DNA of 58,097 nt from Deltaproteobacteria bacterium. Its GTDB lineage: Bacteria; Desulfobacterota; Desulfuromonadia; Geobacterales; Pseudopelobacteraceae. The notes under the pieces were generated by a model, which did not search any database, had not been told where the DNA came from, and worked only from the letters and a program-made list of their open reading frames with translations. The stretch spans positions 1 through 58,097 of the forward strand of contig JAFLLC010000082.1 in assembly GCA_019162745.1 (NCBI GenBank), given 5' to 3'. A program made the position numbers and the translations under genes. Position 1 is the stretch's first letter, and every line of letters begins with the position of its first letter. Of this stretch, positions 1 to 58,097 are shown piece after piece.

Positions 1-134
1 CCTATGACATCAGTGTTCACCTCAAGCGGAGTAAACTCTGAGAGTTGTCAAGAAATCTTTTTTTGTGTATTTTGATCCGTTAACAGTATAGGAGACTTCT
101 GTTTATAGTCAGCTTTAAGAGGGAGAGACAGGCG

Positions 135-173
135 ATGACGCAGAGAATAATCGTAAGCATCCATTCGCTCTGA
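135..173 (+). CDS. Possible 12-residue leader peptide ahead of the kinase gene
   Basis: A short ATG frame encodes MTQRIIVSIHSL. A purine-rich GGGAGAG lies at 121-127, upstream of its ATG. Its TGA stop overlaps the kinase ATG by one base (TGATG). The kinase ATG itself has no good ribosome-binding site, so translational coupling through this leader would explain how it is initiated. Only the sequence arrangement supports this; the peptide has no recognisable function. Confidence 0.35.
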   Translation: MTQRIIVSIHSL

Positions 174-1399
174 TGCTGAAGGCAGAGCGATTTATCATAA
201 TCATCCCGATTTTTTTCACCATTCTGATCGGATGGTTTTCGTGGAGTGCTTTTAAAATAGCACCACAGATTGCAGCAGACAGCTTGCGCAGTACGGGGCT
301 TTCCATTGCGGCTGCCATTGAAGAACTTACCAATATAAAACCTGCCCCAGATTCTCTTGAATACTTCAGCACACCTGATATTGCCTATTTTTATGTGGTT
401 GACCGCAAGGGATTTGTCCGCTTCCACACCAATTCCGAGCTTATCGGTACCGTTTGGAGTGAGCCTGATACCGGCATTTATAGCAACGGCGGTATTTACG
501 AAGAACGCAAAACAATATCCACTGGCGAAACTATTTACCTTCTCAAAACCAGGATTCATCCTACCGGCTCGAACTGCCTGTTAACCCTGGCGTTACACAC
601 CTACCATTCCGACCAGATTATTCGGAAAACGCACACAGGAATAGTGGTGGCTACTCTTTTCACGCTAACCCTGTGGCTGGTTACCTTTGGGATCATGTAC
701 CTGCTTCGCCGCGACAAGCAGCGCCATCTGGAAATGCAGCGGCTTGCTGAAATGGCGCACCTTGGTGAACTGAGCGCCGTCGTAGCGCACGAGATACGCA
801 ACCCCCTTGCGGGTATCAAGGGTTTTGTCCAGCTTATCGAGACCGCCACCGACATGGAGCAGGCACGTCACTATGCCAGTAAAGTTGTCCTTCAATCCCG
901 CCGCATGGAGACGCTGGTTGATGACCTGCTCGCCTTCGCCCGTGAGGATCAGCTGGAGCGGCAGCCGGCCGACCTGGCGCTGCTGGTCCGGGATTGCGTG
1001 GAGATGATCCGCATGGAGGCTGATTCTTCACGGGTAACGGTCATCCATACCCCGCATACGGCAATACAAGTTTTGGTTATCTCTGATCGAATTATCCAAT
1101 TACTGCTTAATCTGTTAAAAAACGGGCTGCAGGCAATGCCGGACGGTGGCGTATTACAGGTTGAACTGCAAAGCGACAAATCCCGCGCAACCATCAGGAT
1201 AAGCGACTCCGGCATCGGTATCCCGCCGGAGAACATTCCGCACATCTTTGAGCCGTTCTGGACCAGCAAGGCTCGGGGCACCGGGCTCGGGCTGGCACTC
1301 TGCCGCAAAGTGGGACGAGAACATGGCGGAAGCCTGACGGTAGAGAGTGTGGTAGGGGTCGGCACCACCTTCACCATGACTTTACCATTGACAGTTTGA
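173..1399 (+). CDS. Membrane-bound sensor histidine kinase (NtrB/AtoS type)
   Basis: This 408-residue protein is a two-pass membrane sensor kinase. A first membrane segment lies at residues 7-27, a periplasmic or extracytoplasmic sensing region at about 30-148, and a second segment at about 155-178. The HisKA box contains the phospho-accepting His206 in VVAHEIRNP. The ATPase domain has the N box (LLNLLKNGLQAM), the G1 box DSGIGIP and the G2 box GTGLGLAL. The gene directly precedes a sigma54 response regulator, which is its probable partner. The sensed signal is unknown. Start 173 overlaps the stop of a small leader frame and lacks its own strong ribosome-binding site. Confidence 0.93.
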   Translation: MLKAERFIIIIPIFFTILIGWFSWSAFKIAPQIAADSLRSTGLSIAAAIEELTNIKPAPDSLEYFSTPDIAYFYVVDRKGFVRFHTNSELIGTVWSEPDTGIYSNGGIYEERKTISTGETIYLLKTRIHPTGSNCLLTLALHTYHSDQIIRKTHTGIVVATLFTLTLWLVTFGIMYLLRRDKQRHLEMQRLAEMAHLGELSAVVAHEIRNPLAGIKGFVQLIETATDMEQARHYASKVVLQSRRMETLVDDLLAFAREDQLERQPADLALLVRDCVEMIRMEADSSRVTVIHTPHTAIQVLVISDRIIQLLLNLLKNGLQAMPDGGVLQVELQSDKSRATIRISDSGIGIPPENIPHIFEPFWTSKARGTGLGLALCRKVGREHGGSLTVESVVGVGTTFTMTLPLTV

Positions 1400-1417
1400 C
1401 AGGAAGGCAAGGGCACC

Positions 1418-2773
1418 ATGTCGGCAACCATACTGATTACAGAAGATGATGAAATATTCCGTGAACTTTTATGCACCATACTTGACAGAGCCGGGTATAC
1501 CGTCGTTACTGCGACTGATGGCGGTGAAGGGCTCCGGCGCATCCAGCGGGAGCGTTTCGATCTGGTTATCTCTGACCTTAAAATGCCGGTCAGAAGCGGG
1601 CTTGAGCTGTTTCGCCTCGTGCAGAGCGAGCCGAACCCTCCCCTTTTCATATTCATCACCGCCTTTGGCAGGGTGGAAGAGGCTGCTGCTGCGGTGAAGG
1701 AGGGGGCCTTTGATTTCCTCTCAAAGCCGCTTAAAGATCCGGCAAGTCTGCTGACGACCGTACAGAGAGCCCTCGAGCATGTCGCTCTGCAGCGTCTCAG
1801 CATCTCCATGAAAGAGATTGAACAGGCCGGGCTGCCCCCGGAAGAGATGATCTTTGCCGGCAGAGCCATGGAGATCATCAAAAAGCTGGTAAAGGATGTA
1901 TCCGGCACCCCTTCGACAGTGCTGCTGTATGGGGAGAGCGGCACAGGCAAGGAGCTGATTGCCCGGATGATACATCTGGCCAGCCCACGCAGCAACGCCC
2001 CGTTTATAACGATAAACTGTGCCGCAATTCCGGAAAACCTGCTGGAAAGTGAGCTCTTCGGCCACGAGCGGGGGGCTTTTACCGGCGCAATTCTGTCCAG
2101 ACTGGGAAAGTTCGAGCTTGCACAGGGCGGGACAATCTTTCTGGATGAAATCGGTGAGATGCCGGCACTGCTGCAGGCAAAGCTGCTCAGGGTTCTGCAG
2201 GAGCGGGTCTTTGAGCGGCTGGGCGGGACAATGCAGATCAAGGCTGATGTACGTGTGATCGCCGCGACCAACCGCAACCTTGCAATTGAGGTCACCGAAA
2301 AGCGCTTCCGTGAGGATCTTTATTATCGTCTCAATGTCTTTCCGATAACCCTGCCGCCACTCCGTGAACGACGCGATGCCATCGCCATCATGGTGCGTTA
2401 TTTCTGTGCCCGTTTTTCCTCCGCTTCCGGTCAGCGGAGAGCGGTAGGCATATCCGGGGAGGCGCTAGGGCTCCTGGAACAGCATCGTTGGCCCGGAAAC
2501 GTGCGCGAACTGCAGAACGTCATTGAACGGGGAATTATCCTGGCAGAGAGAGAAATTACCCCGAATGATTTGCCGGCGGAACTTCGGGAAATTCAGCATG
2601 CAAACTCAAACGGTGAAGGGATTTTAAAAAATCACGAAGAGGCTGCTATTCGAACGTCGCTACAGGCACATCGCGGCAACCGCCGCCAGACAGCCGAGGC
2701 GCTCGGCATCTCGCTGCGCACCCTGCAGTATCGCTTGAAAGAGCTTGGGCTGAATACTAAAGAAGAGGTGTAG
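1418..2773 (+). CDS. Sigma54-dependent response regulator (NtrC family)
   Basis: A 451-residue activator with three domains in the usual order. The receiver domain at 1-120 has Asp53 in the ISDLKMP motif. The AAA+ domain has Walker A GESGTGKE, the sigma54-contacting GAFTGA loop and Walker B FLDEIGEM. The C-terminal Fis-type helix-turn-helix contains the typical RRQTAEALGIS segment. It starts 18 bp after the kinase gene and should receive phosphate from it. The intact GAFTGA loop means it should drive sigma54 promoters. Targets are not shown by the sequence, but the membrane gene that follows and the cytochrome locus about 1.5 kb downstream are candidates. Confidence 0.95.
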   Translation: MSATILITEDDEIFRELLCTILDRAGYTVVTATDGGEGLRRIQRERFDLVISDLKMPVRSGLELFRLVQSEPNPPLFIFITAFGRVEEAAAAVKEGAFDFLSKPLKDPASLLTTVQRALEHVALQRLSISMKEIEQAGLPPEEMIFAGRAMEIIKKLVKDVSGTPSTVLLYGESGTGKELIARMIHLASPRSNAPFITINCAAIPENLLESELFGHERGAFTGAILSRLGKFELAQGGTIFLDEIGEMPALLQAKLLRVLQERVFERLGGTMQIKADVRVIAATNRNLAIEVTEKRFREDLYYRLNVFPITLPPLRERRDAIAIMVRYFCARFSSASGQRRAVGISGEALGLLEQHRWPGNVRELQNVIERGIILAEREITPNDLPAELREIQHANSNGEGILKNHEEAAIRTSLQAHRGNRRQTAEALGISLRTLQYRLKELGLNTKEEV

Positions 2774-2801
2774 TCATTACATCCAAAAGAGAACTTATTT
2801 C

Positions 2802-3779
2802 ATGAAAAACCGTCCGGTCGTAAACCGAGTTATGATTTCACTGGTCACCGCCTTGAGCTTCGTGGCCATGTCGCTTTCCGGCATTGCCGCTTTTATAGTC
2901 CCGCAAGGACGAATTGCATATTGGACCAACTGGACATTCCTCAACCTCTCCAAAACCGAGTGGGGCAACATTCATATTACCACCAGTGTACTGTTTCTGA
3001 TCGCCGGCATCTGGCACACGTGGTACAACTGGACGCCGTTGATGCAGTATCTGCGAGGTGTCCCCGGTCGGGCCTCCGCAAGTCTGCGCGATCTCGCCAT
3101 CGCTGTGCTGGTAACACTATTCTTCACGGTCGGTGCTGTAACAAAAACCCCGCCGCTCAATTACATCCTTTCGTTCAACAGCTGGATAAAGGATAGTTGG
3201 GTTAAGACTCCGGCTGACGAGCCGCCGTTCGGACATGCCGAGCTATTATCTCTCAAGGGGTTCTGCAAAAAGATGTATATTGATACCGGGGAAGCGCTTC
3301 TTGAACTTCGTCATGCGGGCATAAAAGTGACCGATGAAAATGTAACGCTTGAGCAGATAGCCCGTAATAACGGTGTGACACCTGCAAAGCTGTACCAATA
3401 TATCAAAAAACTGGAAAAGCAGGATTTCGCAACGGCTGCGCCCCCTCCCCCCACTGCCGTACATCCGTTGCCGCGCTCTGCTAAAGCGGCGTTATCAACC
3501 AGTGATCAGAAATCTGTTGCAAAACCAACAGAGACTCCGGAACTACCCCGCTACACCGGTGATTTGGTAGTGGAACGCTTTGACGGAAAGGGGGTTGGTA
3601 AAAAAACTCTTACTGCCATCTGTCATGAACTGAAACTGGATTGCAGCGGAATCAAGCAAAAACTTGCTGCAAAGAAGATGACGCTGAAGGATGACGAAAC
3701 CCTGAAAGATGCTGCGTCACGACTGGGAGTCACTCCGATTGAACTTCTTAAAGCGATCCTGGTCGGGGAAGCCATGTAA
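2802..3779 (+). CDS. DUF4405 membrane protein, probable b-type cytochrome with duplicated C-terminal domain
   Basis: A 325-residue protein. Three or four hydrophobic segments lie in residues 11-115. Two histidines 14 residues apart (His58 and His72, the second in IWHTWYNW) fit bis-histidyl heme b ligation known for DUF4405 proteins. The soluble tail from about 143 contains two copies of one roughly 60-residue unit (about 144-203 and 262-322), sharing a pattern of G..LKGFC or G.KKTLTAIC followed by TLEQIARNNGVTP or TLKDAASRLGVTP. A proline-rich linker separates them. It lies 28 bp after the response regulator, so it may be part of that signalling operon as a quinone-facing redox or sensing element. 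The heme is inferred. Confidence 0.75.
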   Translation: MKNRPVVNRVMISLVTALSFVAMSLSGIAAFIVPQGRIAYWTNWTFLNLSKTEWGNIHITTSVLFLIAGIWHTWYNWTPLMQYLRGVPGRASASLRDLAIAVLVTLFFTVGAVTKTPPLNYILSFNSWIKDSWVKTPADEPPFGHAELLSLKGFCKKMYIDTGEALLELRHAGIKVTDENVTLEQIARNNGVTPAKLYQYIKKLEKQDFATAAPPPPTAVHPLPRSAKAALSTSDQKSVAKPTETPELPRYTGDLVVERFDGKGVGKKTLTAICHELKLDCSGIKQKLAAKKMTLKDDETLKDAASRLGVTPIELLKAILVGEAM

Positions 3780-4284
3780 CGTAAAACGGCTGTTCATGAA
3801 CCACAGAGCAGCTACGCAATAGAGAAATCAACCTGAAAAAGGCTGTTAACCGCCGATGTACGGCGATACACGCAGAGAAATCAGGTACTTATTAAAAACT
3901 GATCTAACCCAAATCAGAGAATTTACATCTGAACGCACCTTGCTCTGGTAGTTGAGTCAGGGGATTCGTCGCATTTCGATTCCGAACCTTAATTGCCCAA
4001 AAACACCCACCTGCAGCCTGCTCAACCTTTCCCAATGCAACAATTCCCCGGCACCTAAGTGCAGAACCTGCATGGTGTAGTGCAAATTCTGCAGAATATA
4101 TCGATCAGCATAAAATCCACATTTTGCTAACACATTGCAATAACAGCTCTTTAATATTTGGCACACTAAATGTATTAAACTTCGAACCACCGTAACTAAC
4201 TGTAATCATTGATATATTTATTTATATATCAATGTATGCAAATAATCGCATTTAACGTGGCAACAAAAACAGGAGGAACAAAAA
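3780..4284. other. 505-bp intergenic region upstream of the tetraheme cytochrome
   Basis: No convincing gene is present. About 3840-3880 is a decayed relative of the GGAGAA-type palindromic repeats seen elsewhere in the window. At 4159-4173 TTGGCAC followed at sigma54 spacing by GTA instead of TGC resembles a weak -24/-12 element. At 4207-4234 there is a perfect AT-rich inverted repeat, described separately. A strong ribosome-binding site AGGAGG at 4271-4276 serves the gene at 4285. The size and content suggest a control region for the tetraheme gene. Confidence 0.5.
4207..4234. promoter_or_regulatory. Perfect 11-bp inverted repeat, putative operator or leader hairpin
   Basis: CATTGATATAT at 4207-4217 and its exact reverse complement at 4224-4234 flank a 6-base spacer. 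The repeat ends 50 bp before the cytochrome start codon and lies about 35 bp after a weak sigma54-like element. It could bind a dimeric regulator or fold in the mRNA leader. Confidence 0.5.
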
Positions 4285-4881
4285 ATGAAAAAAATTATCC
4301 TAATTACCGTAGCTGTACTTGCAGGTGTAAGTTTAGCGGGGCTTTCTCAGGCAGCAGGCACTATAGTCGGCTCCAAGCATGATCTGAAAGCCATCTCTGG
4401 TGGTGAGATCTGTATCGTCTGCCACACCCCCCATAATGCCGACATCACAACCACTGACGCCCCACTCTGGAACCACACCCTAACCACTGCCAGTTACACA
4501 CTGTATGCAAGCCCCACCTTAAATGCCACAGCTACTATCGCCCAACCGACCGGAGTCTCAAAACTCTGTCTTTCCTGCCACGACGGCACAGTAGCCCCGG
4601 ACGCCTTCACCGGTCATGCCGGCACTACTACTATCGCAGCTGCAGGTAATCTGAGCACCAATCTAAAAAAAAGCCACCCGGTTTCCTTTACCTATAGTGA
4701 TGCAATGGCCACCGCTGACGGTGAACTTGCCGCTCCCAGTTCGCTGCCGCCAGGTTGGGTTAACGGCGACAAGTTTGAATGTTCATCATGCCATGACGTG
4801 CACAACAAGACCGGATTCCCGGCAATGCTGCTCAAAGACAATACCGCTTCCGCGCTCTGCCTGACCTGCCACACCAAGTAG
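4285..4881 (+). CDS. Tetraheme c-type cytochrome, OmcE-like (candidate filament subunit)
   Basis: A 198-residue secreted protein. The signal peptide ends near AGLSQA (about residue 23). Four CXXCH heme motifs follow (CIVCH, CLSCH, CSSCH, CLTCH), the last at the extreme C-terminus. The spacing, the CHTPHN and CLSCHDGTVAP segments and the HPVSF motif match the small tetraheme cytochromes of the OmcE type, which polymerise into extracellular filaments in Geobacter. That comparison is from memory, not from a search. A strong AGGAGG precedes the start. A long hairpin after the gene separates it from the next genes, which could give it higher transcript levels than the accessory operon. The N-terminal part of the 12-heme protein at 10734 is its homologue. 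Confidence 0.85.
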   Translation: MKKIILITVAVLAGVSLAGLSQAAGTIVGSKHDLKAISGGEICIVCHTPHNADITTTDAPLWNHTLTTASYTLYASPTLNATATIAQPTGVSKLCLSCHDGTVAPDAFTGHAGTTTIAAAGNLSTNLKKSHPVSFTYSDAMATADGELAAPSSLPPGWVNGDKFECSSCHDVHNKTGFPAMLLKDNTASALCLTCHTK

Positions 4882-4905
4882 CCGATACCGCGCATAATTT
4901 GGCCT

Positions 4906-4943
4906 CACAAGAGGTCATATCCGCCGGGATATGGCCTCTTGTG
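4906..4943 (+). terminator. Long hairpin after the tetraheme gene
   Basis: CACAAGAGG plus CATATCC pair with GGATATG plus CCTCTTGTG around a 4-base loop, giving about 16 pairs with one mismatch. Only a weak T-rich tail (TTCTCC) follows, so it may be a leaky terminator or an mRNA-stabilising 3' end that sets the cytochrome apart from the operon downstream. Confidence 0.6.
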
Positions 4944-4995
4944 TTCTCCAGTAGTAACATATCACTTTTGTAATCTAGATTTTGTTGAGGGGCTC

Positions 4996-6066
4996 ATGAA
5001 CAAGATTCTTCGCACGGCCGCTTTTCTGCTGGCAACAATCATCCTGGCAACCGGTTGCTCAAGCGGTCCGGAAACCAGACATGACCCCATATTTTATCCG
5101 CAGCTGCCTGACAAACCACGCCTGCAGTTTCTGGCCGCTATCTCTTCCGAAGACGACCTGACGGACAAGAAGCCGGGACTGGACGATTTCATCCTTGGCG
5201 GCCGTGAAACCGACAAGATTTTAGGGCGGCCATATGCGGTACAAGCCGCTAAAGGGAATATCTATCTGATCGATCGGATCTCCAATGATATCCTGCAGAT
5301 CAATCTGGTCACTAGCACCATCAGCCCGTTGCGTGCCGGAGGCCGTGGAGCGCTTCTGACGCCTTCCGGCATCTGGATAACGGAAGATGGCAGTAAATAT
5401 GTTGCCGACCTCAAGCGAAAGCAGGTGGTGGTCTTTGACCGTGACAACCGCTTTGTGAAAGCCATAGGAGACTCTACCAGCCTTGAAAGGCCGACTGAAG
5501 TTTCCGTGTATGGCGATCGGGTCTATGTCTGCGATATGCAGAAACATCAGGTGGTGGTGTTTGACCGCATTACCGGTAAAATGTTGACCGCCATTGGCAA
5601 GGTCGGTGAGAAAGATGGTGAGTTCAATCGCCCCACCCATATCACGGTTGACCGGGAGGGAAATCTGATCGTCAATGATGCCTTCAACTTCAGAATCCAG
5701 AAGTTTGCACCGGACGGAAATTTCCTGCAACAGATCGGCACCGCCGGCAATACACCCGGCAGTATGGCGCGACCCAAGGGGGTAGCGGTAGATCATGATG
5801 GAAACCTGTATGTAGTTGATGCCGCCTTTGAGAATGTGCAGATTTTTAGTCCGGAGGGAAAGCTGCTGCTGTTTTTTGGCGGCGCTGGCCTGGAGCCAGG
5901 CAGTATGTACCTGCCGGCCGGAATTGCCATTGATTACGTCAATGTCCCCTATTTCCAAAAATATACGGACAAAAATTTCAAAATCAAATATCTGATCTAC
6001 GTCTGCAACATGACCGGAGCCAACAAGTTGAACGTCTACGGCTTTGGTGATTGGATCGGGGAGTAG
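4996..6066 (+). CDS. NHL-repeat (six-bladed beta-propeller) lipoprotein
   Basis: A 356-residue protein. Start 4996 is chosen because GAGG lies at 4987-4990 and the resulting N-terminus is a lipoprotein signal with lipobox ATGC at about residues 16-19. A longer frame from 4939 would spoil it. The mature part repeats NHL blades such as RPTHITVDREGNLIVNDAFN and RPKGVAVDHDGNLYVVDAAF, typical of six-bladed propellers that act as protein-binding platforms. It is the first gene of a tightly spaced run (next start 9 bp after its stop) that contains a pentaheme lipoprotein and a beta-barrel. A second NHL lipoprotein lies at 9685. NHL proteins are known neighbours of Geobacter outer-surface cytochromes; a role in secretion or filament maintenance is inferred. 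Confidence 0.88.
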   Translation: MNKILRTAAFLLATIILATGCSSGPETRHDPIFYPQLPDKPRLQFLAAISSEDDLTDKKPGLDDFILGGRETDKILGRPYAVQAAKGNIYLIDRISNDILQINLVTSTISPLRAGGRGALLTPSGIWITEDGSKYVADLKRKQVVVFDRDNRFVKAIGDSTSLERPTEVSVYGDRVYVCDMQKHQVVVFDRITGKMLTAIGKVGEKDGEFNRPTHITVDREGNLIVNDAFNFRIQKFAPDGNFLQQIGTAGNTPGSMARPKGVAVDHDGNLYVVDAAFENVQIFSPEGKLLLFFGGAGLEPGSMYLPAGIAIDYVNVPYFQKYTDKNFKIKYLIYVCNMTGANKLNVYGFGDWIGE

Positions 6067-6074
6067 CGCCAACC

Positions 6075-6875
6075 ATGATCTGCAAGCAGGTATATTTTTT
6101 CCTAACGGCAAGCCGTCACATGAGATTGCTCACGGTTGTTCTCTTCGCTGTGGGCGTTGCCGGATGCTCGCGACAGGCCAGCCACCAGGTGCTGACTTTT
6201 TTCTTTACCGGAGTTCCGCCACTCGAAGAACAACAGGCAGAGCAAAAGCCAGCGCCTGGTACCACGTCGTCACTGAAAGGAGAACGAAACTCGGGAGCGG
6301 CGGGGCAATCACCTGTTAAAAAGCAGAGCACCGCTGTTGCGGGGCAGCCGGATACATTGTCGAAAGTACCGAAAGTGCCGGAAGCGCCCCGCTTGTTCTC
6401 CCATCCGGTCTGGGCCGGAGGAGATTGTTCCCCCTGTCATGAAGGGAGCGGAGTATTCGGTTTCCAGCCCGGCGGGCAGCCTAAAAAAAATATTGCGACC
6501 AAGATATTTAACAGTGGTGGCGGCATGCCGGGCAAACTGCGCCTTACTAAGGAAAAGATCTGCACGACGTGCCATACAGACAAAACCGGCTTGCGGGCGG
6601 TCAAGGACAATCTCTGGCTGCATAATCCCACTGCCAAGGGAGATTGCCTCGCCTGTCACGACGCACACCAGAGCAAACAGCGCGGAGTGCTGCGCAGACT
6701 GCCGGAGCAGCTCTGTCAGCCCTGCCATCCGGCAGAGAAGCTGGCAGCGACAGCGATACACCGCAACAGCAACGAGTCGTGCCTTTCCTGCCATAATCCC
6801 CATATGGGTAAGGACCGGCGCCTGCTGTTTCAGGATTATCAGGAAATTAAACAGGCGGCCCAACATGAACAGTAG
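6075..6875 (+). CDS. Pentaheme c-type cytochrome lipoprotein
   Basis: Five CXXCH motifs (CSPCH, CTTCH, CLACH, CQPCH, CLSCH) occupy the C-terminal two thirds, with doubled-CXXCH spacing and CHDAH and CHNPH ligand segments. The N-terminus has a lipobox VAGC followed by a low-complexity linker of about 80 residues rich in Q, P, K and G, as expected for a membrane-tethered protein reaching across the periplasm. ATG 6075 has GGGGAG upstream. ATG 6120 gives a shorter, cleaner lipoprotein signal (MRLLTVVLFAVGVAGC) but lacks a clear ribosome-binding site. Directly followed by the beta-barrel gene, it is placed like the periplasmic cytochrome of a porin-cytochrome conduit. This role is inferred. Confidence 0.85.
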   Translation: MICKQVYFFLTASRHMRLLTVVLFAVGVAGCSRQASHQVLTFFFTGVPPLEEQQAEQKPAPGTTSSLKGERNSGAAGQSPVKKQSTAVAGQPDTLSKVPKVPEAPRLFSHPVWAGGDCSPCHEGSGVFGFQPGGQPKKNIATKIFNSGGGMPGKLRLTKEKICTTCHTDKTGLRAVKDNLWLHNPTAKGDCLACHDAHQSKQRGVLRRLPEQLCQPCHPAEKLAATAIHRNSNESCLSCHNPHMGKDRRLLFQDYQEIKQAAQHEQ

Positions 6876-6929
6876 TTTTCTGAGCGAGGTTACACACTCG
6901 TGGTACGCCAGGAATGTCAGGAAGGCCTG

Positions 6930-9656
6930 ATGACTCGTACTGTTGCTGTATTGCTATGTATGCTTCAACTTACCTGCAGCGCCGCAGCCGAACCTCTGGC
7001 CGGCAGCGTAACGGAGATCCGCACTATTTTTGAAAATGAGTTATTTAATATGGCTTACACTGCCAGTTCTGAAAATGAGAAGCATGACGAGGCCCTGAAG
7101 GTCGCCGAACAGGCTGTTAAAGCCAGGCAGGCAGATCGTGAGTGGCGCAGGAGGGCGGCCCGCTCTGCCGAATTGGCTGGTCAGAATGACCTGGCTTTAG
7201 CGCACTGGCTGTTTCTTTCCGAGCTGGGCGATGGCACAGCTCGTCAGTCAGCGCTAAGACTTTCACGCCGTATGAATGAATTCCCGGTGCGACGCTATTT
7301 GCTGGAGGGGATGCTGTTGGCAGGATATGACGATCCGACATTACTGAAGGAATATCTGACCGTGAGTGAGGCGGTGGGGGCGGCCAGCGAAGCGTATGAC
7401 CTGCTGGCATCAAGACTGACCTACAGTAATCGCGAGCTGCTGCTGCAGGAACAGGCGCGACTGGCAGAGTTGCTCGGAAAACCTGCCGATGCGGTTAACG
7501 CGCTGGACAAGCTGGCCCTGATCAGACCCTTAACCCCGGATGAAACAATCAGGCGCGCAAAGCTGATGTTCGGGCAGGGGGATCTGGCGCGTGCCTGGCA
7601 GACATCCCACGGTTTGGAACCGGACACTAAAATCCAGCCTGATGAACCGGCAGAAGACTTTTTACCCTTGCATTCGGCTCCTGAAACGGCACAAACAGCA
7701 CAGGAACAGCACCCGACTGTTCCTGAAACCCGCCGCAGCTTTAACTGGAATGCCACCTCGCGCAGGCGGGCTGAACGGCATTATTTTCAGATTGATCCGC
7801 CTGCGGTGGGGGCCTTGGTAAAGTATGAAATCAATCAGGATGAACGTACAGTTTCCGGCCAAAAAAGCATTGACAGCTCTCATACCATTACCGAACGGCT
7901 CGATCTGGCAACCAGTGGTTTTGTCTATCATCCGGCGCTACTGCAGTTCAGCCTGAAATTCTCGCCTGAATTCAGGCAGAGTACCCAGACAAAATCAGAA
8001 CTAAGCGACGAAACCAGCACTAACGGCACCAGTTTCAGTCCAAACTATCAAACCAGTGCCGTTTTTTTCGGCCAGAAACCATATACGCTTACTTCGTTTG
8101 CCCAACACCTTGAAGCACAGTCATGGGCAACCTATACCGGCGTTACCCGGACGACCACCGACAGTTTCGGGGCAGACCTTTCCCTGAAATACAGCCTGCT
8201 TCCAACTACGATCGGCTTCAGCAGCAGTAAATCGGAACAGGACGGCTATTTTGTAACCGGCAGCGAGTGGCAGGAAGTTCACCTGCTGTCCAGGCACAGC
8301 GGCATAACCGGCGACAGCTCCCTTTCTTCAAGTTACAGCAGCAACAAACAGGACACCAACGGGGTGGCCAACGAAATCAAGACCATGAACAGCTCATTCA
8401 GCAATCAATACAAGGTGACGACTGACAGCAGGATCCATCTTGCTACAAACCTGCAGCTTATGAGTCAGGAATCCCTGAATTTACAGAACGACTCTCTGCA
8501 GATAAGCGAAAACCTTGCCTGGCAGCACCTGGAAAATTTGCGGTCTCAATACACTTTCAATTATCGTCAGTTTGAAACAGGATCTACGTCAACTAAATGG
8601 AGTTCACTTGACGGCCGGCTAACTCACAAGCTTTATGAAAATCTGACCACCACCGCAGGTGGAAGCGGGACCTTGAACAGCTACAGCGGCGGAGAAGAAA
8701 AGGCGCTGACTGCGCTGCTGAACAGCGCCTACCAGCGCCGCCTCGGGAAATGGGGCACTCTGAACCTGAATGCCGGAGCAAATTATCTGCATACTACCCG
8801 CAAGGGAGTCAAGGGAACGGCAGAACTCAGTAACGAGCCTCATACACTGAACAGCACGGCAGAGACCTTCCTTGACAAGTCCGGTATAAACACCGATTCG
8901 ATTGTGGTCACAAATAGTGCCGGCACCATTATTTACGTCAAGGATATCGACTACCGGATTGACCTCATCGGCAACTCGGTAAGAATCAGCCGTTTGCCGC
9001 TGGGAGCCGTTACCGACGGACAGCTTGTATTGGTCAGCTACAGCTACACACGCGATGCCGGGTATGACGATTCGGTTTTTACGCAGAACTACGGCATTTC
9101 GCTGGAGCTGAAGCGGTCATTGTTCCTGTCGTACCGGTACCTGCAGGCAAAACAAACTGTGCTTGCAGGGCCGCCTCCGGAACGTTTGAGCGATACTATT
9201 ATTCACCTGGCGGCAATTCGCTATGTCGCGGGGTGGAGCGAAACTGGCGCCACTATTGAGGACAATGACACCACGGATATTTCCTACCGTCGCTGGGAAC
9301 TTACCGAAGCCATTGTACTGCAGCCGAGCAACTGGCTGCAGTACAATCTGCGCGGCTATTATGGGAAAACCGACTATCGGTCGCATGAAGATTCAAAAAA
9401 AACCTTCGGTGCCACCACCAGCTTGAACTGGACGCCGTTAAGCTGGCTGCGGTTCGAGATGGAGGGTTACCTTGAAGAGGCAGATGGTACCCTTGAAAAA
9501 ACGACCAATCGCGGCGCCAAGGCGGGCATCGGGATGAACTACCGTCTCTGGACGGTCAGACTGAGCCACAAACTGTCGGAGCAGGACAACGAGACCAGTG
9601 ATTACAAGCGAAGCAATCAGGTCATGCAAATCGAGTTAAGCCGGACGCTATGGTAG
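6930..9656 (+). CDS. Outer-membrane beta-barrel with N-terminal TPR-like helical domain
   Basis: A 908-residue protein. Start 6930 has AGGAAGG six bases upstream and gives a signal peptide ending near SAAAEP; an upstream frame from 6900 adds ten unlikely residues. Residues about 30-240 are alanine- and leucine-rich helices resembling TPR units. After a linker, residues about 270-908 alternate polar and aromatic residues as in amphipathic beta-strands and end in SRTLW, a C-terminal aromatic signal used by barrel proteins. Around residues 645-705 a small inserted domain (VVTNSAGTIIYVKDIDYRI and following) interrupts the strands. It sits between cytochrome and propeller genes, so it is the probable outer-membrane channel of this locus. 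No close named homologue can be assigned by eye. Confidence 0.82.
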   Translation: MTRTVAVLLCMLQLTCSAAAEPLAGSVTEIRTIFENELFNMAYTASSENEKHDEALKVAEQAVKARQADREWRRRAARSAELAGQNDLALAHWLFLSELGDGTARQSALRLSRRMNEFPVRRYLLEGMLLAGYDDPTLLKEYLTVSEAVGAASEAYDLLASRLTYSNRELLLQEQARLAELLGKPADAVNALDKLALIRPLTPDETIRRAKLMFGQGDLARAWQTSHGLEPDTKIQPDEPAEDFLPLHSAPETAQTAQEQHPTVPETRRSFNWNATSRRRAERHYFQIDPPAVGALVKYEINQDERTVSGQKSIDSSHTITERLDLATSGFVYHPALLQFSLKFSPEFRQSTQTKSELSDETSTNGTSFSPNYQTSAVFFGQKPYTLTSFAQHLEAQSWATYTGVTRTTTDSFGADLSLKYSLLPTTIGFSSSKSEQDGYFVTGSEWQEVHLLSRHSGITGDSSLSSSYSSNKQDTNGVANEIKTMNSSFSNQYKVTTDSRIHLATNLQLMSQESLNLQNDSLQISENLAWQHLENLRSQYTFNYRQFETGSTSTKWSSLDGRLTHKLYENLTTTAGGSGTLNSYSGGEEKALTALLNSAYQRRLGKWGTLNLNAGANYLHTTRKGVKGTAELSNEPHTLNSTAETFLDKSGINTDSIVVTNSAGTIIYVKDIDYRIDLIGNSVRISRLPLGAVTDGQLVLVSYSYTRDAGYDDSVFTQNYGISLELKRSLFLSYRYLQAKQTVLAGPPPERLSDTIIHLAAIRYVAGWSETGATIEDNDTTDISYRRWELTEAIVLQPSNWLQYNLRGYYGKTDYRSHEDSKKTFGATTSLNWTPLSWLRFEMEGYLEEADGTLEKTTNRGAKAGIGMNYRLWTVRLSHKLSEQDNETSDYKRSNQVMQIELSRTLW

Positions 9657-9684
9657 AGATAGCACGGCGCGCAAGGTAAATATC

Positions 9685-10737
9685 ATGCCCGAAAACAACA
9701 GGACGTTTTTCATATGCACGCTGCTCTGCTGCCTGATGGCTTTAACTGGCTGCGCCGCTTCGCAGCAAGCCATGGCTGGAGCGGCGGGAGAGGCTCCAAC
9801 CTGGCCAAGCGATGGTGAAACCGTGCGGATACGCTATGTAAGCAGCTTTTCCCTGCCGGAAGATCTGCAGATCCGGCAGGGGATGTTGTCTCGCATATGG
9901 GACTACGTCGTAGGCGCTCCCTTCCGTGGGTTGGCGGCTCCCCATGGAATAGCCGTTGACGCCGATGGGACAATTTATGTGGTTGATGCGGCGCTAAAGA
10001 CCGTACAGATCTACAACGGCAGCAAAAATAAATTCAGCATGGTCCCGGATGACGACCATCTTTTTAAAGCACCGATCAATCCGGCAGTGGATATTGATGC
10101 CGCGCGGCTGTATGTCACCGACTCAGCTGACGGCCTGGTGAGATTTTTCCCTCTGGCAAGCGGCGGAGCTCCCGGAGAGTTCGGCAAGGGACAGCTTGAA
10201 CGCCCCACCGGTATCGCTCTCAATAATCAGACCAATGAACTGTTGGTGCTTGACACCAGACAGGAAGCGGTCTTTCGCTATAACCGCCAGGACCTGACTT
10301 TGATGGGGCGTTTCGGCTCTCGCGGTACCGGAGACGGACAGCTTAACCGTCCCACCGACCTGACGGTCAACAGCAGCGGCGAGATCCTGGTAAGTGATTC
10401 CCTGAATTTCAGAGTTCAGGTTTTTTCACCTACAGGTGAGTTTAGGCGCGTCTTTGGCGCGGCAGGTGACACACCCGGTTATTTCAGCCGCCCAAAGGGG
10501 ATTGCCGTGGACAGCGACAGCAATATCTATGTGGTGGATACCCTGTTCGACAATGTCCAGATTTTTGATACGGAGGGGAAGCTGCTGCTCTCCTTCGGGC
10601 GCGCCGGCCAGGGACCGGGAGAATTCTGGATGCCCGCCGGTATCTGTATTGACCGGAACGACCGGATCTATGTCGCCGACACCTACAACAAGCGGATACA
10701 GACCTTCCAGTATCTGAAACAGGCGGGGCACAAATGA
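9685..10737 (+). CDS. Second NHL-repeat beta-propeller lipoprotein
   Basis: A 350-residue protein with lipoprotein signal (lipobox LTGC at about residues 20-23) and several NHL blades, for example HGIAVDADGTIYVVDAALK and RPTDLTVNSSGEILVSDS. Its architecture parallels that of the protein at 4996, so the locus carries two propellers around the barrel gene. Its stop overlaps the start of the 12-heme cytochrome (ATGA), suggesting coupled translation and stoichiometric production. Likely anchored in the outer membrane and acting as a scaffold or partner of the cytochromes. The exact function is inferred from position only. Confidence 0.88.
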   Translation: MPENNRTFFICTLLCCLMALTGCAASQQAMAGAAGEAPTWPSDGETVRIRYVSSFSLPEDLQIRQGMLSRIWDYVVGAPFRGLAAPHGIAVDADGTIYVVDAALKTVQIYNGSKNKFSMVPDDDHLFKAPINPAVDIDAARLYVTDSADGLVRFFPLASGGAPGEFGKGQLERPTGIALNNQTNELLVLDTRQEAVFRYNRQDLTLMGRFGSRGTGDGQLNRPTDLTVNSSGEILVSDSLNFRVQVFSPTGEFRRVFGAAGDTPGYFSRPKGIAVDSDSNIYVVDTLFDNVQIFDTEGKLLLSFGRAGQGPGEFWMPAGICIDRNDRIYVADTYNKRIQTFQYLKQAGHK

Positions 10738-12434
10738 ACACTCTTTTCATCAAAACCGGAATGCTGTGGGGAGCGGCCTTCATGGCGTTCATAACTGCTC
10801 CCGCATATGGTAAAAGCATTATCGACAGCATGCATAATCTTTCGGCCAGCGGACCGGGAGCGGTAAAGGCGACGACCCAGACCGAGATCTGCATCTTCTG
10901 TCATACTCCTCATAATTCCCGGTCTGATATCCCGTATCTCTGGAACCGGCAGGACCCGGCAGGTCCCTATACTCCCTATTACAGCTCAACCCTTAAAGCT
11001 GCTGTCGGCCAGCCCACCGGCACGTCCCGGCTCTGTCTTTCCTGCCATGACGGCACCATTGCCCCCGGCGCCGTACTTTCGCAGACAACGGCAATGCCGT
11101 TTACCGCATCTATGACCGGCCGCAGCTCTAATCTCGGCACCAACCTGGCAGACGATCACCCGGTTTCTTTTGATTACAGCGCTGCTGCAGCATTAAACGG
11201 CCAGTTGGTAAGCGCCGGTTCCCTGCCCTCCGTGGTGCGTCTGGATGCAGCCGGCCAGATGCAGTGTACCGCCTGTCACAACCCCCACAACGATCAGTAC
11301 GGAAAGTTTTTGGTCATGTCCAACCTTGGTGCGGCGCTCTGTGTCAGCTGCCATAGCAAAACCAACTGGAGCGGAAACAGCCACGCAACCTCGTCAAAAA
11401 CCTGGAACGGCGCCAGCTCCGACCCGTGGCCCAAATCAAGCTATACCACCGTCGCTGACAACGGCTGCGGCAACTGTCACAGCCCCCACAACGCTACAGG
11501 GGAGCAGAGACTGCTGAACTATGACGTGGAGGAAACCACCTGCCTGGTCTGCCACAACGGCAACGTTGCCGGCGCCAATATCAGTAACGACCTGGCCAAA
11601 ATATACCGGCACCCGGTTGACGCCTTCACCGGCATTCATGATACTGCCGAAAACTATGCCGGCATCGTCAGCAAGCATGTTGAATGTGTCGACTGCCATA
11701 ACCCGCACCAGGTAAGCGATGTTGTCAATACTGCACCACTGGTTCCCGGTAGAATGCGTGGGGTGCCGGGGGTTGATTTTTATACCAATGCCTATCTCCC
11801 CTCGGCTACCTACGAGTATCAGATCTGTTTTAAATGCCACGGAGACATGACCAATAACGTACTCCCCTCCGCCCAGCCCATCATCAGGTATTGGACCAAC
11901 ACGAGAGATAACCGCGTGAAGTTCGCCCCGACCAACATCTCCTATCACCCGCTGCTGGCGCCGCTGAACAAGATAAGCGACAGCATGCTGGTTGCACCCT
12001 GGGCACGCGGCATGATGATCTACTGTACGGACTGTCACGGCAGCAATTCAGGCGGAGCAAGGGGCTCCCACGGCTCGATCTACCCCCATATCCTGGTCTT
12101 GAAATACGAGACCTCCGAAGTTTTGCCAACTTCATCCACGGCTTATCTTACTGATAATGCGCTCTGCTTCAAATGTCACAATTCGGATACGCTTTTTGGT
12201 GGTTCCACTTTTCCACAGCATAAAAAACATTTGAACTCTCCCACAGGCACAAACGAACGTTGCTCCTATTGCCACGATCCGCACGGCAGCCCCACCAACG
12301 CGGGCATGATCAACTTTGACATGCGACCGGGGATAGTCAGCCTGAGCGGTGGAAAACCCATACAACTCAACTATCCGTTGAATAACAAGCAAACATGTGT
12401 CCTGACCTGTCATGGGTATGTCCACGGCTCGTAA
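10734..12434 (+). CDS. Dodecaheme c-type cytochrome with OmcE-like N-terminal module
   Basis: A 566-residue secreted cytochrome with signal peptide ending near TAPAYG. Eleven CXXCH motifs plus a terminal CX3CH (CVLTCH, within nine residues of the end) give up to twelve hemes. Residues about 25-215, with four hemes, align end to end with the 198-residue tetraheme protein at 4285, sharing EICI.CHTPHN, LCLSCHDGT.AP, HPVSF and CHNPHN-type blocks. The remaining 350 residues carry eight hemes with longer spacers. It overlaps the preceding propeller gene by 4 bp. It may be a filament-like, capping or connecting cytochrome. Surface location is inferred. Confidence 0.87.
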   Translation: MNTLFIKTGMLWGAAFMAFITAPAYGKSIIDSMHNLSASGPGAVKATTQTEICIFCHTPHNSRSDIPYLWNRQDPAGPYTPYYSSTLKAAVGQPTGTSRLCLSCHDGTIAPGAVLSQTTAMPFTASMTGRSSNLGTNLADDHPVSFDYSAAAALNGQLVSAGSLPSVVRLDAAGQMQCTACHNPHNDQYGKFLVMSNLGAALCVSCHSKTNWSGNSHATSSKTWNGASSDPWPKSSYTTVADNGCGNCHSPHNATGEQRLLNYDVEETTCLVCHNGNVAGANISNDLAKIYRHPVDAFTGIHDTAENYAGIVSKHVECVDCHNPHQVSDVVNTAPLVPGRMRGVPGVDFYTNAYLPSATYEYQICFKCHGDMTNNVLPSAQPIIRYWTNTRDNRVKFAPTNISYHPLLAPLNKISDSMLVAPWARGMMIYCTDCHGSNSGGARGSHGSIYPHILVLKYETSEVLPTSSTAYLTDNALCFKCHNSDTLFGGSTFPQHKKHLNSPTGTNERCSYCHDPHGSPTNAGMINFDMRPGIVSLSGGKPIQLNYPLNNKQTCVLTCHGYVHGS

Positions 12435-12498
12435 CCAGCAATTGAACAGATTGAAGCCTGTTTGTCGGCAGCATATAACATCACAGAGGAGTAACTTT

Positions 12499-13866
12499 AT
12501 GTACAGAATCAGGCAGTATACTTCGTTGTTGACGTCAATAAGCTGCACCGTCAGTGCCGTTCTGTTGTTTTTAGCGTTGTCTGCAGCGCACTCCGAGGCA
12601 AGATCGGGCTTTACCCTGAAAAAGGGGCAGGGGTGCGTTACCGCCGAATGTCACCAGAATATGGGCAGGGACAAATATGTGCATGGTCCGGTAGCCACTG
12701 GAAACTGTACCTTCTGCCACAAACAGGAGAGTAAAGAGCGGCATGAATTCAAGCCGATTTCCGACGTGGCGGCCCTCTGTTATGCCTGCCACGACAAGCT
12801 GCCTCTGGGACCGGTGGTACACAAACCGGTGAAGGATGGCAACTGTACCGGATGCCACAGCCCGCACCAGTCGGGGAACAACTTCCAGCTGCTGGGAGGA
12901 GGGCAGGATCTCTGTTTTGTCTGCCACAAGAAAACTATTTTAAGCGGTAAAGTAAAGCACAGTCCAGTGGCAAGTGGTGAATGCAGCAACTGTCATGGCC
13001 ATCACTCCGGCAGCTTCCCCAAGCTGCTGTCCGGCAATGGCAATGATGTCTGCTACACGTGCCATACGGATAAACAGACCGAATTTTCAGCCAAACCGCA
13101 TATCCATGCACCGATGAAGAGCGGTTGCGTGCAGTGTCACAATCCACACAGCAGCGATTACAAGTATGTGCTGATCGGAGAGCATACCAAAGGGGTCTGC
13201 TTTGCCTGCCACAAGGACAAGCATAAGGAGATTGCGGGCGCCACCGTCAAACATGGCGGTCTTGAGTTGGAAAACGGCTGCATGGCCTGCCACTCCCCCC
13301 ATACATCGGCTTTTCCGAAACAGTTGGCTATGGCGCCGATGGATCTTTGTTTGAGCTGCCATGACCGTGACTACGCCCATGCCGACAAGAAAACAGCCGA
13401 CATGAAGGGATTTCTCGCCACGAACAAGATTACCCATGGTCCGATCAAAGACAAGGATTGCTCAGGCTGCCACAACACCCACGGGTCGAGCAGCTTCAGG
13501 ATCCTGAGAGGCAACTATCCCCCGGTTTTCTATGCCAAATTCAATCCCGAAAATTACAAACTCTGCTTCAACTGTCACAACGACACCCTGGTGCAGGATG
13601 CCAAAACAACCACCCTTACCGGTTTCCGTAACGGCGACCAGAACCTGCATTTCGTCCACGTCAACAAGTCTCCCAAGGGGAGGACCTGCCGCGCCTGTCA
13701 TGACGCCCACGCCACCAATAACCCGAAGCACGTCCGGGATACGGTTCCCTTTGGCGCGTGGCAGCTGCCGGTTGGACTGGTAAAAAACAAGAGCGGCGGT
13801 TCCTGTCTGCCAGGCTGCCATCAGGAGTTCAAATATGATCGGGAAAAGATGGTGAAAAACAGATGA
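12499..13866 (+). CDS. Large multiheme c-type cytochrome, up to 15 hemes
   Basis: A 455-residue protein. Start 12499 follows AGAGGAG at 12485-12491 and gives a signal peptide ending near HSEARS; a longer frame from 12412 lies inside the preceding gene. Thirteen CXXCH motifs are flanked by an N-terminal CX4CH (CVTAECH) and a C-terminal CX3CH (CLPGCH). The protein is a chain of doubled-CXXCH repeats with the pattern H.PV..G.C..CH.PH, rich in Lys and His and with little else, as in wire-like periplasmic or surface cytochromes. It overlaps the next gene by 4 bp. Its place between the surface-type cytochrome and chaperone-like genes suggests a periplasmic or conduit role, which is inferred. Confidence 0.87.
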   Translation: MYRIRQYTSLLTSISCTVSAVLLFLALSAAHSEARSGFTLKKGQGCVTAECHQNMGRDKYVHGPVATGNCTFCHKQESKERHEFKPISDVAALCYACHDKLPLGPVVHKPVKDGNCTGCHSPHQSGNNFQLLGGGQDLCFVCHKKTILSGKVKHSPVASGECSNCHGHHSGSFPKLLSGNGNDVCYTCHTDKQTEFSAKPHIHAPMKSGCVQCHNPHSSDYKYVLIGEHTKGVCFACHKDKHKEIAGATVKHGGLELENGCMACHSPHTSAFPKQLAMAPMDLCLSCHDRDYAHADKKTADMKGFLATNKITHGPIKDKDCSGCHNTHGSSSFRILRGNYPPVFYAKFNPENYKLCFNCHNDTLVQDAKTTTLTGFRNGDQNLHFVHVNKSPKGRTCRACHDAHATNNPKHVRDTVPFGAWQLPVGLVKNKSGGSCLPGCHQEFKYDREKMVKNR

Positions 13867-14204
13867 TTCGGCTCTTCAGAATATTGTTACTTTGTCTCGC
13901 TGTTGCCGTCACAGCCGGGCCTGCAACTGCAGGCCCGGCTGCAGAGAATCAACCGCATGACCAACAGGCGGCCGGATCTGATCATAACGGCACAATCGGT
14001 AAGGCCCTGGCTTTAGTGCAGCAAGGAAAATCTGTTGAAGCGGAACAACTGCTGCTGCAGGCTCTGGCACTAACCCCTGATCCTGCACAGGTATATTATC
14101 AGCTTGGACGGATCTACGATCAGCGCGGCGACAACCTGAAGGCCATTGCCGCTTTCAAGGAAGGGATCAAAATCCATGAGCAGGGGAGACGCACAAGCCG
14201 ATGA
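13863..14204 (+). CDS. Small secreted TPR protein
   Basis: A 113-residue protein with signal peptide (hydrophobic 6-20, cleavage near TAGPAA) and about two TPR units (residues 43-110; for example QVYYQLGRIYDQRGDNLKAI). The start and stop overlap both neighbours by 4 bp (ATGA at each junction), so it is embedded in the cytochrome operon and probably translated by coupling. TPR units mediate protein-protein contacts; here it may assist cytochrome assembly together with the thioredoxin-TPR protein that follows. No family more specific than TPR can be named. Confidence 0.8.
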   Translation: MIRLFRILLLCLAVAVTAGPATAGPAAENQPHDQQAAGSDHNGTIGKALALVQQGKSVEAEQLLLQALALTPDPAQVYYQLGRIYDQRGDNLKAIAAFKEGIKIHEQGRRTSR

Positions 14205-15325
14205 GAAGATTCGCCTGCACTACCAGATCTCTTGCCGTCCGTCTGATGCCGCTATGGGTTTTGCTTGTCCTGTTAAACACCTCCATTTCATCATCCGCTC
14301 TCCGCTCGCTGGAGGTGGGGATGGAGGCTCCGGACTTTATGCTGAAGGATCTGAACAACAACGCGCAAAGTCTTTCAGGTCTCAGGGGAGAAAAGTTAAC
14401 GGCGGTACTGTTCTGGGCAACATGGGGAAACAACTCAAAAAAGGCCCTGCAGCAGATGCAATCCCTTCATCAGAAATATAAAGATGCCGGCCTGTCTGTC
14501 ATAGGAATCAACGTCGACAAACAGGACGTAACAGAAGAAACCTTGACTACCATAAAGGGAGTTGCCGCCTCACTGAATATCACCTTCCCCCTGCTGGTTG
14601 ACCGGGGACTTGCATCATTCAACAACTACGGCATTATCGCCGTCCCGAGCACGGTTATTCTCGACAGGAACCGGGTCATTAAATATGAGCTGTCAGGTTT
14701 CCCACTGATGGGAGCAGACTCTTTGAAACTGTTTGTCGAAGCGGCCGTAGAGAACAAAAGCAAACCGGATCAGATCGCCGTAACCGGCTATCAGCCGGAT
14801 AAAAAGGCGGTGCGACTCTGGAATATGGGAACCAGTTCACTGAAATCAGAACGAACCGCCAAAAGTGCCAGATCGTGGTTTGAGAAGGCTATTGCAGCCG
14901 ATCCGGCATTTACCCTGCCCTATCTGAGCCTCGGCGAGCTGTACTACAAACAGCACAACCTGACCGAAGCCAAGAAACAGTTCGAGCTGGTGCTGCAAAA
15001 AAAACCGGATCATGCCATTGCCCTCTGTGCGTTGGGACAGATTTTACTTGATGAGGGAAATCTGCCGGGCGCTGAGCAGAAACTGGCAAAAGCTGTTAAG
15101 GCCGACGAGGCCTATCTGCCCGGTTACTACCTGCTTGGCCTCCTGAAGGGCAGGCAGGGAGATGTGCCAGCGGCCCTGCAGTGGTTCAAGAGGGCAGAGG
15201 AGATCCATCCAGGGGATTACAGGATCTTTGTCCATAAAGGGATGATGTATGAAGAACGAAAAGAGCTGCCCGCTGCCGCAGCCGGATATAAAAAAGCGCT
15301 GGAACTGATCATGGGACAGCTATGA
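14201..15325 (+). CDS. Thioredoxin/TlpA-like domain lacking active-site cysteines, fused to TPR repeats
   Basis: A 374-residue protein. A signal or anchor segment lies at about 14-30. A TlpA/ResA-type thioredoxin domain at about 38-180 keeps APDFMLKDLNN, FWATW and the cis-proline loop AVPST (Pro149), but the CXXC after WATW is replaced by GNNS (residues 76-79). It therefore cannot do thiol-disulfide exchange at that site. Residues about 215-370 are TPR repeats (LSLGELYYK, ALGQILLDEG, LLGLLKGRQG). Standard relatives reduce apocytochrome cysteines before heme attachment. This one more likely binds apocytochromes or partners as a chaperone, which is inferred. It overlaps both neighbouring genes by 4 bp. 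Confidence 0.85.
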   Translation: MRRFACTTRSLAVRLMPLWVLLVLLNTSISSSALRSLEVGMEAPDFMLKDLNNNAQSLSGLRGEKLTAVLFWATWGNNSKKALQQMQSLHQKYKDAGLSVIGINVDKQDVTEETLTTIKGVAASLNITFPLLVDRGLASFNNYGIIAVPSTVILDRNRVIKYELSGFPLMGADSLKLFVEAAVENKSKPDQIAVTGYQPDKKAVRLWNMGTSSLKSERTAKSARSWFEKAIAADPAFTLPYLSLGELYYKQHNLTEAKKQFELVLQKKPDHAIALCALGQILLDEGNLPGAEQKLAKAVKADEAYLPGYYLLGLLKGRQGDVPAALQWFKRAEEIHPGDYRIFVHKGMMYEERKELPAAAAGYKKALELIMGQL

Positions 15326-16323
15326 AACCGTTATTAAAGAACATACTGATCAGCGGCATTGTCACCGTCACCTGCCTGTTTTTTATGGCCGCAGGCCTCC
15401 ACGCCGCGACGCTCCGTGTGCTGTCACCGGCAAACAACAGTTTTGTTGAACACGAACTGCTCAGCATTGTGCTGTCGCTTCAGGATGGAAACGCCACCGC
15501 CGTTAAGGCTGTTGTAAACGGCAAAACCTATACCAAGACCTTAGCTGAAGGCGGCAGCAGCAAAATCGTCTGTTTCGGCGTAAATCTAGTCAATGGCTCA
15601 AACAGGATTGTCATAACCGCTGCAAACGATTCCGGCGAAATCGGCAAGAGCAATGTTTCCATCTATCTTCGTTCCAGGCTTTCCAAGCCTCACCAGCAGC
15701 CTCCGGCAGGGTTCCAGCGCTACTATTTCCATCTGCCCGCTAATGAAGGAGCCTGCGCGCCCTGCCATCGGATGGAAGCGGATCTGAACGATCTGCACCC
15801 CGCAAAACCGGAAGACTCTCCCTGTTTTAAATGCCACAAACGCAAGGACAGCAGCGTCTTCAAACACAAGCCGGTCTCTGCGGGAGCTTGCTTCAGTTGC
15901 CACGAAGTTGTTACGGGGAAACGTAAATACACCACGCCGAAACCTGAGCAATCGATCTGTTTCCTTTGCCATAGCACCCAGCAAAACCTCTGGAAAAATA
16001 AAAAAGTGCACCATGGTCCCACAGCCGTGGGTAACTGTACCGTCTGCCACGACCCGCACGGGTCGGATTGGCCTTCCTTTATCTATATGCATCCGACAGA
16101 CCTCTGCCTCAACTGCCACAATGACAAGAAAAGCGGTCTCCATGTAATTGCCGGTTTTTTTGCCAAGGGTCATCCGGTAAGGGGGGATAAAAACCCGCTG
16201 AAACCGGAACGTCCCTTTTCCTGCGCGGGGTGCCACAATCCCCACGCAGGTGATACCCAAAGTCTGCTTAACAAGGAACGCGGCAACAATAGCGCCTATT
16301 GCCAGACCTGTCACAAACTGTGA
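15322..16323 (+). CDS. Octaheme c-type cytochrome with N-terminal Ig-like domain
   Basis: A 333-residue secreted protein. The signal peptide ends near GLHAAT. Residues about 29-115 form a beta-rich Ig-like domain (RVLSPANNSFVEHELLSIV; SNRIVITAANDSG). Eight CXXCH motifs follow from about residue 147 to the last residues (CQTCHKL), with doubled-CXXCH repeats of the type K.VHHGPTAVGNCTVCHDPHG. It overlaps the preceding gene by 4 bp and is the last gene of the tightly packed run; the next start lies 79 bp away. The Ig domain probably docks it to another component. Location and partner are unknown. Confidence 0.87.
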   Translation: MKPLLKNILISGIVTVTCLFFMAAGLHAATLRVLSPANNSFVEHELLSIVLSLQDGNATAVKAVVNGKTYTKTLAEGGSSKIVCFGVNLVNGSNRIVITAANDSGEIGKSNVSIYLRSRLSKPHQQPPAGFQRYYFHLPANEGACAPCHRMEADLNDLHPAKPEDSPCFKCHKRKDSSVFKHKPVSAGACFSCHEVVTGKRKYTTPKPEQSICFLCHSTQQNLWKNKKVHHGPTAVGNCTVCHDPHGSDWPSFIYMHPTDLCLNCHNDKKSGLHVIAGFFAKGHPVRGDKNPLKPERPFSCAGCHNPHAGDTQSLLNKERGNNSAYCQTCHKL

Positions 16324-16402
16324 TCAAAGGACTTATTTTTGAACGATATATCGAGGGCGACAATTTAAGTGACAGAACCCACATCGTGGGGAATTCGACG
16401 GA

Positions 16403-17287
16403 ATGAGAGGGTTTATGCAAAGATCACGACGTATCACCGGTAAGAAAATTCTGGCTGGATTGGCTATTGTCCTGGCGTTTGGCGGCGTATCCCACGCTTC
16501 ACCGCAAGGGAATAAATCGGCAACGGTCACCATACCTCCAACGCCTGAGCAGTACTCCAGCACCCCGCAGCCGTTAACGGCTGTCCAATGCGCCCAGTGC
16601 CACCCAGGCCTGTTCAAAAATCTTAAAAACGAGGGTGGACGCCACCGCTTTGCCTGCCAGAGCTGCCACAACGTCTTTCATGCCTACAGTCCACGCAAGG
16701 GCAACTGGGACCAGATTATGCCCACATGTTCATCCTGCCATACAGCCCCGCATGGGGCGAAGATCACTAACTGCACGGCCTGTCACGCCAATCCCCACGC
16801 GCCTAAAAGCATTGCAAGCACTGCACAGCTCACGGCAGCCTGCTATGATTGTCACGGCTCTGTACGTGATGAACTGGTAAAATATCCGAGCAGGCACTCG
16901 AAGCTTCCCTGCATGACCTGCCATACTTCTCATGGTTATAAGCCGTCATGTTTCAACTGCCACCAGCCGCATTTCAAAGGGCAGGCACTGTCAACCTGTC
17001 TGCCATGCCACCCGGTTCATCAACCGCAGAACATCAGGTTCGGCACAAAGGAACCTTCAAATACCTGCAGTTCCTGCCATGCCAAGGCATATACCAACCT
17101 GGCGAAAAGCACCAGCAAGCATAACGCCCTGGCCTGCGTAACCTGTCACAAGGATAAACACCGCTTTATTCCGCAATGTACCGACTGTCATGGAAAACCG
17201 CACACCCAGACAATTCATGAAAAATATCCGAAATGCCTCAGTTGCCATATAGATGTTCATGATATGCCTGTTATGTCGAAAAAATAG
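16403..17287 (+). CDS. Dodecaheme c-type cytochrome (paralogue A)
   Basis: A 294-residue secreted protein with signal peptide ending near GVSHAS and twelve CXXCH motifs spaced closely and evenly from about residue 67 to 287. It is Lys- and His-rich with CH.NPH, CH.KPH and CH.DVH ligand patterns. ATG 16403 and ATG 16415 are both possible; the latter has GAGAGG four bases upstream. It resembles the following gene (290 residues, also twelve hemes), including a matched ACVTCHKDKH or NCVTCHKDKH block near the end, so the pair arose by duplication. Small size per heme fits a periplasmic electron shuttle, but the sequence does not prove the location. Confidence 0.87.
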   Translation: MRGFMQRSRRITGKKILAGLAIVLAFGGVSHASPQGNKSATVTIPPTPEQYSSTPQPLTAVQCAQCHPGLFKNLKNEGGRHRFACQSCHNVFHAYSPRKGNWDQIMPTCSSCHTAPHGAKITNCTACHANPHAPKSIASTAQLTAACYDCHGSVRDELVKYPSRHSKLPCMTCHTSHGYKPSCFNCHQPHFKGQALSTCLPCHPVHQPQNIRFGTKEPSNTCSSCHAKAYTNLAKSTSKHNALACVTCHKDKHRFIPQCTDCHGKPHTQTIHEKYPKCLSCHIDVHDMPVMSKK

Positions 17288-17422
17288 TCCCAATAAAAAG
17301 GACGTCGGCATTAGGGGGGTGCCGGTCGCCGCTATTGTAACTGAAAAAACCTGGACAAATATAAATGAACATCAGTCAAAAGCCGTAAAATGTTAACCCT
17401 ATTCTTGCTGTAAGGAGGAACG

Positions 17423-18295
17423 ATGATGAATATGATATCTCATGCAAAAAGGTTGTTTCTGGCATCTGTACTGGTGTCTGCTCTTAATGCCGTCGCCTTT
17501 GGCGCCGGGCCTGTGCCTGTGCCTGTGCCTCAACATCAACAAAACCCGGTTCTCGGTAATGCGGACTGCGTGAAGTGCCATGCCGCCGCGACTGCCGACA
17601 TCGCCGCCAATGGAGGCGCACACAAGACTAACGTTACCTGTCAGGATTGTCATAACGGCCATCCGCCAGCAGTTAAAAACATTATCCCGCTGTGTTCGCA
17701 ATGTCACAGCGGCAAGCCACATTACAAACTGGCCGACTGTCAGCGTTGTCACAGCAACCCTCACACCCCTAAAGCCACCAAGCTGGCCAAAAACATAACC
17801 GACGAGTGTGTCACGTGTCATTCTCAGCAGATCGTCAAACTCAGGCAGTTCAAGAGCAAGCACACCAGTCTTGCCTGCACCTACTGTCACAACGTTCATG
17901 GAAGAATTCCGCCCTGTACTCAGTGCCATAAACCGCATAGCGCCGACATGGTGGCAGCTGAATGCAAACGGTGCCACCAGGCACATATGCCGACGGTAAT
18001 CACCTATAAATCAGATACCCCCAACAGGAATTGCGCCTCCTGTCACAAAAAAGCGTCTGATCTGCTTTTATCAACAGATGCGAAACACAGAGATGTAAAT
18101 TGTGTCACATGCCATAAGGACAAGCACAAGATGACGCCGACCTGCCAAAGTTGTCACGGGACGCCTCATCCGGCGGGCATGCTGGCACGCTTCGCCAAGT
18201 GCGCAGATTGCCACAGCATTGCTCACAGCTTGAACCGATGGGAACCAAAGGCCGCCGGTAAGGCCGCCACGATGAAGCCCAAGAAAAAGCATTAA
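17423..18295 (+). CDS. Dodecaheme c-type cytochrome (paralogue B)
   Basis: A 290-residue secreted protein; AAGGAGGAA at 17412-17420 positions the start at 17423 or 17426. The signal peptide is followed by a PVPVPVP stretch, and twelve CXXCH motifs run to about residue 270. It parallels the preceding gene in length, heme number and order, ending in a Lys-rich tail (MKPKKKH). A 135-bp gap containing a GC hairpin precedes it, so it may be expressed separately. A long GC hairpin with a G-quadruplex-capable arm follows. Probable periplasmic or outer-membrane electron carrier; inferred from family resemblance. Confidence 0.87.
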   Translation: MMNMISHAKRLFLASVLVSALNAVAFGAGPVPVPVPQHQQNPVLGNADCVKCHAAATADIAANGGAHKTNVTCQDCHNGHPPAVKNIIPLCSQCHSGKPHYKLADCQRCHSNPHTPKATKLAKNITDECVTCHSQQIVKLRQFKSKHTSLACTYCHNVHGRIPPCTQCHKPHSADMVAAECKRCHQAHMPTVITYKSDTPNRNCASCHKKASDLLLSTDAKHRDVNCVTCHKDKHKMTPTCQSCHGTPHPAGMLARFAKCADCHSIAHSLNRWEPKAAGKAATMKPKKKH

Positions 18296-18331
18296 ACCTA
18301 TTTCTACTTTGTCACATTTCAATCTGCCTCA

Positions 18332-18374
18332 CCCCCTCCCACCCTCCCCCTTCAAGTGGGAGGGTGGGAGGGGG
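18332..18374 (+). terminator. 17-bp GC hairpin whose 3' arm is also a G-quadruplex motif
   Basis: The C-rich arm at 18332-18348 pairs perfectly with the G-rich arm at 18358-18374 around a 9-base loop. The G-rich arm is four G-runs of at least three separated by single bases, an ideal parallel quadruplex motif. No T-run follows, so classical termination is uncertain. It lies between the last cytochrome gene of the locus and the sigma54 regulator gene. Confidence 0.6.
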
Positions 18375-18458
18375 ATAAGATCGGCTGACGTTCAGCTTAA
18401 TTTAACAAAGTAGTACTATGCAAATAGTTTACTCCATGAACTACAGGCGGGGTCTCCC

Positions 18459-19931
18459 ATGAATATTCAAAAGAAGCTGATGGTGATTGATGATGAGCCT
18501 GCCATCCGGGAGGGGGTACGCAGGATTCTTGAGTCCGGCTCTTATCTGGTAGAGACTTTTTCCTGCGGCCATGCAGCCATGGAGCGGATTAAACAGGAAA
18601 CTTTCGATCTGGTTATTACCGACCTGAAGATGCCCGGCATGAGCGGCATGGAGCTATTGAAGGCGATCCAGCAGACCCGGCCGAATCTGCCGGTGATTTT
18701 TATAACAGGTTATACCTCGGTAGAAAGCGCCGTAGAGGTAATGAAAGAGGGTGCGATGGATTATATTGCCAAACCGTTCACCCCGGAGGAACTTCTGGAC
18801 ACCGTCAAACGTGCTCTGGATCAACAGGTGCTGGCTCTTGAGGATCTCTATATCCGCAAGGAGCTGCTGGACAGTGCGGGGTTTGATCAATTTGTGGGAA
18901 AGAGCCTGGAGATGGTCAAGGTCTATCACCGCATCATGCAGGTGGCCCCCACGGACAGCACGGTGCTTATCACGGGTGAAAGCGGCACCGGCAAGGAACT
19001 GGTGGCCAGATCCCTCCACAAGCATAGTGCGCGGCGTGACAATTCTTTTGTGGCGGTTGACTGCACCTCACTGGCAGAAAGCCTGCTCGAGTCGGAGCTG
19101 TTCGGCCACGTCAAGGGATCTTTTACCGGGGCCATACAGACCAAGACCGGGCTGTTCATGGTTGCAGAGGGCGGCACCCTGTTTCTTGATGAGGTATCGA
19201 ACCTGAGTCATACAACTCAGGCCAAACTGTTACGAGTACTGCAGGAACGTGAGGTAACCCCGATCGGCGGCACCAAGCCGATCCGGGTCAATATCCGCCT
19301 GGTGGTTGCCACCAACCGGAGTCTGCGCGACATGGTAGCCGAAGGCACCTTCCGCGAGGATCTTTTCTTCCGTCTGAACATAATTCCTATGGATCTGCCA
19401 CTGCTGCGGGAGCGGACAGGAGACATTCCTCTTTTGGTTGCACATACGGTTCGTACGGTGGCCGACAAGCTGGGCAAGGATATCAAGGGAGTAACCGCCG
19501 GAGCGATGCAGGTGCTGCAGAGCTACAGCTTCCCCGGTAACGTACGCGAACTGGAAAACATCATCGAGAGGGCTGTTGTGTTGGCAGACGACTGCCTGAT
19601 TACCACTGATGACCTGGAGTTGAACAACGGTCCAAACAAGATATATGCCGATCTGCACAGCCGTAGAAATCGCCGGGTTGATGATTTAAAACTGAGCCCC
19701 TTACGGGACTACACATCAGTACCGCTGAGTGTGGAGGATCTAAAAGAAATCAAGCAGCATTTGCGGGAGCGGGCCGTAGAGAATGTGGAAAAACTTTTTG
19801 TGGTCAACGCGCTGCAGCGCAGCAATGGAAACGTAGCCCGCGCTTCCGTAGAAACCGGCATGCTCCGCCCCAACTTCCATGCCATGATGAAAAAAATCGG
19901 CATATCAGCAAGGGAATTTGTCGAGTCCTGA
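18459..19931 (+). CDS. Sigma54-dependent response regulator (NtrC family), second copy
   Basis: A 490-residue activator with receiver domain (Asp55 in VITDLKMPG), AAA+ domain with Walker A GESGTGKE, the loop GSFTGA (Ala to Ser in the second position of GAFTGA) and FLDEVSNL, then a Fis-type C-terminal DNA-binding region (NVARASVETGMLRPNFHAMM). A linker of about 60 residues before the DNA-binding part is longer than in the regulator at 1418. It lies directly after the cytochrome locus and 116 bp before a hybrid kinase, so it is the likely output of that kinase and a candidate regulator of the cytochrome genes. Direct targets cannot be read from the sequence. Confidence 0.94.
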   Translation: MNIQKKLMVIDDEPAIREGVRRILESGSYLVETFSCGHAAMERIKQETFDLVITDLKMPGMSGMELLKAIQQTRPNLPVIFITGYTSVESAVEVMKEGAMDYIAKPFTPEELLDTVKRALDQQVLALEDLYIRKELLDSAGFDQFVGKSLEMVKVYHRIMQVAPTDSTVLITGESGTGKELVARSLHKHSARRDNSFVAVDCTSLAESLLESELFGHVKGSFTGAIQTKTGLFMVAEGGTLFLDEVSNLSHTTQAKLLRVLQEREVTPIGGTKPIRVNIRLVVATNRSLRDMVAEGTFREDLFFRLNIIPMDLPLLRERTGDIPLLVAHTVRTVADKLGKDIKGVTAGAMQVLQSYSFPGNVRELENIIERAVVLADDCLITTDDLELNNGPNKIYADLHSRRNRRVDDLKLSPLRDYTSVPLSVEDLKEIKQHLRERAVENVEKLFVVNALQRSNGNVARASVETGMLRPNFHAMMKKIGISAREFVES

Positions 19932-20047
19932 GAATCGGGCTGCCACAACAGACGCTGAACCGGCAGTCGATAAGCAGCTATAACCTCGACACGAGAATCA
20001 CCATTTCAATTTTGTATTCCCAGCACTATTGCTGAAGGTCCACAGCC

Positions 20048-22684
20048 ATGAATGAGTTCGCCATACGCATCTTTACACCGTTCAGGACCGTCCAGTTTTA
20101 TGCCTGTATCGGCGGCATCTGGCTGCTGGTCAATATCGGCATTATTCTTGCCAACCTTGTTTTTGGAAACAGTATCGTTCGGACCCTGCAGATAAACAGT
20201 ATTATCATTATTCTGGCTTCATCATTTCTGCTCTACTATCTTATAAACAAGAAGATGGACGAAAGCTTCTCTACCGGAATCAAACCGGTTTATCGGCTTT
20301 TACGAGCCCTGAAGGCGTATAACGAATGTCATAAGGCCTTGATTCGAGCAAGTGACGAACTGCAGCTGATGAACGAAATCTGCCGTATTTTTGTTGAGGT
20401 CGGAGGTTATCGTATGGCATGGGTCGGACTTGCCTCCGATGATGCCACACGGACAATTACCCCTGTTGCAGGTTGGGGGGGTGACCAGGATTTTATCGAG
20501 ATTTTCAAAACAAAATGCATGAACAAGGATATTGACAAAGGGCCGATTAAAACCGCCATCAAAACCGGTAAACCGGTGGTTATGCAGAACCGGAAGCGAG
20601 ATCCGGCCTGCGAAATGTGCCAGATACATTTCCTCCGGCATGTGGTTTGTTCGTCCGTTTTTTTGCCGCTCAGTAATCAGGGAAAGAGCTTTGCAGCCTT
20701 GATAATCTATTCAGCCGGTAAATTTGCGTTTGATGAGGAGGAGGTCACCCTGCTGACCAACCTTGCCGCAGATCTTTCCTACGGCATTGCGGCGCTTCGC
20801 CTGAGCGAAGAAAACAGGGCGGCTGAGCAGCAGCGGCAATTACTGGAATCTGTGATCACGCAGATGAGTCCCGGCCTGCTTGTACTTGACCACACGGGGA
20901 TTATTCAATATGCCAATCCTGCTGCTGCCGGTATTATCGGCATACCGGCAATTGAAATGGTCGGGAATACATGCTGTTCAACCGTCAGCAGGGAAGCTAA
21001 CGAACCTTTCTGTGAAGCCTTCATGCTCTCAGCGTCAAATAATAAAGTAAACTCAGTTTCTTTCAAGTACCAGCAGCCTGACGGAGCAGTGCTTGACCTT
21101 GACCTTTTAACCTGGACGGTACACACAAAAAACATGGCAGAACACCTGCGGGTCGGCATGCTGCGGAATGTTACCCATGAGACCCAACTGGAGACGCAGC
21201 TGCGGCGTGCCCAGCGAATGGAGGCGATCGGCATACTTGCCGGCGGCATAGCCCATGATTTCAATAACGCGCTGGCATCAATCATTACCTGTACAGAAAT
21301 GGCTCTGGACGTGGTTGAGGATAACAGCAGCCAGAAAGAACTGCTGGACATTGTCCTCCGGTCAGGACAGCGGGGCAAGGATCTTGTCCGGCAGATTTTG
21401 ACATTCAGCCGCCAGGCTGAGCAGGAACGTCAGGAGGTGCAGCTGGACATGATTGCCAAGGAGTGCCTCAAGCTGCTCCGCTCAACGCTGACCCCTTCAA
21501 TCGAAATCCGATTGAATATCGGAAAAGAACTGGAAGCTGTTTTTGCCGATCCTACCCAGATGCATCAGATAGTCATGAATCTGTGCACCAATGCGGTCCA
21601 TGCCATGCGCGGATGTCCACAGGGAGTGCTTGAATTATCTCTCGAGAACATTGTACCTGATGAAGATATGGCGGCTAGTCATGTCAACCTGACTTCCGGG
21701 TGCAAGTATCTCCGCATGACGGTACGGGATAATGGTCACGGCATGGACGAGGAGACCATTGAACGCATCTTTGATCCTTTTTTTTCAACCAAAGGGAGGG
21801 ATGGAACCGGTTTGGGACTTTCGGTTATTCACGGGATCATCAGCAAGCTTGACGGGGGCATTACGGTGAAGAGCGTTGTTGGACAAGGGTCGGAATTCGA
21901 TGTGTACCTGCCGGCCATTGAGGGCGGACAGAACCTGAAAAAAGATGATCAGAACGTCGAGAAACCTGCCACAGGAGCTGAGAGAATTCTGCTGGTCGAT
22001 GATGACGAGGATCTGTTGTACAGCGTCACGCTGATGCTGCAGAAACTGGGGTACAATGTGACTTCCAAAACCGATCCGATCGATGCCCTTGAACTCTTTC
22101 GGCTGGCGCCGCACTCCTTTGATCTTGTTATCACCGATCAGGCCATGCCTAATCTGAACGGCATTCAGCTGGCGGAAAATATTGCGGCTTTGCAGCCAGG
22201 GATGCCGATTATCCTCTGTACCGGTTTCGATCCTACCTCCAGTTATGGCACCGATAGCAATGGACAGATTGCAGGATCAATCACTGAAGTGGCCATCAAG
22301 CCGCTTGAACGGCATGAATTGACGCAGACAGTCCGGCGGGTCCTTGATGCAGCGCATTATCAGGCTTTGCCTAAATGCCAAAATACTAAATTTAGCCCCC
22401 CGGTCGATTCAATGCGGCTCCCACTGCCTGACCGCCTCCATAAACACCTCTGCTCCCGGCGAGAGACTCCTCCCCAGTCGCCAGGCGAGATAAAAGCTGC
22501 GGGTAATTTCAATTCCGGCAATATCCACGCTCTTAAACGTACCATCGGCCAATTCTCTTCCGACCGCCATGGACGACAAAAAGGCACAGCCGGCCCCATT
22601 CAGCACGGCGCGCCGGAGCGCCTCACTGCTGCCAAGCTGGGCAACCACCCGCATGTTGTGCAGGTCGAGGCCACCCTTTTGTAA
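20048..22684 (+). CDS. Hybrid sensor histidine kinase (GAF-PAS-HisKA-HATPase-REC) reading through into an antisense gene
   Basis: An 878-residue frame. Two membrane segments lie at about 17-39 and 47-65. A GAF domain covers about 100-250 and contains CEMC (Cys188, Cys191). A PAS domain covers about 265-370, HisKA has His403 in IAHDFNNALA, then come the ATPase domain (GTGLGLSVIHG) and a receiver domain with VITDQAMPN from about 655 to 775. The last 100 residues or so are the antisense of the LysR gene: the frame stays open for 276 bp inside it and shows no domain character. Other frames stop soon after the receiver domain. The natural stop was probably lost, or a sequence error removed it. Partner of the regulator at 18459. 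Confidence 0.88.
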   Translation: MNEFAIRIFTPFRTVQFYACIGGIWLLVNIGIILANLVFGNSIVRTLQINSIIIILASSFLLYYLINKKMDESFSTGIKPVYRLLRALKAYNECHKALIRASDELQLMNEICRIFVEVGGYRMAWVGLASDDATRTITPVAGWGGDQDFIEIFKTKCMNKDIDKGPIKTAIKTGKPVVMQNRKRDPACEMCQIHFLRHVVCSSVFLPLSNQGKSFAALIIYSAGKFAFDEEEVTLLTNLAADLSYGIAALRLSEENRAAEQQRQLLESVITQMSPGLLVLDHTGIIQYANPAAAGIIGIPAIEMVGNTCCSTVSREANEPFCEAFMLSASNNKVNSVSFKYQQPDGAVLDLDLLTWTVHTKNMAEHLRVGMLRNVTHETQLETQLRRAQRMEAIGILAGGIAHDFNNALASIITCTEMALDVVEDNSSQKELLDIVLRSGQRGKDLVRQILTFSRQAEQERQEVQLDMIAKECLKLLRSTLTPSIEIRLNIGKELEAVFADPTQMHQIVMNLCTNAVHAMRGCPQGVLELSLENIVPDEDMAASHVNLTSGCKYLRMTVRDNGHGMDEETIERIFDPFFSTKGRDGTGLGLSVIHGIISKLDGGITVKSVVGQGSEFDVYLPAIEGGQNLKKDDQNVEKPATGAERILLVDDDEDLLYSVTLMLQKLGYNVTSKTDPIDALELFRLAPHSFDLVITDQAMPNLNGIQLAENIAALQPGMPIILCTGFDPTSSYGTDSNGQIAGSITEVAIKPLERHELTQTVRRVLDAAHYQALPKCQNTKFSPPVDSMRLPLPDRLHKHLCSRRETPPQSPGEIKAAGNFNSGNIHALKRTIGQFSSDRHGRQKGTAGPIQHGAPERLTAAKLGNHPHVVQVEATLL

Positions 22685-23299
22685 TGCGTCATCCACCGCA
22701 AGCCTGGTACCAGATCCCGGTTCTCTCAACAACAACGGCATTTCCTGCAATTGCTGAATGGCCACCACCGCTTCAGGGAGCACTCCAGGGAGTCCAACCA
22801 GCACGATCCGCTCGGTACCCACCTCTTCGTAGCAGATCTTGTCTGCATCAAACCGCCCCCCCACCACGGCAAGTTCAACGGTTTCACCCTGCAGCAGACG
22901 AATCACCTCACGCGTATCCCTCTGCACCACCTCCAGCCGGACCCCTGGACGGGCAGCGCTGAAACTGCCGAGCAGATCCGGGATCAGGCAGGCGGCCGGA
23001 ATGGTGCTTGCCCCAACCCGCAGAGTCGCCTGTTCAAGCCCCTGAAAGCGCCTGACCGCAACTATCGCTTCTCCACACTGACCGCAGATTCGGGCAGCAT
23101 GTTCATAAAACAGCCGGCCAGCTTCAGTCAGGGTGACGCGACTGACAGAACGGTCAAACAGCCGCGCCCCAAGCTCGTCTTCAAGCGCCCGGATATGCTG
23201 ACTTGCCGTGGACTGGGCCAGGCTGACAACCTCACCACCTCTTGAGAAACTGCCTGTGTCGGCAATCGCCATAAAAACCTGCAGCTGTTTCAACGTCAT
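22409..23299 (-). CDS. LysR-family transcriptional regulator
   Basis: A 296-residue protein with N-terminal winged helix-turn-helix (MTLKQLQVFMAIADTGSFSR through LFDRS) and a LysR substrate-binding domain from about residue 88. Start 23299 has GGAGG seven bases upstream; an upstream frame to 23332 is not needed. It resembles the LysR group annotated as selenium-metabolism-associated in Geobacter relatives, judged by eye. It is divergent from the periplasmic rhodanese gene, with 122 bp between the starts, the usual arrangement for a LysR protein and its target. Its 3' end overlaps the hybrid kinase frame tail to tail by 276 bp. Confidence 0.9.
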   Translation of the reverse strand: MTLKQLQVFMAIADTGSFSRGGEVVSLAQSTASQHIRALEDELGARLFDRSVSRVTLTEAGRLFYEHAARICGQCGEAIVAVRRFQGLEQATLRVGASTIPAACLIPDLLGSFSAARPGVRLEVVQRDTREVIRLLQGETVELAVVGGRFDADKICYEEVGTERIVLVGLPGVLPEAVVAIQQLQEMPLLLREPGSGTRLAVDDALQKGGLDLHNMRVVAQLGSSEALRRAVLNGAGCAFLSSMAVGRELADGTFKSVDIAGIEITRSFYLAWRLGRSLSPGAEVFMEAVRQWEPH

Positions 23300-23355
23300 G
23301 GGGCCTCCATCGTATTTTCCAATAGCATGCAACGTATTTCTACCAGATTATCTAT

Positions 23356-23384
23356 TTGCCAGACAAGCATTCAATTGCTATAAA
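23356..23384 (+). promoter_or_regulatory. Promoter of the rhodanese gene
   Basis: TTGCCA at 23356-23361 and TATAAA at 23379-23384 are separated by exactly 17 bases, a good sigma70-type promoter 38 bp upstream of the start. AGCATTCAATTGCT inside the spacer is a partial palindrome that could be contacted by the divergent LysR protein. Confidence 0.65.
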
Positions 23385-23421
23385 ATATATTCAATTTTTT
23401 GCATATAAAAGGAGAAGACAC

Positions 23422-23838
23422 ATGTTTAAAAGAATCGTCCTGACCCTGGCCCTGACCCTGCTGTCCGCAACCGCTGCACTGGCTGCAAACTACATCGAAC
23501 CGCAGGAACTGAAGGAACTGCTGGACAAAAAGAGCGAAGTAATCCTGGTGGATATCCAGCCTGCTGCCGATTTTGAAAAGCAGCACCTGCCCGGTTCTAT
23601 CGAAACGAACGCCTTCCCGGCCGCAAAGGATGAAGAAAAGGCACGCCTTGACAAGGCGCTGACCGTCATCAAGGCTTCCAAGGCCCCGGTGGTCGTAGTC
23701 TGCCCACGCGGTAAAACCGGCGCTAAAAACAGCTATAATTACCTGGAATCAAAAGGTGTGCCTGAAGAGCGGATGCAGATCCTGGAAGATGGGATTGCCG
23801 GGTGGCCATACAAGGAAATGTTCGTAAAAGGACGGTAA
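23422..23838 (+). CDS. Periplasmic rhodanese-like protein
   Basis: A 138-residue protein with signal peptide (cleavage near AALAAN) and one rhodanese domain. The active-site cysteine is Cys94 in VVCPRGKTGA, with a six-residue loop typical of sulfurtransferases. Start 23422 is set by AAAGGAGAAG just upstream; the longer frame from 23356 runs through the promoter. It may transfer sulfur or bind thiols or oxyanions in the periplasm. The divergent LysR gene and the Fe-S fusion gene eight bases downstream suggest a small redox or sulfur-selenium unit. Substrate unknown. Confidence 0.88.
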   Translation: MFKRIVLTLALTLLSATAALAANYIEPQELKELLDKKSEVILVDIQPAADFEKQHLPGSIETNAFPAAKDEEKARLDKALTVIKASKAPVVVVCPRGKTGAKNSYNYLESKGVPEERMQILEDGIAGWPYKEMFVKGR

Positions 23839-23846
23839 GCTGCTCC

Positions 23847-25550
23847 ATGCATAAAAACAACAACATCGTGGCGGTCATGTCAAACATGGCCGCCCGGTGT
23901 ACATCGTGCGGTGAATGCGTCCGCCCCTGCGCTTTTCTGCAGGCAGAAGGAACGCCGGCAGCGGTTGCAAGAAAGGGTGACAGTGATAACAATCTGCTTG
24001 TCGCTTATCGCTGTTCCCTGTGTGGTCTCTGTGATGCGGTCTGCCCGGAACTTCTGTCACCATCGAACATGTTCCGCGCCATGCGGCAGGAAGCGGTCAA
24101 GCGCCGTACGATTGATCTGAAGCCATACTCCCCCTGGCTCACCTACGAAAAACTTGGCGGTTCGCTCCTGTTCCGTCGTGACATTATCCCCGAGGGCTGC
24201 ACAACTGTTTTCTTCCCCGGCTGTTCCTTTCCCGGCACACGACCCGACGACGTGGTCAAGCTGCTGCAGAAACTGCGCACAATCGACCCCACCATCGGGC
24301 TGGTGTTGGACTGCTGCGGCAAGATATCCCTCGACCTTGGCCTGACAGAGCGGTTTGAGACTATCTTCCATAAACTCACTGACCGGTTGAAAGCAAAAGG
24401 GATCACCCGCATTCTCACCTCCTGCCCCGGTTGCAGCAAGACCCTGCGGGAATACGGCGAGGAGCTTGAGACAACCAGCATCTATGAAATATTGGCCAAA
24501 ACCGAAACGGGTACTGTCCTCCCGCATGATGCGCCGGTTGTCACTGTGCATGACCCCTGCCCGGCGCGCTTTGATGACGCCCAGCAGCAGGCCGTCCGGC
24601 AGATGGCGCATTCATGCGGTTACCGGGTTGAGGAGATGCCCGGGCATGGACGCACTACCCGCTGCTGTGGCCAAGGGGGCATGGTCGAGGGATGCGTGCC
24701 GGGCACTATAACGCGTGAGGCGGGGCAGAGTGCAGCCGCAGCAGACGGCCGCACGGTGATCAGTTCCTGTGCCGCCTGTATTGATACTTTGGGTCCCCGG
24801 ACAGCCGCATTACACCTTGTCGATCTGATAGACAGCCGGGGAAACATACCGGTCCCAACCCCGCCCCTCTCATCGGCACAACGCTGGATGAACCGTCTTT
24901 TCCTGAGGGTTCGGCCACTGATGATGGCCCTGTTCCTGCTGGCAGGAGCGGTTCGGGGCGCAGCTGCGCAGGAACTGCCGGTAAGCAATTTTGCGGCAGA
25001 TGGATTGAAGGGGTGGGAAAGCAAAAGTTTTAAAGGGACCACCGACTACCGGATTGTGCAGGAAGGTGGGCACACAGTGCTGAAAGCCCACGCTAAAGCG
25101 GCGGCATCCGGCTTGACAAAGAAGATTAATTTCAATCCGGCTGCATACCGCTATCTGAAGTGGAGATGGAAGGTGGCAGGCACCGTGGCAGGCGGCAATG
25201 AAAGTACGAAGGGGGGGGATGACTATGCGGCGCGTGCCTACGTGATCTTCCCCGGTCGCTTCTTCTGGCAGATGCGCGCCCTGAACTACATCTGGGCCAA
25301 CAGGTTGCCCAAAGGCGAATTCATCCCAAACGCCTACACCGGTAACGCCATGATGATTGCGGTTGAATCTGGTCCGTCGAAGGCCGGTCAGTGGGTGTAC
25401 GAAGAACGGGATATCCTGGCCGACTACCGCCGCGTCTTTGGAGAAGATCCGCCAATGGCGAGTGGTATAGCGATCATGACCGATACCGACAACACCGGGG
25501 ATGAGGCGACCGCCTGGTACGGCGACATCACCCTCTCGACGGTTCGCTGA
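23847..25550 (+). CDS. Fusion: ferredoxin/CCG (HdrD-GlpC-like) protein plus signal-like segment plus DUF3047
   Basis: A 567-residue protein. Two 4Fe-4S motifs (Cys18-21-24-28 and Cys56-59-62-66) are followed by two CCG domains (CCG at 156 with SCPGC near 183-186; CCG at 273 with SCAAC near 298-301), the architecture of GlpC/HdrD-type electron-transfer subunits. Residues about 338-366 (MNRLFLRVRPLMM... to AAAQE) look like a complete signal peptide. From about 370 the chain is a DUF3047 domain (YRYLKWRWKV; TDTDNTGDEATAWYGDI), normally an exported stand-alone protein. Either the protein spans the membrane with Fe-S inside and DUF3047 outside, or two genes have fused by loss of a stop. Start 23847 has only a weak ribosome-binding site. 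Confidence 0.85.
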   Translation: MHKNNNIVAVMSNMAARCTSCGECVRPCAFLQAEGTPAAVARKGDSDNNLLVAYRCSLCGLCDAVCPELLSPSNMFRAMRQEAVKRRTIDLKPYSPWLTYEKLGGSLLFRRDIIPEGCTTVFFPGCSFPGTRPDDVVKLLQKLRTIDPTIGLVLDCCGKISLDLGLTERFETIFHKLTDRLKAKGITRILTSCPGCSKTLREYGEELETTSIYEILAKTETGTVLPHDAPVVTVHDPCPARFDDAQQQAVRQMAHSCGYRVEEMPGHGRTTRCCGQGGMVEGCVPGTITREAGQSAAAADGRTVISSCAACIDTLGPRTAALHLVDLIDSRGNIPVPTPPLSSAQRWMNRLFLRVRPLMMALFLLAGAVRGAAAQELPVSNFAADGLKGWESKSFKGTTDYRIVQEGGHTVLKAHAKAAASGLTKKINFNPAAYRYLKWRWKVAGTVAGGNESTKGGDDYAARAYVIFPGRFFWQMRALNYIWANRLPKGEFIPNAYTGNAMMIAVESGPSKAGQWVYEERDILADYRRVFGEDPPMASGIAIMTDTDNTGDEATAWYGDITLSTVR

Positions 25551-25733
25551 ATCCCAGGGCCATGGGGCGTTTATATTCGCCATCAGCCAAATTACTCCAA
25601 CCAAAAATCCGCAGCCGGAACCGGTTACAGACCTCCCCTCCAGCGGAACCGGGGCCGGGCGGCACACGCGCCTGTCAGACCAGTAGTCAGGCACGCGTGC
25701 GTTGGAATTCTGCTGCCCCCCCATCCTCATTTA

Positions 25734-25742
25734 TGCTATAAT
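25734..25742 (+). promoter_or_regulatory. Extended -10 promoter of the msrA operon
   Basis: TGCTATAAT is a perfect -10 hexamer (25737-25742) with an extended TG element, 68 bp before msrA. No good -35 is seen at 17 bases. The rest of the 25551-25810 gap holds nothing recognisable. Confidence 0.5.
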
Positions 25743-25810
25743 TTTGTTTCTGCCGCCTTGAGCGTCCGATCGTGAGATTCGGCAAAACTGGACCGCCATG
25801 GAGGATTGCC

Positions 25811-26431
25811 ATGAAGATCAATCGACTTCATCTGGGTGCAATACTTTGGTTTTTTGTCATAATCTGCATTCTGCCGACTGCCTCGTCCGGCGTAGAAACC
25901 CGCGAGAAAGCAACTTTTGCCGGCGGCTGTTTCTGGTGCATGGAGCAGCCATTTGACTCGCTGCCCGGTGTCCTGTCGGTCATGCCAGGCTACAGCGGGG
26001 GAACAAAAAAAAAACCCACCTATCAGGAGGTATCTGCAGGGGGCACGGGGCATACCGAAGCGGTGGAAATCATCTATGACCCATCAAAGATCAGCTACGA
26101 AAAACTGCTGTTGGTCTTCTGGCACAACATTGATCCCACCGTAAAGGACCGTCAGTTTTGCGATGTGGGGAACCAGTACCGGGCAGCCATTTTCTTTCAC
26201 AATGAAAACCAGCGCCAGCTTGCACTCCGGTCAAAAGAGCTTATCGAGAGGGATAGACCGTTCAAGGGACCGATAGTCACCGAGATTTCTCCGGCAAGCA
26301 CGTTCTATCCTGCCGAAGAGTACCACCAGCATTACTACAAGAAAAATCCGTTACGTTACCGCTACTACCGCTACAGCTGCGGACGGGACAATCGTCTCAA
26401 GGAATTGTGGGGCAGCGCTGCCGGACATTAG
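25811..26431 (+). CDS. msrA: Exported peptide methionine sulfoxide reductase A
   Basis: A 206-residue protein that reduces the S epimer of methionine sulfoxide. The catalytic motif GGCFWCME has Cys40 and Cys43. YSGG and the GTGHTEAVEIIYDP segment are typical. An N-terminal hydrophobic signal (about 9-25) sends it to the periplasm. Start 25811 has GGAGGA six bases upstream; the frame is open further upstream but without such a site. msrB follows after 27 bp, so both epimers can be repaired outside the cytoplasm, where abundant cytochromes would generate oxidants. Confidence 0.95.
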   Translation: MKINRLHLGAILWFFVIICILPTASSGVETREKATFAGGCFWCMEQPFDSLPGVLSVMPGYSGGTKKKPTYQEVSAGGTGHTEAVEIIYDPSKISYEKLLLVFWHNIDPTVKDRQFCDVGNQYRAAIFFHNENQRQLALRSKELIERDRPFKGPIVTEISPASTFYPAEEYHQHYYKKNPLRYRYYRYSCGRDNRLKELWGSAAGH

Positions 26432-26458
26432 AAATCAGCGTAACGGGGGAGGGTACCA

Positions 26459-27019
26459 ATGAAACGCTACACTCTGTTGGCCAGTATGTTATTCATCGCA
26501 TTGCTCTTTGCCTGCAACGGCAGTTCTAACACAACCGCCGCCGTTTCAAAAAATCAGGAGTCCTCTGCCGCGACTCCCACGTCGGTCAAACTCTATTCTG
26601 TGACCAGGAAGGGGTACCTTATGAGTGCAAAGGTTATCAAGACGAATGATGAGTGGCGTAAACTGCTCTCTCCCGAGCAGTACCATGTCACCCGCGAAAA
26701 AGGAACCGAGCCGGCCTTTAGCGGTGCAAACGTGAACAACCATGAAACCGGAACCTATCAGTGTATCTGTTGCGGTAATGACCTGTTCAGCTCAGAGCAT
26801 AAGTTTGAGTCAGGGACCGGTTGGCCCAGCTTCTGGCAACCTGTTGCTCCGGAAAACGTCTCTGAAAGAGCTGACAACAGCCTGTTCACGAGGCGGACCG
26901 AGGTGGTCTGCGCTCGCTGTGATGCCCATCTGGGGCATGTCTTCAATGACGGCCCCAAACCAACCGGCCTGCGCTACTGCATGAACTCGGCCGCCATGAA
27001 GTTTGTCAAGGCCCCTTGA
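26459..27019 (+). CDS. msrB: Lipoprotein peptide methionine sulfoxide reductase B
   Basis: A 186-residue protein that reduces the R epimer of methionine sulfoxide. Zinc-type cysteine pairs CICC and CARC are present, and the catalytic RYCMNSAAM lies near the C-terminus. The first 19 residues form a lipoprotein signal with lipobox LFAC, followed by a Ser/Thr-rich linker, so the enzyme is membrane-anchored outside the cytoplasm. Its TGA stop overlaps the ATG of the next gene by one base (TGATG), supporting an operon with msrA and the flavoprotein. Confidence 0.95.
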
Positions 27020-28539
27020 TGGCAGCGGTTTCGGTCCTGCCGGATACTCCGGAAAACCGGCTGCTGACCGACAATGTCCACCCGGCCGACTGGACTAATC
27101 CTGAACCATCCGGGCGTTACAACCTGGTGGTAATCGGCGCCGGCGCCGCCGGGCTGATCTGTGCCACCGGCGCCGCTTCCCTGGGCGGCAAGGTGGCCCT
27201 GATCGAGCGGCACCTGATGGGGGGCGACTGCCTCAACGTTGGCTGCGTGCCTTCCAAGGGGCTCTTACGCGCAGCCAAAGCGGTTTATGACGCTCGCTCT
27301 GCAGCTGAATTCGGCGTCCGTGGCGGAGAGTCCATCAGCTTTGATTTTTCGGCCGCCATGGAACGTATGCGCCGACTGCGGACCGAAATCAGCAACCACG
27401 ATTCAGCCAAACGGTTTCGTGATGAACTGGGGGTGGATGTCTTCATCGGCGAAGGGAGATTCACCGGGCCAAACATTGTTGAAGTCGCCGGCAAACAGCT
27501 TCTCTTCAAAAAAGCTGCCATCTGCTCCGGTGCAAGGGCGGTAGCGCCGCCGATCCCGGGGCTGGCAGAGGCCGGTTACCTGACCAATGAAACCGTCTTT
27601 TCTCTGACTGAGCTGCCACCTCGCCTTGCTGTCATCGGCGCGGGGCCGATCGGCTGCGAACTGGCCCAGGCTTTTACCCGCTTTGGCAGCAAGATAACCC
27701 TGATTGAACAGGGTTCCCATATCCTGGGGCGGGAAGACCGGGATGCCGCTGAGATTCTTCACCAGACGTTCATCCGGGAAGGGATTGATCTGCAGCTGGA
27801 TGCAAGAATCCTCGGTGTTGAGCAGCATGGCACGGAAAAGATAGTCCGGTTTGAACAGCATGGCTCCATCAGCGTGGTTACGGTTGACCAGATTCTGGTC
27901 GGTGCCGGGCGCGCTCCCAATATCAAGGGGTTGGGGTTGGAGAGTGCCGAGGTCAAATTCGACAACAGCGGTGTCACGGTCAACGACCGGCTGCAGACCT
28001 CAAATCGTGACATTTATGCGGCCGGAGATATCTGTTCACCGTTCAAGTTTACCCATACCGCCGACGCCATGGCGCGCATCCTGCTGGCCAATGCCCTCTT
28101 CAAGGGACGCCAAAAGGTATCGGAGCTGACCATCCCCTGGTGCACCTACACCGACCCCGAAATCGCCCATGTAGGCCTCTACGAACAGGATGCCGAGGCC
28201 AAAGGGGTAAAGGTAACAACGCTGACGGTGCCGCTTGCCGAGGTTGATCGGGCACTATTGGATGGCGAGACCTCCGGGTTTGCACGGGTGCACCTGAAAA
28301 CCGGAACTGATCGTATTCTCGGCGCTACCATCGTGGCCCGTCATGCCGGTGAGATACTGAACGAGTTCAGCCTGGCCGTCACCAGCGGTCTGGGGCTGGG
28401 CGCCATTGCCAGGACCATCCACCCCTACCCCACACAGGCAGAGGTGATCAAAAAACTGGCCGATCTTTATAACCGTACCCGCCTCACCCCGCTGGTGAAA
28501 AGGGCGCTGGCCGGCTGGCTGAAATGGCAGAGAGGATGA
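27019..28539 (+). CDS. MerA/dihydrolipoamide-dehydrogenase-like flavoprotein disulfide reductase
   Basis: A 506-residue FAD/NAD(P)-dependent oxidoreductase. An FAD-binding GAGAAG near residue 40-45, redox-active GGDCLNVGCVPSK (Cys71, Cys76), a second nucleotide site GAGPIGCELAQ and GAGRAPN are visible. The dimerisation domain ends with HPYPTQAEVIKK. It lacks the N-terminal heavy-metal-associated domain and the C-terminal cysteine pair required by true mercuric reductases, so the name MerA would be misleading. The overlap with msrB suggests a thiol- or sulfoxide-repair partner role, although it looks cytoplasmic. Substrate unknown. Confidence 0.88.
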   Translation: MAAVSVLPDTPENRLLTDNVHPADWTNPEPSGRYNLVVIGAGAAGLICATGAASLGGKVALIERHLMGGDCLNVGCVPSKGLLRAAKAVYDARSAAEFGVRGGESISFDFSAAMERMRRLRTEISNHDSAKRFRDELGVDVFIGEGRFTGPNIVEVAGKQLLFKKAAICSGARAVAPPIPGLAEAGYLTNETVFSLTELPPRLAVIGAGPIGCELAQAFTRFGSKITLIEQGSHILGREDRDAAEILHQTFIREGIDLQLDARILGVEQHGTEKIVRFEQHGSISVVTVDQILVGAGRAPNIKGLGLESAEVKFDNSGVTVNDRLQTSNRDIYAAGDICSPFKFTHTADAMARILLANALFKGRQKVSELTIPWCTYTDPEIAHVGLYEQDAEAKGVKVTTLTVPLAEVDRALLDGETSGFARVHLKTGTDRILGATIVARHAGEILNEFSLAVTSGLGLGAIARTIHPYPTQAEVIKKLADLYNRTRLTPLVKRALAGWLKWQRG

Positions 28540-29357
28540 TGCAGCTGCTCAATACAACTCCCGAAACGCTTCGACTTACGGCCTTTCTCTCCCTGTTCGC
28601 CCTGCTTGCAGTGTGCGAGGCGCTCTGGCCGCGACGTCCGCTTACGGTATCAAAGTCACGCCGCTGGCTTGGCAACCTGGTCATTGTGACGCTGGACGCC
28701 CTGCTGTTGCGGCTGCTCCTCCCCCTGGCGCCTTTTGGCCTGGCGGCCATGGCTCAGACCAACGGGTGGGGGCTGTTCAACCGGTTCGGGGTGCACGGCT
28801 GGCCGGAACTGTTGGCAAGCCTTCTGCTGCTGGATCTGATTATCTACTTTCAGCATCGACTCTTCCACCGTACGCCGCTATTCTGGCGATTTCACCGGAT
28901 GCACCACACCGATCTCGATCTGGATGTCTCCAGCGGCATCCGTTTCCACCCGGTTGAAATTGCGCTGTCGCTGCTCATCAAGATGGCTGCGGTGCTGCTA
29001 CTCGGCGTGGCGCCACTTTCGGTACTGCTGTTTGAAATACTGCTCAATGCGACCTCCATGTTCAGCCACACCAACATGCGCCTCCCGTTGGGAATTGACC
29101 GCTGGCTGCGTCTGTTCGTGGTAACACCGGACATGCACCGGGTCCATCATTCAGTGATCCCTCGTGAAACCGACAGCAACTTCGGGTTCAACCTCCCCTG
29201 GTGGGACCGTCTGTTCAACACCTACCGGGCGCAGCCCCGTGAAGGGCATGACCTGATGGCCATTGGACTCCGGGAGTTCAGAGAACTTGACAAACTCGGG
29301 TTGCGGCATCTTCTGCTCCTGCCGTTTATTTCCACTCCTGCCCGGAAACCGCTGTGA
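28524..29357 (+). CDS. Sterol desaturase / fatty acid hydroxylase family membrane protein
   Basis: A 277-residue multi-pass protein with the histidine boxes of the di-iron hydroxylase superfamily: HRLFH, HRMHH and HRVHH. Hydrophobic segments lie at about 15-30, 50-70, 93-110 and 145-170. Start 28524 overlaps the preceding gene by 16 bp; ATG 28536 or 28539 directly at the stop are alternatives with AGAGG just upstream. Members oxidise lipids or lipid-like substrates using oxygen, which is notable in a mostly anaerobic lineage and fits the oxidative-damage theme of the operon. The substrate is unknown. Confidence 0.85.
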   Translation: MAERMMQLLNTTPETLRLTAFLSLFALLAVCEALWPRRPLTVSKSRRWLGNLVIVTLDALLLRLLLPLAPFGLAAMAQTNGWGLFNRFGVHGWPELLASLLLLDLIIYFQHRLFHRTPLFWRFHRMHHTDLDLDVSSGIRFHPVEIALSLLIKMAAVLLLGVAPLSVLLFEILLNATSMFSHTNMRLPLGIDRWLRLFVVTPDMHRVHHSVIPRETDSNFGFNLPWWDRLFNTYRAQPREGHDLMAIGLREFRELDKLGLRHLLLLPFISTPARKPL

Positions 29358-29409
29358 ATGTTAAAAAACTGCTTTATGCAAAGTCCACCAAAAGAGAGAC
29401 CGTTACCCC

Positions 29410-32400
29410 ATGACCTTTGATCCAACCCGCTGGACCCGCCTGCCCGTTGGCGCTACTGCCATCTGGCTCTGCCCTGACCGTCCAGCCTGGTTTGTCCCGA
29501 CCGCCGCAGGAGACCGCCTGTTGCAGAAACTGGCAGCAGGTGGAGCTGACAACACCCTTGAAACCGCCGCTTTCCTGCAACGTCTCCCCGACCCGCCGGC
29601 AGACCGCTACCCGGGACGAGCTTTCCTGCTGCCCGGAACGCCACCCCTGCGTGAGCTCTGGCTGCATATCACCGACCGCTGTAACCTGGCCTGCTCCCAC
29701 TGCCTGTTCAGCTCCGGTCCTGATGCCGCCCGTGAGCTGTCTACTGCACAACTGACGCAACATCTCGATGACGCCGCTTCCCAGGGATGCCGCACCTTTG
29801 CCCTGACCGGTGGCGAGCCGCTGGTGCATCACGGCTTCATCCCGCTGATCGACCATATCCTGAACATCGCGGAGTCCCGGATCGCCATCCTGACGAACGG
29901 CCTGTTGCTCGAAAAACGCCTGCAGCCACACTGGCCTCGGGAACGGCTTCATCTGCAGATCAGCCTGGATGGCAGGCCGGACCATCACGACAGCCTCCGT
30001 GGCGTAGGCAGTTTTGTTCAGCTTGAGCAGCAGCTGGTCTGGCTGAGAAACAACAACTGGCGGTTCACGTTAAGTTGCTGTGTGACGCGTGATAACGCTG
30101 ACGATCTGCCGTGGCTGGTTGATTACGCCGCTGACCATGGAGCTGCCGCACTCCACCTGATGTGGCATTTCATCCGTGGCCGGGGAAGTGCGGATCAGCA
30201 CTTGGCGCCACCGGAGCTGCTTAACCCGGTGCTCGACGCCATGCGGCAGGCGGAAGTTCGGGGAATCACGATTGACAACATTGAAAGTCTCAAAGGGCAG
30301 ATTTTCTCCCCGCCCGGCACGATCCATGACGGCTCCAGCGCGGGATGGGAGGCAGCCGCCATCGGCCCGGACAACCGGCTCTATCCCTCTGCTGCAACGG
30401 TCGGGATTGCTGAGCTGGGCACAACGCTGGAATCTGGTCTTCCGGCCGCCTGGCAGGGGAGCCCGGTATTATCTCGCATCCGCCAGAGCAGCGTAACAAA
30501 CCTTGCCGATCCCTGGCGCTATCTGCTGGGTGGAGGCGACCTTGACCACAGCTACCACCACTGCGCGACCTATATCGGTAACGATCCATACCAACCGTTG
30601 CTGGAACAGCTGGCGCTGCAGCTGATTGCACAGGCGGCGGCCCGTCTCCCTGAACCGTCCGGGCCTGCCGTAAGATTAAAAATGGGCGAACTGCTGGTCA
30701 GTTGCGGCAGCCACGGGCCGGTTGCCGTCTGTCACACCAACTGCCTGCTGTCACTGGACGAACCAACTGACAGCCGCGGCGAGGTAGGGGCCTATTATGC
30801 CACTGCCGCCGGCGACAAGCGGAGCGAGATTCTGAACCCGGTTCATTATGATGTTGACCTGATCGAGCATATTCCGGCGGCGTACCGCTTTCGCGGTTAT
30901 GGTTGCGGCAGCCCGGTAATGGATGCGGGTATAATGCCCGGTGAACGGGTAGTGGATCTGGGGTGCGGCGGCGGAGTGGAATGTTTTATCGCTGCCCGGC
31001 TTGTTGGATCTCATGGGAGCGTTACCGGTATTGACATGCTTGAGCCGATGCTGGAGCTGGCCCGCAAGGGAGCGCTCGAGGTCAGGCAGTCACTGGGGTA
31101 CGACAACCTTAGTTTCCAAAAAGGTTACCTGGAAGAGCTGCCGCTGCCGGATAACGATGCCAACCTGGTAGTCTCCAACTGCGTGCTGAATCTGTCGAGC
31201 GACAAACGTTGCACCTTCGCCGAAATTTTGCGGGTATTGGCGCCCGGTGGTCGTCTTGTGGCGGCTGATGTGGTCTGCGAGACAGAGCCGGATGCGGAGA
31301 TCCTGAATGACGAAACGCTTCGAGGTGAATGTATCAGCGGCGCCATGGTTCAGAAAGACCTGCTGGGGATACTGGAGGAAAGCGGATTTACCGGGTTCAG
31401 GGTAATTACACGGCTCCCTTATCGAATCGTGAACGGTCATCCCTTCTTCTCCCTGACCTTTACAGCTAACAAAGCGGCAATCCTCAAACCCGAAAGCGTC
31501 AGGGTATTCTATCCCGGTCCGGCCAAAGGCCTCTTCACCCCTGGTGGCCTGTGGCTCCGCCCCGGTCAGACCGGCATGATCAGTCAAAATGATGCCGACC
31601 TGTTAGGCGATCAGATCTGGCGCCTTGACGAACGTGGCTTCGTCACCAACGTGGCCATTGCTGCCGGCGCCAACTGTTCCATTCCCCCCGAAGCCAAAGC
31701 GGCGCCGCTCCAATCGCCGAAGACATCCCATGCTGACGGCTGTCTGGTCTGCGGCGCGCCGCTGGTCTACCACACAACCGAGGTAGAAACAGCCTGTCAC
31801 TTCTGCGGCAAGGTGCTGCCGGCCAACGCCTGCTGCCTGCAGGGGCACTTTGTCTGTGACAGTTGCCACACCGGTGATGCCTTGGAGCTGATCGAACATC
31901 TCTGCGGGGCAACGCTTGAAACCGACCCGATATCCCTTTTTCAGGAAATCAGAAAACATCCTTCCATCCCGCTGCATGGGCCACAATACCATGCTCTGGT
32001 CCCCGGGGTGCTGCTGGCCTGCCTGCGCAACGCCGGGAAACCGGTTACCGGGGGGCAGCTGAGATCGGCCATCCAGCGCGGTGGCGAAATCAGCGGCGGC
32101 AGTTGCGGATTTTGGGGAGTATGCGGTGCAGCGACAGGAGCAGGCATCGCCTTCAGCGTACTGCTGGAAGCCACTCCACTCAAAGCGACTGCCCGCCAGA
32201 CCGTACAGAATATCGTTCAACAGGTGCTGGCGGAGATTGCCGGACATGAGGCGGCCCGTTGCTGTCAGCGCGATTGCTGGATCGCCCTGCGGAGCGGGAT
32301 GACGATTGCGTGCGAGCTATGGAGTCTTGATCTGCCGGCGGTTGAACCGTTCGCCTGCTCCCAGATGGCACGGAACAAGGAATGCCTTGGGGTGAGTTGT

Positions 32401-32415
32401 CCATTGTGGCCGTAG
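29410..32415 (+). CDS. Three-part fusion: radical SAM, ArsM-like methyltransferase, DUF5714
   Basis: A 1001-residue protein. Residues about 80-330 are a radical SAM domain with cluster motif CNLACSHC (Cys91, 95, 98) and TGGEP at 133-137. Residues about 465-670 are a class I methyltransferase with DLGCGGG at 516-522. It also carries the arsenite-methyltransferase-like cysteines: Cys499 in GYGCGSP, Cys591 in SNCVLNL and Cys641 in CISGAM. The C-terminal region from about 778 has zinc-like CLVCG, CHFCG and CDSC pairs typical of DUF5714. It follows the desaturase gene by 52 bp. It may modify or methylate a metalloid, metal-bound or peptide substrate. The combination is recognised; the reaction is not. 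Confidence 0.82.
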   Translation: MTFDPTRWTRLPVGATAIWLCPDRPAWFVPTAAGDRLLQKLAAGGADNTLETAAFLQRLPDPPADRYPGRAFLLPGTPPLRELWLHITDRCNLACSHCLFSSGPDAARELSTAQLTQHLDDAASQGCRTFALTGGEPLVHHGFIPLIDHILNIAESRIAILTNGLLLEKRLQPHWPRERLHLQISLDGRPDHHDSLRGVGSFVQLEQQLVWLRNNNWRFTLSCCVTRDNADDLPWLVDYAADHGAAALHLMWHFIRGRGSADQHLAPPELLNPVLDAMRQAEVRGITIDNIESLKGQIFSPPGTIHDGSSAGWEAAAIGPDNRLYPSAATVGIAELGTTLESGLPAAWQGSPVLSRIRQSSVTNLADPWRYLLGGGDLDHSYHHCATYIGNDPYQPLLEQLALQLIAQAAARLPEPSGPAVRLKMGELLVSCGSHGPVAVCHTNCLLSLDEPTDSRGEVGAYYATAAGDKRSEILNPVHYDVDLIEHIPAAYRFRGYGCGSPVMDAGIMPGERVVDLGCGGGVECFIAARLVGSHGSVTGIDMLEPMLELARKGALEVRQSLGYDNLSFQKGYLEELPLPDNDANLVVSNCVLNLSSDKRCTFAEILRVLAPGGRLVAADVVCETEPDAEILNDETLRGECISGAMVQKDLLGILEESGFTGFRVITRLPYRIVNGHPFFSLTFTANKAAILKPESVRVFYPGPAKGLFTPGGLWLRPGQTGMISQNDADLLGDQIWRLDERGFVTNVAIAAGANCSIPPEAKAAPLQSPKTSHADGCLVCGAPLVYHTTEVETACHFCGKVLPANACCLQGHFVCDSCHTGDALELIEHLCGATLETDPISLFQEIRKHPSIPLHGPQYHALVPGVLLACLRNAGKPVTGGQLRSAIQRGGEISGGSCGFWGVCGAATGAGIAFSVLLEATPLKATARQTVQNIVQQVLAEIAGHEAARCCQRDCWIALRSGMTIACELWSLDLPAVEPFACSQMARNKECLGVSCPLWP

Positions 32416-32468
32416 CGCTCTACGCGCCCCGACGAAACAAAATTTAAAATAACTATTCTGGAGGAATA

Positions 32469-34127
32469 ATGGCAAAATATCTTATTATTGGCGGCGTCGC
32501 AGCCGGCATGTCTGCTGCTGCACGCCTGAGACGTCTTGACGAAACAACTGAAATTATCGTTCTTGAACGTGGCGGGTATGTTTCATATGCAAACTGCGGA
32601 CTTCCCTACTACGTCGGAAACGAGATCAGCAAGCGGGACGATCTGCTTCTCCAGACGCCTCAATCGTTCAATCGTCGCTTCAAGACCGATGTAAGGATAC
32701 ATAACGAAGCGGTTGCCGTACATCCGGACAGGAAAACGGTGACGGTGAAAAATCTTGCCACAGGGGAGCAATACGAAGAAAGCTATGACTCTCTGCTGCT
32801 GACACCCGGCGGTTCACCGGTCAGACCTGCAATCCCCGGCTGTGAACATCCGGCTATCAAAACCCTTTGGACAATTCCTGATACGGACGAAATCAGGACA
32901 ATGGTCGATAGCGGAAACGTCAGAAAAGCCCTGGTCGTAGGCGGCGGTTTTATCGGGCTGGAGATGGCGGAAAACATCCGCATACGCGGCATAGAGGTAG
33001 CGCTGGTTGAGATGGCGCCGCAGGTGATGAATGTCATCGACCCCGAGATGGCGGCCATTGTGCATACTGAACTGCGAAAAAACGGCATCGCACTACACCT
33101 GAACGAAACGGTGGCACGGTTTGAGCCGCTGCCCGGGGGGGGCGTTCTGGCACAACTCGGAAGCGGGACACATATCGAAGCGGACATGGTGCTGCTCTCC
33201 ATCGGTGTCAAACCTAACACCGGTTTTCTGGCCGATTCCGGCATTGAGCTCGGCGCCAGAGGCCACATCGTCGTCGATCAGCATCTCCGGACAAACAAGC
33301 CGGACATCTATGCCGCCGGTGACGCAATTGAGGTGATAAACCCTTTTACCGGCAAAAAGAGCGCCGTACCGCTGGCGGGACCTGCCAACAAACAGGGCCG
33401 AATCGCCGCAGATACTATCCATGGCATAACGACGCGCATCTATAAAACCACCATGGGAACCGCCATTGCGAAAGTCTTTGAACTTGCTGTCGGCGTAACC
33501 GGTGCCACCGAAAAGTTCTGCCGGGATGAAAACATACCGTATCTGAGCGCCATAAACCATTCCAGCGATCATGCAGAGTACTATCCCGGCAGCACCCGGC
33601 TCTCGTTCAAGCTCATCTTTTCCCCCGGAACCAGGCGGGTGCTCGGCGCTCAGGTCGTCGGCTACGAAGGCGTAGACAAGCGGATCGATGTGATCGCTAC
33701 CGCCATCAAAGGTGGTATGACGGTGGATGACCTGACTGAAATAGAGCACGCCTACGCCCCACCCTACTCATCCGCCAAGGACCCGGTCAATATGATCGGA
33801 TTTATTGCGCAGAACATTCTTGATGGACTCGTCAGGAGCATAACGTTTGACTGCGTCAAACGTGCCGTCGATGAGGGAGCGTACCTCCTCGATGTGCGCT
33901 CGCTTGGCGAATTCCTGGCAGGCACAATCCCCGGGGCGGTCAACATCCCGGTTGACCTTGTGCGCCGCAAGCATTCAAAACTGCCAAAAGATGTACCTAT
34001 CCTGATCTTCTGTCTTGTCGGAGTGCGCGGGTACATCGCCAGCCGCATTCTCACCGCGCACGGCTTCACCAACCACGTCAATCTCTCCGGAGGGATTGAA
34101 ACATACAATGCTGCCAGCACTATGTGA
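32469..34127 (+). CDS. CoA-disulfide-reductase-like flavoprotein with C-terminal rhodanese domain
   Basis: A 552-residue protein. The N-terminal FAD motif GGVAAGMSAAARLRR and the single redox cysteine Cys43 in YANCGLPYY identify the CoA-disulfide reductase / persulfide reductase group. GGGFIGLEMAE is the NAD(P)H site, and AGDAIE with KQGRIAADTI is typical. From about 460 a rhodanese domain has DVRSLGEF and Cys515 in IFCLVGVRGY. Such CoADR-rhodanese fusions reduce CoA or polysulfide-type persulfides. GGAGG precedes the start. A GC hairpin follows the stop. Confidence 0.92.
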   Translation: MAKYLIIGGVAAGMSAAARLRRLDETTEIIVLERGGYVSYANCGLPYYVGNEISKRDDLLLQTPQSFNRRFKTDVRIHNEAVAVHPDRKTVTVKNLATGEQYEESYDSLLLTPGGSPVRPAIPGCEHPAIKTLWTIPDTDEIRTMVDSGNVRKALVVGGGFIGLEMAENIRIRGIEVALVEMAPQVMNVIDPEMAAIVHTELRKNGIALHLNETVARFEPLPGGGVLAQLGSGTHIEADMVLLSIGVKPNTGFLADSGIELGARGHIVVDQHLRTNKPDIYAAGDAIEVINPFTGKKSAVPLAGPANKQGRIAADTIHGITTRIYKTTMGTAIAKVFELAVGVTGATEKFCRDENIPYLSAINHSSDHAEYYPGSTRLSFKLIFSPGTRRVLGAQVVGYEGVDKRIDVIATAIKGGMTVDDLTEIEHAYAPPYSSAKDPVNMIGFIAQNILDGLVRSITFDCVKRAVDEGAYLLDVRSLGEFLAGTIPGAVNIPVDLVRRKHSKLPKDVPILIFCLVGVRGYIASRILTAHGFTNHVNLSGGIETYNAASTM

Positions 34128-34141
34128 CATCTAAATTCCCC

Positions 34142-34173
34142 CCCTCACTCCCCCTTTATTCCAGGGGGGAGGC
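34142..34173 (+). terminator. GC-rich hairpin after the flavoprotein gene
   Basis: CCCTC-ACT-CCCCC pairs imperfectly with GGGGGGAGG across an AT-rich loop and is followed by CTTTAAAATA. Probable end of the transcript from 32469. Confidence 0.5.
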
Positions 34174-34200
34174 TTTAAAATATCCCCTTTGATTTTTTAC

Positions 34201-34230
34201 TTGACTAAAACTGTGGTTAATTTATATTGT
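34201..34230 (+). promoter_or_regulatory. Sigma70-type promoter of the riboswitch-controlled cytochrome gene
   Basis: TTGACT at 34201-34206 and TATTGT at 34225-34230 are separated by 18 bases. The predicted start near 34237 lies just upstream of the riboswitch. A GTTAACCATAA segment overlaps the start region. Confidence 0.65.
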
Positions 34231-34261
34231 TAACCATAATTGTACGCAAATAAAATGTGCA

Positions 34262-34340
34262 TAATAACGATAATACTAAACTACCTGCGAAGGTAGGACG
34301 GAAAGCCTACAGGGTCTCACAGAGACAGCCGGGTCGCCGA
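34262..34340 (+). ncRNA. GEMM-I cyclic dinucleotide riboswitch
   Basis: The conserved core is present: CTAAACTACCT, a GCGA (GNRA) tetraloop, AGGTAGGACGGAAAGCCTAC, a GTCTC-ACA-GAGAC arm, and the 3' segment ACAGCCGGGTCGCCG. This is the layout of GEMM-I aptamers, which bind c-di-GMP or, in a Geobacter subgroup, cyclic AMP-GMP. Aligning the 5' strand backwards from AAAC puts an A where c-di-GMP binders have the ligand-contacting G20, hinting at the cyclic AMP-GMP type, but this hand alignment is fragile. The 3' strand of the aptamer is shared with the terminator arm, so ligand binding should turn the gene on. Confidence 0.83.
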
Positions 34341-34375
34341 AATATCAAAATTGATATTGGGTGCCCGGCTGTTTT
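34326..34375 (+). terminator. Riboswitch expression-platform terminator
   Basis: CAGCCGGG at 34326-34333 pairs with CCCGGCTG at 34364-34371, and AATATCAA with TTGATATT inside, followed by TTTT. The 5' arm is part of the aptamer, so the two structures exclude each other. Confidence 0.85.
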
Positions 34376-34547
34376 GCGTTTGCAGTACATACGACTATGA
34401 AAGGAGGGCGCCTGTGGCCTGACCAAGCAAATAAATTCTGTAGCATTGCCAGGTGTTGACGACGTACCTCCTTCTCTGTGTAGTCTAATGCCACCCAAAA
34501 AGCCGACCGGCTTTCGTTTACTACCGCGGTAGCCCCGCAAGGAGAAA
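34376..34547 (+). promoter_or_regulatory. Long 5' leader between riboswitch terminator and cytochrome gene
   Basis: This leader of about 170 bases holds AAGGAGG near 34402 that could pair with CCTCCTT near 34468, a compact hairpin AAAGCCGACCGGCTTT near 34498-34515, and a perfect 12-bp palindrome CTACCGCGGTAG at 34521-34532 just before the ribosome-binding site AAGGAG. A second control layer is possible; nothing more is recognised. Confidence 0.35.
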
Positions 34548-36695
34548 ATGATGACGAAACTGCCTGCACTGTTTTCGTTCCTATGTGTCTTCGCCACTAC
34601 GGCGATCGCCTCTGCCGACACGCTGACCGTTAGCACCGACAAGAGCAGCTATACCCCGGGGCAAGTGATGAAGATCACTGCCCTGTACAAGGACAAGTAC
34701 GGCAAAGCGATTACCTCGCCCAAGACCCGTGAAATTAGAATCAAAAACTCTTCCGGAAGTGAACTGGTAAAAACCAGCATGAAGAACGCCGGCAGCGGCG
34801 TTTACACCTACGCCTACACGCTACTCCGTTCCGCCAGAACGGGTAAGTATGAGGTCCGCGGCAGCTTCAAGTACAGGGACAATGAGACCAAAGCATACAG
34901 CTATCCGCAGGTTGCCACGACTACCACTGCAGACACCACTGCACCGGTAACGGCTGTTTCCCCTGCTGCCGGAACATATTCAATGCCGGTCAGCATCACT
35001 CTGGCCGCCAACGAAACTGCCACTATTTATTACACTCTCAACGGCACTACTCCGACAACCGCTTCAACCCGCTACAGCGCCCCGATCTCCCTGACCGCGA
35101 CCACAACTTTGAAGTACTTTGCCCGCGACACCGCCGGCAACAGCGAAGCGGTCAAGACAGCTTCCTTCACCGCCGGCACAACTCCACCCCCTCCGCCACC
35201 ACTACCGACAGGCAACCACGCCTCGCTTACCTATACCGGCGGCACAATGTGCCTCCCGTGCCATGCAACCCAAGCTGCTGGAATGGCGAGCAGCACGCAC
35301 TACAGATGGGAAGGGCCAAACAGCCAGATCAGCAACAAGCCGGGCGTCACCGGCGGTAAACTGAACACCGCCATTAACGCCTATTGCATCAGCACCCTGG
35401 GTAACTGGAACGGCTGCGGTGGCTGTCATATTGGCGCCGGCGCCAAGCCGGGTACCGTTGCCGACGCCACCAGGAATATCGACTGCCTGGTCTGTCACCA
35501 GAAAGAGTACAAGAGAGCTCGTAACTCCACCACCGGTCTGTTCGAACCTGATATGACCAAGATGACCATCAGTATGGACGCCGCCGTACAGACCGTCCAC
35601 AAACCGGTCAAATCCAGCTGCCTCCAGTGCCACGCCAAGGGTGGCGGCGGCGATGCGCTCAAACGCGGCGATCTGGCCCTGATCAACGGGACCACCAACG
35701 ATCGCAACTATGACGTCCATATGGCCACGACCGGAGCAAACTTGTCCTGCCAGCAGTGCCACACCTTCACCAACCACCACGTGGCCGGCCGCGGTTCCGA
35801 TCTGCGCCCCACCGATAGCACCGTTGGTGTCAGCTGCTCAACATCCGCCTGCCACAGCAGCAAGGCAGCACTTACATCGGGCCATGCAACAGCTGCTATT
35901 AACACGCACATGAAGCGTGTCGCCTGCCAGACCTGTCACATACCGACGTACGGCAAGAAGGCTGCCGATGCCGTGCTTGACACCGTCACCGGTTTTGGCA
36001 ATCAGGCAACTGAAACTACACGAACATGGGCCACCCCCGAGTGGTCCGTTGCCAACAACCGCTGGGAACCTACCGTAGTTAAAGCAAATAATCTCAAGCC
36101 GCTCTACGCTTTCTTCGACGGCACCTCCTGGGTGTCCGACCTTAACGATGTAGCCGTCATTGACCCTGCAACAGGCGCCTACAAGATCAGCCGACCAAAC
36201 GGCAGCATCAACGGCGCCAACAGCAAATTAACGCCGTTCAAGTACAAGACATCCCTGCAGCCGAGACACACAGCATCCGGCAAGCTTATTGCCCTGGATA
36301 CCTCTTTGTACTTCAAAAATGGTGACCTCGTTGGAGCAGTACAGTCCGGCCTGACCAACATGGGGCTTAATGCAGGAGATGCGTACACCATGGTTAAAGC
36401 CGACGAGTACCAGATGCTGAACCATACCGTATCACCAAAAACAGCGGCGCTGCAGTGCGCTTCCTGCCACGGGACCACGAGTGCACCGGCACCCCAGATG
36501 AATCTGAAGGCCATGGGTTATGCCCTGAAGGCGGCGCAATCAACCGTATGCACCCAGTGTCACGGCAACGAGGACATGCCAAGTTTTACTTCGCTGCACA
36601 GCAAGCACGTGACCAGTGAGAAGATCGACTGCTCCATGTGCCACAGCTTCACCCGAGCTGCCGAGCGGGGTCTTACGGTGGGCATCAAAAAGTAA
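34548..36695 (+). CDS. Decaheme c-type cytochrome with Ig-like and chitobiase-like beta domains
   Basis: A 715-residue secreted protein. The signal peptide ends near AIASAD. Residues about 24-120 are a beta-sandwich domain (LTVSTDKSSYTPGQVMKIT). Residues about 130-208 match the chitobiase-type C-terminal beta-sheet repeat (TIYYTLNGTTPTTASTRY). A PPPPPP linker follows. Nine CXXCH motifs and one CX4CH (CSTSACH) run from about residue 233 to 700. ATG 34551 has better spacing from AAGGAG than ATG 34548. The adhesion-like N-terminus suggests an outer-surface cytochrome that binds a mineral, polymer or partner. Expression is under a GEMM-I riboswitch, so it answers to a cyclic dinucleotide. Confidence 0.88.
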   Translation: MMTKLPALFSFLCVFATTAIASADTLTVSTDKSSYTPGQVMKITALYKDKYGKAITSPKTREIRIKNSSGSELVKTSMKNAGSGVYTYAYTLLRSARTGKYEVRGSFKYRDNETKAYSYPQVATTTTADTTAPVTAVSPAAGTYSMPVSITLAANETATIYYTLNGTTPTTASTRYSAPISLTATTTLKYFARDTAGNSEAVKTASFTAGTTPPPPPPLPTGNHASLTYTGGTMCLPCHATQAAGMASSTHYRWEGPNSQISNKPGVTGGKLNTAINAYCISTLGNWNGCGGCHIGAGAKPGTVADATRNIDCLVCHQKEYKRARNSTTGLFEPDMTKMTISMDAAVQTVHKPVKSSCLQCHAKGGGGDALKRGDLALINGTTNDRNYDVHMATTGANLSCQQCHTFTNHHVAGRGSDLRPTDSTVGVSCSTSACHSSKAALTSGHATAAINTHMKRVACQTCHIPTYGKKAADAVLDTVTGFGNQATETTRTWATPEWSVANNRWEPTVVKANNLKPLYAFFDGTSWVSDLNDVAVIDPATGAYKISRPNGSINGANSKLTPFKYKTSLQPRHTASGKLIALDTSLYFKNGDLVGAVQSGLTNMGLNAGDAYTMVKADEYQMLNHTVSPKTAALQCASCHGTTSAPAPQMNLKAMGYALKAAQSTVCTQCHGNEDMPSFTSLHSKHVTSEKIDCSMCHSFTRAAERGLTVGIKK

Positions 36696-36718
36696 TCGGC
36701 CTCTCCAATGACGCCATC

Positions 36719-36748
36719 AACCCCGCCGGGAAACCGGTGGGGTTTTTT
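36719..36748 (+). terminator. Intrinsic terminator of the decaheme gene
   Basis: AACCCCGCCGG, loop GAAA, CCGGTGGGG and six T residues form a strong Rho-independent terminator. Confidence 0.9.
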
Positions 36749-36825
36749 AGTGGGATACAGGAAAAATTCCGGGGACATCCATGATAAGTTTTGCTATGCT
36801 TAAATATTAGAAAATGGAGAATCAT

Positions 36826-38061
36826 ATGAGTACAAAGGATGCGGCAAGAATTGTCGGCCCCGAAACAGTCAGGATGCTGGAGCTGGGACACCCCTGGGTT
36901 GTCGCTGATACATATACCCGAAAATGGCCGGCCGGCAGTCCCGGGCAGACAATTGAACTGTGCGACAGCCAGGGCCGTTTTCTGGCAACGGCCCTGCTTG
37001 ATCCGGAGGAGAGGATCGTCGCACGGGTACTGGACCGGAAGCGGATGCAGCTTGATCGCCCCTGGCTGACGGAGCAGCTGCAGCGCGCCATTGACCTGCG
37101 GGACCACCATGCCGACCTGAACGATTCCAATGCCTACCGCCTGGTGAATGCCGAAGGGGATAGTCTGCCGGGACTGACGGTGGACCGCTATGCCGACTAC
37201 CTGATGCTGCAGCTCTACAGCGCCGCTTGGCGGCCGCACCTGAAGCTGATTACCCAGATCCTGCAGGAGCTGTTATCTCCGCAGGGTATTTATGAGAAAA
37301 GCCGGCCGCAGAAGACCCGTGAACTGGAAGCGGTCAGTGACAGCAAAAATTACGGACGACTTCTGGCGGGAAAAGCAGCACCGCAGCGGCTGGAAGTCAA
37401 GGAAAACAACCTCACTTTTCTGGTGACTCTGGAGCAGGGGTTGAACACCGGACTGTTCCTCGACCAGCGCCGTAATCGCCATGACCTGATGGGGCGGGTG
37501 AAAGGGAAGATGCTGCTCAACCTCTTCTCCTACACCGGCGCATTTTCGGTGGCGGCAGCCGCTGCCGGCGCGGCAGCGGTAACGAGTGTGGACGCCTCGC
37601 CCGGCTACACGGAGTGGGCAAAGAACAACTTCAACGCCAACAACCTCAACCCCAGGCAGCATGAATTCATCGTCGGCGACTGCCTGACGGTGCTCGGCAG
37701 GTTGGCACAGAGCGGAAAAAACTTTGATGTGATTCTGATGGATCCCCCCTCTTTTTCCACTACGGCCAAGAGTCGCTTTACCACCCGCGGCGGCACCTCC
37801 GACCTGGTGGCGGCTGCTCTTCCTCTGTTGACCGACAACGGACTTTTGATCGCATCGTCCAATCACCAGAAGGTGGATACAGCCGAATACCTCAAGGAGT
37901 TGCGCCGGGGAGCGCTCCAGGCTGACTGTGATCTGCGGGTCATTTCCATACTGGGGCAGCCGGAGGATTTCCCCTATCCGGTAACCTTCCCGGAAGGGCG
38001 CTATCTCAAATATGCGATCTGCGTAAAGTCGGGAAGCACAACGGAAAGGCGCACACGATGA
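36826..38061 (+). CDS. rlmI: 23S rRNA (cytosine-C5) methyltransferase, RlmI family
   Basis: A 411-residue protein. Start 36826 has GGAGA six bases upstream; an upstream ATG at 36814 overlaps that site. The N-terminal PUA-like region and EEERIVARVLDR-type beta domain precede a Rossmann methyltransferase with LLNLFSYTGAFSVAAA and the catalytic-side motif MDPPSFS. Members methylate C1962 of 23S rRNA. The small membrane gene that follows overlaps by 4 bp. Confidence 0.9.
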   Translation: MSTKDAARIVGPETVRMLELGHPWVVADTYTRKWPAGSPGQTIELCDSQGRFLATALLDPEERIVARVLDRKRMQLDRPWLTEQLQRAIDLRDHHADLNDSNAYRLVNAEGDSLPGLTVDRYADYLMLQLYSAAWRPHLKLITQILQELLSPQGIYEKSRPQKTRELEAVSDSKNYGRLLAGKAAPQRLEVKENNLTFLVTLEQGLNTGLFLDQRRNRHDLMGRVKGKMLLNLFSYTGAFSVAAAAAGAAAVTSVDASPGYTEWAKNNFNANNLNPRQHEFIVGDCLTVLGRLAQSGKNFDVILMDPPSFSTTAKSRFTTRGGTSDLVAAALPLLTDNGLLIASSNHQKVDTAEYLKELRRGALQADCDLRVISILGQPEDFPYPVTFPEGRYLKYAICVKSGSTTERRTR

Positions 38062-38228
38062 AAAAACTGCTCAGCTGGGGTGGGGTAGGCCTACTGACCA
38101 CGGCTTTACTCGATCCGCTGCTCTACTCCATGTTAGAAAAGCCGGTACCGTGGGGGCGCGACCTGCTGATGGCGACTGCTGGAATCGGCTGTTTCTACCT
38201 GCTGGTAAAGTTTAGAGGCAGCTTTTAG
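38058..38228 (+). CDS. Small two-segment membrane protein (56 aa)
   Basis: The frame begins with ATGA overlapping the rlmI stop and encodes MKKLLSWGGVGLLTTALLDP and onward to KFRGSF. Two hydrophobic stretches (about 4-24 and 36-51) suggest a small inner-membrane protein. The 4-bp overlap supports coupled translation with rlmI. No family is recognised. Confidence 0.6.
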   Translation: MKKLLSWGGVGLLTTALLDPLLYSMLEKPVPWGRDLLMATAGIGCFYLLVKFRGSF

Positions 38229-38240
38229 ATTCGAAAAAAC

Positions 38241-38391
38241 ATTTGAAACACGGAGAAACGGAGAACACGGAATAACATCTGAGAGTTATAGATAAAATAA
38301 GTTTATGGTTCACCAAAAAGGATATTTTGTTTTAAACCTTAAGCCTTTGATTTCTGCGTGTTCTCCGTGTCTCCGTGTTATTGAACTGCCG
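38241..38391. repeat. Dispersed palindromic repeat, copy A
   Basis: About 151 bp with inverted ends: ACACGGAGAAACGGAGAAC on the left and GTTCTCCGTGTCTCCGTGT on the right. Copy B at 57371-57525 is nearly identical over the full length, including the AT-rich centre, with a 4-base insertion. No coding frame. Non-autonomous MITE- or REP-like element. Confidence 0.85.
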
Positions 38392-38418
38392 TTTACCAGA
38401 TTTAAATAAGGTAAAAAA

Positions 38419-38739
38419 ATGATTGAAATAAAGGATGCAGACATCAAGATCGAGTTTTACCGAGGCTCCGGACCTGGCGGGCAGCATCGCAATACGACCG
38501 ATTCGGCCGTGCGCATCCGCCACCTCCCGACCGGGATCGTCGCCCAGGCCTCAGAAAACCGCAGTCAGTTTCAAAACCGCGAGGTTGCGATGGAGCGCCT
38601 CCGTGTCGCGCTGGAACGGCGCGAGCGTAAGGTCAAGAAGCGGATCTCCACCCGCGTGCCGAAGCGGACCAAAGAAAACCGCCTTGCCGGTAAAAAAATC
38701 ACTTCTGAAAAAAAACGCCTGCGCACGACACTGGATTAG
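38419..38739 (+). CDS. Class I release-factor-like protein with GGQ motif
   Basis: A 106-residue protein consisting only of the peptidyl-tRNA hydrolase domain of class I release factors: [10 protein letters not shown] contains the catalytic GGQ. A basic C-terminal tail ([17 protein letters not shown]) resembles the ribosome-inserting tail of ArfB-type rescue factors, although it is short. It lacks codon-recognition domains, so it should act in ribosome rescue or in release from unusual complexes rather than normal termination. Confidence 0.85.
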
Positions 38740-38780
38740 AACGTTAGCCTTTTTCCTGCCGCCACCATTCCAGAATTTGT

Positions 38781-38809
38781 TTGACTCACCTGTGATAACA
38801 CTGTAATTT
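38781..38809 (+). promoter_or_regulatory. Promoter of the acyltransferase gene
   Basis: TTGACT at 38781-38786 and TAATTT at 38804-38809 are separated by 17 bases, 26 bp before the plsC start at 38836. Confidence 0.55.
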
Positions 38810-38835
38810 ATATAAGTTTATATTTGGAGCTTGTG

Positions 38836-39540
38836 ATGATTCGCGCGTACCTTTATCTGGCAGCGTTTATTCCGCTGACATTTCTTTTTTCAGTCAGCGC
38901 TATTATCGCGACGTTATTTGATTCAAGCGGCCGGGCCTACGCCTGGCATGCCCGACTCTGGGCACGACTGGGACTGAGGTTGAATGGTGTTACCCTGACA
39001 CTTGCCGGAGCGGAGCACCTTCCTGCCGGGCCGGTTATTTTCATGAGTAATCACCAGAGTAATTTTGATATTCTGGCCCTGCTGGCCGCCATGCCGCGCC
39101 AGATCCATTGGATCGCCAAAAAAGAACTCTTTGAAATTCCGTTTTTTGGCCCCTCCATGCGGCGCGGCGGCTACATCCCGCTTGATCGCACTGATGGGCG
39201 CAAGGCGCTGCAGAGCATGGATGAGGCTGCCGCGACGATTCACCAGGGCAAGAGTGTCGTCCTGTTCCCCGAAGGAACCCGCACGACTGACGGCAACCTG
39301 CTCCCATTCAAGCGGGGCGGTTTCATTCTGGCCCGCAAGGCGGCTGTACCGGTGGTCCCGGTCACGATCAACGGCAGCGGCAGAATCAATCCGGCGGGGC
39401 AGATCAGGCTGTATAGCGGCAATATCCGCATTACCATGCATCCTCCACTTGCTGCCGGACCTGAACTCCGGCGGAGCGAGGCCGAAACCTGGATGATGGA
39501 GGCCGTGCAGGGGAGTATTGAATCCGGGCTGGAGCATTAG
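38836..39540 (+). CDS. plsC: 1-acyl-sn-glycerol-3-phosphate acyltransferase
   Basis: A 234-residue membrane enzyme that makes phosphatidic acid. The catalytic box NHQSNFD (H-X4-D) and FPEGTRT substrate box are present, with one N-terminal membrane segment. Start 38836 (MIRAYLYLAA) has GGAG with 6-base spacing; a TTG at 38824 is less likely. The next gene begins at the base after its stop. Confidence 0.93.
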   Translation: MIRAYLYLAAFIPLTFLFSVSAIIATLFDSSGRAYAWHARLWARLGLRLNGVTLTLAGAEHLPAGPVIFMSNHQSNFDILALLAAMPRQIHWIAKKELFEIPFFGPSMRRGGYIPLDRTDGRKALQSMDEAAATIHQGKSVVLFPEGTRTTDGNLLPFKRGGFILARKAAVPVVPVTINGSGRINPAGQIRLYSGNIRITMHPPLAAGPELRRSEAETWMMEAVQGSIESGLEH

Positions 39541-39726
39541 ATGAAGATCGGTTATCAGTATATAGCGCTAATCAGCGCAGGTTTAGCGGGGATGGTCTGG
39601 GGATTGCCGGCTGCGCACCGCCTCAAATACCCTTTTGATATCGCTGCAGCGGCCTTGGTGCTGTGCGGAGTGATCGTTTTTGCACTGGGCATCCTCTTGA
39701 CCTTTGTCCCCGGTTTTTTTAAATGA
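39541..39726 (+). CDS. Small two-segment membrane protein (61 aa)
   Basis: Two hydrophobic stretches (about 7-24 and 32-56) with a short polar loop; the C-terminus is PGFFK. It starts immediately after plsC and overlaps the next gene by 4 bp, so the three are probably co-transcribed. No family is recognised. Confidence 0.65.
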   Translation: MKIGYQYIALISAGLAGMVWGLPAAHRLKYPFDIAAAALVLCGVIVFALGILLTFVPGFFK

Positions 39727-40124
39727 ACGAACAGGCAAAAAGTGCCGTAGCCAACGGCATCGTCATCATCCTGATCAGCCTGCTGATGTTTTTTGCGAGC
39801 ACCTGGTGGCGGATGAACAGTCAATTCGGCCAGGGTGAAGCGGCGCTCCGCAGGGGAGATTTCACTGGCGCTGTCGCCGGGTACGAATCGGCTCTGCATA
39901 TGTATATCCCCTATCACCCGACAATCGAAAAAGCGGCCGAGAAGCTGTGGCAACTCGGCGAAAGTAATGAACGCCAGGGAGATGTCAATCGCGCCCTGAT
40001 TGCGTATCGCTCCCTGCGCAGTTCGTTCTACGCCGATCACTGGCTGGTTACTCCCGGCAGGGCGTGGATCGAAAAATGTGACAAAAAGATAACTGCGCTT
40101 GTACCGCTGCAGAGAGAGAGATAG
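39723..40124 (+). CDS. Membrane-anchored TPR-like protein (133 aa)
   Basis: One N-terminal membrane segment (about 11-29) is followed by helical TPR-like units (GEAALRRGDFTGAVAGYESAL; LGESNERQGDVNRALIAYRS). It overlaps the preceding small gene by 4 bp and ends 2 bp before the RNase J start. Likely a scaffold at the inner membrane; no specific function is visible. Confidence 0.7.
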   Translation: MNEQAKSAVANGIVIILISLLMFFASTWWRMNSQFGQGEAALRRGDFTGAVAGYESALHMYIPYHPTIEKAAEKLWQLGESNERQGDVNRALIAYRSLRSSFYADHWLVTPGRAWIEKCDKKITALVPLQRER

Positions 40125-40126
40125 CT

Positions 40127-41800
40127 ATGGAAATTTTAGAATCACATTCGGCATTGCAGATTGTCGCCCTCGGAGGATTGGGCGAAATAGGCATGAACAT
40201 GACTGTTTACCAGCACGGCGATGACATCCTGATTGTCGATTGCGGCATTATGTTTCCTACCCCGGAAATGCTCGGCATCGATTATGTCATCCCCGACATC
40301 AGCTGGCTGCGTGAGCGGGCCGATCAGGTGCGCGGCATCTGCCTGACCCACGGCCATGAGGACCATATCGGCGCCCTCCCCTTCGTGCTGCAGGAGTTGA
40401 ACGTGCCGATCTACGGTACCGCCCTGACGCTGGGGCTGTTAAACGCCAAGCTGGAAGAATACAAACTGGATGATGACGCCGTACTGGTGACGGTCAAACC
40501 GCGTGATACGGTCTCGGTCGGCTGTTTCTCTGTAGAATTCCTGCGGGTGGCACACTCGATTGTCGATGGCTGCGCCCTGGCCATCACGACGCCGGAAGGG
40601 GTCATTATCCATACCGGCGACTTCAAAATAGACCAGACCCCGGTTGACGGCCAACTGACCGACCTGGCCAGCCTGTCGCGCTACGGCGAAGCGGGTGTAC
40701 TGGCGCTCCTTTCGGATTCGACCAACGTGGAACGTGAAGGGTACACACTCTCCGAAAAATACGTTGCCGGGGCACTGGGTGAAATTTTCCCGGCCTGTTC
40801 CGGACGAGTTATCGTGGCCACCTTTTCCAGCAGCATCCACCGGGTACAGCAGGTCGCCGATGCCGCTATCAGTTGCGGGCGCAAGATCCTGCTCAATGGT
40901 CGTTCAATGCTTAAAAATGTTCAGATCGCACGCGATCTTGGCTATCTGACAATTGCTGATGAATATTTGATTGATATCAGGGCGTTGCCGCACCTGCCGC
41001 CCGAGCAGGTCTGCATCATCTCCACCGGCAGCCAGGGAGAGCCGATGAGCGCCCTGACCCGCATCGCCATGGACGACCACAAACAGATCAAGCTGGAAAA
41101 GGGTGATACCGTCATCCTCTCCTCGCGCGTCATTCCCGGCAACGAGCGCACCATTTCGGAACTGATCAACCATCTTTACCGGCGCGGCGCGGAGGTCTTC
41201 CACGAAAAGGTCTCCGAAGTGCATGTTTCCGGCCACGCCAGCCAGGAAGAACTGAAGCTGATGATCAACACCGTGCAGCCGCGCTTCTTCATCCCGATCC
41301 ACGGTGAATATCGCCACCTGGTCAATCACATCAAGCTGGCCCGCAAGGTAGGTATCCCCGAAGAGCGCTGCATCCTGGCGGTCAACGGCGAGGTCGTTTC
41401 CTTTTATTCCGATACGGCTGCAATCGTTGAACGGATTGAATCAGGCAGGGTCTTCGTAGATGGCAAAGGGGTGGGAGACGTCGGCAGGATCGTTCTGCGG
41501 GACCGTAAACACCTCTCCGAGGACGGCATGATCGTCGTGATCATCGGCATCAACAAGTCCAGCGGCGAGGTTATCTATGGGCCGGACATCGTGTCGCGCG
41601 GTTTCGTTTTTGAAGATGACAACCAGGAATATCTGACCGAAGCAAGGGGTGTGGTGATTGCTGCGCTGGATGAATTGAATACGGAATCGCGCTGCGAAAA
41701 TGAAGAGGTCGAAACCGCAGTTCGCCAGGCCCTGCGCCGTTTCTGCAAAAAGACCATTGAGCGAAGACCGGTCATTTTACCGGTGATCATGGAGATGTAG
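40127..41800 (+). CDS. rnj: Ribonuclease J
   Basis: A 557-residue beta-CASP metallo-beta-lactamase nuclease. The metal-binding HGHEDHIGALP and the HTGDFKID block are present, with beta-CASP motifs (GSQGEPMSALTRIA; VHVSGHASQEELKLM) and a C-terminal domain. It degrades and matures mRNA and rRNA by 5'-3' exo- and endonuclease action. The window also encodes RNase Y, so this lineage has the RNase J/Y type of RNA decay. Confidence 0.96.
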   Translation: MEILESHSALQIVALGGLGEIGMNMTVYQHGDDILIVDCGIMFPTPEMLGIDYVIPDISWLRERADQVRGICLTHGHEDHIGALPFVLQELNVPIYGTALTLGLLNAKLEEYKLDDDAVLVTVKPRDTVSVGCFSVEFLRVAHSIVDGCALAITTPEGVIIHTGDFKIDQTPVDGQLTDLASLSRYGEAGVLALLSDSTNVEREGYTLSEKYVAGALGEIFPACSGRVIVATFSSSIHRVQQVADAAISCGRKILLNGRSMLKNVQIARDLGYLTIADEYLIDIRALPHLPPEQVCIISTGSQGEPMSALTRIAMDDHKQIKLEKGDTVILSSRVIPGNERTISELINHLYRRGAEVFHEKVSEVHVSGHASQEELKLMINTVQPRFFIPIHGEYRHLVNHIKLARKVGIPEERCILAVNGEVVSFYSDTAAIVERIESGRVFVDGKGVGDVGRIVLRDRKHLSEDGMIVVIIGINKSSGEVIYGPDIVSRGFVFEDDNQEYLTEARGVVIAALDELNTESRCENEEVETAVRQALRRFCKKTIERRPVILPVIMEM

Positions 41801-41841
41801 AACGCGGGGGCTTCAGCATATTAAATGTTAGCTCTTGAAAT

Positions 41842-42174
41842 TCAAGCTGCTTTTTTGAGTATCTTATGGCAATAGCTATTCAGGCTTTCACCTTGCTGAA
41901 GTGCTCTTATGGCAAGCGTCTGATGCAGCTCCTTTTCGACCCTCAGTACAAACCTTCCGGAATATTTCCTTAAAGCGGTCGGCTTTGGAAGAGGCCTGGC
42001 ATCGCTTTCGTACAATGCAATAGTTTCTGCAACAACTTCGCACAACTCTTTGTAAACGGCTGATTCATCATCACCATGAACCCCGCCCCGTAAGACACCG
42101 GGACAAGTACCGACATAACAGCCGTCCTCCTCTGACCATTGGACGACCTTTAAATATTCATCACCAGGTTTCAT
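41842..42174 (-). CDS. hicB: HicB-family antitoxin
   Basis: A 110-residue protein. The N-terminal partially degraded RNase H-like HicB fold (VVQWSEEDGCYVGTCPGVLRGGVHGDDE) is followed by a ribbon-helix-helix type DNA-binding C-terminus (FVLRVEKELHQTLAIRAL). It neutralises HicA and represses the operon. It overlaps hicA by 4 bp. Confidence 0.92.
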   Translation of the reverse strand: MKPGDEYLKVVQWSEEDGCYVGTCPGVLRGGVHGDDESAVYKELCEVVAETIALYESDARPLPKPTALRKYSGRFVLRVEKELHQTLAIRALQQGESLNSYCHKILKKAA

Positions 42175-42368
42175 TTCTTTGTCTCCTCTATTGATTCACT
42201 TACAGCCCGCTCTTGATAGCGCTTTGCATCATCACCAGGTCTGCCGGAAATTGTAATCGGCAGGGAACAATGCGGATGAGAAAAGTTCCTGTGACTTCCC
42301 TTCCAACCTCTGTCGATAAAACCGGCTTTTTCGAGGTCGGCTATTAGTTCCCTGATTTTTCTCGGCAT
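42171..42368 (-). CDS. hicA: HicA-family mRNA interferase toxin
   Basis: A 65-residue protein of double-stranded RNA-binding-like HicA fold; the catalytic histidine is in KGSHRNFSHP. HicA toxins cleave mRNA and tmRNA and are inhibited by HicB. Toxin-first order with a 4-bp overlap is usual for hicAB. The start codon lies five bases after a good -10 box, so the transcript may be leaderless. Confidence 0.92.
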   Translation of the reverse strand: MPRKIRELIADLEKAGFIDRGWKGSHRNFSHPHCSLPITISGRPGDDAKRYQERAVSESIEETKK

Positions 42369-42369
42369 G

Positions 42370-42402
42370 TGTGATGATACTACTGTGATACTATGCTGTC
42401 AA
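42370..42402 (-). promoter_or_regulatory. hicAB promoter with repeats in the spacer (probable operator)
   Basis: On the minus strand TTGACA (42402-42397) and TATCAT (42379-42374) are 17 bases apart. On the plus strand TGTGAT recurs at 42370 and 42384 and ATACTA at 42377 and 42388, overlapping the -10 and spacer. This fits autorepression by HicB, whose RHH domain binds such repeats. Confidence 0.7.
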
Positions 42403-42422
42403 CGGTGGAAAACGCCAATAAA

Positions 42423-42459
42423 CAAAGGCGGGACCAGCAATCTGCAGGCCCCGCCTTTG
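42423..42459 (-). terminator. Terminator after the chemoreceptor gene
   Basis: CAAAGGCGGG-A-CC pairs with GG-C-CCCGCCTTTG; on the minus strand TTTATT follows. It separates the chemoreceptor gene from hicAB. Confidence 0.75.
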
Positions 42460-42499
42460 TTTCAACTTTTATAAGCACCTCTTTGCAACTAAGAGCCTA

Positions 42500-43618
42500 T
42501 CAGTGCCGCGATATCTCTTCCAGATTGCTGGCAATTACTGTCGCCGTCGCCGCCTGTTCCTCCGAGGCGGTGGCAATCTGGGCGATCATGTTCTTGATCT
42601 CTTCGACGGACTGGACGATGGAGTTCAGCGACTCTTCAGCCTTGTGCGACAGAGCCTCCCCCTTTTCAGCCTCGGTCTTGCCACGCTCAATCGACTCAAC
42701 CGCCAGTTTGGTACCGTTCTGGATCTCGGCTACCATAGAGCTGATCTGCTTGGTCGAGGTCATGGTCCGCTCCGCCAGGCGACGCACCTCATCGGCTACC
42801 ACCGCAAATCCGCGCCCCATTTCACCGGCTCTGGCCGCTTCGATGGCCGCATTCAAGGCCAATAGGTTAGTCTGATCGGCAATTTCATTGATGACGTTGA
42901 CGAACTCACCGATCTTTTCCGAAGTTGCCCCCAGATTACCGACGATAACCGCCGATGACCTGACAACCTCGGCGACCTTCTGCATCTCTTTAACCGCCTG
43001 ATTGACTACTTTTTGCCCTTCACGGGCATTGTCCGACACCTGGGAAGCCGAATCAGAGGCGTTATTGGTGTTGCCGGCTACCTCGTTGACGGTCATACTC
43101 ATCTCTTCCATCGCGGTGGCGATCTGATGGATCCGCTCTTCAAGATAGTTTTTCCGCTCTATCTGCTGGTACTGCTGTTCCTTCACGAGCTTTTCAGATG
43201 TGATATCGCTCCAGCAGGCCATAAAACAGAGCACCTTGCTGCCGTCGCTGCTGTCCCAGATCGGATAGGCGGTCGTCTTGAGGGTTATGTTGCCGATCGG
43301 AATTTCGGCCGTGTGCGGTAGATCGGTGCGCGGATTTGAAAAAAGCCGTTTCACGCGACCCGGATCTTTATGGTATTGATGAATGGAATTGTTGAAGACG
43401 TTGCCGACATCGGCTCCCCTCAAGCCGGCGTTCAACTCGGAGCGATGCTGCTGCATCAGCGCTTTTGCCCGGGTGTTCATGTAAAATACCTTGTTATCAG
43501 AGGTAGCATCGCAGAGCATGACAATATTATCCACATTATCAACCATTTGCATCAGTTTTTTAATCTCGGCGTCCTTCTCGATCAGTTCCCCTTTATTGCT
43601 GTTGCCAAAAAAACCCAT
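42500..43618 (-). CDS. Soluble methyl-accepting chemotaxis protein with PAS domain
   Basis: A 372-residue protein. Start 43618 has GGGGGGAG upstream and removes an unlikely 15-residue extension. Residues about 15-150 are a PAS-type sensing domain ([20 protein letters not shown]). Residues about 160-370 are the cytoplasmic signalling hairpin with the conserved tip [20 protein letters not shown]. There is no membrane segment, so it senses an internal cue such as redox state or a ligand. No other che genes are nearby. Confidence 0.93.
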
Positions 43619-43688
43619 GGTATTCTCCCCCCCTGATAGATTATTGAGTATAGTAAGTATCACAACTGCATATTATTGCAATTCTAAC

Positions 43689-44900
43689 TTACGCAACCAT
43701 AATCCTCGCAAAGCGGCGCTTGCCGATCTGGACGATATGTTCACCGACTGAGGTCAGCTCCAGATTCGTGTCGCTGACCTTCTCGCCATTCAGCTTCACC
43801 CCTCCCTGATCGATCGCCCGCCGCCCTTCGCCGTTGGACTTGGTCAGGCCGGCTTCTGTCATGGCTTTGGCCAGCAACACCACACCGTCGATCAGTGAGT
43901 AACTCACCTGCGGCATATCCTCCGGGATCTCGTTATCCTTGAAGCGTTTGACGAAGTTTTCTTCTGCAATTTCTCCGGCACCGGCACCGTGAAAACGGGA
44001 GACTATTTCGCGCCCCAGACGTTTTTTGGCAGCCATCGGATGCAGAGTATGGTCTTTAAGTTCACCCTTCATCACCTCAATCTCAGACAGAGTCAGGTCG
44101 GAGAGGAGTTCGTAGTAGCGGAGCATCAGGTCATCGGAGATCGACATGATCTTGCCGAAGATCTCGTCGGGCAGCTCGCTGATGCCGATATAATTGCCGA
44201 GCGACTTGGACATCTTGTTGACACCGTCAAGTCCCTCCAGAAGCGGCATTGTCAGAACGCACTGCGGTGTCTGGCCCCATTCACGTTGCAGTTCGCGCCC
44301 CATCAGCAGGTTGAATTTCTGGTCGGTCCCGCCCAGTTCAACGTCGGCCTTCATTGCGACAGAGTCGTAGCCCTGAATCAGCGGGTAGAGGAATTCGTGG
44401 ATCGCAATCGGTTGCTGACTGGTAAAGCGTTTGTTAAAGTCATCCCGTTCCAGCATACGGGCCATGGTGCACTTGGAGGCAAGGGCAATCATGCCGCTTG
44501 ACCCGAGTTCGTTCAACCAGGTAGAGTTGAAGACAACCTTCGTCTTGGCCGGATCAAGTATCTTGAAAACCTGCTCCTTGTATGTCTCCGCATTCCTGAG
44601 CACATCTTCGCGGGTCAGCACCTTGCGTGTCTCGGATTTACCGGTCGGGTCGCCGATCATGCCGGTAAAATCGCCGATCAGGAAATTGACCTCGTGACCC
44701 AGCTGCTGGAACTGGCGCAGCTTCTGGATCAGCACGGTGTGCCCCAGATGCAGATCGGGAGCGGTCGGGTCGAAGCCCGCCTTGATTACCAGCGGAACAC
44801 CGGTGGAAATGGACTTTACGAGCTTTTCCTCAAGCTCCTTCTCAACCAGAATCTCAACGGTGCCACGCTTGATGACGGCCATCTGTTCGGCTACGGACAT
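43689..44900 (-). CDS. tyrS: Tyrosyl-tRNA synthetase
   Basis: A 403-residue class I synthetase. HLGHT is the HIGH-type motif, KMSKS is intact, and a C-terminal S4 RNA-binding domain ends in RFARIMVA. Start 44900 has AAGGAG eight bases upstream. It is the TyrZ-like shorter class by eye. Copy C of the palindromic repeat lies between this gene and ymdB. Confidence 0.96.
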
Positions 44901-44922
44901 ACAACAACTCCTTACAACCTTG

Positions 44923-45056
44923 AATAACACGGAGAAACGGAGAACACTGAGAGATCAAAGCAAAATAAAGTTAAAATAGCACAAGAGTTAAACTTGTTCG
45001 TTTTTTAACTAATATTTTTTCTCCGTGTTCTCCGTGTCTCCGTGTTTAAATGTTTT
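44923..45056. repeat. Dispersed palindromic repeat, copy C (diverged)
   Basis: The inverted ends AACACGGAGAAACGGAGAAC and TTCTCCGTGTCTCCGTGTT are conserved, but the centre differs from copies A and B. It lies in the tyrS-ymdB gap. The right end, reversed, continues as the same AAACATTT-type flank as copy A, showing the element family boundary. Confidence 0.8.
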
Positions 45057-45070
45057 TCAAAGATTTAATC

Positions 45071-45856
45071 TCAGCAGGCCATGTTTATGCGTTCAATACT
45101 GACAGCCTTGCCGCTTGTCTCATCAACCCCGATCACGACCGCATTCAGGCGGATATCCTTCTTGGCCACTTCAAACTTGGCCGGTAGCTGGGTCAGAAAG
45201 CGGTAAATGGTTTCTTCCTTTCCCATGCCGATAACAGAGTCAAAGCTGCCGGTCATACCGGCATCAGTCAAAAAGGCTGTCCCCTGTGGAAGAATGCGCT
45301 CATCCGCGGTCTGGACGTGGGTATGAGTGCCGATCAGGGCACTGATCTGTCCGTCCAGATACCACCCCAACGCCGATTTTTCCGATGTCGCCTCGGCGTG
45401 AAAATCGACAAGGATAATCGGTGTCTCCTGCTTAAGGTGTTTGATCTCACGATCGGCAACCAGAAAAGGGCACTCCAGGCTTTTCATAAAAACACGGCCT
45501 TCCAGATTAAGAACCCCGACCTTGACCCCGCCAGGCGTAGTCAGTATAGCACTCCCGCCACCCGGCGCTCCGGCCGGATAGTTGGCGGGACGGATAATGC
45601 GCGGATCAGCCATGATCTGCTGAACCTGTTCTTTCTTGTCCCAGATGTGGTTGCCGCCGGTCAGCAGGTGAACCCCCTGGTTGAACAGCTCTTTGGCAAC
45701 CTCAACCGTCAGTCCGAAACCTCCGGCAGAATTTTCACCATTGGCGATAACAATATCGATCGTGTGCCGGTCCACCAGGCGGTGCAGCTCGCGCGACAGC
45801 GCCTGGCGACCCGGTTTACCGATGATATCTCCCACAAATAATATTTTAACGGGCAT
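45071..45856 (-). CDS. ymdB: YmdB-family metallophosphoesterase
   Basis: A 261-residue protein with the phosphoesterase motifs [26 protein letters not shown] and [10 protein letters not shown]. Members hydrolyse 2',3'-cyclic nucleotides and sit next to rny in many bacteria. It overlaps the rny 3' end by 11 bp, so the two are co-expressed. Confidence 0.93.
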
Positions 45857-47408
45857 ATTCTATTGATCTTGTTTCGCGTATCACATTGACTTTGATCTGA
45901 CCCGGATAGGTCATTTCAGCCTCAATTTTCTTGGCAATATCACGGGCCATGACAACCGATTGGTCATCGCTGACCTGCTCGCTGGAAACCATGACGCGGA
46001 TCTCGCGGCCGGCCTGGATCGCAAATGATGACTGCACGCCGCTGAACGACGTTGCGATGCGCTCCAGATCGCCGAGACGCTTGACGTAGGTTTCCATCAT
46101 CTCGCGACGTGCGCCGGGGCGTGCGCCGGAAAGTGCATCGGCAGCCTGAACCAGAATCGCCAGTACGGAATTCGGTTTCTCATCTTCGTGATGCGCCATG
46201 ATGGCATGGACAATTTTCGGTGTTTCGCCGTATTTACGGGCCAGTTCAGCGCCGATGACCGCATGTGAACCTTCAACTTCGTGGTCAACCGCTTTGCCCA
46301 GGTCGTGCAGCAGTCCGGCACGTTTGGCCTGTTTGACGTTGATTCCCAGCTCGGCGGCCATGATGCCGCAGAGAAACGCGACTTCCAGTGAGTGAAGGTA
46401 GACGTTCTGGGTGTAGGAGGTGCGGTACTTGAGGCGCCCGATCAATTTAAGAAGTTCCGGGTGGATGCCGTGAACTCCCAGGTCAAAGGCTGCCTGTTCA
46501 CCCGCTTCCTTGATTGAAAGTTCTACTTCCTCGGTGGACTTTGCCACGACCTCTTCGATGCGGCCGGGATGGATGCGCCCATCGGCCAGCAGCTTTTCAA
46601 GAGATAAACGCGCAATTTCACGGCGCACCGGGTTAAAACCGGACAGGATTACCGCTTCCGGCGTGTCGTCAATAATCAGGTCGATACCGGTGGCCGCTTC
46701 CAGCGCGCGGATGTTTCTCCCCTCGCGGCCGATAATACGCCCCTTCATCTCGTCAGAGGGGAGCGGCACAACAGAAACGGTACGCTCGGCGACGTATTCA
46801 CCGGCATAGCGCTGAATGGCAAGCGCCATGATTTCCTTGGCTTTTTTGTCGCCATTTTCACGGGCTTCATCTTCAATAGCCCTGATTATCTTGGCGGCGT
46901 CATGCTTGGCTTCGGTTTCCATTGCATTCATCAGCTCTTTTTTGGCTTCCCCTGCCGACATGCCGGAAATCTGCTCAAGTCTCGCATTCTGAACATCGGA
47001 TGCTTTTTTCAGCTCTTCATCACGCTGGAGAAGAACCTGCTCTTTTTGCGACACCGCCTGCTCTTTTTTGAGTATATCCATCTCTTTCTGGTCGATCAGG
47101 CCTGCTTTTTTATCGAGATTTTCTTCCTTCTGCACCAGTCTTTTTTCAAGGACCTGAAGATCCTTATTTTTTTCGGTTGTTTTACGTTCATGCTCTTCCT
47201 TGGCCTGGATTGCCAGATCCTTGGCTTTAAGTTCCGCCTCTTTCTTGATAGTATCCGATTCACGCCGGGCATCTTCGAGCACCTTGGCGGCAAGCTCTTC
47301 GGCCTGTTTCAGAATCGATCCGGTATCCTTCTTGTTGAGCTTGTTACCGGCATAATAAGCTCCGGCAGCAACAATCAGGGTTATAACTACGCTAATGATG
47401 ACTTCCAT
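45846..47408 (-). CDS. rny: Ribonuclease Y
   Basis: A 520-residue membrane-anchored endoribonuclease that initiates mRNA decay. An N-terminal membrane segment (about 2-20), a long charged coiled coil (25-205), a KH domain ([16 protein letters not shown]) and an HD domain ([14 protein letters not shown]) appear in the usual order. It ends in SIEYAR, typical of the family. Together with RNase J it implies degradosome-like decay. Confidence 0.96.
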
Positions 47409-47455
47409 ACTATCAACCTCCTGTATATAAATCCGGGCCGCCTGGCGAACTCCGG

Positions 47456-48037
47456 TTACTTCTTTTCATCCCGATCATGGATGCGAATGATTCTTTTATC
47501 AGAAACGATAATTCCCATCGGAATATCGTGGATATCCGTTTGAATAGCGCTGTCAGTCACCTGAAAATCATGGCACAGTCCGATGAGATGAGCCCTGCGC
47601 CCTGGGTGCTGGAGAAAACGGTCATAGAATCCTTTGCCGTAGCCGATCCGGTGACCGGACAGGTCAAAAGCAACTCCCGGGACGACGATCAGATCGGCTT
47701 CATCAGCCTGATGATCAACACCGGTCGGACATGGCTCAAGGATACCGAACGTCCCTTCCCGTAATTCCTCAACCTGCTCGACACGCCGAAACACCATATG
47801 ATGACCGCAGACCGCCGGATACAGTACCCGTTTTCCCGCCTTGAAGGCAGCGGTCAGAATCAGCCCTGTATCGGTTTCGTTATGGGCAGGGGCATACAGC
47901 GCCACACATTCAGCCTGGGCGTACTCATCCAGAGAGAGCAGATTGAGTTGTGCGGCAAGACTGGATGCCAGCCACAAATCATGGCTGAGCGCCCGGCGCT
48001 GGGCCAGCAACTGCGAACGGAGAGAACGCTTGGGCAT
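47456..48037 (-). CDS. 5-formyltetrahydrofolate cyclo-ligase
   Basis: A 193-residue protein that converts 5-formyl- to 5,10-methenyltetrahydrofolate. The ATP/substrate motif [14 protein letters not shown] and the [11 protein letters not shown] segment are diagnostic. It follows zapA with a 277-bp gap on the same strand, the position where 6S RNA lies in many proteobacteria. Confidence 0.93.
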
Positions 48038-48059
48038 ACAAACTACTTTCGATACGCAT

Positions 48060-48250
48060 GTGCGGAGTGGCCCCGAAGTGAACTCGGGATGGCAACCAGG
48101 GAGGCTGAAGTGAGAAAAAGTCTTGAGTGCGTTCAGGTAAAAAAGCTGATTACAATTTTGCTACTCAGAAGCGACTTTTTCCTTTCAGTGAGGATATATT
48201 CAACGGGCTTTACATTATTTCAATCAAACGTGCAGACCACAATGTTTGAC
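48060..48250 (-). ncRNA. Candidate 6S RNA (ssrS) by position
   Basis: The zapA to cyclo-ligase gap (48038-48314) holds no frame but contains strong secondary structure. GAAAAAGTC at 48114-48122 pairs with GACTTTTTC at 48173-48181, extended by TTGAGT and ACTCAG. CCCGA and TCGGG pair near 48071-48089. In many proteobacteria ssrS sits exactly between these two genes. The 6S consensus bubble could not be verified by eye, so ends and identity are uncertain. Confidence 0.38.
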
Positions 48251-48314
48251 GAACCCGATCGGCAGTACAATTATGCGAATATATGATCAAGTCTCCCTGA
48301 GAGACCATGTAAAA

Positions 48315-48587
48315 TCAGGCTGTTTCCAGCACAGCGATGGCTGCGGCAATTCTGCCGTCGGCGGCAGCATCCTTTTCTCGCTGGGCACGAAGTTCAAGCA
48401 GTTCTTCCGAGGTATTCAGCAGAGCCAGCGTCAATACCAGCTGGGCATCACCACTTTTAAGAGCGGCGCCGATATCTTGAAGCTTTCCATTGACAAAGGC
48501 TTCGACCGCCTTTACCTTCGCTTCCGGTGCAGAGCTCCGGACTGAAAGTTCACGACCAAGGATTGTCACCGCATGGGTTGTTTTCAT
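48315..48587 (-). CDS. zapA: Cell division protein ZapA
   Basis: A 90-residue protein of the ZapA fold: an N-terminal beta hairpin (THAVTILGRELSVRS) and a long helix with the VLTLALLNTSEELLELRAQ coiled coil. It stabilises FtsZ filaments. It is adjacent to a small coiled-coil gene resembling ZapB, and upstream of the 6S-like region. Confidence 0.88.
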   Translation of the reverse strand: MKTTHAVTILGRELSVRSSAPEAKVKAVEAFVNGKLQDIGAALKSGDAQLVLTLALLNTSEELLELRAQREKDAAADGRIAAAIAVLETA

Positions 48588-48607
48588 ACAATGACCACGG
48601 TCACGAC

Positions 48608-48784
48608 CTAAATCCCGTCCAGCCTGCCAAGTATAGCATCAACACGGGATTTGAACCCCTCCCGGTCGTTTGAGAGCCGCTCTATTTCTTCATGCAGACG
48701 CGCGTTTTCCTCTTTGAGGGCGCTATACTTTTCGACGACATCGCCGATTTTCTTTTCGAGTACTTCCAGTAGTTCCTGATTCAT
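48608..48784 (-). CDS. Small coiled-coil protein, ZapB-like (58 aa)
   Basis: MNQELLEVLEKKIGDVVEKY begins a nearly continuous heptad coiled coil ending in DAILGRLDGI. A longer in-frame extension upstream overlaps ftsY and has no protein-like features, so ATG 48784 is preferred. It lies 20 bp upstream of zapA in the same direction and is probably a partner in Z-ring organisation. Confidence 0.75.
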   Translation of the reverse strand: MNQELLEVLEKKIGDVVEKYSALKEENARLHEEIERLSNDREGFKSRVDAILGRLDGI

Positions 48785-48902
48785 AAGTTCCGTTTCCTTT
48801 CGAAGTGGCACACTATACGAAGCAGCTTGTACAAAGTCAAGCCCTAATTGATTGATATCGCAGAGTTCCATGACAACCGTCCCCTTGCGGCGGCTTGTTT
48901 TT

Positions 48903-49969
<1,067 letters not shown>

Positions 49970-49970
<1 letters not shown>

Positions 49971-50326
49971 CAGACCTCCCTTTTCAGCTCGGTGACTGCA
50001 AAGCGGAAATGATACAGGGCCAGCGCCACCGGGCAGTTATGCTCAATGTTCATAACAAGCGAATAATACTGGTCAATGCTGCCGATGATCAGATGTCCCT
50101 TGCTGGAGGTGACAACAACATCCTCCACCTCGCCAACCTGTGCGGCACTCTGCATCTCCTTGAGGCGCGCCAGGATAATCCCTTTGTGGGCGGCAATGAA
50201 ACGGATATCATATGGATCGCAGCTGCAATGCTCCATGACAGCTTCACCTTCCCAATCAACCAGAATGGCACCGACCGCCTCCGGCACCCGATTCACCAGA
50301 TCCTTCAAAATCACTTCAAATGACAT
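49970..50326 (-). CDS. Roadblock/LC7-domain protein
   Basis: A 118-residue single-domain protein (GAILVDWEGEAVMEH; KGHLIIGSIDQYYSLVMNI) of the roadblock/LC7 superfamily, which regulates small GTPases and motors. Start 50326 has AGGGG upstream with 7-base spacing. It is co-oriented and overlapping with ftsY. No MglA-type GTPase is in the window. Confidence 0.85.
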
Positions 50327-50475
50327 GACAATCCCCTGATCAGCAGTTTTCGGATGGTACATATATCACAGGTTGACTGCAAAATGTGAGCAGCAAAAGT
50401 GTACTTAAAGGTATGAAAGGTGACTTTTATCAGAGTAATATGTCGAATGGATAAAAAAACGGCGCCGGAGGATGC

Positions 50476-50787
50476 ATGAAAACGGTTTACAGCTCTTCAA
50501 CCATATCGATTGTGAGCATCTTCCAGAACATCCTGGAAGGACACGGGATCAGCTGCTGGATCAAAAATGAATTTATTTCTGCCGGAATTGGCCAACTCCC
50601 GCCTATTGAATGTTGGCCTCAACTATGTGTTGACGATGGTGATTTTTCTGAAGCGGAACGGATTGTCGCAGAGGCTCTTGCAGTAAAAGAGAGTGCCGCC
50701 TGGATTTGTGATTCATGCGGCGAGGAGATCGAGGGGCAATTCACAGAGTGCTGGAAATGCGGCAGCAGCCGCCCGCCTGTTGATTAA
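50476..50787 (+). CDS. DUF2007 protein with C-terminal zinc ribbon
   Basis: A 103-residue protein. The N-terminal DUF2007 (putative signal-transducing) fold has VYSSSTISIVSIFQNILEGH and LCVDDGDFSEAERIV. The tail ICDSCGEEIEGQFTECWKCG is a four-cysteine zinc ribbon. Its stop overlaps the convergent smc stop by 4 bp. Function unknown. Confidence 0.85.
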   Translation: MKTVYSSSTISIVSIFQNILEGHGISCWIKNEFISAGIGQLPPIECWPQLCVDDGDFSEAERIVAEALAVKESAAWICDSCGEEIEGQFTECWKCGSSRPPVD

Positions 50788-53700
50788 TGCAGCCGCACCG
50801 AAACAACCCGCGATGCCCCCGGTTCTTCCATCGTGATGCCGTAAAGGGTGTCGGCCACCTGCATCGTGGCCTTGTTGTGAGTAATGATTATGAATTGCGA
50901 AATATCGCTCATCTCCCTGACCATTTCATTGAAGCGGCCGATATTGGCGTCATCCAGCGGCGCATCGACCTCATCAAGCAGGCAGAAGGGGGTCGGCTTG
51001 ATCAGAAAAATCGAAAAGATCAGTGCCACGGCGGTCAGCGCCTTTTCCCCCCCAGAGAGGAGCGTCACATTCTGCAGCTTCTTGCCGGGGGGCTGCACGA
51101 TGATGTCGATGCCGGTCTCCAGCAGGTCCTCTTCGTCGGTCAGACGCAACTCGGCCCGCCCGCCGCAGAACAGGCGCGGAAAGACCTCCTGGAATTTGGC
51201 GTTGATCAGGTTGTAGGTCTCCAGGAAACGCTGGCGGGTGGTGCGGTTGATCCGCTGGATAGCCTGCTGCAGACCGCGCAGCGACTCCTCCAGATCATCC
51301 TTCTGCCCTGTCAGGAACGTGAAGCGTTCCTCCATCCCGGCGCACTCCTCGATCGCCATCAGATTAACCTCCCCCATCTCGTCCAGAAGCCGCTGCAGTT
51401 CGACCTGCCGCAGCCGGCGGGACGCTTCGTCAAATTCGGTTGACTCCAGCTTTGCCACCGCTTCAGACATGGCGATGCGGCTCCGCTCCTGCAGAGCCTG
51501 TTCCAGGTGCTCGGCATGCATAGTCAGTGTTGAAAAACGGAGGTTAAGATCGGCCTGCGACTGCCGGACGGCATCCCCCTCTTCGCGGGCCTTCTTGAGC
51601 TGCAGCTCAAGCTGATTCAGGACAGCCCCGGCTTCCTCGAAACGGCCACGCAGCACGACCAACCGTCCTTCAGCATCCGCCTGCTCCCGGACGAGACCTT
51701 CCAGCCGCTCGGTCGCGGCAGATATCTCCCTCTGGAGCTGCACTCTGGCGGCATCGCCGGATTCAATTTCCTGTCGGTCGGCAGCCATGCGCCGCAGGAT
51801 CTCCTCCGTACGCTGCTCCAGCTCGGAGAGTGCGCGCAGAGCGGCGTCATGCTGCTCCTTGACCGTAGCGTTCTGCACCCGGATCGCGGTCACCTTTTCG
51901 CGGACAACGGCCAGCTGCGCCCGGCGGGCATCAAGTTCCCCCTTCAAGCGGGACGTTTCCGCCTCCAGCCCCTTTGAGGCTGTGCCGGTCTGGGCCATCT
52001 GTTCCCCGGCAAACTTCAGCTCACCCTCCAGAGCGGCCTGCTCCTCATTGAGATTCTCAGACTCCAGGGCCTGAATCTCCAGCCGCTCCTCAATGCGGGC
52101 TCTCTCATCGTGTGCCTGCTGGTGATCCTTGAGCAGCCCGGTCAGTTTCAGCTCTGCCTGGTGCAATGCTGCTCCACTCCCCTTAAGCCCCTCCACTGCC
52201 TCCTGGCTGCGGCGCCGCAACTCATCGCGCCGGGTGCCAAGAAGCACCGTTTCCTCCTCCAGCCTGGCCACGGCCAGTTCCAGTTCCCTGATTTCACGCT
52301 TCTTGTGGATCAACCCCTTTTCCACCTGTTCACCGGAACCGCCACTGACGACCCCCCCCTGGGCAACCATGTCGCCGCTGCGGGTAACAAAGATCAGCCC
52401 GGGGTGCTGTCGGGCAAATTGGAGTGCAGTGCCAACATCATCAACCAGCATGACAGCCGCCAGCAGATTCAGGATCAGTCCGGCAAACGGGCCGGCCACC
52501 TGTACCTGTCCCGCCAGGGGCACGGCGCCCGTTACCGTGGGGGTGATTACCGTTTGGAGCGGCAGCGGCAGGGCAATTCCGGCCCTCCCGCCATTGTTTG
52601 CTTTCAGAAACTCCAGTGCAAGAATGGCGTCTTGATCATCAGAGCAGAGGATGCACTGCAGGCGCTCCGCCAGGGCCGATTCCAGCGCCGGTTCCAGTTC
52701 GGGTGGGGCTTGAATGGCATCAGCCAGGACACCGCTGAAACGGGAGCGGTGGGTAGCATCCTTCATCAGCGTGCGGGTTCCCTGGCCGAAACCGGCAAAC
52801 TGGGCTTCCAGCTCTTTAAGCGAAAGGAGGCGCGAGGAGCTGCGATTCAAGCTGTCACGGCTGGAGTGCCACCCCTTCTCAACCTCGGGGAGCAGCCGTT
52901 TCAGCTCATCTTCCTGGGCGCGCAGCGAGGACAATTGAGTCTGCAGCGCTTCCTGCTCCAGCTGGCAGATGACTATTTCTTTCTCCAGTGCATCCGCCCG
53001 CTGGTGCAGCTGCAGACGTCGTTCACCCAACTGCATCGCCTCGCGGGCATGGCGGTCGAGCCGTTCGCGGAGTAAAGCCAGCCTTTTCTGGGCGTTCTCA
53101 AAGCGGCTCTTGAACTGGGCCGCCTCGGCCAGGGCGGTAAAGAGCTCCCGGCGGCGGTTCTCCAGATCCCGGTTCAATCCCTCTTCGGCCAGCTGGTGCG
53201 CGGCCAGCGCCCCTTCGGACTGTTCCATCTCGGCCTGCATTCCGGCGGCATCTACAACCCCGGTGTCACGGCGAAGTTCGAGCACTCCCCGTTGTTCTCC
53301 GCACTCCTTCAGCCGGTTATCAAGCTCAGCCGCCTCGGCCGCCAGTCGCGCCAACCGGCCATCAAGACCGGCCAACTCCTTGCGCTGGAACTCCAGCCCG
53401 TTACCGGTTGTGCTGAACTCGCTCCTGACGCGAAAAATTTCCTCCTGGGCGATCGTCAGCTGCTTTTCCGCCTCCAGCAGCGTCACGCGGGCCTCCTCGC
53501 CTTGCGCTTCACCGAGAGCGGAGGCGGCAAAAACCTCGCGGATCCGATGGTTGAGAGCCGCGAGCTCACGCTCGGCCTCACCCCGCCGGATCTGAGTTTC
53601 ACAATACTCCCGCGCGGTAAAGAGCAGTTCGATTTCCCGCAGTTCGTCGCGAACTTCCCGGAACTTTTCGGCCTTTTTGGCCTGGCGCTGCAATGACGCC

Positions 53701-54314
53701 AGCTGCCGCCGAATCTCCCCCAGCACATCCGCCAGACGGGCCAGATTCTGCCGGGTCCCCTCAATTTTTTTGAGAGCCAGCTGCTTGCGCGACTTGAACT
53801 TGGTAACCCCGGCCGCCTCCTCGATCAGAAAGCGGCGCTCTTCCGGGCGCGAATGGAGGATCTGGCCGATCTTCCCCTGTTCGATGATCGAATAAGCACG
53901 GGTGCCGACGCCGGTATCCATAAAGAGTTCGGTTATATCCAGCAGACGGCAGGGGGTCTTGTTGATCAGATAATCACTGTCGCCGTCGCGGTACAAGCGG
54001 CGGGTGAGCTGAATCTCGGCATAATCGAGGTACTTGGCCGGCGCACGGCCATCCTCGGTGGAGAATATCAGCGACACCTCAGCAATCCCCAGCGGTTTGC
54101 GGGTCTCACTGCCGACAAAGATGACATCCTCCATCGCCTTGCCGCGCAGATTCTTGGCGGACTGTTCCCCCATGCACCAGCGGATCGCATCGACGATGTT
54201 CGACTTGCCGCAGCCGTTCGGGCCGACCACGCCGGTCACATTCTGCTGGAAGTCCAGCACAACCTTGTCGGCGAAGGATTTAAAACCACTTATTTCGAGT
54301 CGTTTGATTTTCAC
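50784..54314 (-). CDS. smc: Chromosome segregation protein SMC
   Basis: A 1176-residue ATPase. The start is GTG. It has Walker A GPNGCGKSN, long coiled coils, a central hinge at about 510-650, the ABC signature LLSGGEKALTAVAL and Walker B FCLLDEVDAPLDD. It condenses and segregates the chromosome with ScpAB, which are not in the window. It is divergent from the integrase gene. Confidence 0.97.
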   Translation of the reverse strand: MKIKRLEISGFKSFADKVVLDFQQNVTGVVGPNGCGKSNIVDAIRWCMGEQSAKNLRGKAMEDVIFVGSETRKPLGIAEVSLIFSTEDGRAPAKYLDYAEIQLTRRLYRDGDSDYLINKTPCRLLDITELFMDTGVGTRAYSIIEQGKIGQILHSRPEERRFLIEEAAGVTKFKSRKQLALKKIEGTRQNLARLADVLGEIRRQLASLQRQAKKAEKFREVRDELREIELLFTAREYCETQIRRGEAERELAALNHRIREVFAASALGEAQGEEARVTLLEAEKQLTIAQEEIFRVRSEFSTTGNGLEFQRKELAGLDGRLARLAAEAAELDNRLKECGEQRGVLELRRDTGVVDAAGMQAEMEQSEGALAAHQLAEEGLNRDLENRRRELFTALAEAAQFKSRFENAQKRLALLRERLDRHAREAMQLGERRLQLHQRADALEKEIVICQLEQEALQTQLSSLRAQEDELKRLLPEVEKGWHSSRDSLNRSSSRLLSLKELEAQFAGFGQGTRTLMKDATHRSRFSGVLADAIQAPPELEPALESALAERLQCILCSDDQDAILALEFLKANNGGRAGIALPLPLQTVITPTVTGAVPLAGQVQVAGPFAGLILNLLAAVMLVDDVGTALQFARQHPGLIFVTRSGDMVAQGGVVSGGSGEQVEKGLIHKKREIRELELAVARLEEETVLLGTRRDELRRRSQEAVEGLKGSGAALHQAELKLTGLLKDHQQAHDERARIEERLEIQALESENLNEEQAALEGELKFAGEQMAQTGTASKGLEAETSRLKGELDARRAQLAVVREKVTAIRVQNATVKEQHDAALRALSELEQRTEEILRRMAADRQEIESGDAARVQLQREISAATERLEGLVREQADAEGRLVVLRGRFEEAGAVLNQLELQLKKAREEGDAVRQSQADLNLRFSTLTMHAEHLEQALQERSRIAMSEAVAKLESTEFDEASRRLRQVELQRLLDEMGEVNLMAIEECAGMEERFTFLTGQKDDLEESLRGLQQAIQRINRTTRQRFLETYNLINAKFQEVFPRLFCGGRAELRLTDEEDLLETGIDIIVQPPGKKLQNVTLLSGGEKALTAVALIFSIFLIKPTPFCLLDEVDAPLDDANIGRFNEMVREMSDISQFIIITHNKATMQVADTLYGITMEEPGASRVVSVRLH

Positions 54315-54403
54315 AGCATGCCTGTGTGTGCTAACATGTTGTATTCCTGTATTTATTGTTGACTCTCGTATACTGGTTTGTTACTGTTATTACAGTATCA
54401 CTG

Positions 54404-54454
54404 CCACTACTGGGACACTACGTTTGCCACTACAGACACTACAGGGGCCACTAT
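54404..54454. promoter_or_regulatory. Five phased heptamer repeats before the integrase gene
   Basis: CCACTAC, ACACTAC, CCACTAC, ACACTAC and CCACTAT start at 54404, 54415, 54427, 54436 and 54448, that is every 9 to 12 bases. The last overlaps the ATG. Repeats on one face of the helix just before an integrase gene suggest arm-type integrase sites or an autoregulatory operator. Confidence 0.5.
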
Positions 54455-55685
54455 GCCAAGACTAAAAATCACCAAAGCGAACATGGCGGGAATCATCAAG
54501 CCGGTGTCAAAACAAGTGGATTATTATGATACTGAGTTGGCCGGATTCGGAGTTAGGGCAACCAAAGATGTCTTAACCTTCTTTGTACGCTCCACTCTTC
54601 GCGGCACTACTCAGAAACCTTTTATCCCTATCGGCACGTATGGCACCTTTACACCGGATCAAGCCCGTATCAAGGCAAAGGAATACTTGCGACGGCTGGA
54701 CAACGGAGAGAACCCTCATCCAAAGGCGCAACCGAAACATGAAACAATAACCATTCAAGACCTGTATCGTCAATACATTTCAGGCAAAAAGACGCCACTA
54801 GGGGACAGCACTGTCTATGCCTACAACTCTTGGATGAATAACCATTTCTCTGATTGGCTGCAACTTCCGGCGAACTCAATCACCGGCAGTATGGTACTTG
54901 ACCGGATGGCACTGATGGAGAAGAACAACGGCATGACTCAAGCGGCATGCTCTATCAAGCTGTTACGGGGTCTGTACCGCATTGGAATAGCTCTACATCC
55001 TGGGGTAATTACACACAATCCGGTTGAAGCTGTCAGAGAAGTACGCGGAAGGGAGTGGGCTCCACGCAAACGCCGGATGACATACATTGAACCTGCCGAC
55101 CTTCCTGCATGGTTTAAGGCTGTCAATGACTATCACCTGCCCAAGGGCAAGGATTATCTGTTGCTGCTGCTCTACACCGGACTAAGAAAAATGGAGATGG
55201 CAACGTTGAAATGGTCAGATATTGATTTCAAGACAAAGGCTTTTACTTTCACTCCGGAAAAGAAACGGGGGGAGAAACCGGAAGATGACCGCGTTACCAT
55301 GCCGCTGTCAGTACAGGCATATCGACTGCTGCTGCAACGGAAAGCGCAAGGATGGGAGAATGACTATGTGTTTCCCGGCAAGCACCCTTCTCCGCACTTG
55401 TCGAACGCCGATAACTACAAGCGTGACATCATCAAGACCAGTGGCGTTAAGTTCTGCCTCCACGATCTTAGACGCACATTTATCACCATTGCCGAATCAC
55501 TGGACATCCCGCACTATGCCCTGAAAGCTCTACTCAATCACAGCATGGGAAATGACGTCACGGGAGGGTATATTATAATGAGTTCGGAGCGACTGAGGGA
55601 ACCAATGCAGAGGATAGCTGACAAGATCATGGGACTTGCGACGGCAAAACCTCCTGTTGAAGATCAGGCGCAACGGGCGGCTTAA
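54453..55685 (+). CDS. Tyrosine recombinase (phage-type integrase)
   Basis: A 410-residue integrase. The N-terminal arm-type domain (VDYYDTELAGFGVRATKDV) is of the DUF4102 type. A SAM-like core-binding domain lies at about 100-200. The catalytic domain shows TGLRKMEM (Arg), HDLRRTF (His-X2-Arg), LNHS and the nucleophile in TGGYI. ATG 54453 gives the canonical MPRLKITKAN start; an upstream frame from 54378 is unlikely. It marks the left edge of an accessory islet with toxin genes. No att site could be identified. Confidence 0.9.
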   Translation: MPRLKITKANMAGIIKPVSKQVDYYDTELAGFGVRATKDVLTFFVRSTLRGTTQKPFIPIGTYGTFTPDQARIKAKEYLRRLDNGENPHPKAQPKHETITIQDLYRQYISGKKTPLGDSTVYAYNSWMNNHFSDWLQLPANSITGSMVLDRMALMEKNNGMTQAACSIKLLRGLYRIGIALHPGVITHNPVEAVREVRGREWAPRKRRMTYIEPADLPAWFKAVNDYHLPKGKDYLLLLLYTGLRKMEMATLKWSDIDFKTKAFTFTPEKKRGEKPEDDRVTMPLSVQAYRLLLQRKAQGWENDYVFPGKHPSPHLSNADNYKRDIIKTSGVKFCLHDLRRTFITIAESLDIPHYALKALLNHSMGNDVTGGYIIMSSERLREPMQRIADKIMGLATAKPPVEDQAQRAA

Positions 55686-55754
55686 CAGATGAACATTGCC
55701 CGACCAAGTTTTGTGTGGTAGCTTTAAGCAATTAAATATTTTCAGAGGTCATCA

Positions 55755-56177
55755 TTGGCTATTTCATTCCACCCGGACCATGGTTCAATCTTAATGTGCG
55801 ATTTTAACACTGGTTTCACCCCTCCAGAAGTTATTAAAAAAAGGCCCGTAGTTGTTATATCCCCACGCCGAAATAATTTTCAAGTATGCACGGTTATACC
55901 ACTTAGCAGAACATCTCCAAATCCAATTGAGAAGCACCATCATCGCCTTGATCCCGCTTCCCTTCCAAAGTCACTAAGCGGGAGAGATTCTTGGGCAAAA
56001 TGCGACATGATAATGACAGTATCACTTTCACGACTTGACCGGATACAAGATGGGAGAGGCCCCGGAGGAGTCCGCAAATACACCACCGGGAAGCTTACAC
56101 CGGAAGATTTTAGAGCGGTCAGAATAGGAATATTGTATGCAATAGGATTAAATAGTTTGACAATTCATGTCCCATAA
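55755..56177 (+). CDS. PemK/MazF-family toxin (solo)
   Basis: A 140-residue protein. The start is a TTG with AGAGG six bases upstream, needed to include the first strand (HPDHGSILMCDF). KRPVVVISPR, TVIPLSRT and CDMIMTVSLSRLDRI match the MazF fold of mRNA interferases. No antitoxin gene lies directly upstream; the integrase gene ends 69 bp before it. A structured region with a terminator follows. Confidence 0.82.
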   Translation: MAISFHPDHGSILMCDFNTGFTPPEVIKKRPVVVISPRRNNFQVCTVIPLSRTSPNPIEKHHHRLDPASLPKSLSGRDSWAKCDMIMTVSLSRLDRIQDGRGPGGVRKYTTGKLTPEDFRAVRIGILYAIGLNSLTIHVP

Positions 56178-56195
56178 TGGAAGATATAGTTGTTC

Positions 56196-56324
56196 CCGGC
56201 AACGGGCTTGTGAGACTACCCCATAGTGGGTAGCAGGTCTCAGGACAACGGCGATTACAAGCCAACTGAGGCCTCAGATTTATGCCCCTTGCATCTTGAT
56301 TGATGCAGGGGGCTTGTTTTTTTG
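56196..56324 (+). ncRNA. Candidate structured small RNA with intrinsic terminator
   Basis: The outer stem GGCTTGT (56205-56211) with ACAAGCC (56257-56263) encloses GAGAC with GTCTC (56212-56216, 56237-56241), which encloses TACCC with GGGTA (56217-56221, 56228-56232). CAACGG occurs twice (56200, 56246). A 12-bp palindrome CTGAGGCCTCAG follows at 56266-56277. The element ends in GCCCCTTGCATC/GATGCAGGGGGC with a T-run. It may be an independent RNA or the folded 3' end of the toxin mRNA. No known RNA family was recognised. Confidence 0.55.
56284..56322 (+). terminator. Strong intrinsic terminator
   Basis: GCCCCTTGCATC, a six-base loop and GATGCAGGGGGC are followed by TTGTTTTTTT. Confidence 0.9.
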
Positions 56325-56491
56325 TAGCACTACACCAACATATAGAATATTTCGCAAACACGCGGTATCAGTCAATAATGCAACCACAAAACCGGTTGAA
56401 GATCTGGACCGACAGGCAGCATAAATACCACTAAAAACAGATTAGAGTCCTCTGCAAGCTACCGAATTAGTTTTATTACTATCTGATTCAA

Positions 56492-56833
56492 TTAACTTTT
56501 TATTACTGGTGTTGTTCGGAATACTTTCTTTAATTCCTCTCTGACAACTCGGCGCAACGTGTTTTCAAGGTCATTATGATTGATTGATTGCTTCAGAGTC
56601 TCGTTTATAAGTGTCTGATATCCACGATCTCCGGCCTGTGCTTTGAACCAGGCAACAATGGAGGCATCAAGCATGATGTTTATCCGTTGTTTTTTTGAAT
56701 TGACGGCGGCATGCCATTCTTCACGGGGAACATCTTTCATGCCAACCCGGTAACGAGCCCGCGATATATCAGTAGCCGAAATTTCCGGATATTCATCTTC
56801 AGGGATATTCTTCAAAGTAGAATTTTTGCTCAT
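56492..56833 (-). CDS. brnA: BrnA-family antitoxin
   Basis: A 113-residue protein. The C-terminal ribbon-helix-helix region with KQRINIMLDASIVAWFKAQA and GYQTLINETLKQ is the BrnA signature. It neutralises BrnT and represses the operon. Its start lies 35 bp inside the toxin gene, the usual overlap for brnTA. Confidence 0.9.
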   Translation of the reverse strand: MSKNSTLKNIPEDEYPEISATDISRARYRVGMKDVPREEWHAAVNSKKQRINIMLDASIVAWFKAQAGDRGYQTLINETLKQSINHNDLENTLRRVVREELKKVFRTTPVIKS

Positions 56834-57071
56834 GTCGTGTCGCCTTTCTCATTGATATGATACGTATCTCGGTTTCTGTTTCAGTGTGGACTATCACAAC
56901 AACAATGACATGCAGCAATCCGAGTGCAATCCACCGTTGTTCTTCATACTCAAATCGGTTGTCTTCAAATAACCTGTACGGGCCGTTTAATACCTTTTTA
57001 GCATCGGCAAAATCAAGCTGATGCTTCTTCAGGTTTTCCAGCCGCTTGTTTTCATCCCAGGTGATTTGCAC
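56799..57071 (-). CDS. brnT: BrnT-family ribonuclease toxin
   Basis: A 90-residue protein with the BrnT pattern: ITWDENKRLENLKKHQLDF, then RWIALGLL, and the C-terminal IRIISMRKATRHEQKFY, which carries the conserved Arg-rich catalytic segment. BrnT toxins inhibit translation by RNA cleavage. It precedes and overlaps brnA. Confidence 0.92.
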   Translation of the reverse strand: MQITWDENKRLENLKKHQLDFADAKKVLNGPYRLFEDNRFEYEEQRWIALGLLHVIVVVIVHTETETEIRIISMRKATRHEQKFYFEEYP

Positions 57072-57280
57072 AAATCATCTATACACATTGTTATACATAT
57101 TGTCAAACTGATAAAGTGAATCTATAAACCCAATTAAAGCCATCCCGGATATTGAGGCGGCTTTGTTAATTGAAGCACTATTTTTTCTCTGAAATAGCCT
57201 GATTTTTTCCATGTCGGCACGCCGGTGCTCGTGGAATGAACTTTGAAATTCTATGTGTAATTTTTACCGACAGCAAAAGG

Positions 57281-57305
57281 AAAGGCGTCACCGCAGCGAC
57301 GCCTT
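57281..57305 (-). terminator. Hairpin terminator for the PilZ gene
   Basis: AAAGGCGTC pairs with GACGCCTTT around a 7-base loop; CCTTTT follows on the minus strand. It lies downstream of the PilZ gene and beyond repeat copy B. Confidence 0.55.
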
Positions 57306-57370
57306 TCATGTCATCAAATGAAATATATTTATGTCTCAGCTTTCCATGTTCAATAATAACCCTAAAAAGC

Positions 57371-57525
57371 ATTTGAAACACGGAGATACGGAGAACACGG
57401 AGTAAAATTTGAGAGTTATAGATAAAATAAGTAGTTTTATGGTTCACCAAAAAGGATATTTTGTTTTAAACCTTAAGCCTTTGATTTCTCCGTGTTCTCT
57501 GTGTCTCCGTGTTATTGAACTGCCG
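57371..57525. repeat. Dispersed palindromic repeat, copy B
   Basis: A 155-bp element nearly identical to copy A at 38241-38391, with the same ATTTGAAACACGGAGA left end and TTATTGAACTGCCG right end, a few substitutions and a 4-base insertion in the AT-rich centre. Confidence 0.88.
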
Positions 57526-57539
57526 ATTTTGATAACCGA

Positions 57540-57893
57540 TTAGTTAATGCACTCAAGCATGCCGAAAGTTTCCTTCATCACCATCCCGGGATCCCGGCTG
57601 TTTTGAGCGACAATATCACGTAACTGGGCAAATGAATCTGCGAGCATACTGCTTATCTGAAGACCGATTCCATTCGCTTCTTTCCTCACTACTCTTGCGT
57701 TGACTTTAATGTACGACAGGCCACAGTGAAAAACCGTAACCTGGACAGGTATGTCAAGAGGTATATTAATCTCCGTCTTTAGATACATTCCACGCAGGCT
57801 CAGATTGTCGGTTTTACACATAGCTGTTTCATTTCCGAACTGTATGGCTGCCCCAGCTGTGTAACTTACCCTTGTAAAACTTCTCCCGCCCAT
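57540..57893 (-). CDS. PilZ-domain protein
   Basis: A 117-residue protein. RSFTRVSY resembles the c-di-GMP-binding RXXXR loop, although only the two arginines RSFTR are present, and DNLSLRGMYL is the (D/N)XSXXG motif. A preceding AAGGGG sets the start. It is a likely cyclic-dinucleotide effector. Together with the GEMM-I riboswitch it shows that cyclic dinucleotide signalling is active in this organism. Confidence 0.87.
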   Translation of the reverse strand: MGGRSFTRVSYTAGAAIQFGNETAMCKTDNLSLRGMYLKTEINIPLDIPVQVTVFHCGLSYIKVNARVVRKEANGIGLQISSMLADSFAQLRDIVAQNSRDPGMVMKETFGMLECIN

Positions 57894-57960
57894 AGCATCC
57901 CCTTCTTAAAATAACCTGGTACTCGCTGCGCAGTTCCTCTGTAAACTTTCTCGACATCAC

Positions 57961-57992
57961 AAAAAAAGGCGTCACCGAAGCAACACCTTTTC
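57961..57992 (-). terminator. Terminator of the PEP-CTERM gene
   Basis: On the minus strand AAAAGGTGT and ACGCCTTTTTTT form a hairpin with a long T-run, 34 bp after the stop codon of the truncated gene. Confidence 0.7.
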
Positions 57993-58025
57993 TGATAGTA
58001 AAATTATCTGTTACTCACCGTCACT

Positions 58026-58097
58026 TTAGGCTTCTTTGTTCATGCGGCGCTTACCGTAGACTGCAAGGCCGAGCATGCCGATGCCGAAGAGCATCAT
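58026..58097 (-). CDS. PEP-CTERM sorting-domain protein, 3' end only
   Basis: Only the last 23 codons are in the window: MMLFGIGMLGLAVYGKRR then MNKEA and TAA. The hydrophobic LLFGIG.LGL helix followed by a basic cluster is the C-terminal PEP-CTERM signal recognised by exosortase. The PEP motif and the rest of the protein lie beyond 58097. The first ATG codons seen here are internal residues, not the start. Confidence 0.75.
   Translation of the reverse strand: MMLFGIGMLGLAVYGKRRMNKEA

What the first reader, a model, noticed from the sequence alone, without database searches (positions are those of the whole stretch)
4285..18295. A 14-kb locus with the parts of a cytochrome-filament assembly and export machine
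Directly visible: an OmcE-like tetraheme protein, two NHL-propeller lipoproteins, a pentaheme lipoprotein, a TPR plus beta-barrel protein, 12-, 15- and 8-heme cytochromes, a TPR protein, a cysteine-less thioredoxin-TPR protein and two 12-heme paralogues; 68 heme motifs in all. From memory, Geobacter sulfurreducens OmcS nanowires need companion genes (osc cluster) that include channel-like proteins, a beta-propeller and a chaperone. This locus has analogous parts but no prolyl isomerase and more cytochromes. Inference: it is a distinct, self-contained nanowire or conduit system for the tetraheme protein.
Basis: partly seen in the sequence, partly recalled or inferred. Interest (0 to 1): 0.88.

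Follow-up and report, generated by a model that had tools for sequence, protein, structure and literature searches.

The report
Cytochrome-wire gene cluster with built-in base
A Geobacter-like bacterium carries a block of genes for a probable protein wire that moves electrons out of the cell, and the core of that block, including a likely base piece for the wire, turns up in many distant bacterial groups, which makes the open question of how such wires are attached to cells testable.

Summary
In detail: twelve same-strand genes (A-L, 4285-18295) encode 65 CXXCH plus three CX3-4CH motifs, 68 in all. A belongs to the OmcE filament family (7tfs, E 1.8e-19) and keeps all four distal histidines. 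A is firmly linked to a core, B-F (two propeller lipoproteins, a 5-heme lipoprotein, a large beta-barrel, a 12-heme cytochrome): A, B, D, E and F occur together in 34 of 80 scanned loci, from ten named phyla. H-J are shared by few loci, and the K-L pair only by close kin. So it is not a new kind: the core matches, part by part, the published but uncharacterised Uet porin-cytochrome pathway. What I met in none of ten literature searches is that the 12-heme partner F carries its own OmcE-like module fused to eight more hemes; the 82 F modules treed form one group. Best reading: MtrA-like G in barrel D is the trans-membrane conduit, F the surface base, A the filament growing from it. Conduit and filament are inferred from homology; F as base is a hypothesis, and F's model failed. 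Synonymous divergence suggests that genes A-E were exchanged as a block between relatives.

The parts
173..1399 (+). histidine kinase (HisKA, HATPase), likely regulator
   Evidence: Pfam; a same-sized ORF lies at this place in L037-L039 and L066
1418..2773 (+). sigma-54-dependent response regulator
   Evidence: Response_reg + Sigma54_activat; 94% identical in L037, 84% in L038
4158..4172 (+). possible sigma-54 promoter upstream of A: TTGGCAC element
   Evidence: TTGGCAC 100-149 nt upstream of A in 6 of 6 window-type loci; a full strict -24/-12 site only in L039; consensus recalled
4285..4881 (+). A: tetraheme cytochrome, OmcE family, predicted filament subunit
   Evidence: 7tfs 1.8e-19, 9yuq 8.4e-28; 4 CXXCH + 4 distal His invariant in 16 of 16 family rows and in 7 of 7 rows with OmcE
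4996..6066 (+). B: NHL-propeller lipoprotein
   Evidence: NHL 3e-13, lipobox
6120..6875 (+). C: pentaheme lipoprotein
   Evidence: doubled-CXXCH 1.3e-20
6930..9656 (+). D: TPR-like domain (aa 27-226) fused to a large outer-membrane beta-barrel (aa 286-907)
9685..10737 (+). E: NHL-propeller lipoprotein, directly upstream of F
   Evidence: NHL 1.6e-35; E just upstream of F on the same strand in 62 of 71 testable loci
10734..12434 (+). F: 12-heme cytochrome; N-terminal OmcE-like tetraheme module (about aa 27-210) + eight further hemes; predicted filament base
   Evidence: profile finds OmcE 7tfs at 1.1e-40 over positions 14-210; F modules one group in the tree
12499..13866 (+). G: 15-heme MtrA-like cytochrome, predicted trans-outer-membrane wire
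   Evidence: 6r2q_A (Mtr complex) 5.4e-14; DmsE/MtrA-type decaheme model 1e-32, below its cut-off
13863..14204 (+). H: small TPR protein
14201..15325 (+). I: thioredoxin-fold domain without cysteines + TPR, possible chaperone
   Evidence: AhpC-TSA 4.9e-20, TPR
15322..16323 (+). J: 8-heme cytochrome with a weak N-terminal Ig-like match
   Evidence: Glucodextran_B 0.005, below cut-off; 8-heme J-like gene in 11 of 11 omcE loci read
16403..17287 (+). K: 12-heme cytochrome, probably periplasmic
17423..18295 (+). L: 12-heme paralogue of K
18459..19931 (+). second sigma-54-dependent response regulator
   Evidence: conserved at this place in L037 (83%) and L038 (82%)
20048..22684 (+). hybrid histidine kinase with GAF and PAS domains

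Best explanation
The locus builds an electron exit (or entry) port with an extracellular cytochrome filament. G, an MtrA-like 15-heme wire, sits in the large barrel D and carries electrons across the outer membrane (inferred from homology to the Mtr complex). F sits at the mouth of the barrel; its eight-heme part takes electrons from G (C may help), and its OmcE-like module offers the same half-open heme/histidine interface that filament subunits offer each other, so A subunits stack on it and grow a tetraheme filament outward (inference). Propeller lipoproteins B and E, the TPR domain of D, H and the redox-dead thioredoxin-TPR protein I act in folding, delivery or docking (inference). J, K and L carry electrons across the periplasm (inference). 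Two flanking sigma-54 two-component systems control it (inference).
For: A is OmcE family with all ligands kept. F's first 210 positions match OmcE at 1.1e-40, and 82 F modules form one side of a branch (SH-aLRT 94, quick tree). G matches the Mtr wire at 5.4e-14; D models as a big barrel whose best VIA row is MtrB. D and F travel together: 51 of 56 D matches have F downstream within 6 kb on the same strand; 43 of 141 genomes have both, 3 only D, 4 only F. A, B, D, E and F are together in 34 of 80 F loci, from ten named phyla; A is labelled in 37 of 40 loci with 7 kb on both sides, and in 20 of 20 window-type and related loci of the order read. In named isolates too: Desulforhopalus sp. IMCC35007 has A-J in this order, Carboxylicivirga marina has E F ... 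A B C D G. In the omcE loci of relatives, a propeller, G- and J-like cytochromes and a 740-800 aa ORF again flank the filament gene.
Against: No experiment. F's model failed and A was not modelled, so heme packing and the A-F contact are untested. The MtrB match of D is tied with TonB receptors and Foldseek TM-scores are low (0.28). G was labelled in only 20 of 80 F loci, so the wire must often be another cytochrome. The careful tree did not finish. D could export A rather than conduct. A propeller-conduit model does not explain why two propellers are needed.
Confidence: 0.6

Rival explanations
1. Export machine: barrel D is a secretion channel for A (and F), with TPR, propeller and thioredoxin-like proteins as chaperones, as proposed for the osc genes of OmcS; electron flow across the membrane is handled by other conduits.
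For: D has a fused TPR domain; H and I look chaperone-like; osc loci share barrel, propeller and long multihemes and are linked in print to OmcS maturation and secretion (PMC12977616, section read); PpiC isomerases occur in some F loci.
Against: An MtrA-like wire (G) beside an MtrB-like barrel is the hallmark of a conduit; in most other phyla D has no TPR domain (lengths) and H and I are rarely present (5 and 11 of 80).
Confidence: 0.25
2. Plain porin-cytochrome conduit without filaments: A is a monomeric soluble or cell-surface electron carrier and F an outer-surface terminal cytochrome like MtrC.
For: Uet is described in print only as a porin-cytochrome pathway (passages); whether every OmcE homologue polymerises is unknown; physiological roles of filaments are disputed (PMC11077965, search listing only).
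Against: A keeps exactly the four distal histidines of OmcE, one of which must come from a neighbour subunit in the OmcE filament; 9yuq, its closest solved relative, is deposited with 16 chains, though its assembly was not seen.
Confidence: 0.13
3. A remnant or shuffled island: a collection of cytochrome genes placed side by side without a common function.
For: Sequence divergence differs sharply along the locus; K and L have relatives elsewhere in most genomes of the order.
Against: Open frames, conserved order in L037 and L038 from A to L, low dN/dS in all genes (0.04-0.44) and multi-phylum linkage of the core.
Confidence: 0.02

Closest known systems
Uet (undecaheme electron transfer) pathway of 'Ca. 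Tenderia electrophaga' and Gallionella
   Same: As described (PMC10734462, passages): UetJ with 11-12 doubled-CXXCH motifs, tetraheme UetA, barrel UetC, two NHL proteins UetH/I. Gammaproteobacterial and Nitrospirota F loci (L153, L155, L165) have the same kinds of parts, with triheme genes, and L165 a PpiC isomerase.
   Different: The window has no triheme and no PpiC gene among its 12 genes; it has C, G, H-L and a TPR-fused barrel instead. The description seen does not mention OmcE or filaments.
OmcE filament (7tfs) and its locus
   Same: A and F's N-module are OmcE family; omcE loci (11 read) also carry a propeller lipoprotein, a J-like 8-heme, a 740-800 aa ORF and, in 10, a G-like 10-11-heme.
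   Different: No F and no C in omcE loci; the four genomes with the closest OmcE (59-64%, G024-G027) show no D or F match. G. sulfurreducens itself was not held in that set.
osc / oetABI cluster of OmcS
   Same: Barrel (746-767 aa), propeller, 16- and 26-heme cytochromes with 27-31% match to G, next to a filament gene.
   Different: Hexaheme OmcS, not tetraheme; PpiC isomerase; no F or C; barrels only weakly alike (hhalign 68%). The window's genome has no OmcS match at 1e-20.
MtrCAB / MtoAB
   Different: 15 instead of 10 hemes; no MtrC-type decaheme; filament and propellers added.
Geoalkalibacter ferrihydriticus locus Ga0056053_02426-02431
   Same: MtoA homologue, OmcE homologue and two NHL proteins side by side (PMC12016550, passages).
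   Different: Discussed there as a possible Fe(II)-oxidation locus; no barrel noted.
Verrucomicrobia porin-multiheme clusters of Trout Bog
   Same: Porin with at least 20 strands beside multihemes (PMC5615132, passages); several of the F loci here are Verrucomicrobiota.
   Different: Adjacent cytochromes there have 8 hemes; identity with the F loci was not tested.

Membership tests
OmcE filament cytochromes (protein A) | Homology over the whole tetraheme protein | tested here: met
   7tfs 1.8e-19 over 6-198 of 198
OmcE filament cytochromes (protein A) | Four CXXCH and four distal histidines at the OmcE positions | tested here: met
   8 His columns invariant in 7 of 7 rows incl. OmcE, 9yuq and the F module, and 16 of 16 A rows
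OmcE filament cytochromes (protein A) | Polymerises with inter-subunit heme ligation | not testable with these tools
   single-chain prediction only; both jobs went to D and F
Uet pathway | 11-12-heme doubled-CXXCH cytochrome, barrel, tetraheme and two NHL proteins encoded together | tested here: met
   F, D, A, B, E; definition from passages of PMC10734462
Uet pathway | Triheme cytochromes UetD, E, G | tested here: not met
   no triheme gene among A-L
Uet pathway | Peptidyl-prolyl isomerase UetB | tested here: not met
   no rotamase domain among A-L
Uet pathway | Sequence homology to Tenderia Uet proteins | not testable with these tools
   sequences not held; source paper not held
Osc/Oet (OmcS) cluster | Hexaheme OmcS-type filament gene | tested here: not met
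   no match in the window's genome at 1e-20
Osc/Oet (OmcS) cluster | PpiC isomerase | tested here: not met
   present in osc locus L179, absent from A-L
Osc/Oet (OmcS) cluster | Homologous barrel | tested here: inconclusive
   hhalign probability 68% over 210 columns
Mtr-type porin-cytochrome complex | MtrA-family wire | tested here: met
   6r2q_A 5.4e-14; that chain A is MtrA is recalled, the entry title is 'Structure of the Mtr complex'
Mtr-type porin-cytochrome complex | MtrB-family barrel | tested here: inconclusive
   best VIA row but tied with TonB receptors
Mtr-type porin-cytochrome complex | MtrC/OmcA-family surface cytochrome | tested here: inconclusive
   F and C match an MtrC domain II/IV model only around heme pairs (1.7e-15 and 1.4e-10), as many multihemes do

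The most novel reading that the evidence does not exclude
F is the long-sought base of a cytochrome filament: a membrane-side cytochrome that ends in a filament-type OmcE module, on which A subunits polymerise and through which electrons enter the wire. The A-F pair, with barrel and propellers, is an old module shared by at least eleven bacterial phyla, so Uet-type 'porin-cytochrome' pathways are filament systems.
Probability: 0.4. Interest if true: 0.85.

Novelty: new variant of a known kind. Interest (0 to 1): 0.62.

Why it matters
A 2025 review lists membrane anchoring, electron entry points and secretion of cytochrome filaments as open (PMC12307469, passages). A fixed gene pair, filament subunit plus a larger cytochrome with the same module, gives a concrete anchor candidate that can be deleted or imaged. 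It also ties three literatures (OmcE wires, Uet/porin-cytochrome conduits in iron oxidisers, uncharacterised Verrucomicrobia and Planctomycetes clusters) to one architecture, and suggests that filament-type electron exchange is far commoner than the few species studied.

Tried and rejected
Type and scope: a 'distinct, self-contained nanowire system' was rejected because the core is shared with Uet-like loci. Membership of osc was rejected.

Structure: the AlphaFold2 model of F failed (pLDDT 30.7), so no fold search was run with it. Foldseek ranks Cir and PirA above MtrB for D.

The first matches of D by TPR alone (rows L041-L063) sit in other loci without heme genes, bar one 3-heme gene in L060, and were dropped from all cluster counts. 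Hit lists of BLAST with window proteins miss diverged D genes, so counts come from profiles. Labels there follow size and heme filters of mine, and E and B are separated only by best score; some labels far from F (H, I, G) may be chance relatives.

Sigma-54 scan had an index error and is void; one search replaces it. It finds one strict site of 9 of 10 in the whole window (minus strand, 22712) and none before A; only the TTGGCAC half is conserved.

F matches without D nearby: 8 rows (G086, G055, G132, G012, G077, two of G115, G079); D without F downstream: 5, two of them by coordinates at contig ends. Two F matches carry a stop (G012, G077).

Literature: 10 of 10 searches used; none showed F or UetJ described as carrying an OmcE-like module, but subscription papers (Shen 2025, Baquero 2023, Wang 2022, Eddie 2022) were not held, so the link may be in print there.
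Full report
What is there. Twelve genes on the + strand, 4285-18295, carry 65 CXXCH and three CX3-4CH motifs. In order: A tetraheme, B propeller lipoprotein, C 5-heme lipoprotein, D TPR plus barrel, E propeller lipoprotein, F 12-heme, G 15-heme, H TPR, I thioredoxin-like plus TPR without cysteines in that domain, J 8-heme, K and L 12-heme paralogues. The window's genome (G000, 4.5 Mb, 237 contigs) shares its genus with G080; G080's contig C13 has the same length, 146,327 bases, as the contig of L123, titled 'Geobacteraceae bacterium isolate W4_Combined_metabat1_071', so the host is a Geobacteraceae-type bacterium.

A is an OmcE-family protein. phmmer gives 9yuq 8.4e-28 ('putative multiheme cytochrome c', 16 chains; organism not seen) and OmcE 7tfs 1.8e-19, full length. 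In an alignment with both, eight histidines are invariant in 7 of 7 rows: the four of the CXXCH motifs and H32, H50, H131 and H173 of A; the same eight are invariant in 16 of 16 A rows. In the OmcE filament one heme is ligated by a histidine of the next subunit (PMC12307469, passages). In the window's genome a search with A finds only A and F, and OmcS has no match at 1e-20. OmcZ was not tested.

F is a filament module plus eight hemes. The F profile finds 7tfs at 1.1e-40 over positions 14-210 of 553. In a tree of 156 modules, the 82 F modules fall on one side of a branch (1 change, SH-aLRT 94; 500 of 500 label shuffles need more), nested near OmcE proper and the A proteins of some Uet-like loci; this is the quick tree, as the careful search did not finish. 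So A and F look like old paralogues that stay together.

Linkage in the order. D and F profiles were run over 141 genomes of the order: 56 D matches in 46 genomes, F matches in 47; 51 of 56 D matches have F downstream on the same strand within 6 kb; 43 genomes have both, 3 only D, 4 only F (Fisher p 7e-28, which ignores kinship). Three kinds of locus emerge. (III) the window's: A-L in the same order in L037 and L038; A-J without K-L in L036; contig-cut in L039, L040 and L066. (II) G, B, C, D without TPR, E, F and A, mostly with a giant cytochrome (L064, L065, L067-L069, L086-L094); in L068 and L093 the D gene was not hit by BLAST but an ORF of its size lies in its place. (I) omcE proper: G-like 10-11-heme (10 of 11), J-like 8-heme, propeller, OmcE and a 740-800 aa ORF (11 of 11 each), no F (L075-L085).

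Linkage beyond. Of the 80, 76 carry a phylum name, eleven phyla in all. Profile labels: A 58, B 43, C 30, D 58, E 71, G 20, H 5, I 11, J 3, K 0, L 0 of 80; in the 40 loci with 7 kb on both sides A 37, B 29, C 20, D 32, E 35, G 14. A, B, D, E and F are together in 34 of 80, from ten named phyla, mostly as A-B-(C)-D-E-F or as E-F...A-B-(C)-D. Many are metagenome bins, but Desulforhopalus sp. IMCC35007 (A-J) and Carboxylicivirga marina (E F, two genes, A B C D G) are isolates, and Planctomycetales bacterium ZRK34 (D E F, no A labelled) is a complete genome. In Verrucomicrobiota, cytochromes of other heme numbers stand where C is.

Known relatives. The Uet pathway is described as UetJ (11-12 hemes), UetA (4), UetDEG (3 each), UetB isomerase, UetC barrel, UetHI NHL (PMC10734462, passages). 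Gammaproteobacterial L153 and L155 read E A 3h 3h D E F, and L165 (Nitrospirota) has three trihemes, E, A, a PpiC isomerase, D, E and an 11-heme F. The window is thus a Uet-like variant that lacks the isomerase and trihemes. A PpiC-like ORF was found in 8 of 80 loci (position relative to the core not checked for all). osc loci (L179-L182) share only the outline. Oet, the same cluster kind in methane-consortium partners, is read in print as a conduit (PMC10553843, passages).

Mosaic. Against L037, dS is 0.26 in the upstream regulator, 0.97, 0.74, 1.09, 1.60, 0.83 and 0.48 in A-F, 0.14-0.30 in G-L, and 0.79 in the downstream regulator; against L038 it is high throughout (0.63-2.32) (identity profile). 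In the tree window A groups with L038/L039 (SH-aLRT 81), whereas window F is nearest L037 by path. This fits replacement of the surface module by recombination; a chimeric assembly is not excluded.

Regulation. Two sigma-54 response regulators and two kinases flank the genes. TTGGCAC lies 100-149 nt before A in 6 of 6 window-type loci, but the -12 half is not conserved.

Mechanism and odds. Shown: gene content, families of A, F-module and G, linkage. Inferred: D as barrel of G, A as filament. Hypothesis: F as base. Overall 0.6 for the conduit-plus-filament reading, 0.4 for F as the base.

Noticed in passing
window 4285-12434 versus flanks (L037 comparison): Genes A-E (and partly F) are far more diverged at synonymous sites from L037 than the genes on both sides (dS 0.74-1.60 against 0.14-0.30), as if the surface module were exchanged as a cassette.
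   Followed up: partly
window 2802-3779: ORF with a DUF4405 domain at the start and a transposase-type HTH (HTH_Tnp_1) match at 175-225; L038 has a 293-aa ORF at this place and L037 shows no DNA match to 2801-4000.
   Followed up: no
window 34548-36695: A separate cytochrome of 715 aa with 9-10 heme motifs, MG2 and chitobiase/Fn3-type domains and a Cytochrome_cB match.
   Followed up: no
L126:11771-13261, also L115, L117, L131, L166: Between the E-F pair and A-B-C-D lie a sensor kinase with one CXXCH-type motif and a regulator-sized ORF; in L126 the kinase matches a Mcp40H-20 sensor domain, so a heme-bearing sensor may control the cluster (only L126 was checked by Pfam).
   Followed up: partly
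G081:C46, G096:C40, G111:C79: An L-like 12-heme match lies about 4 kb upstream of the barrel gene in these three genomes, hinting that dodecahemes join the cluster more than once (coordinates).
   Followed up: no
L075-L085: In 11 of 11 omcE loci an ORF of 740-800 aa ending in F lies downstream of the filament gene; its profile aligns weakly, end to end at the C-terminus, with D (hhalign 39%), so omcE may have its own barrel.
   Followed up: partly
6r2q chain A in the solved-structure table: The Mtr-complex chain that G matches is labelled 'Cystathionine beta-synthase' in the list, an evident mislabel.
   Followed up: no
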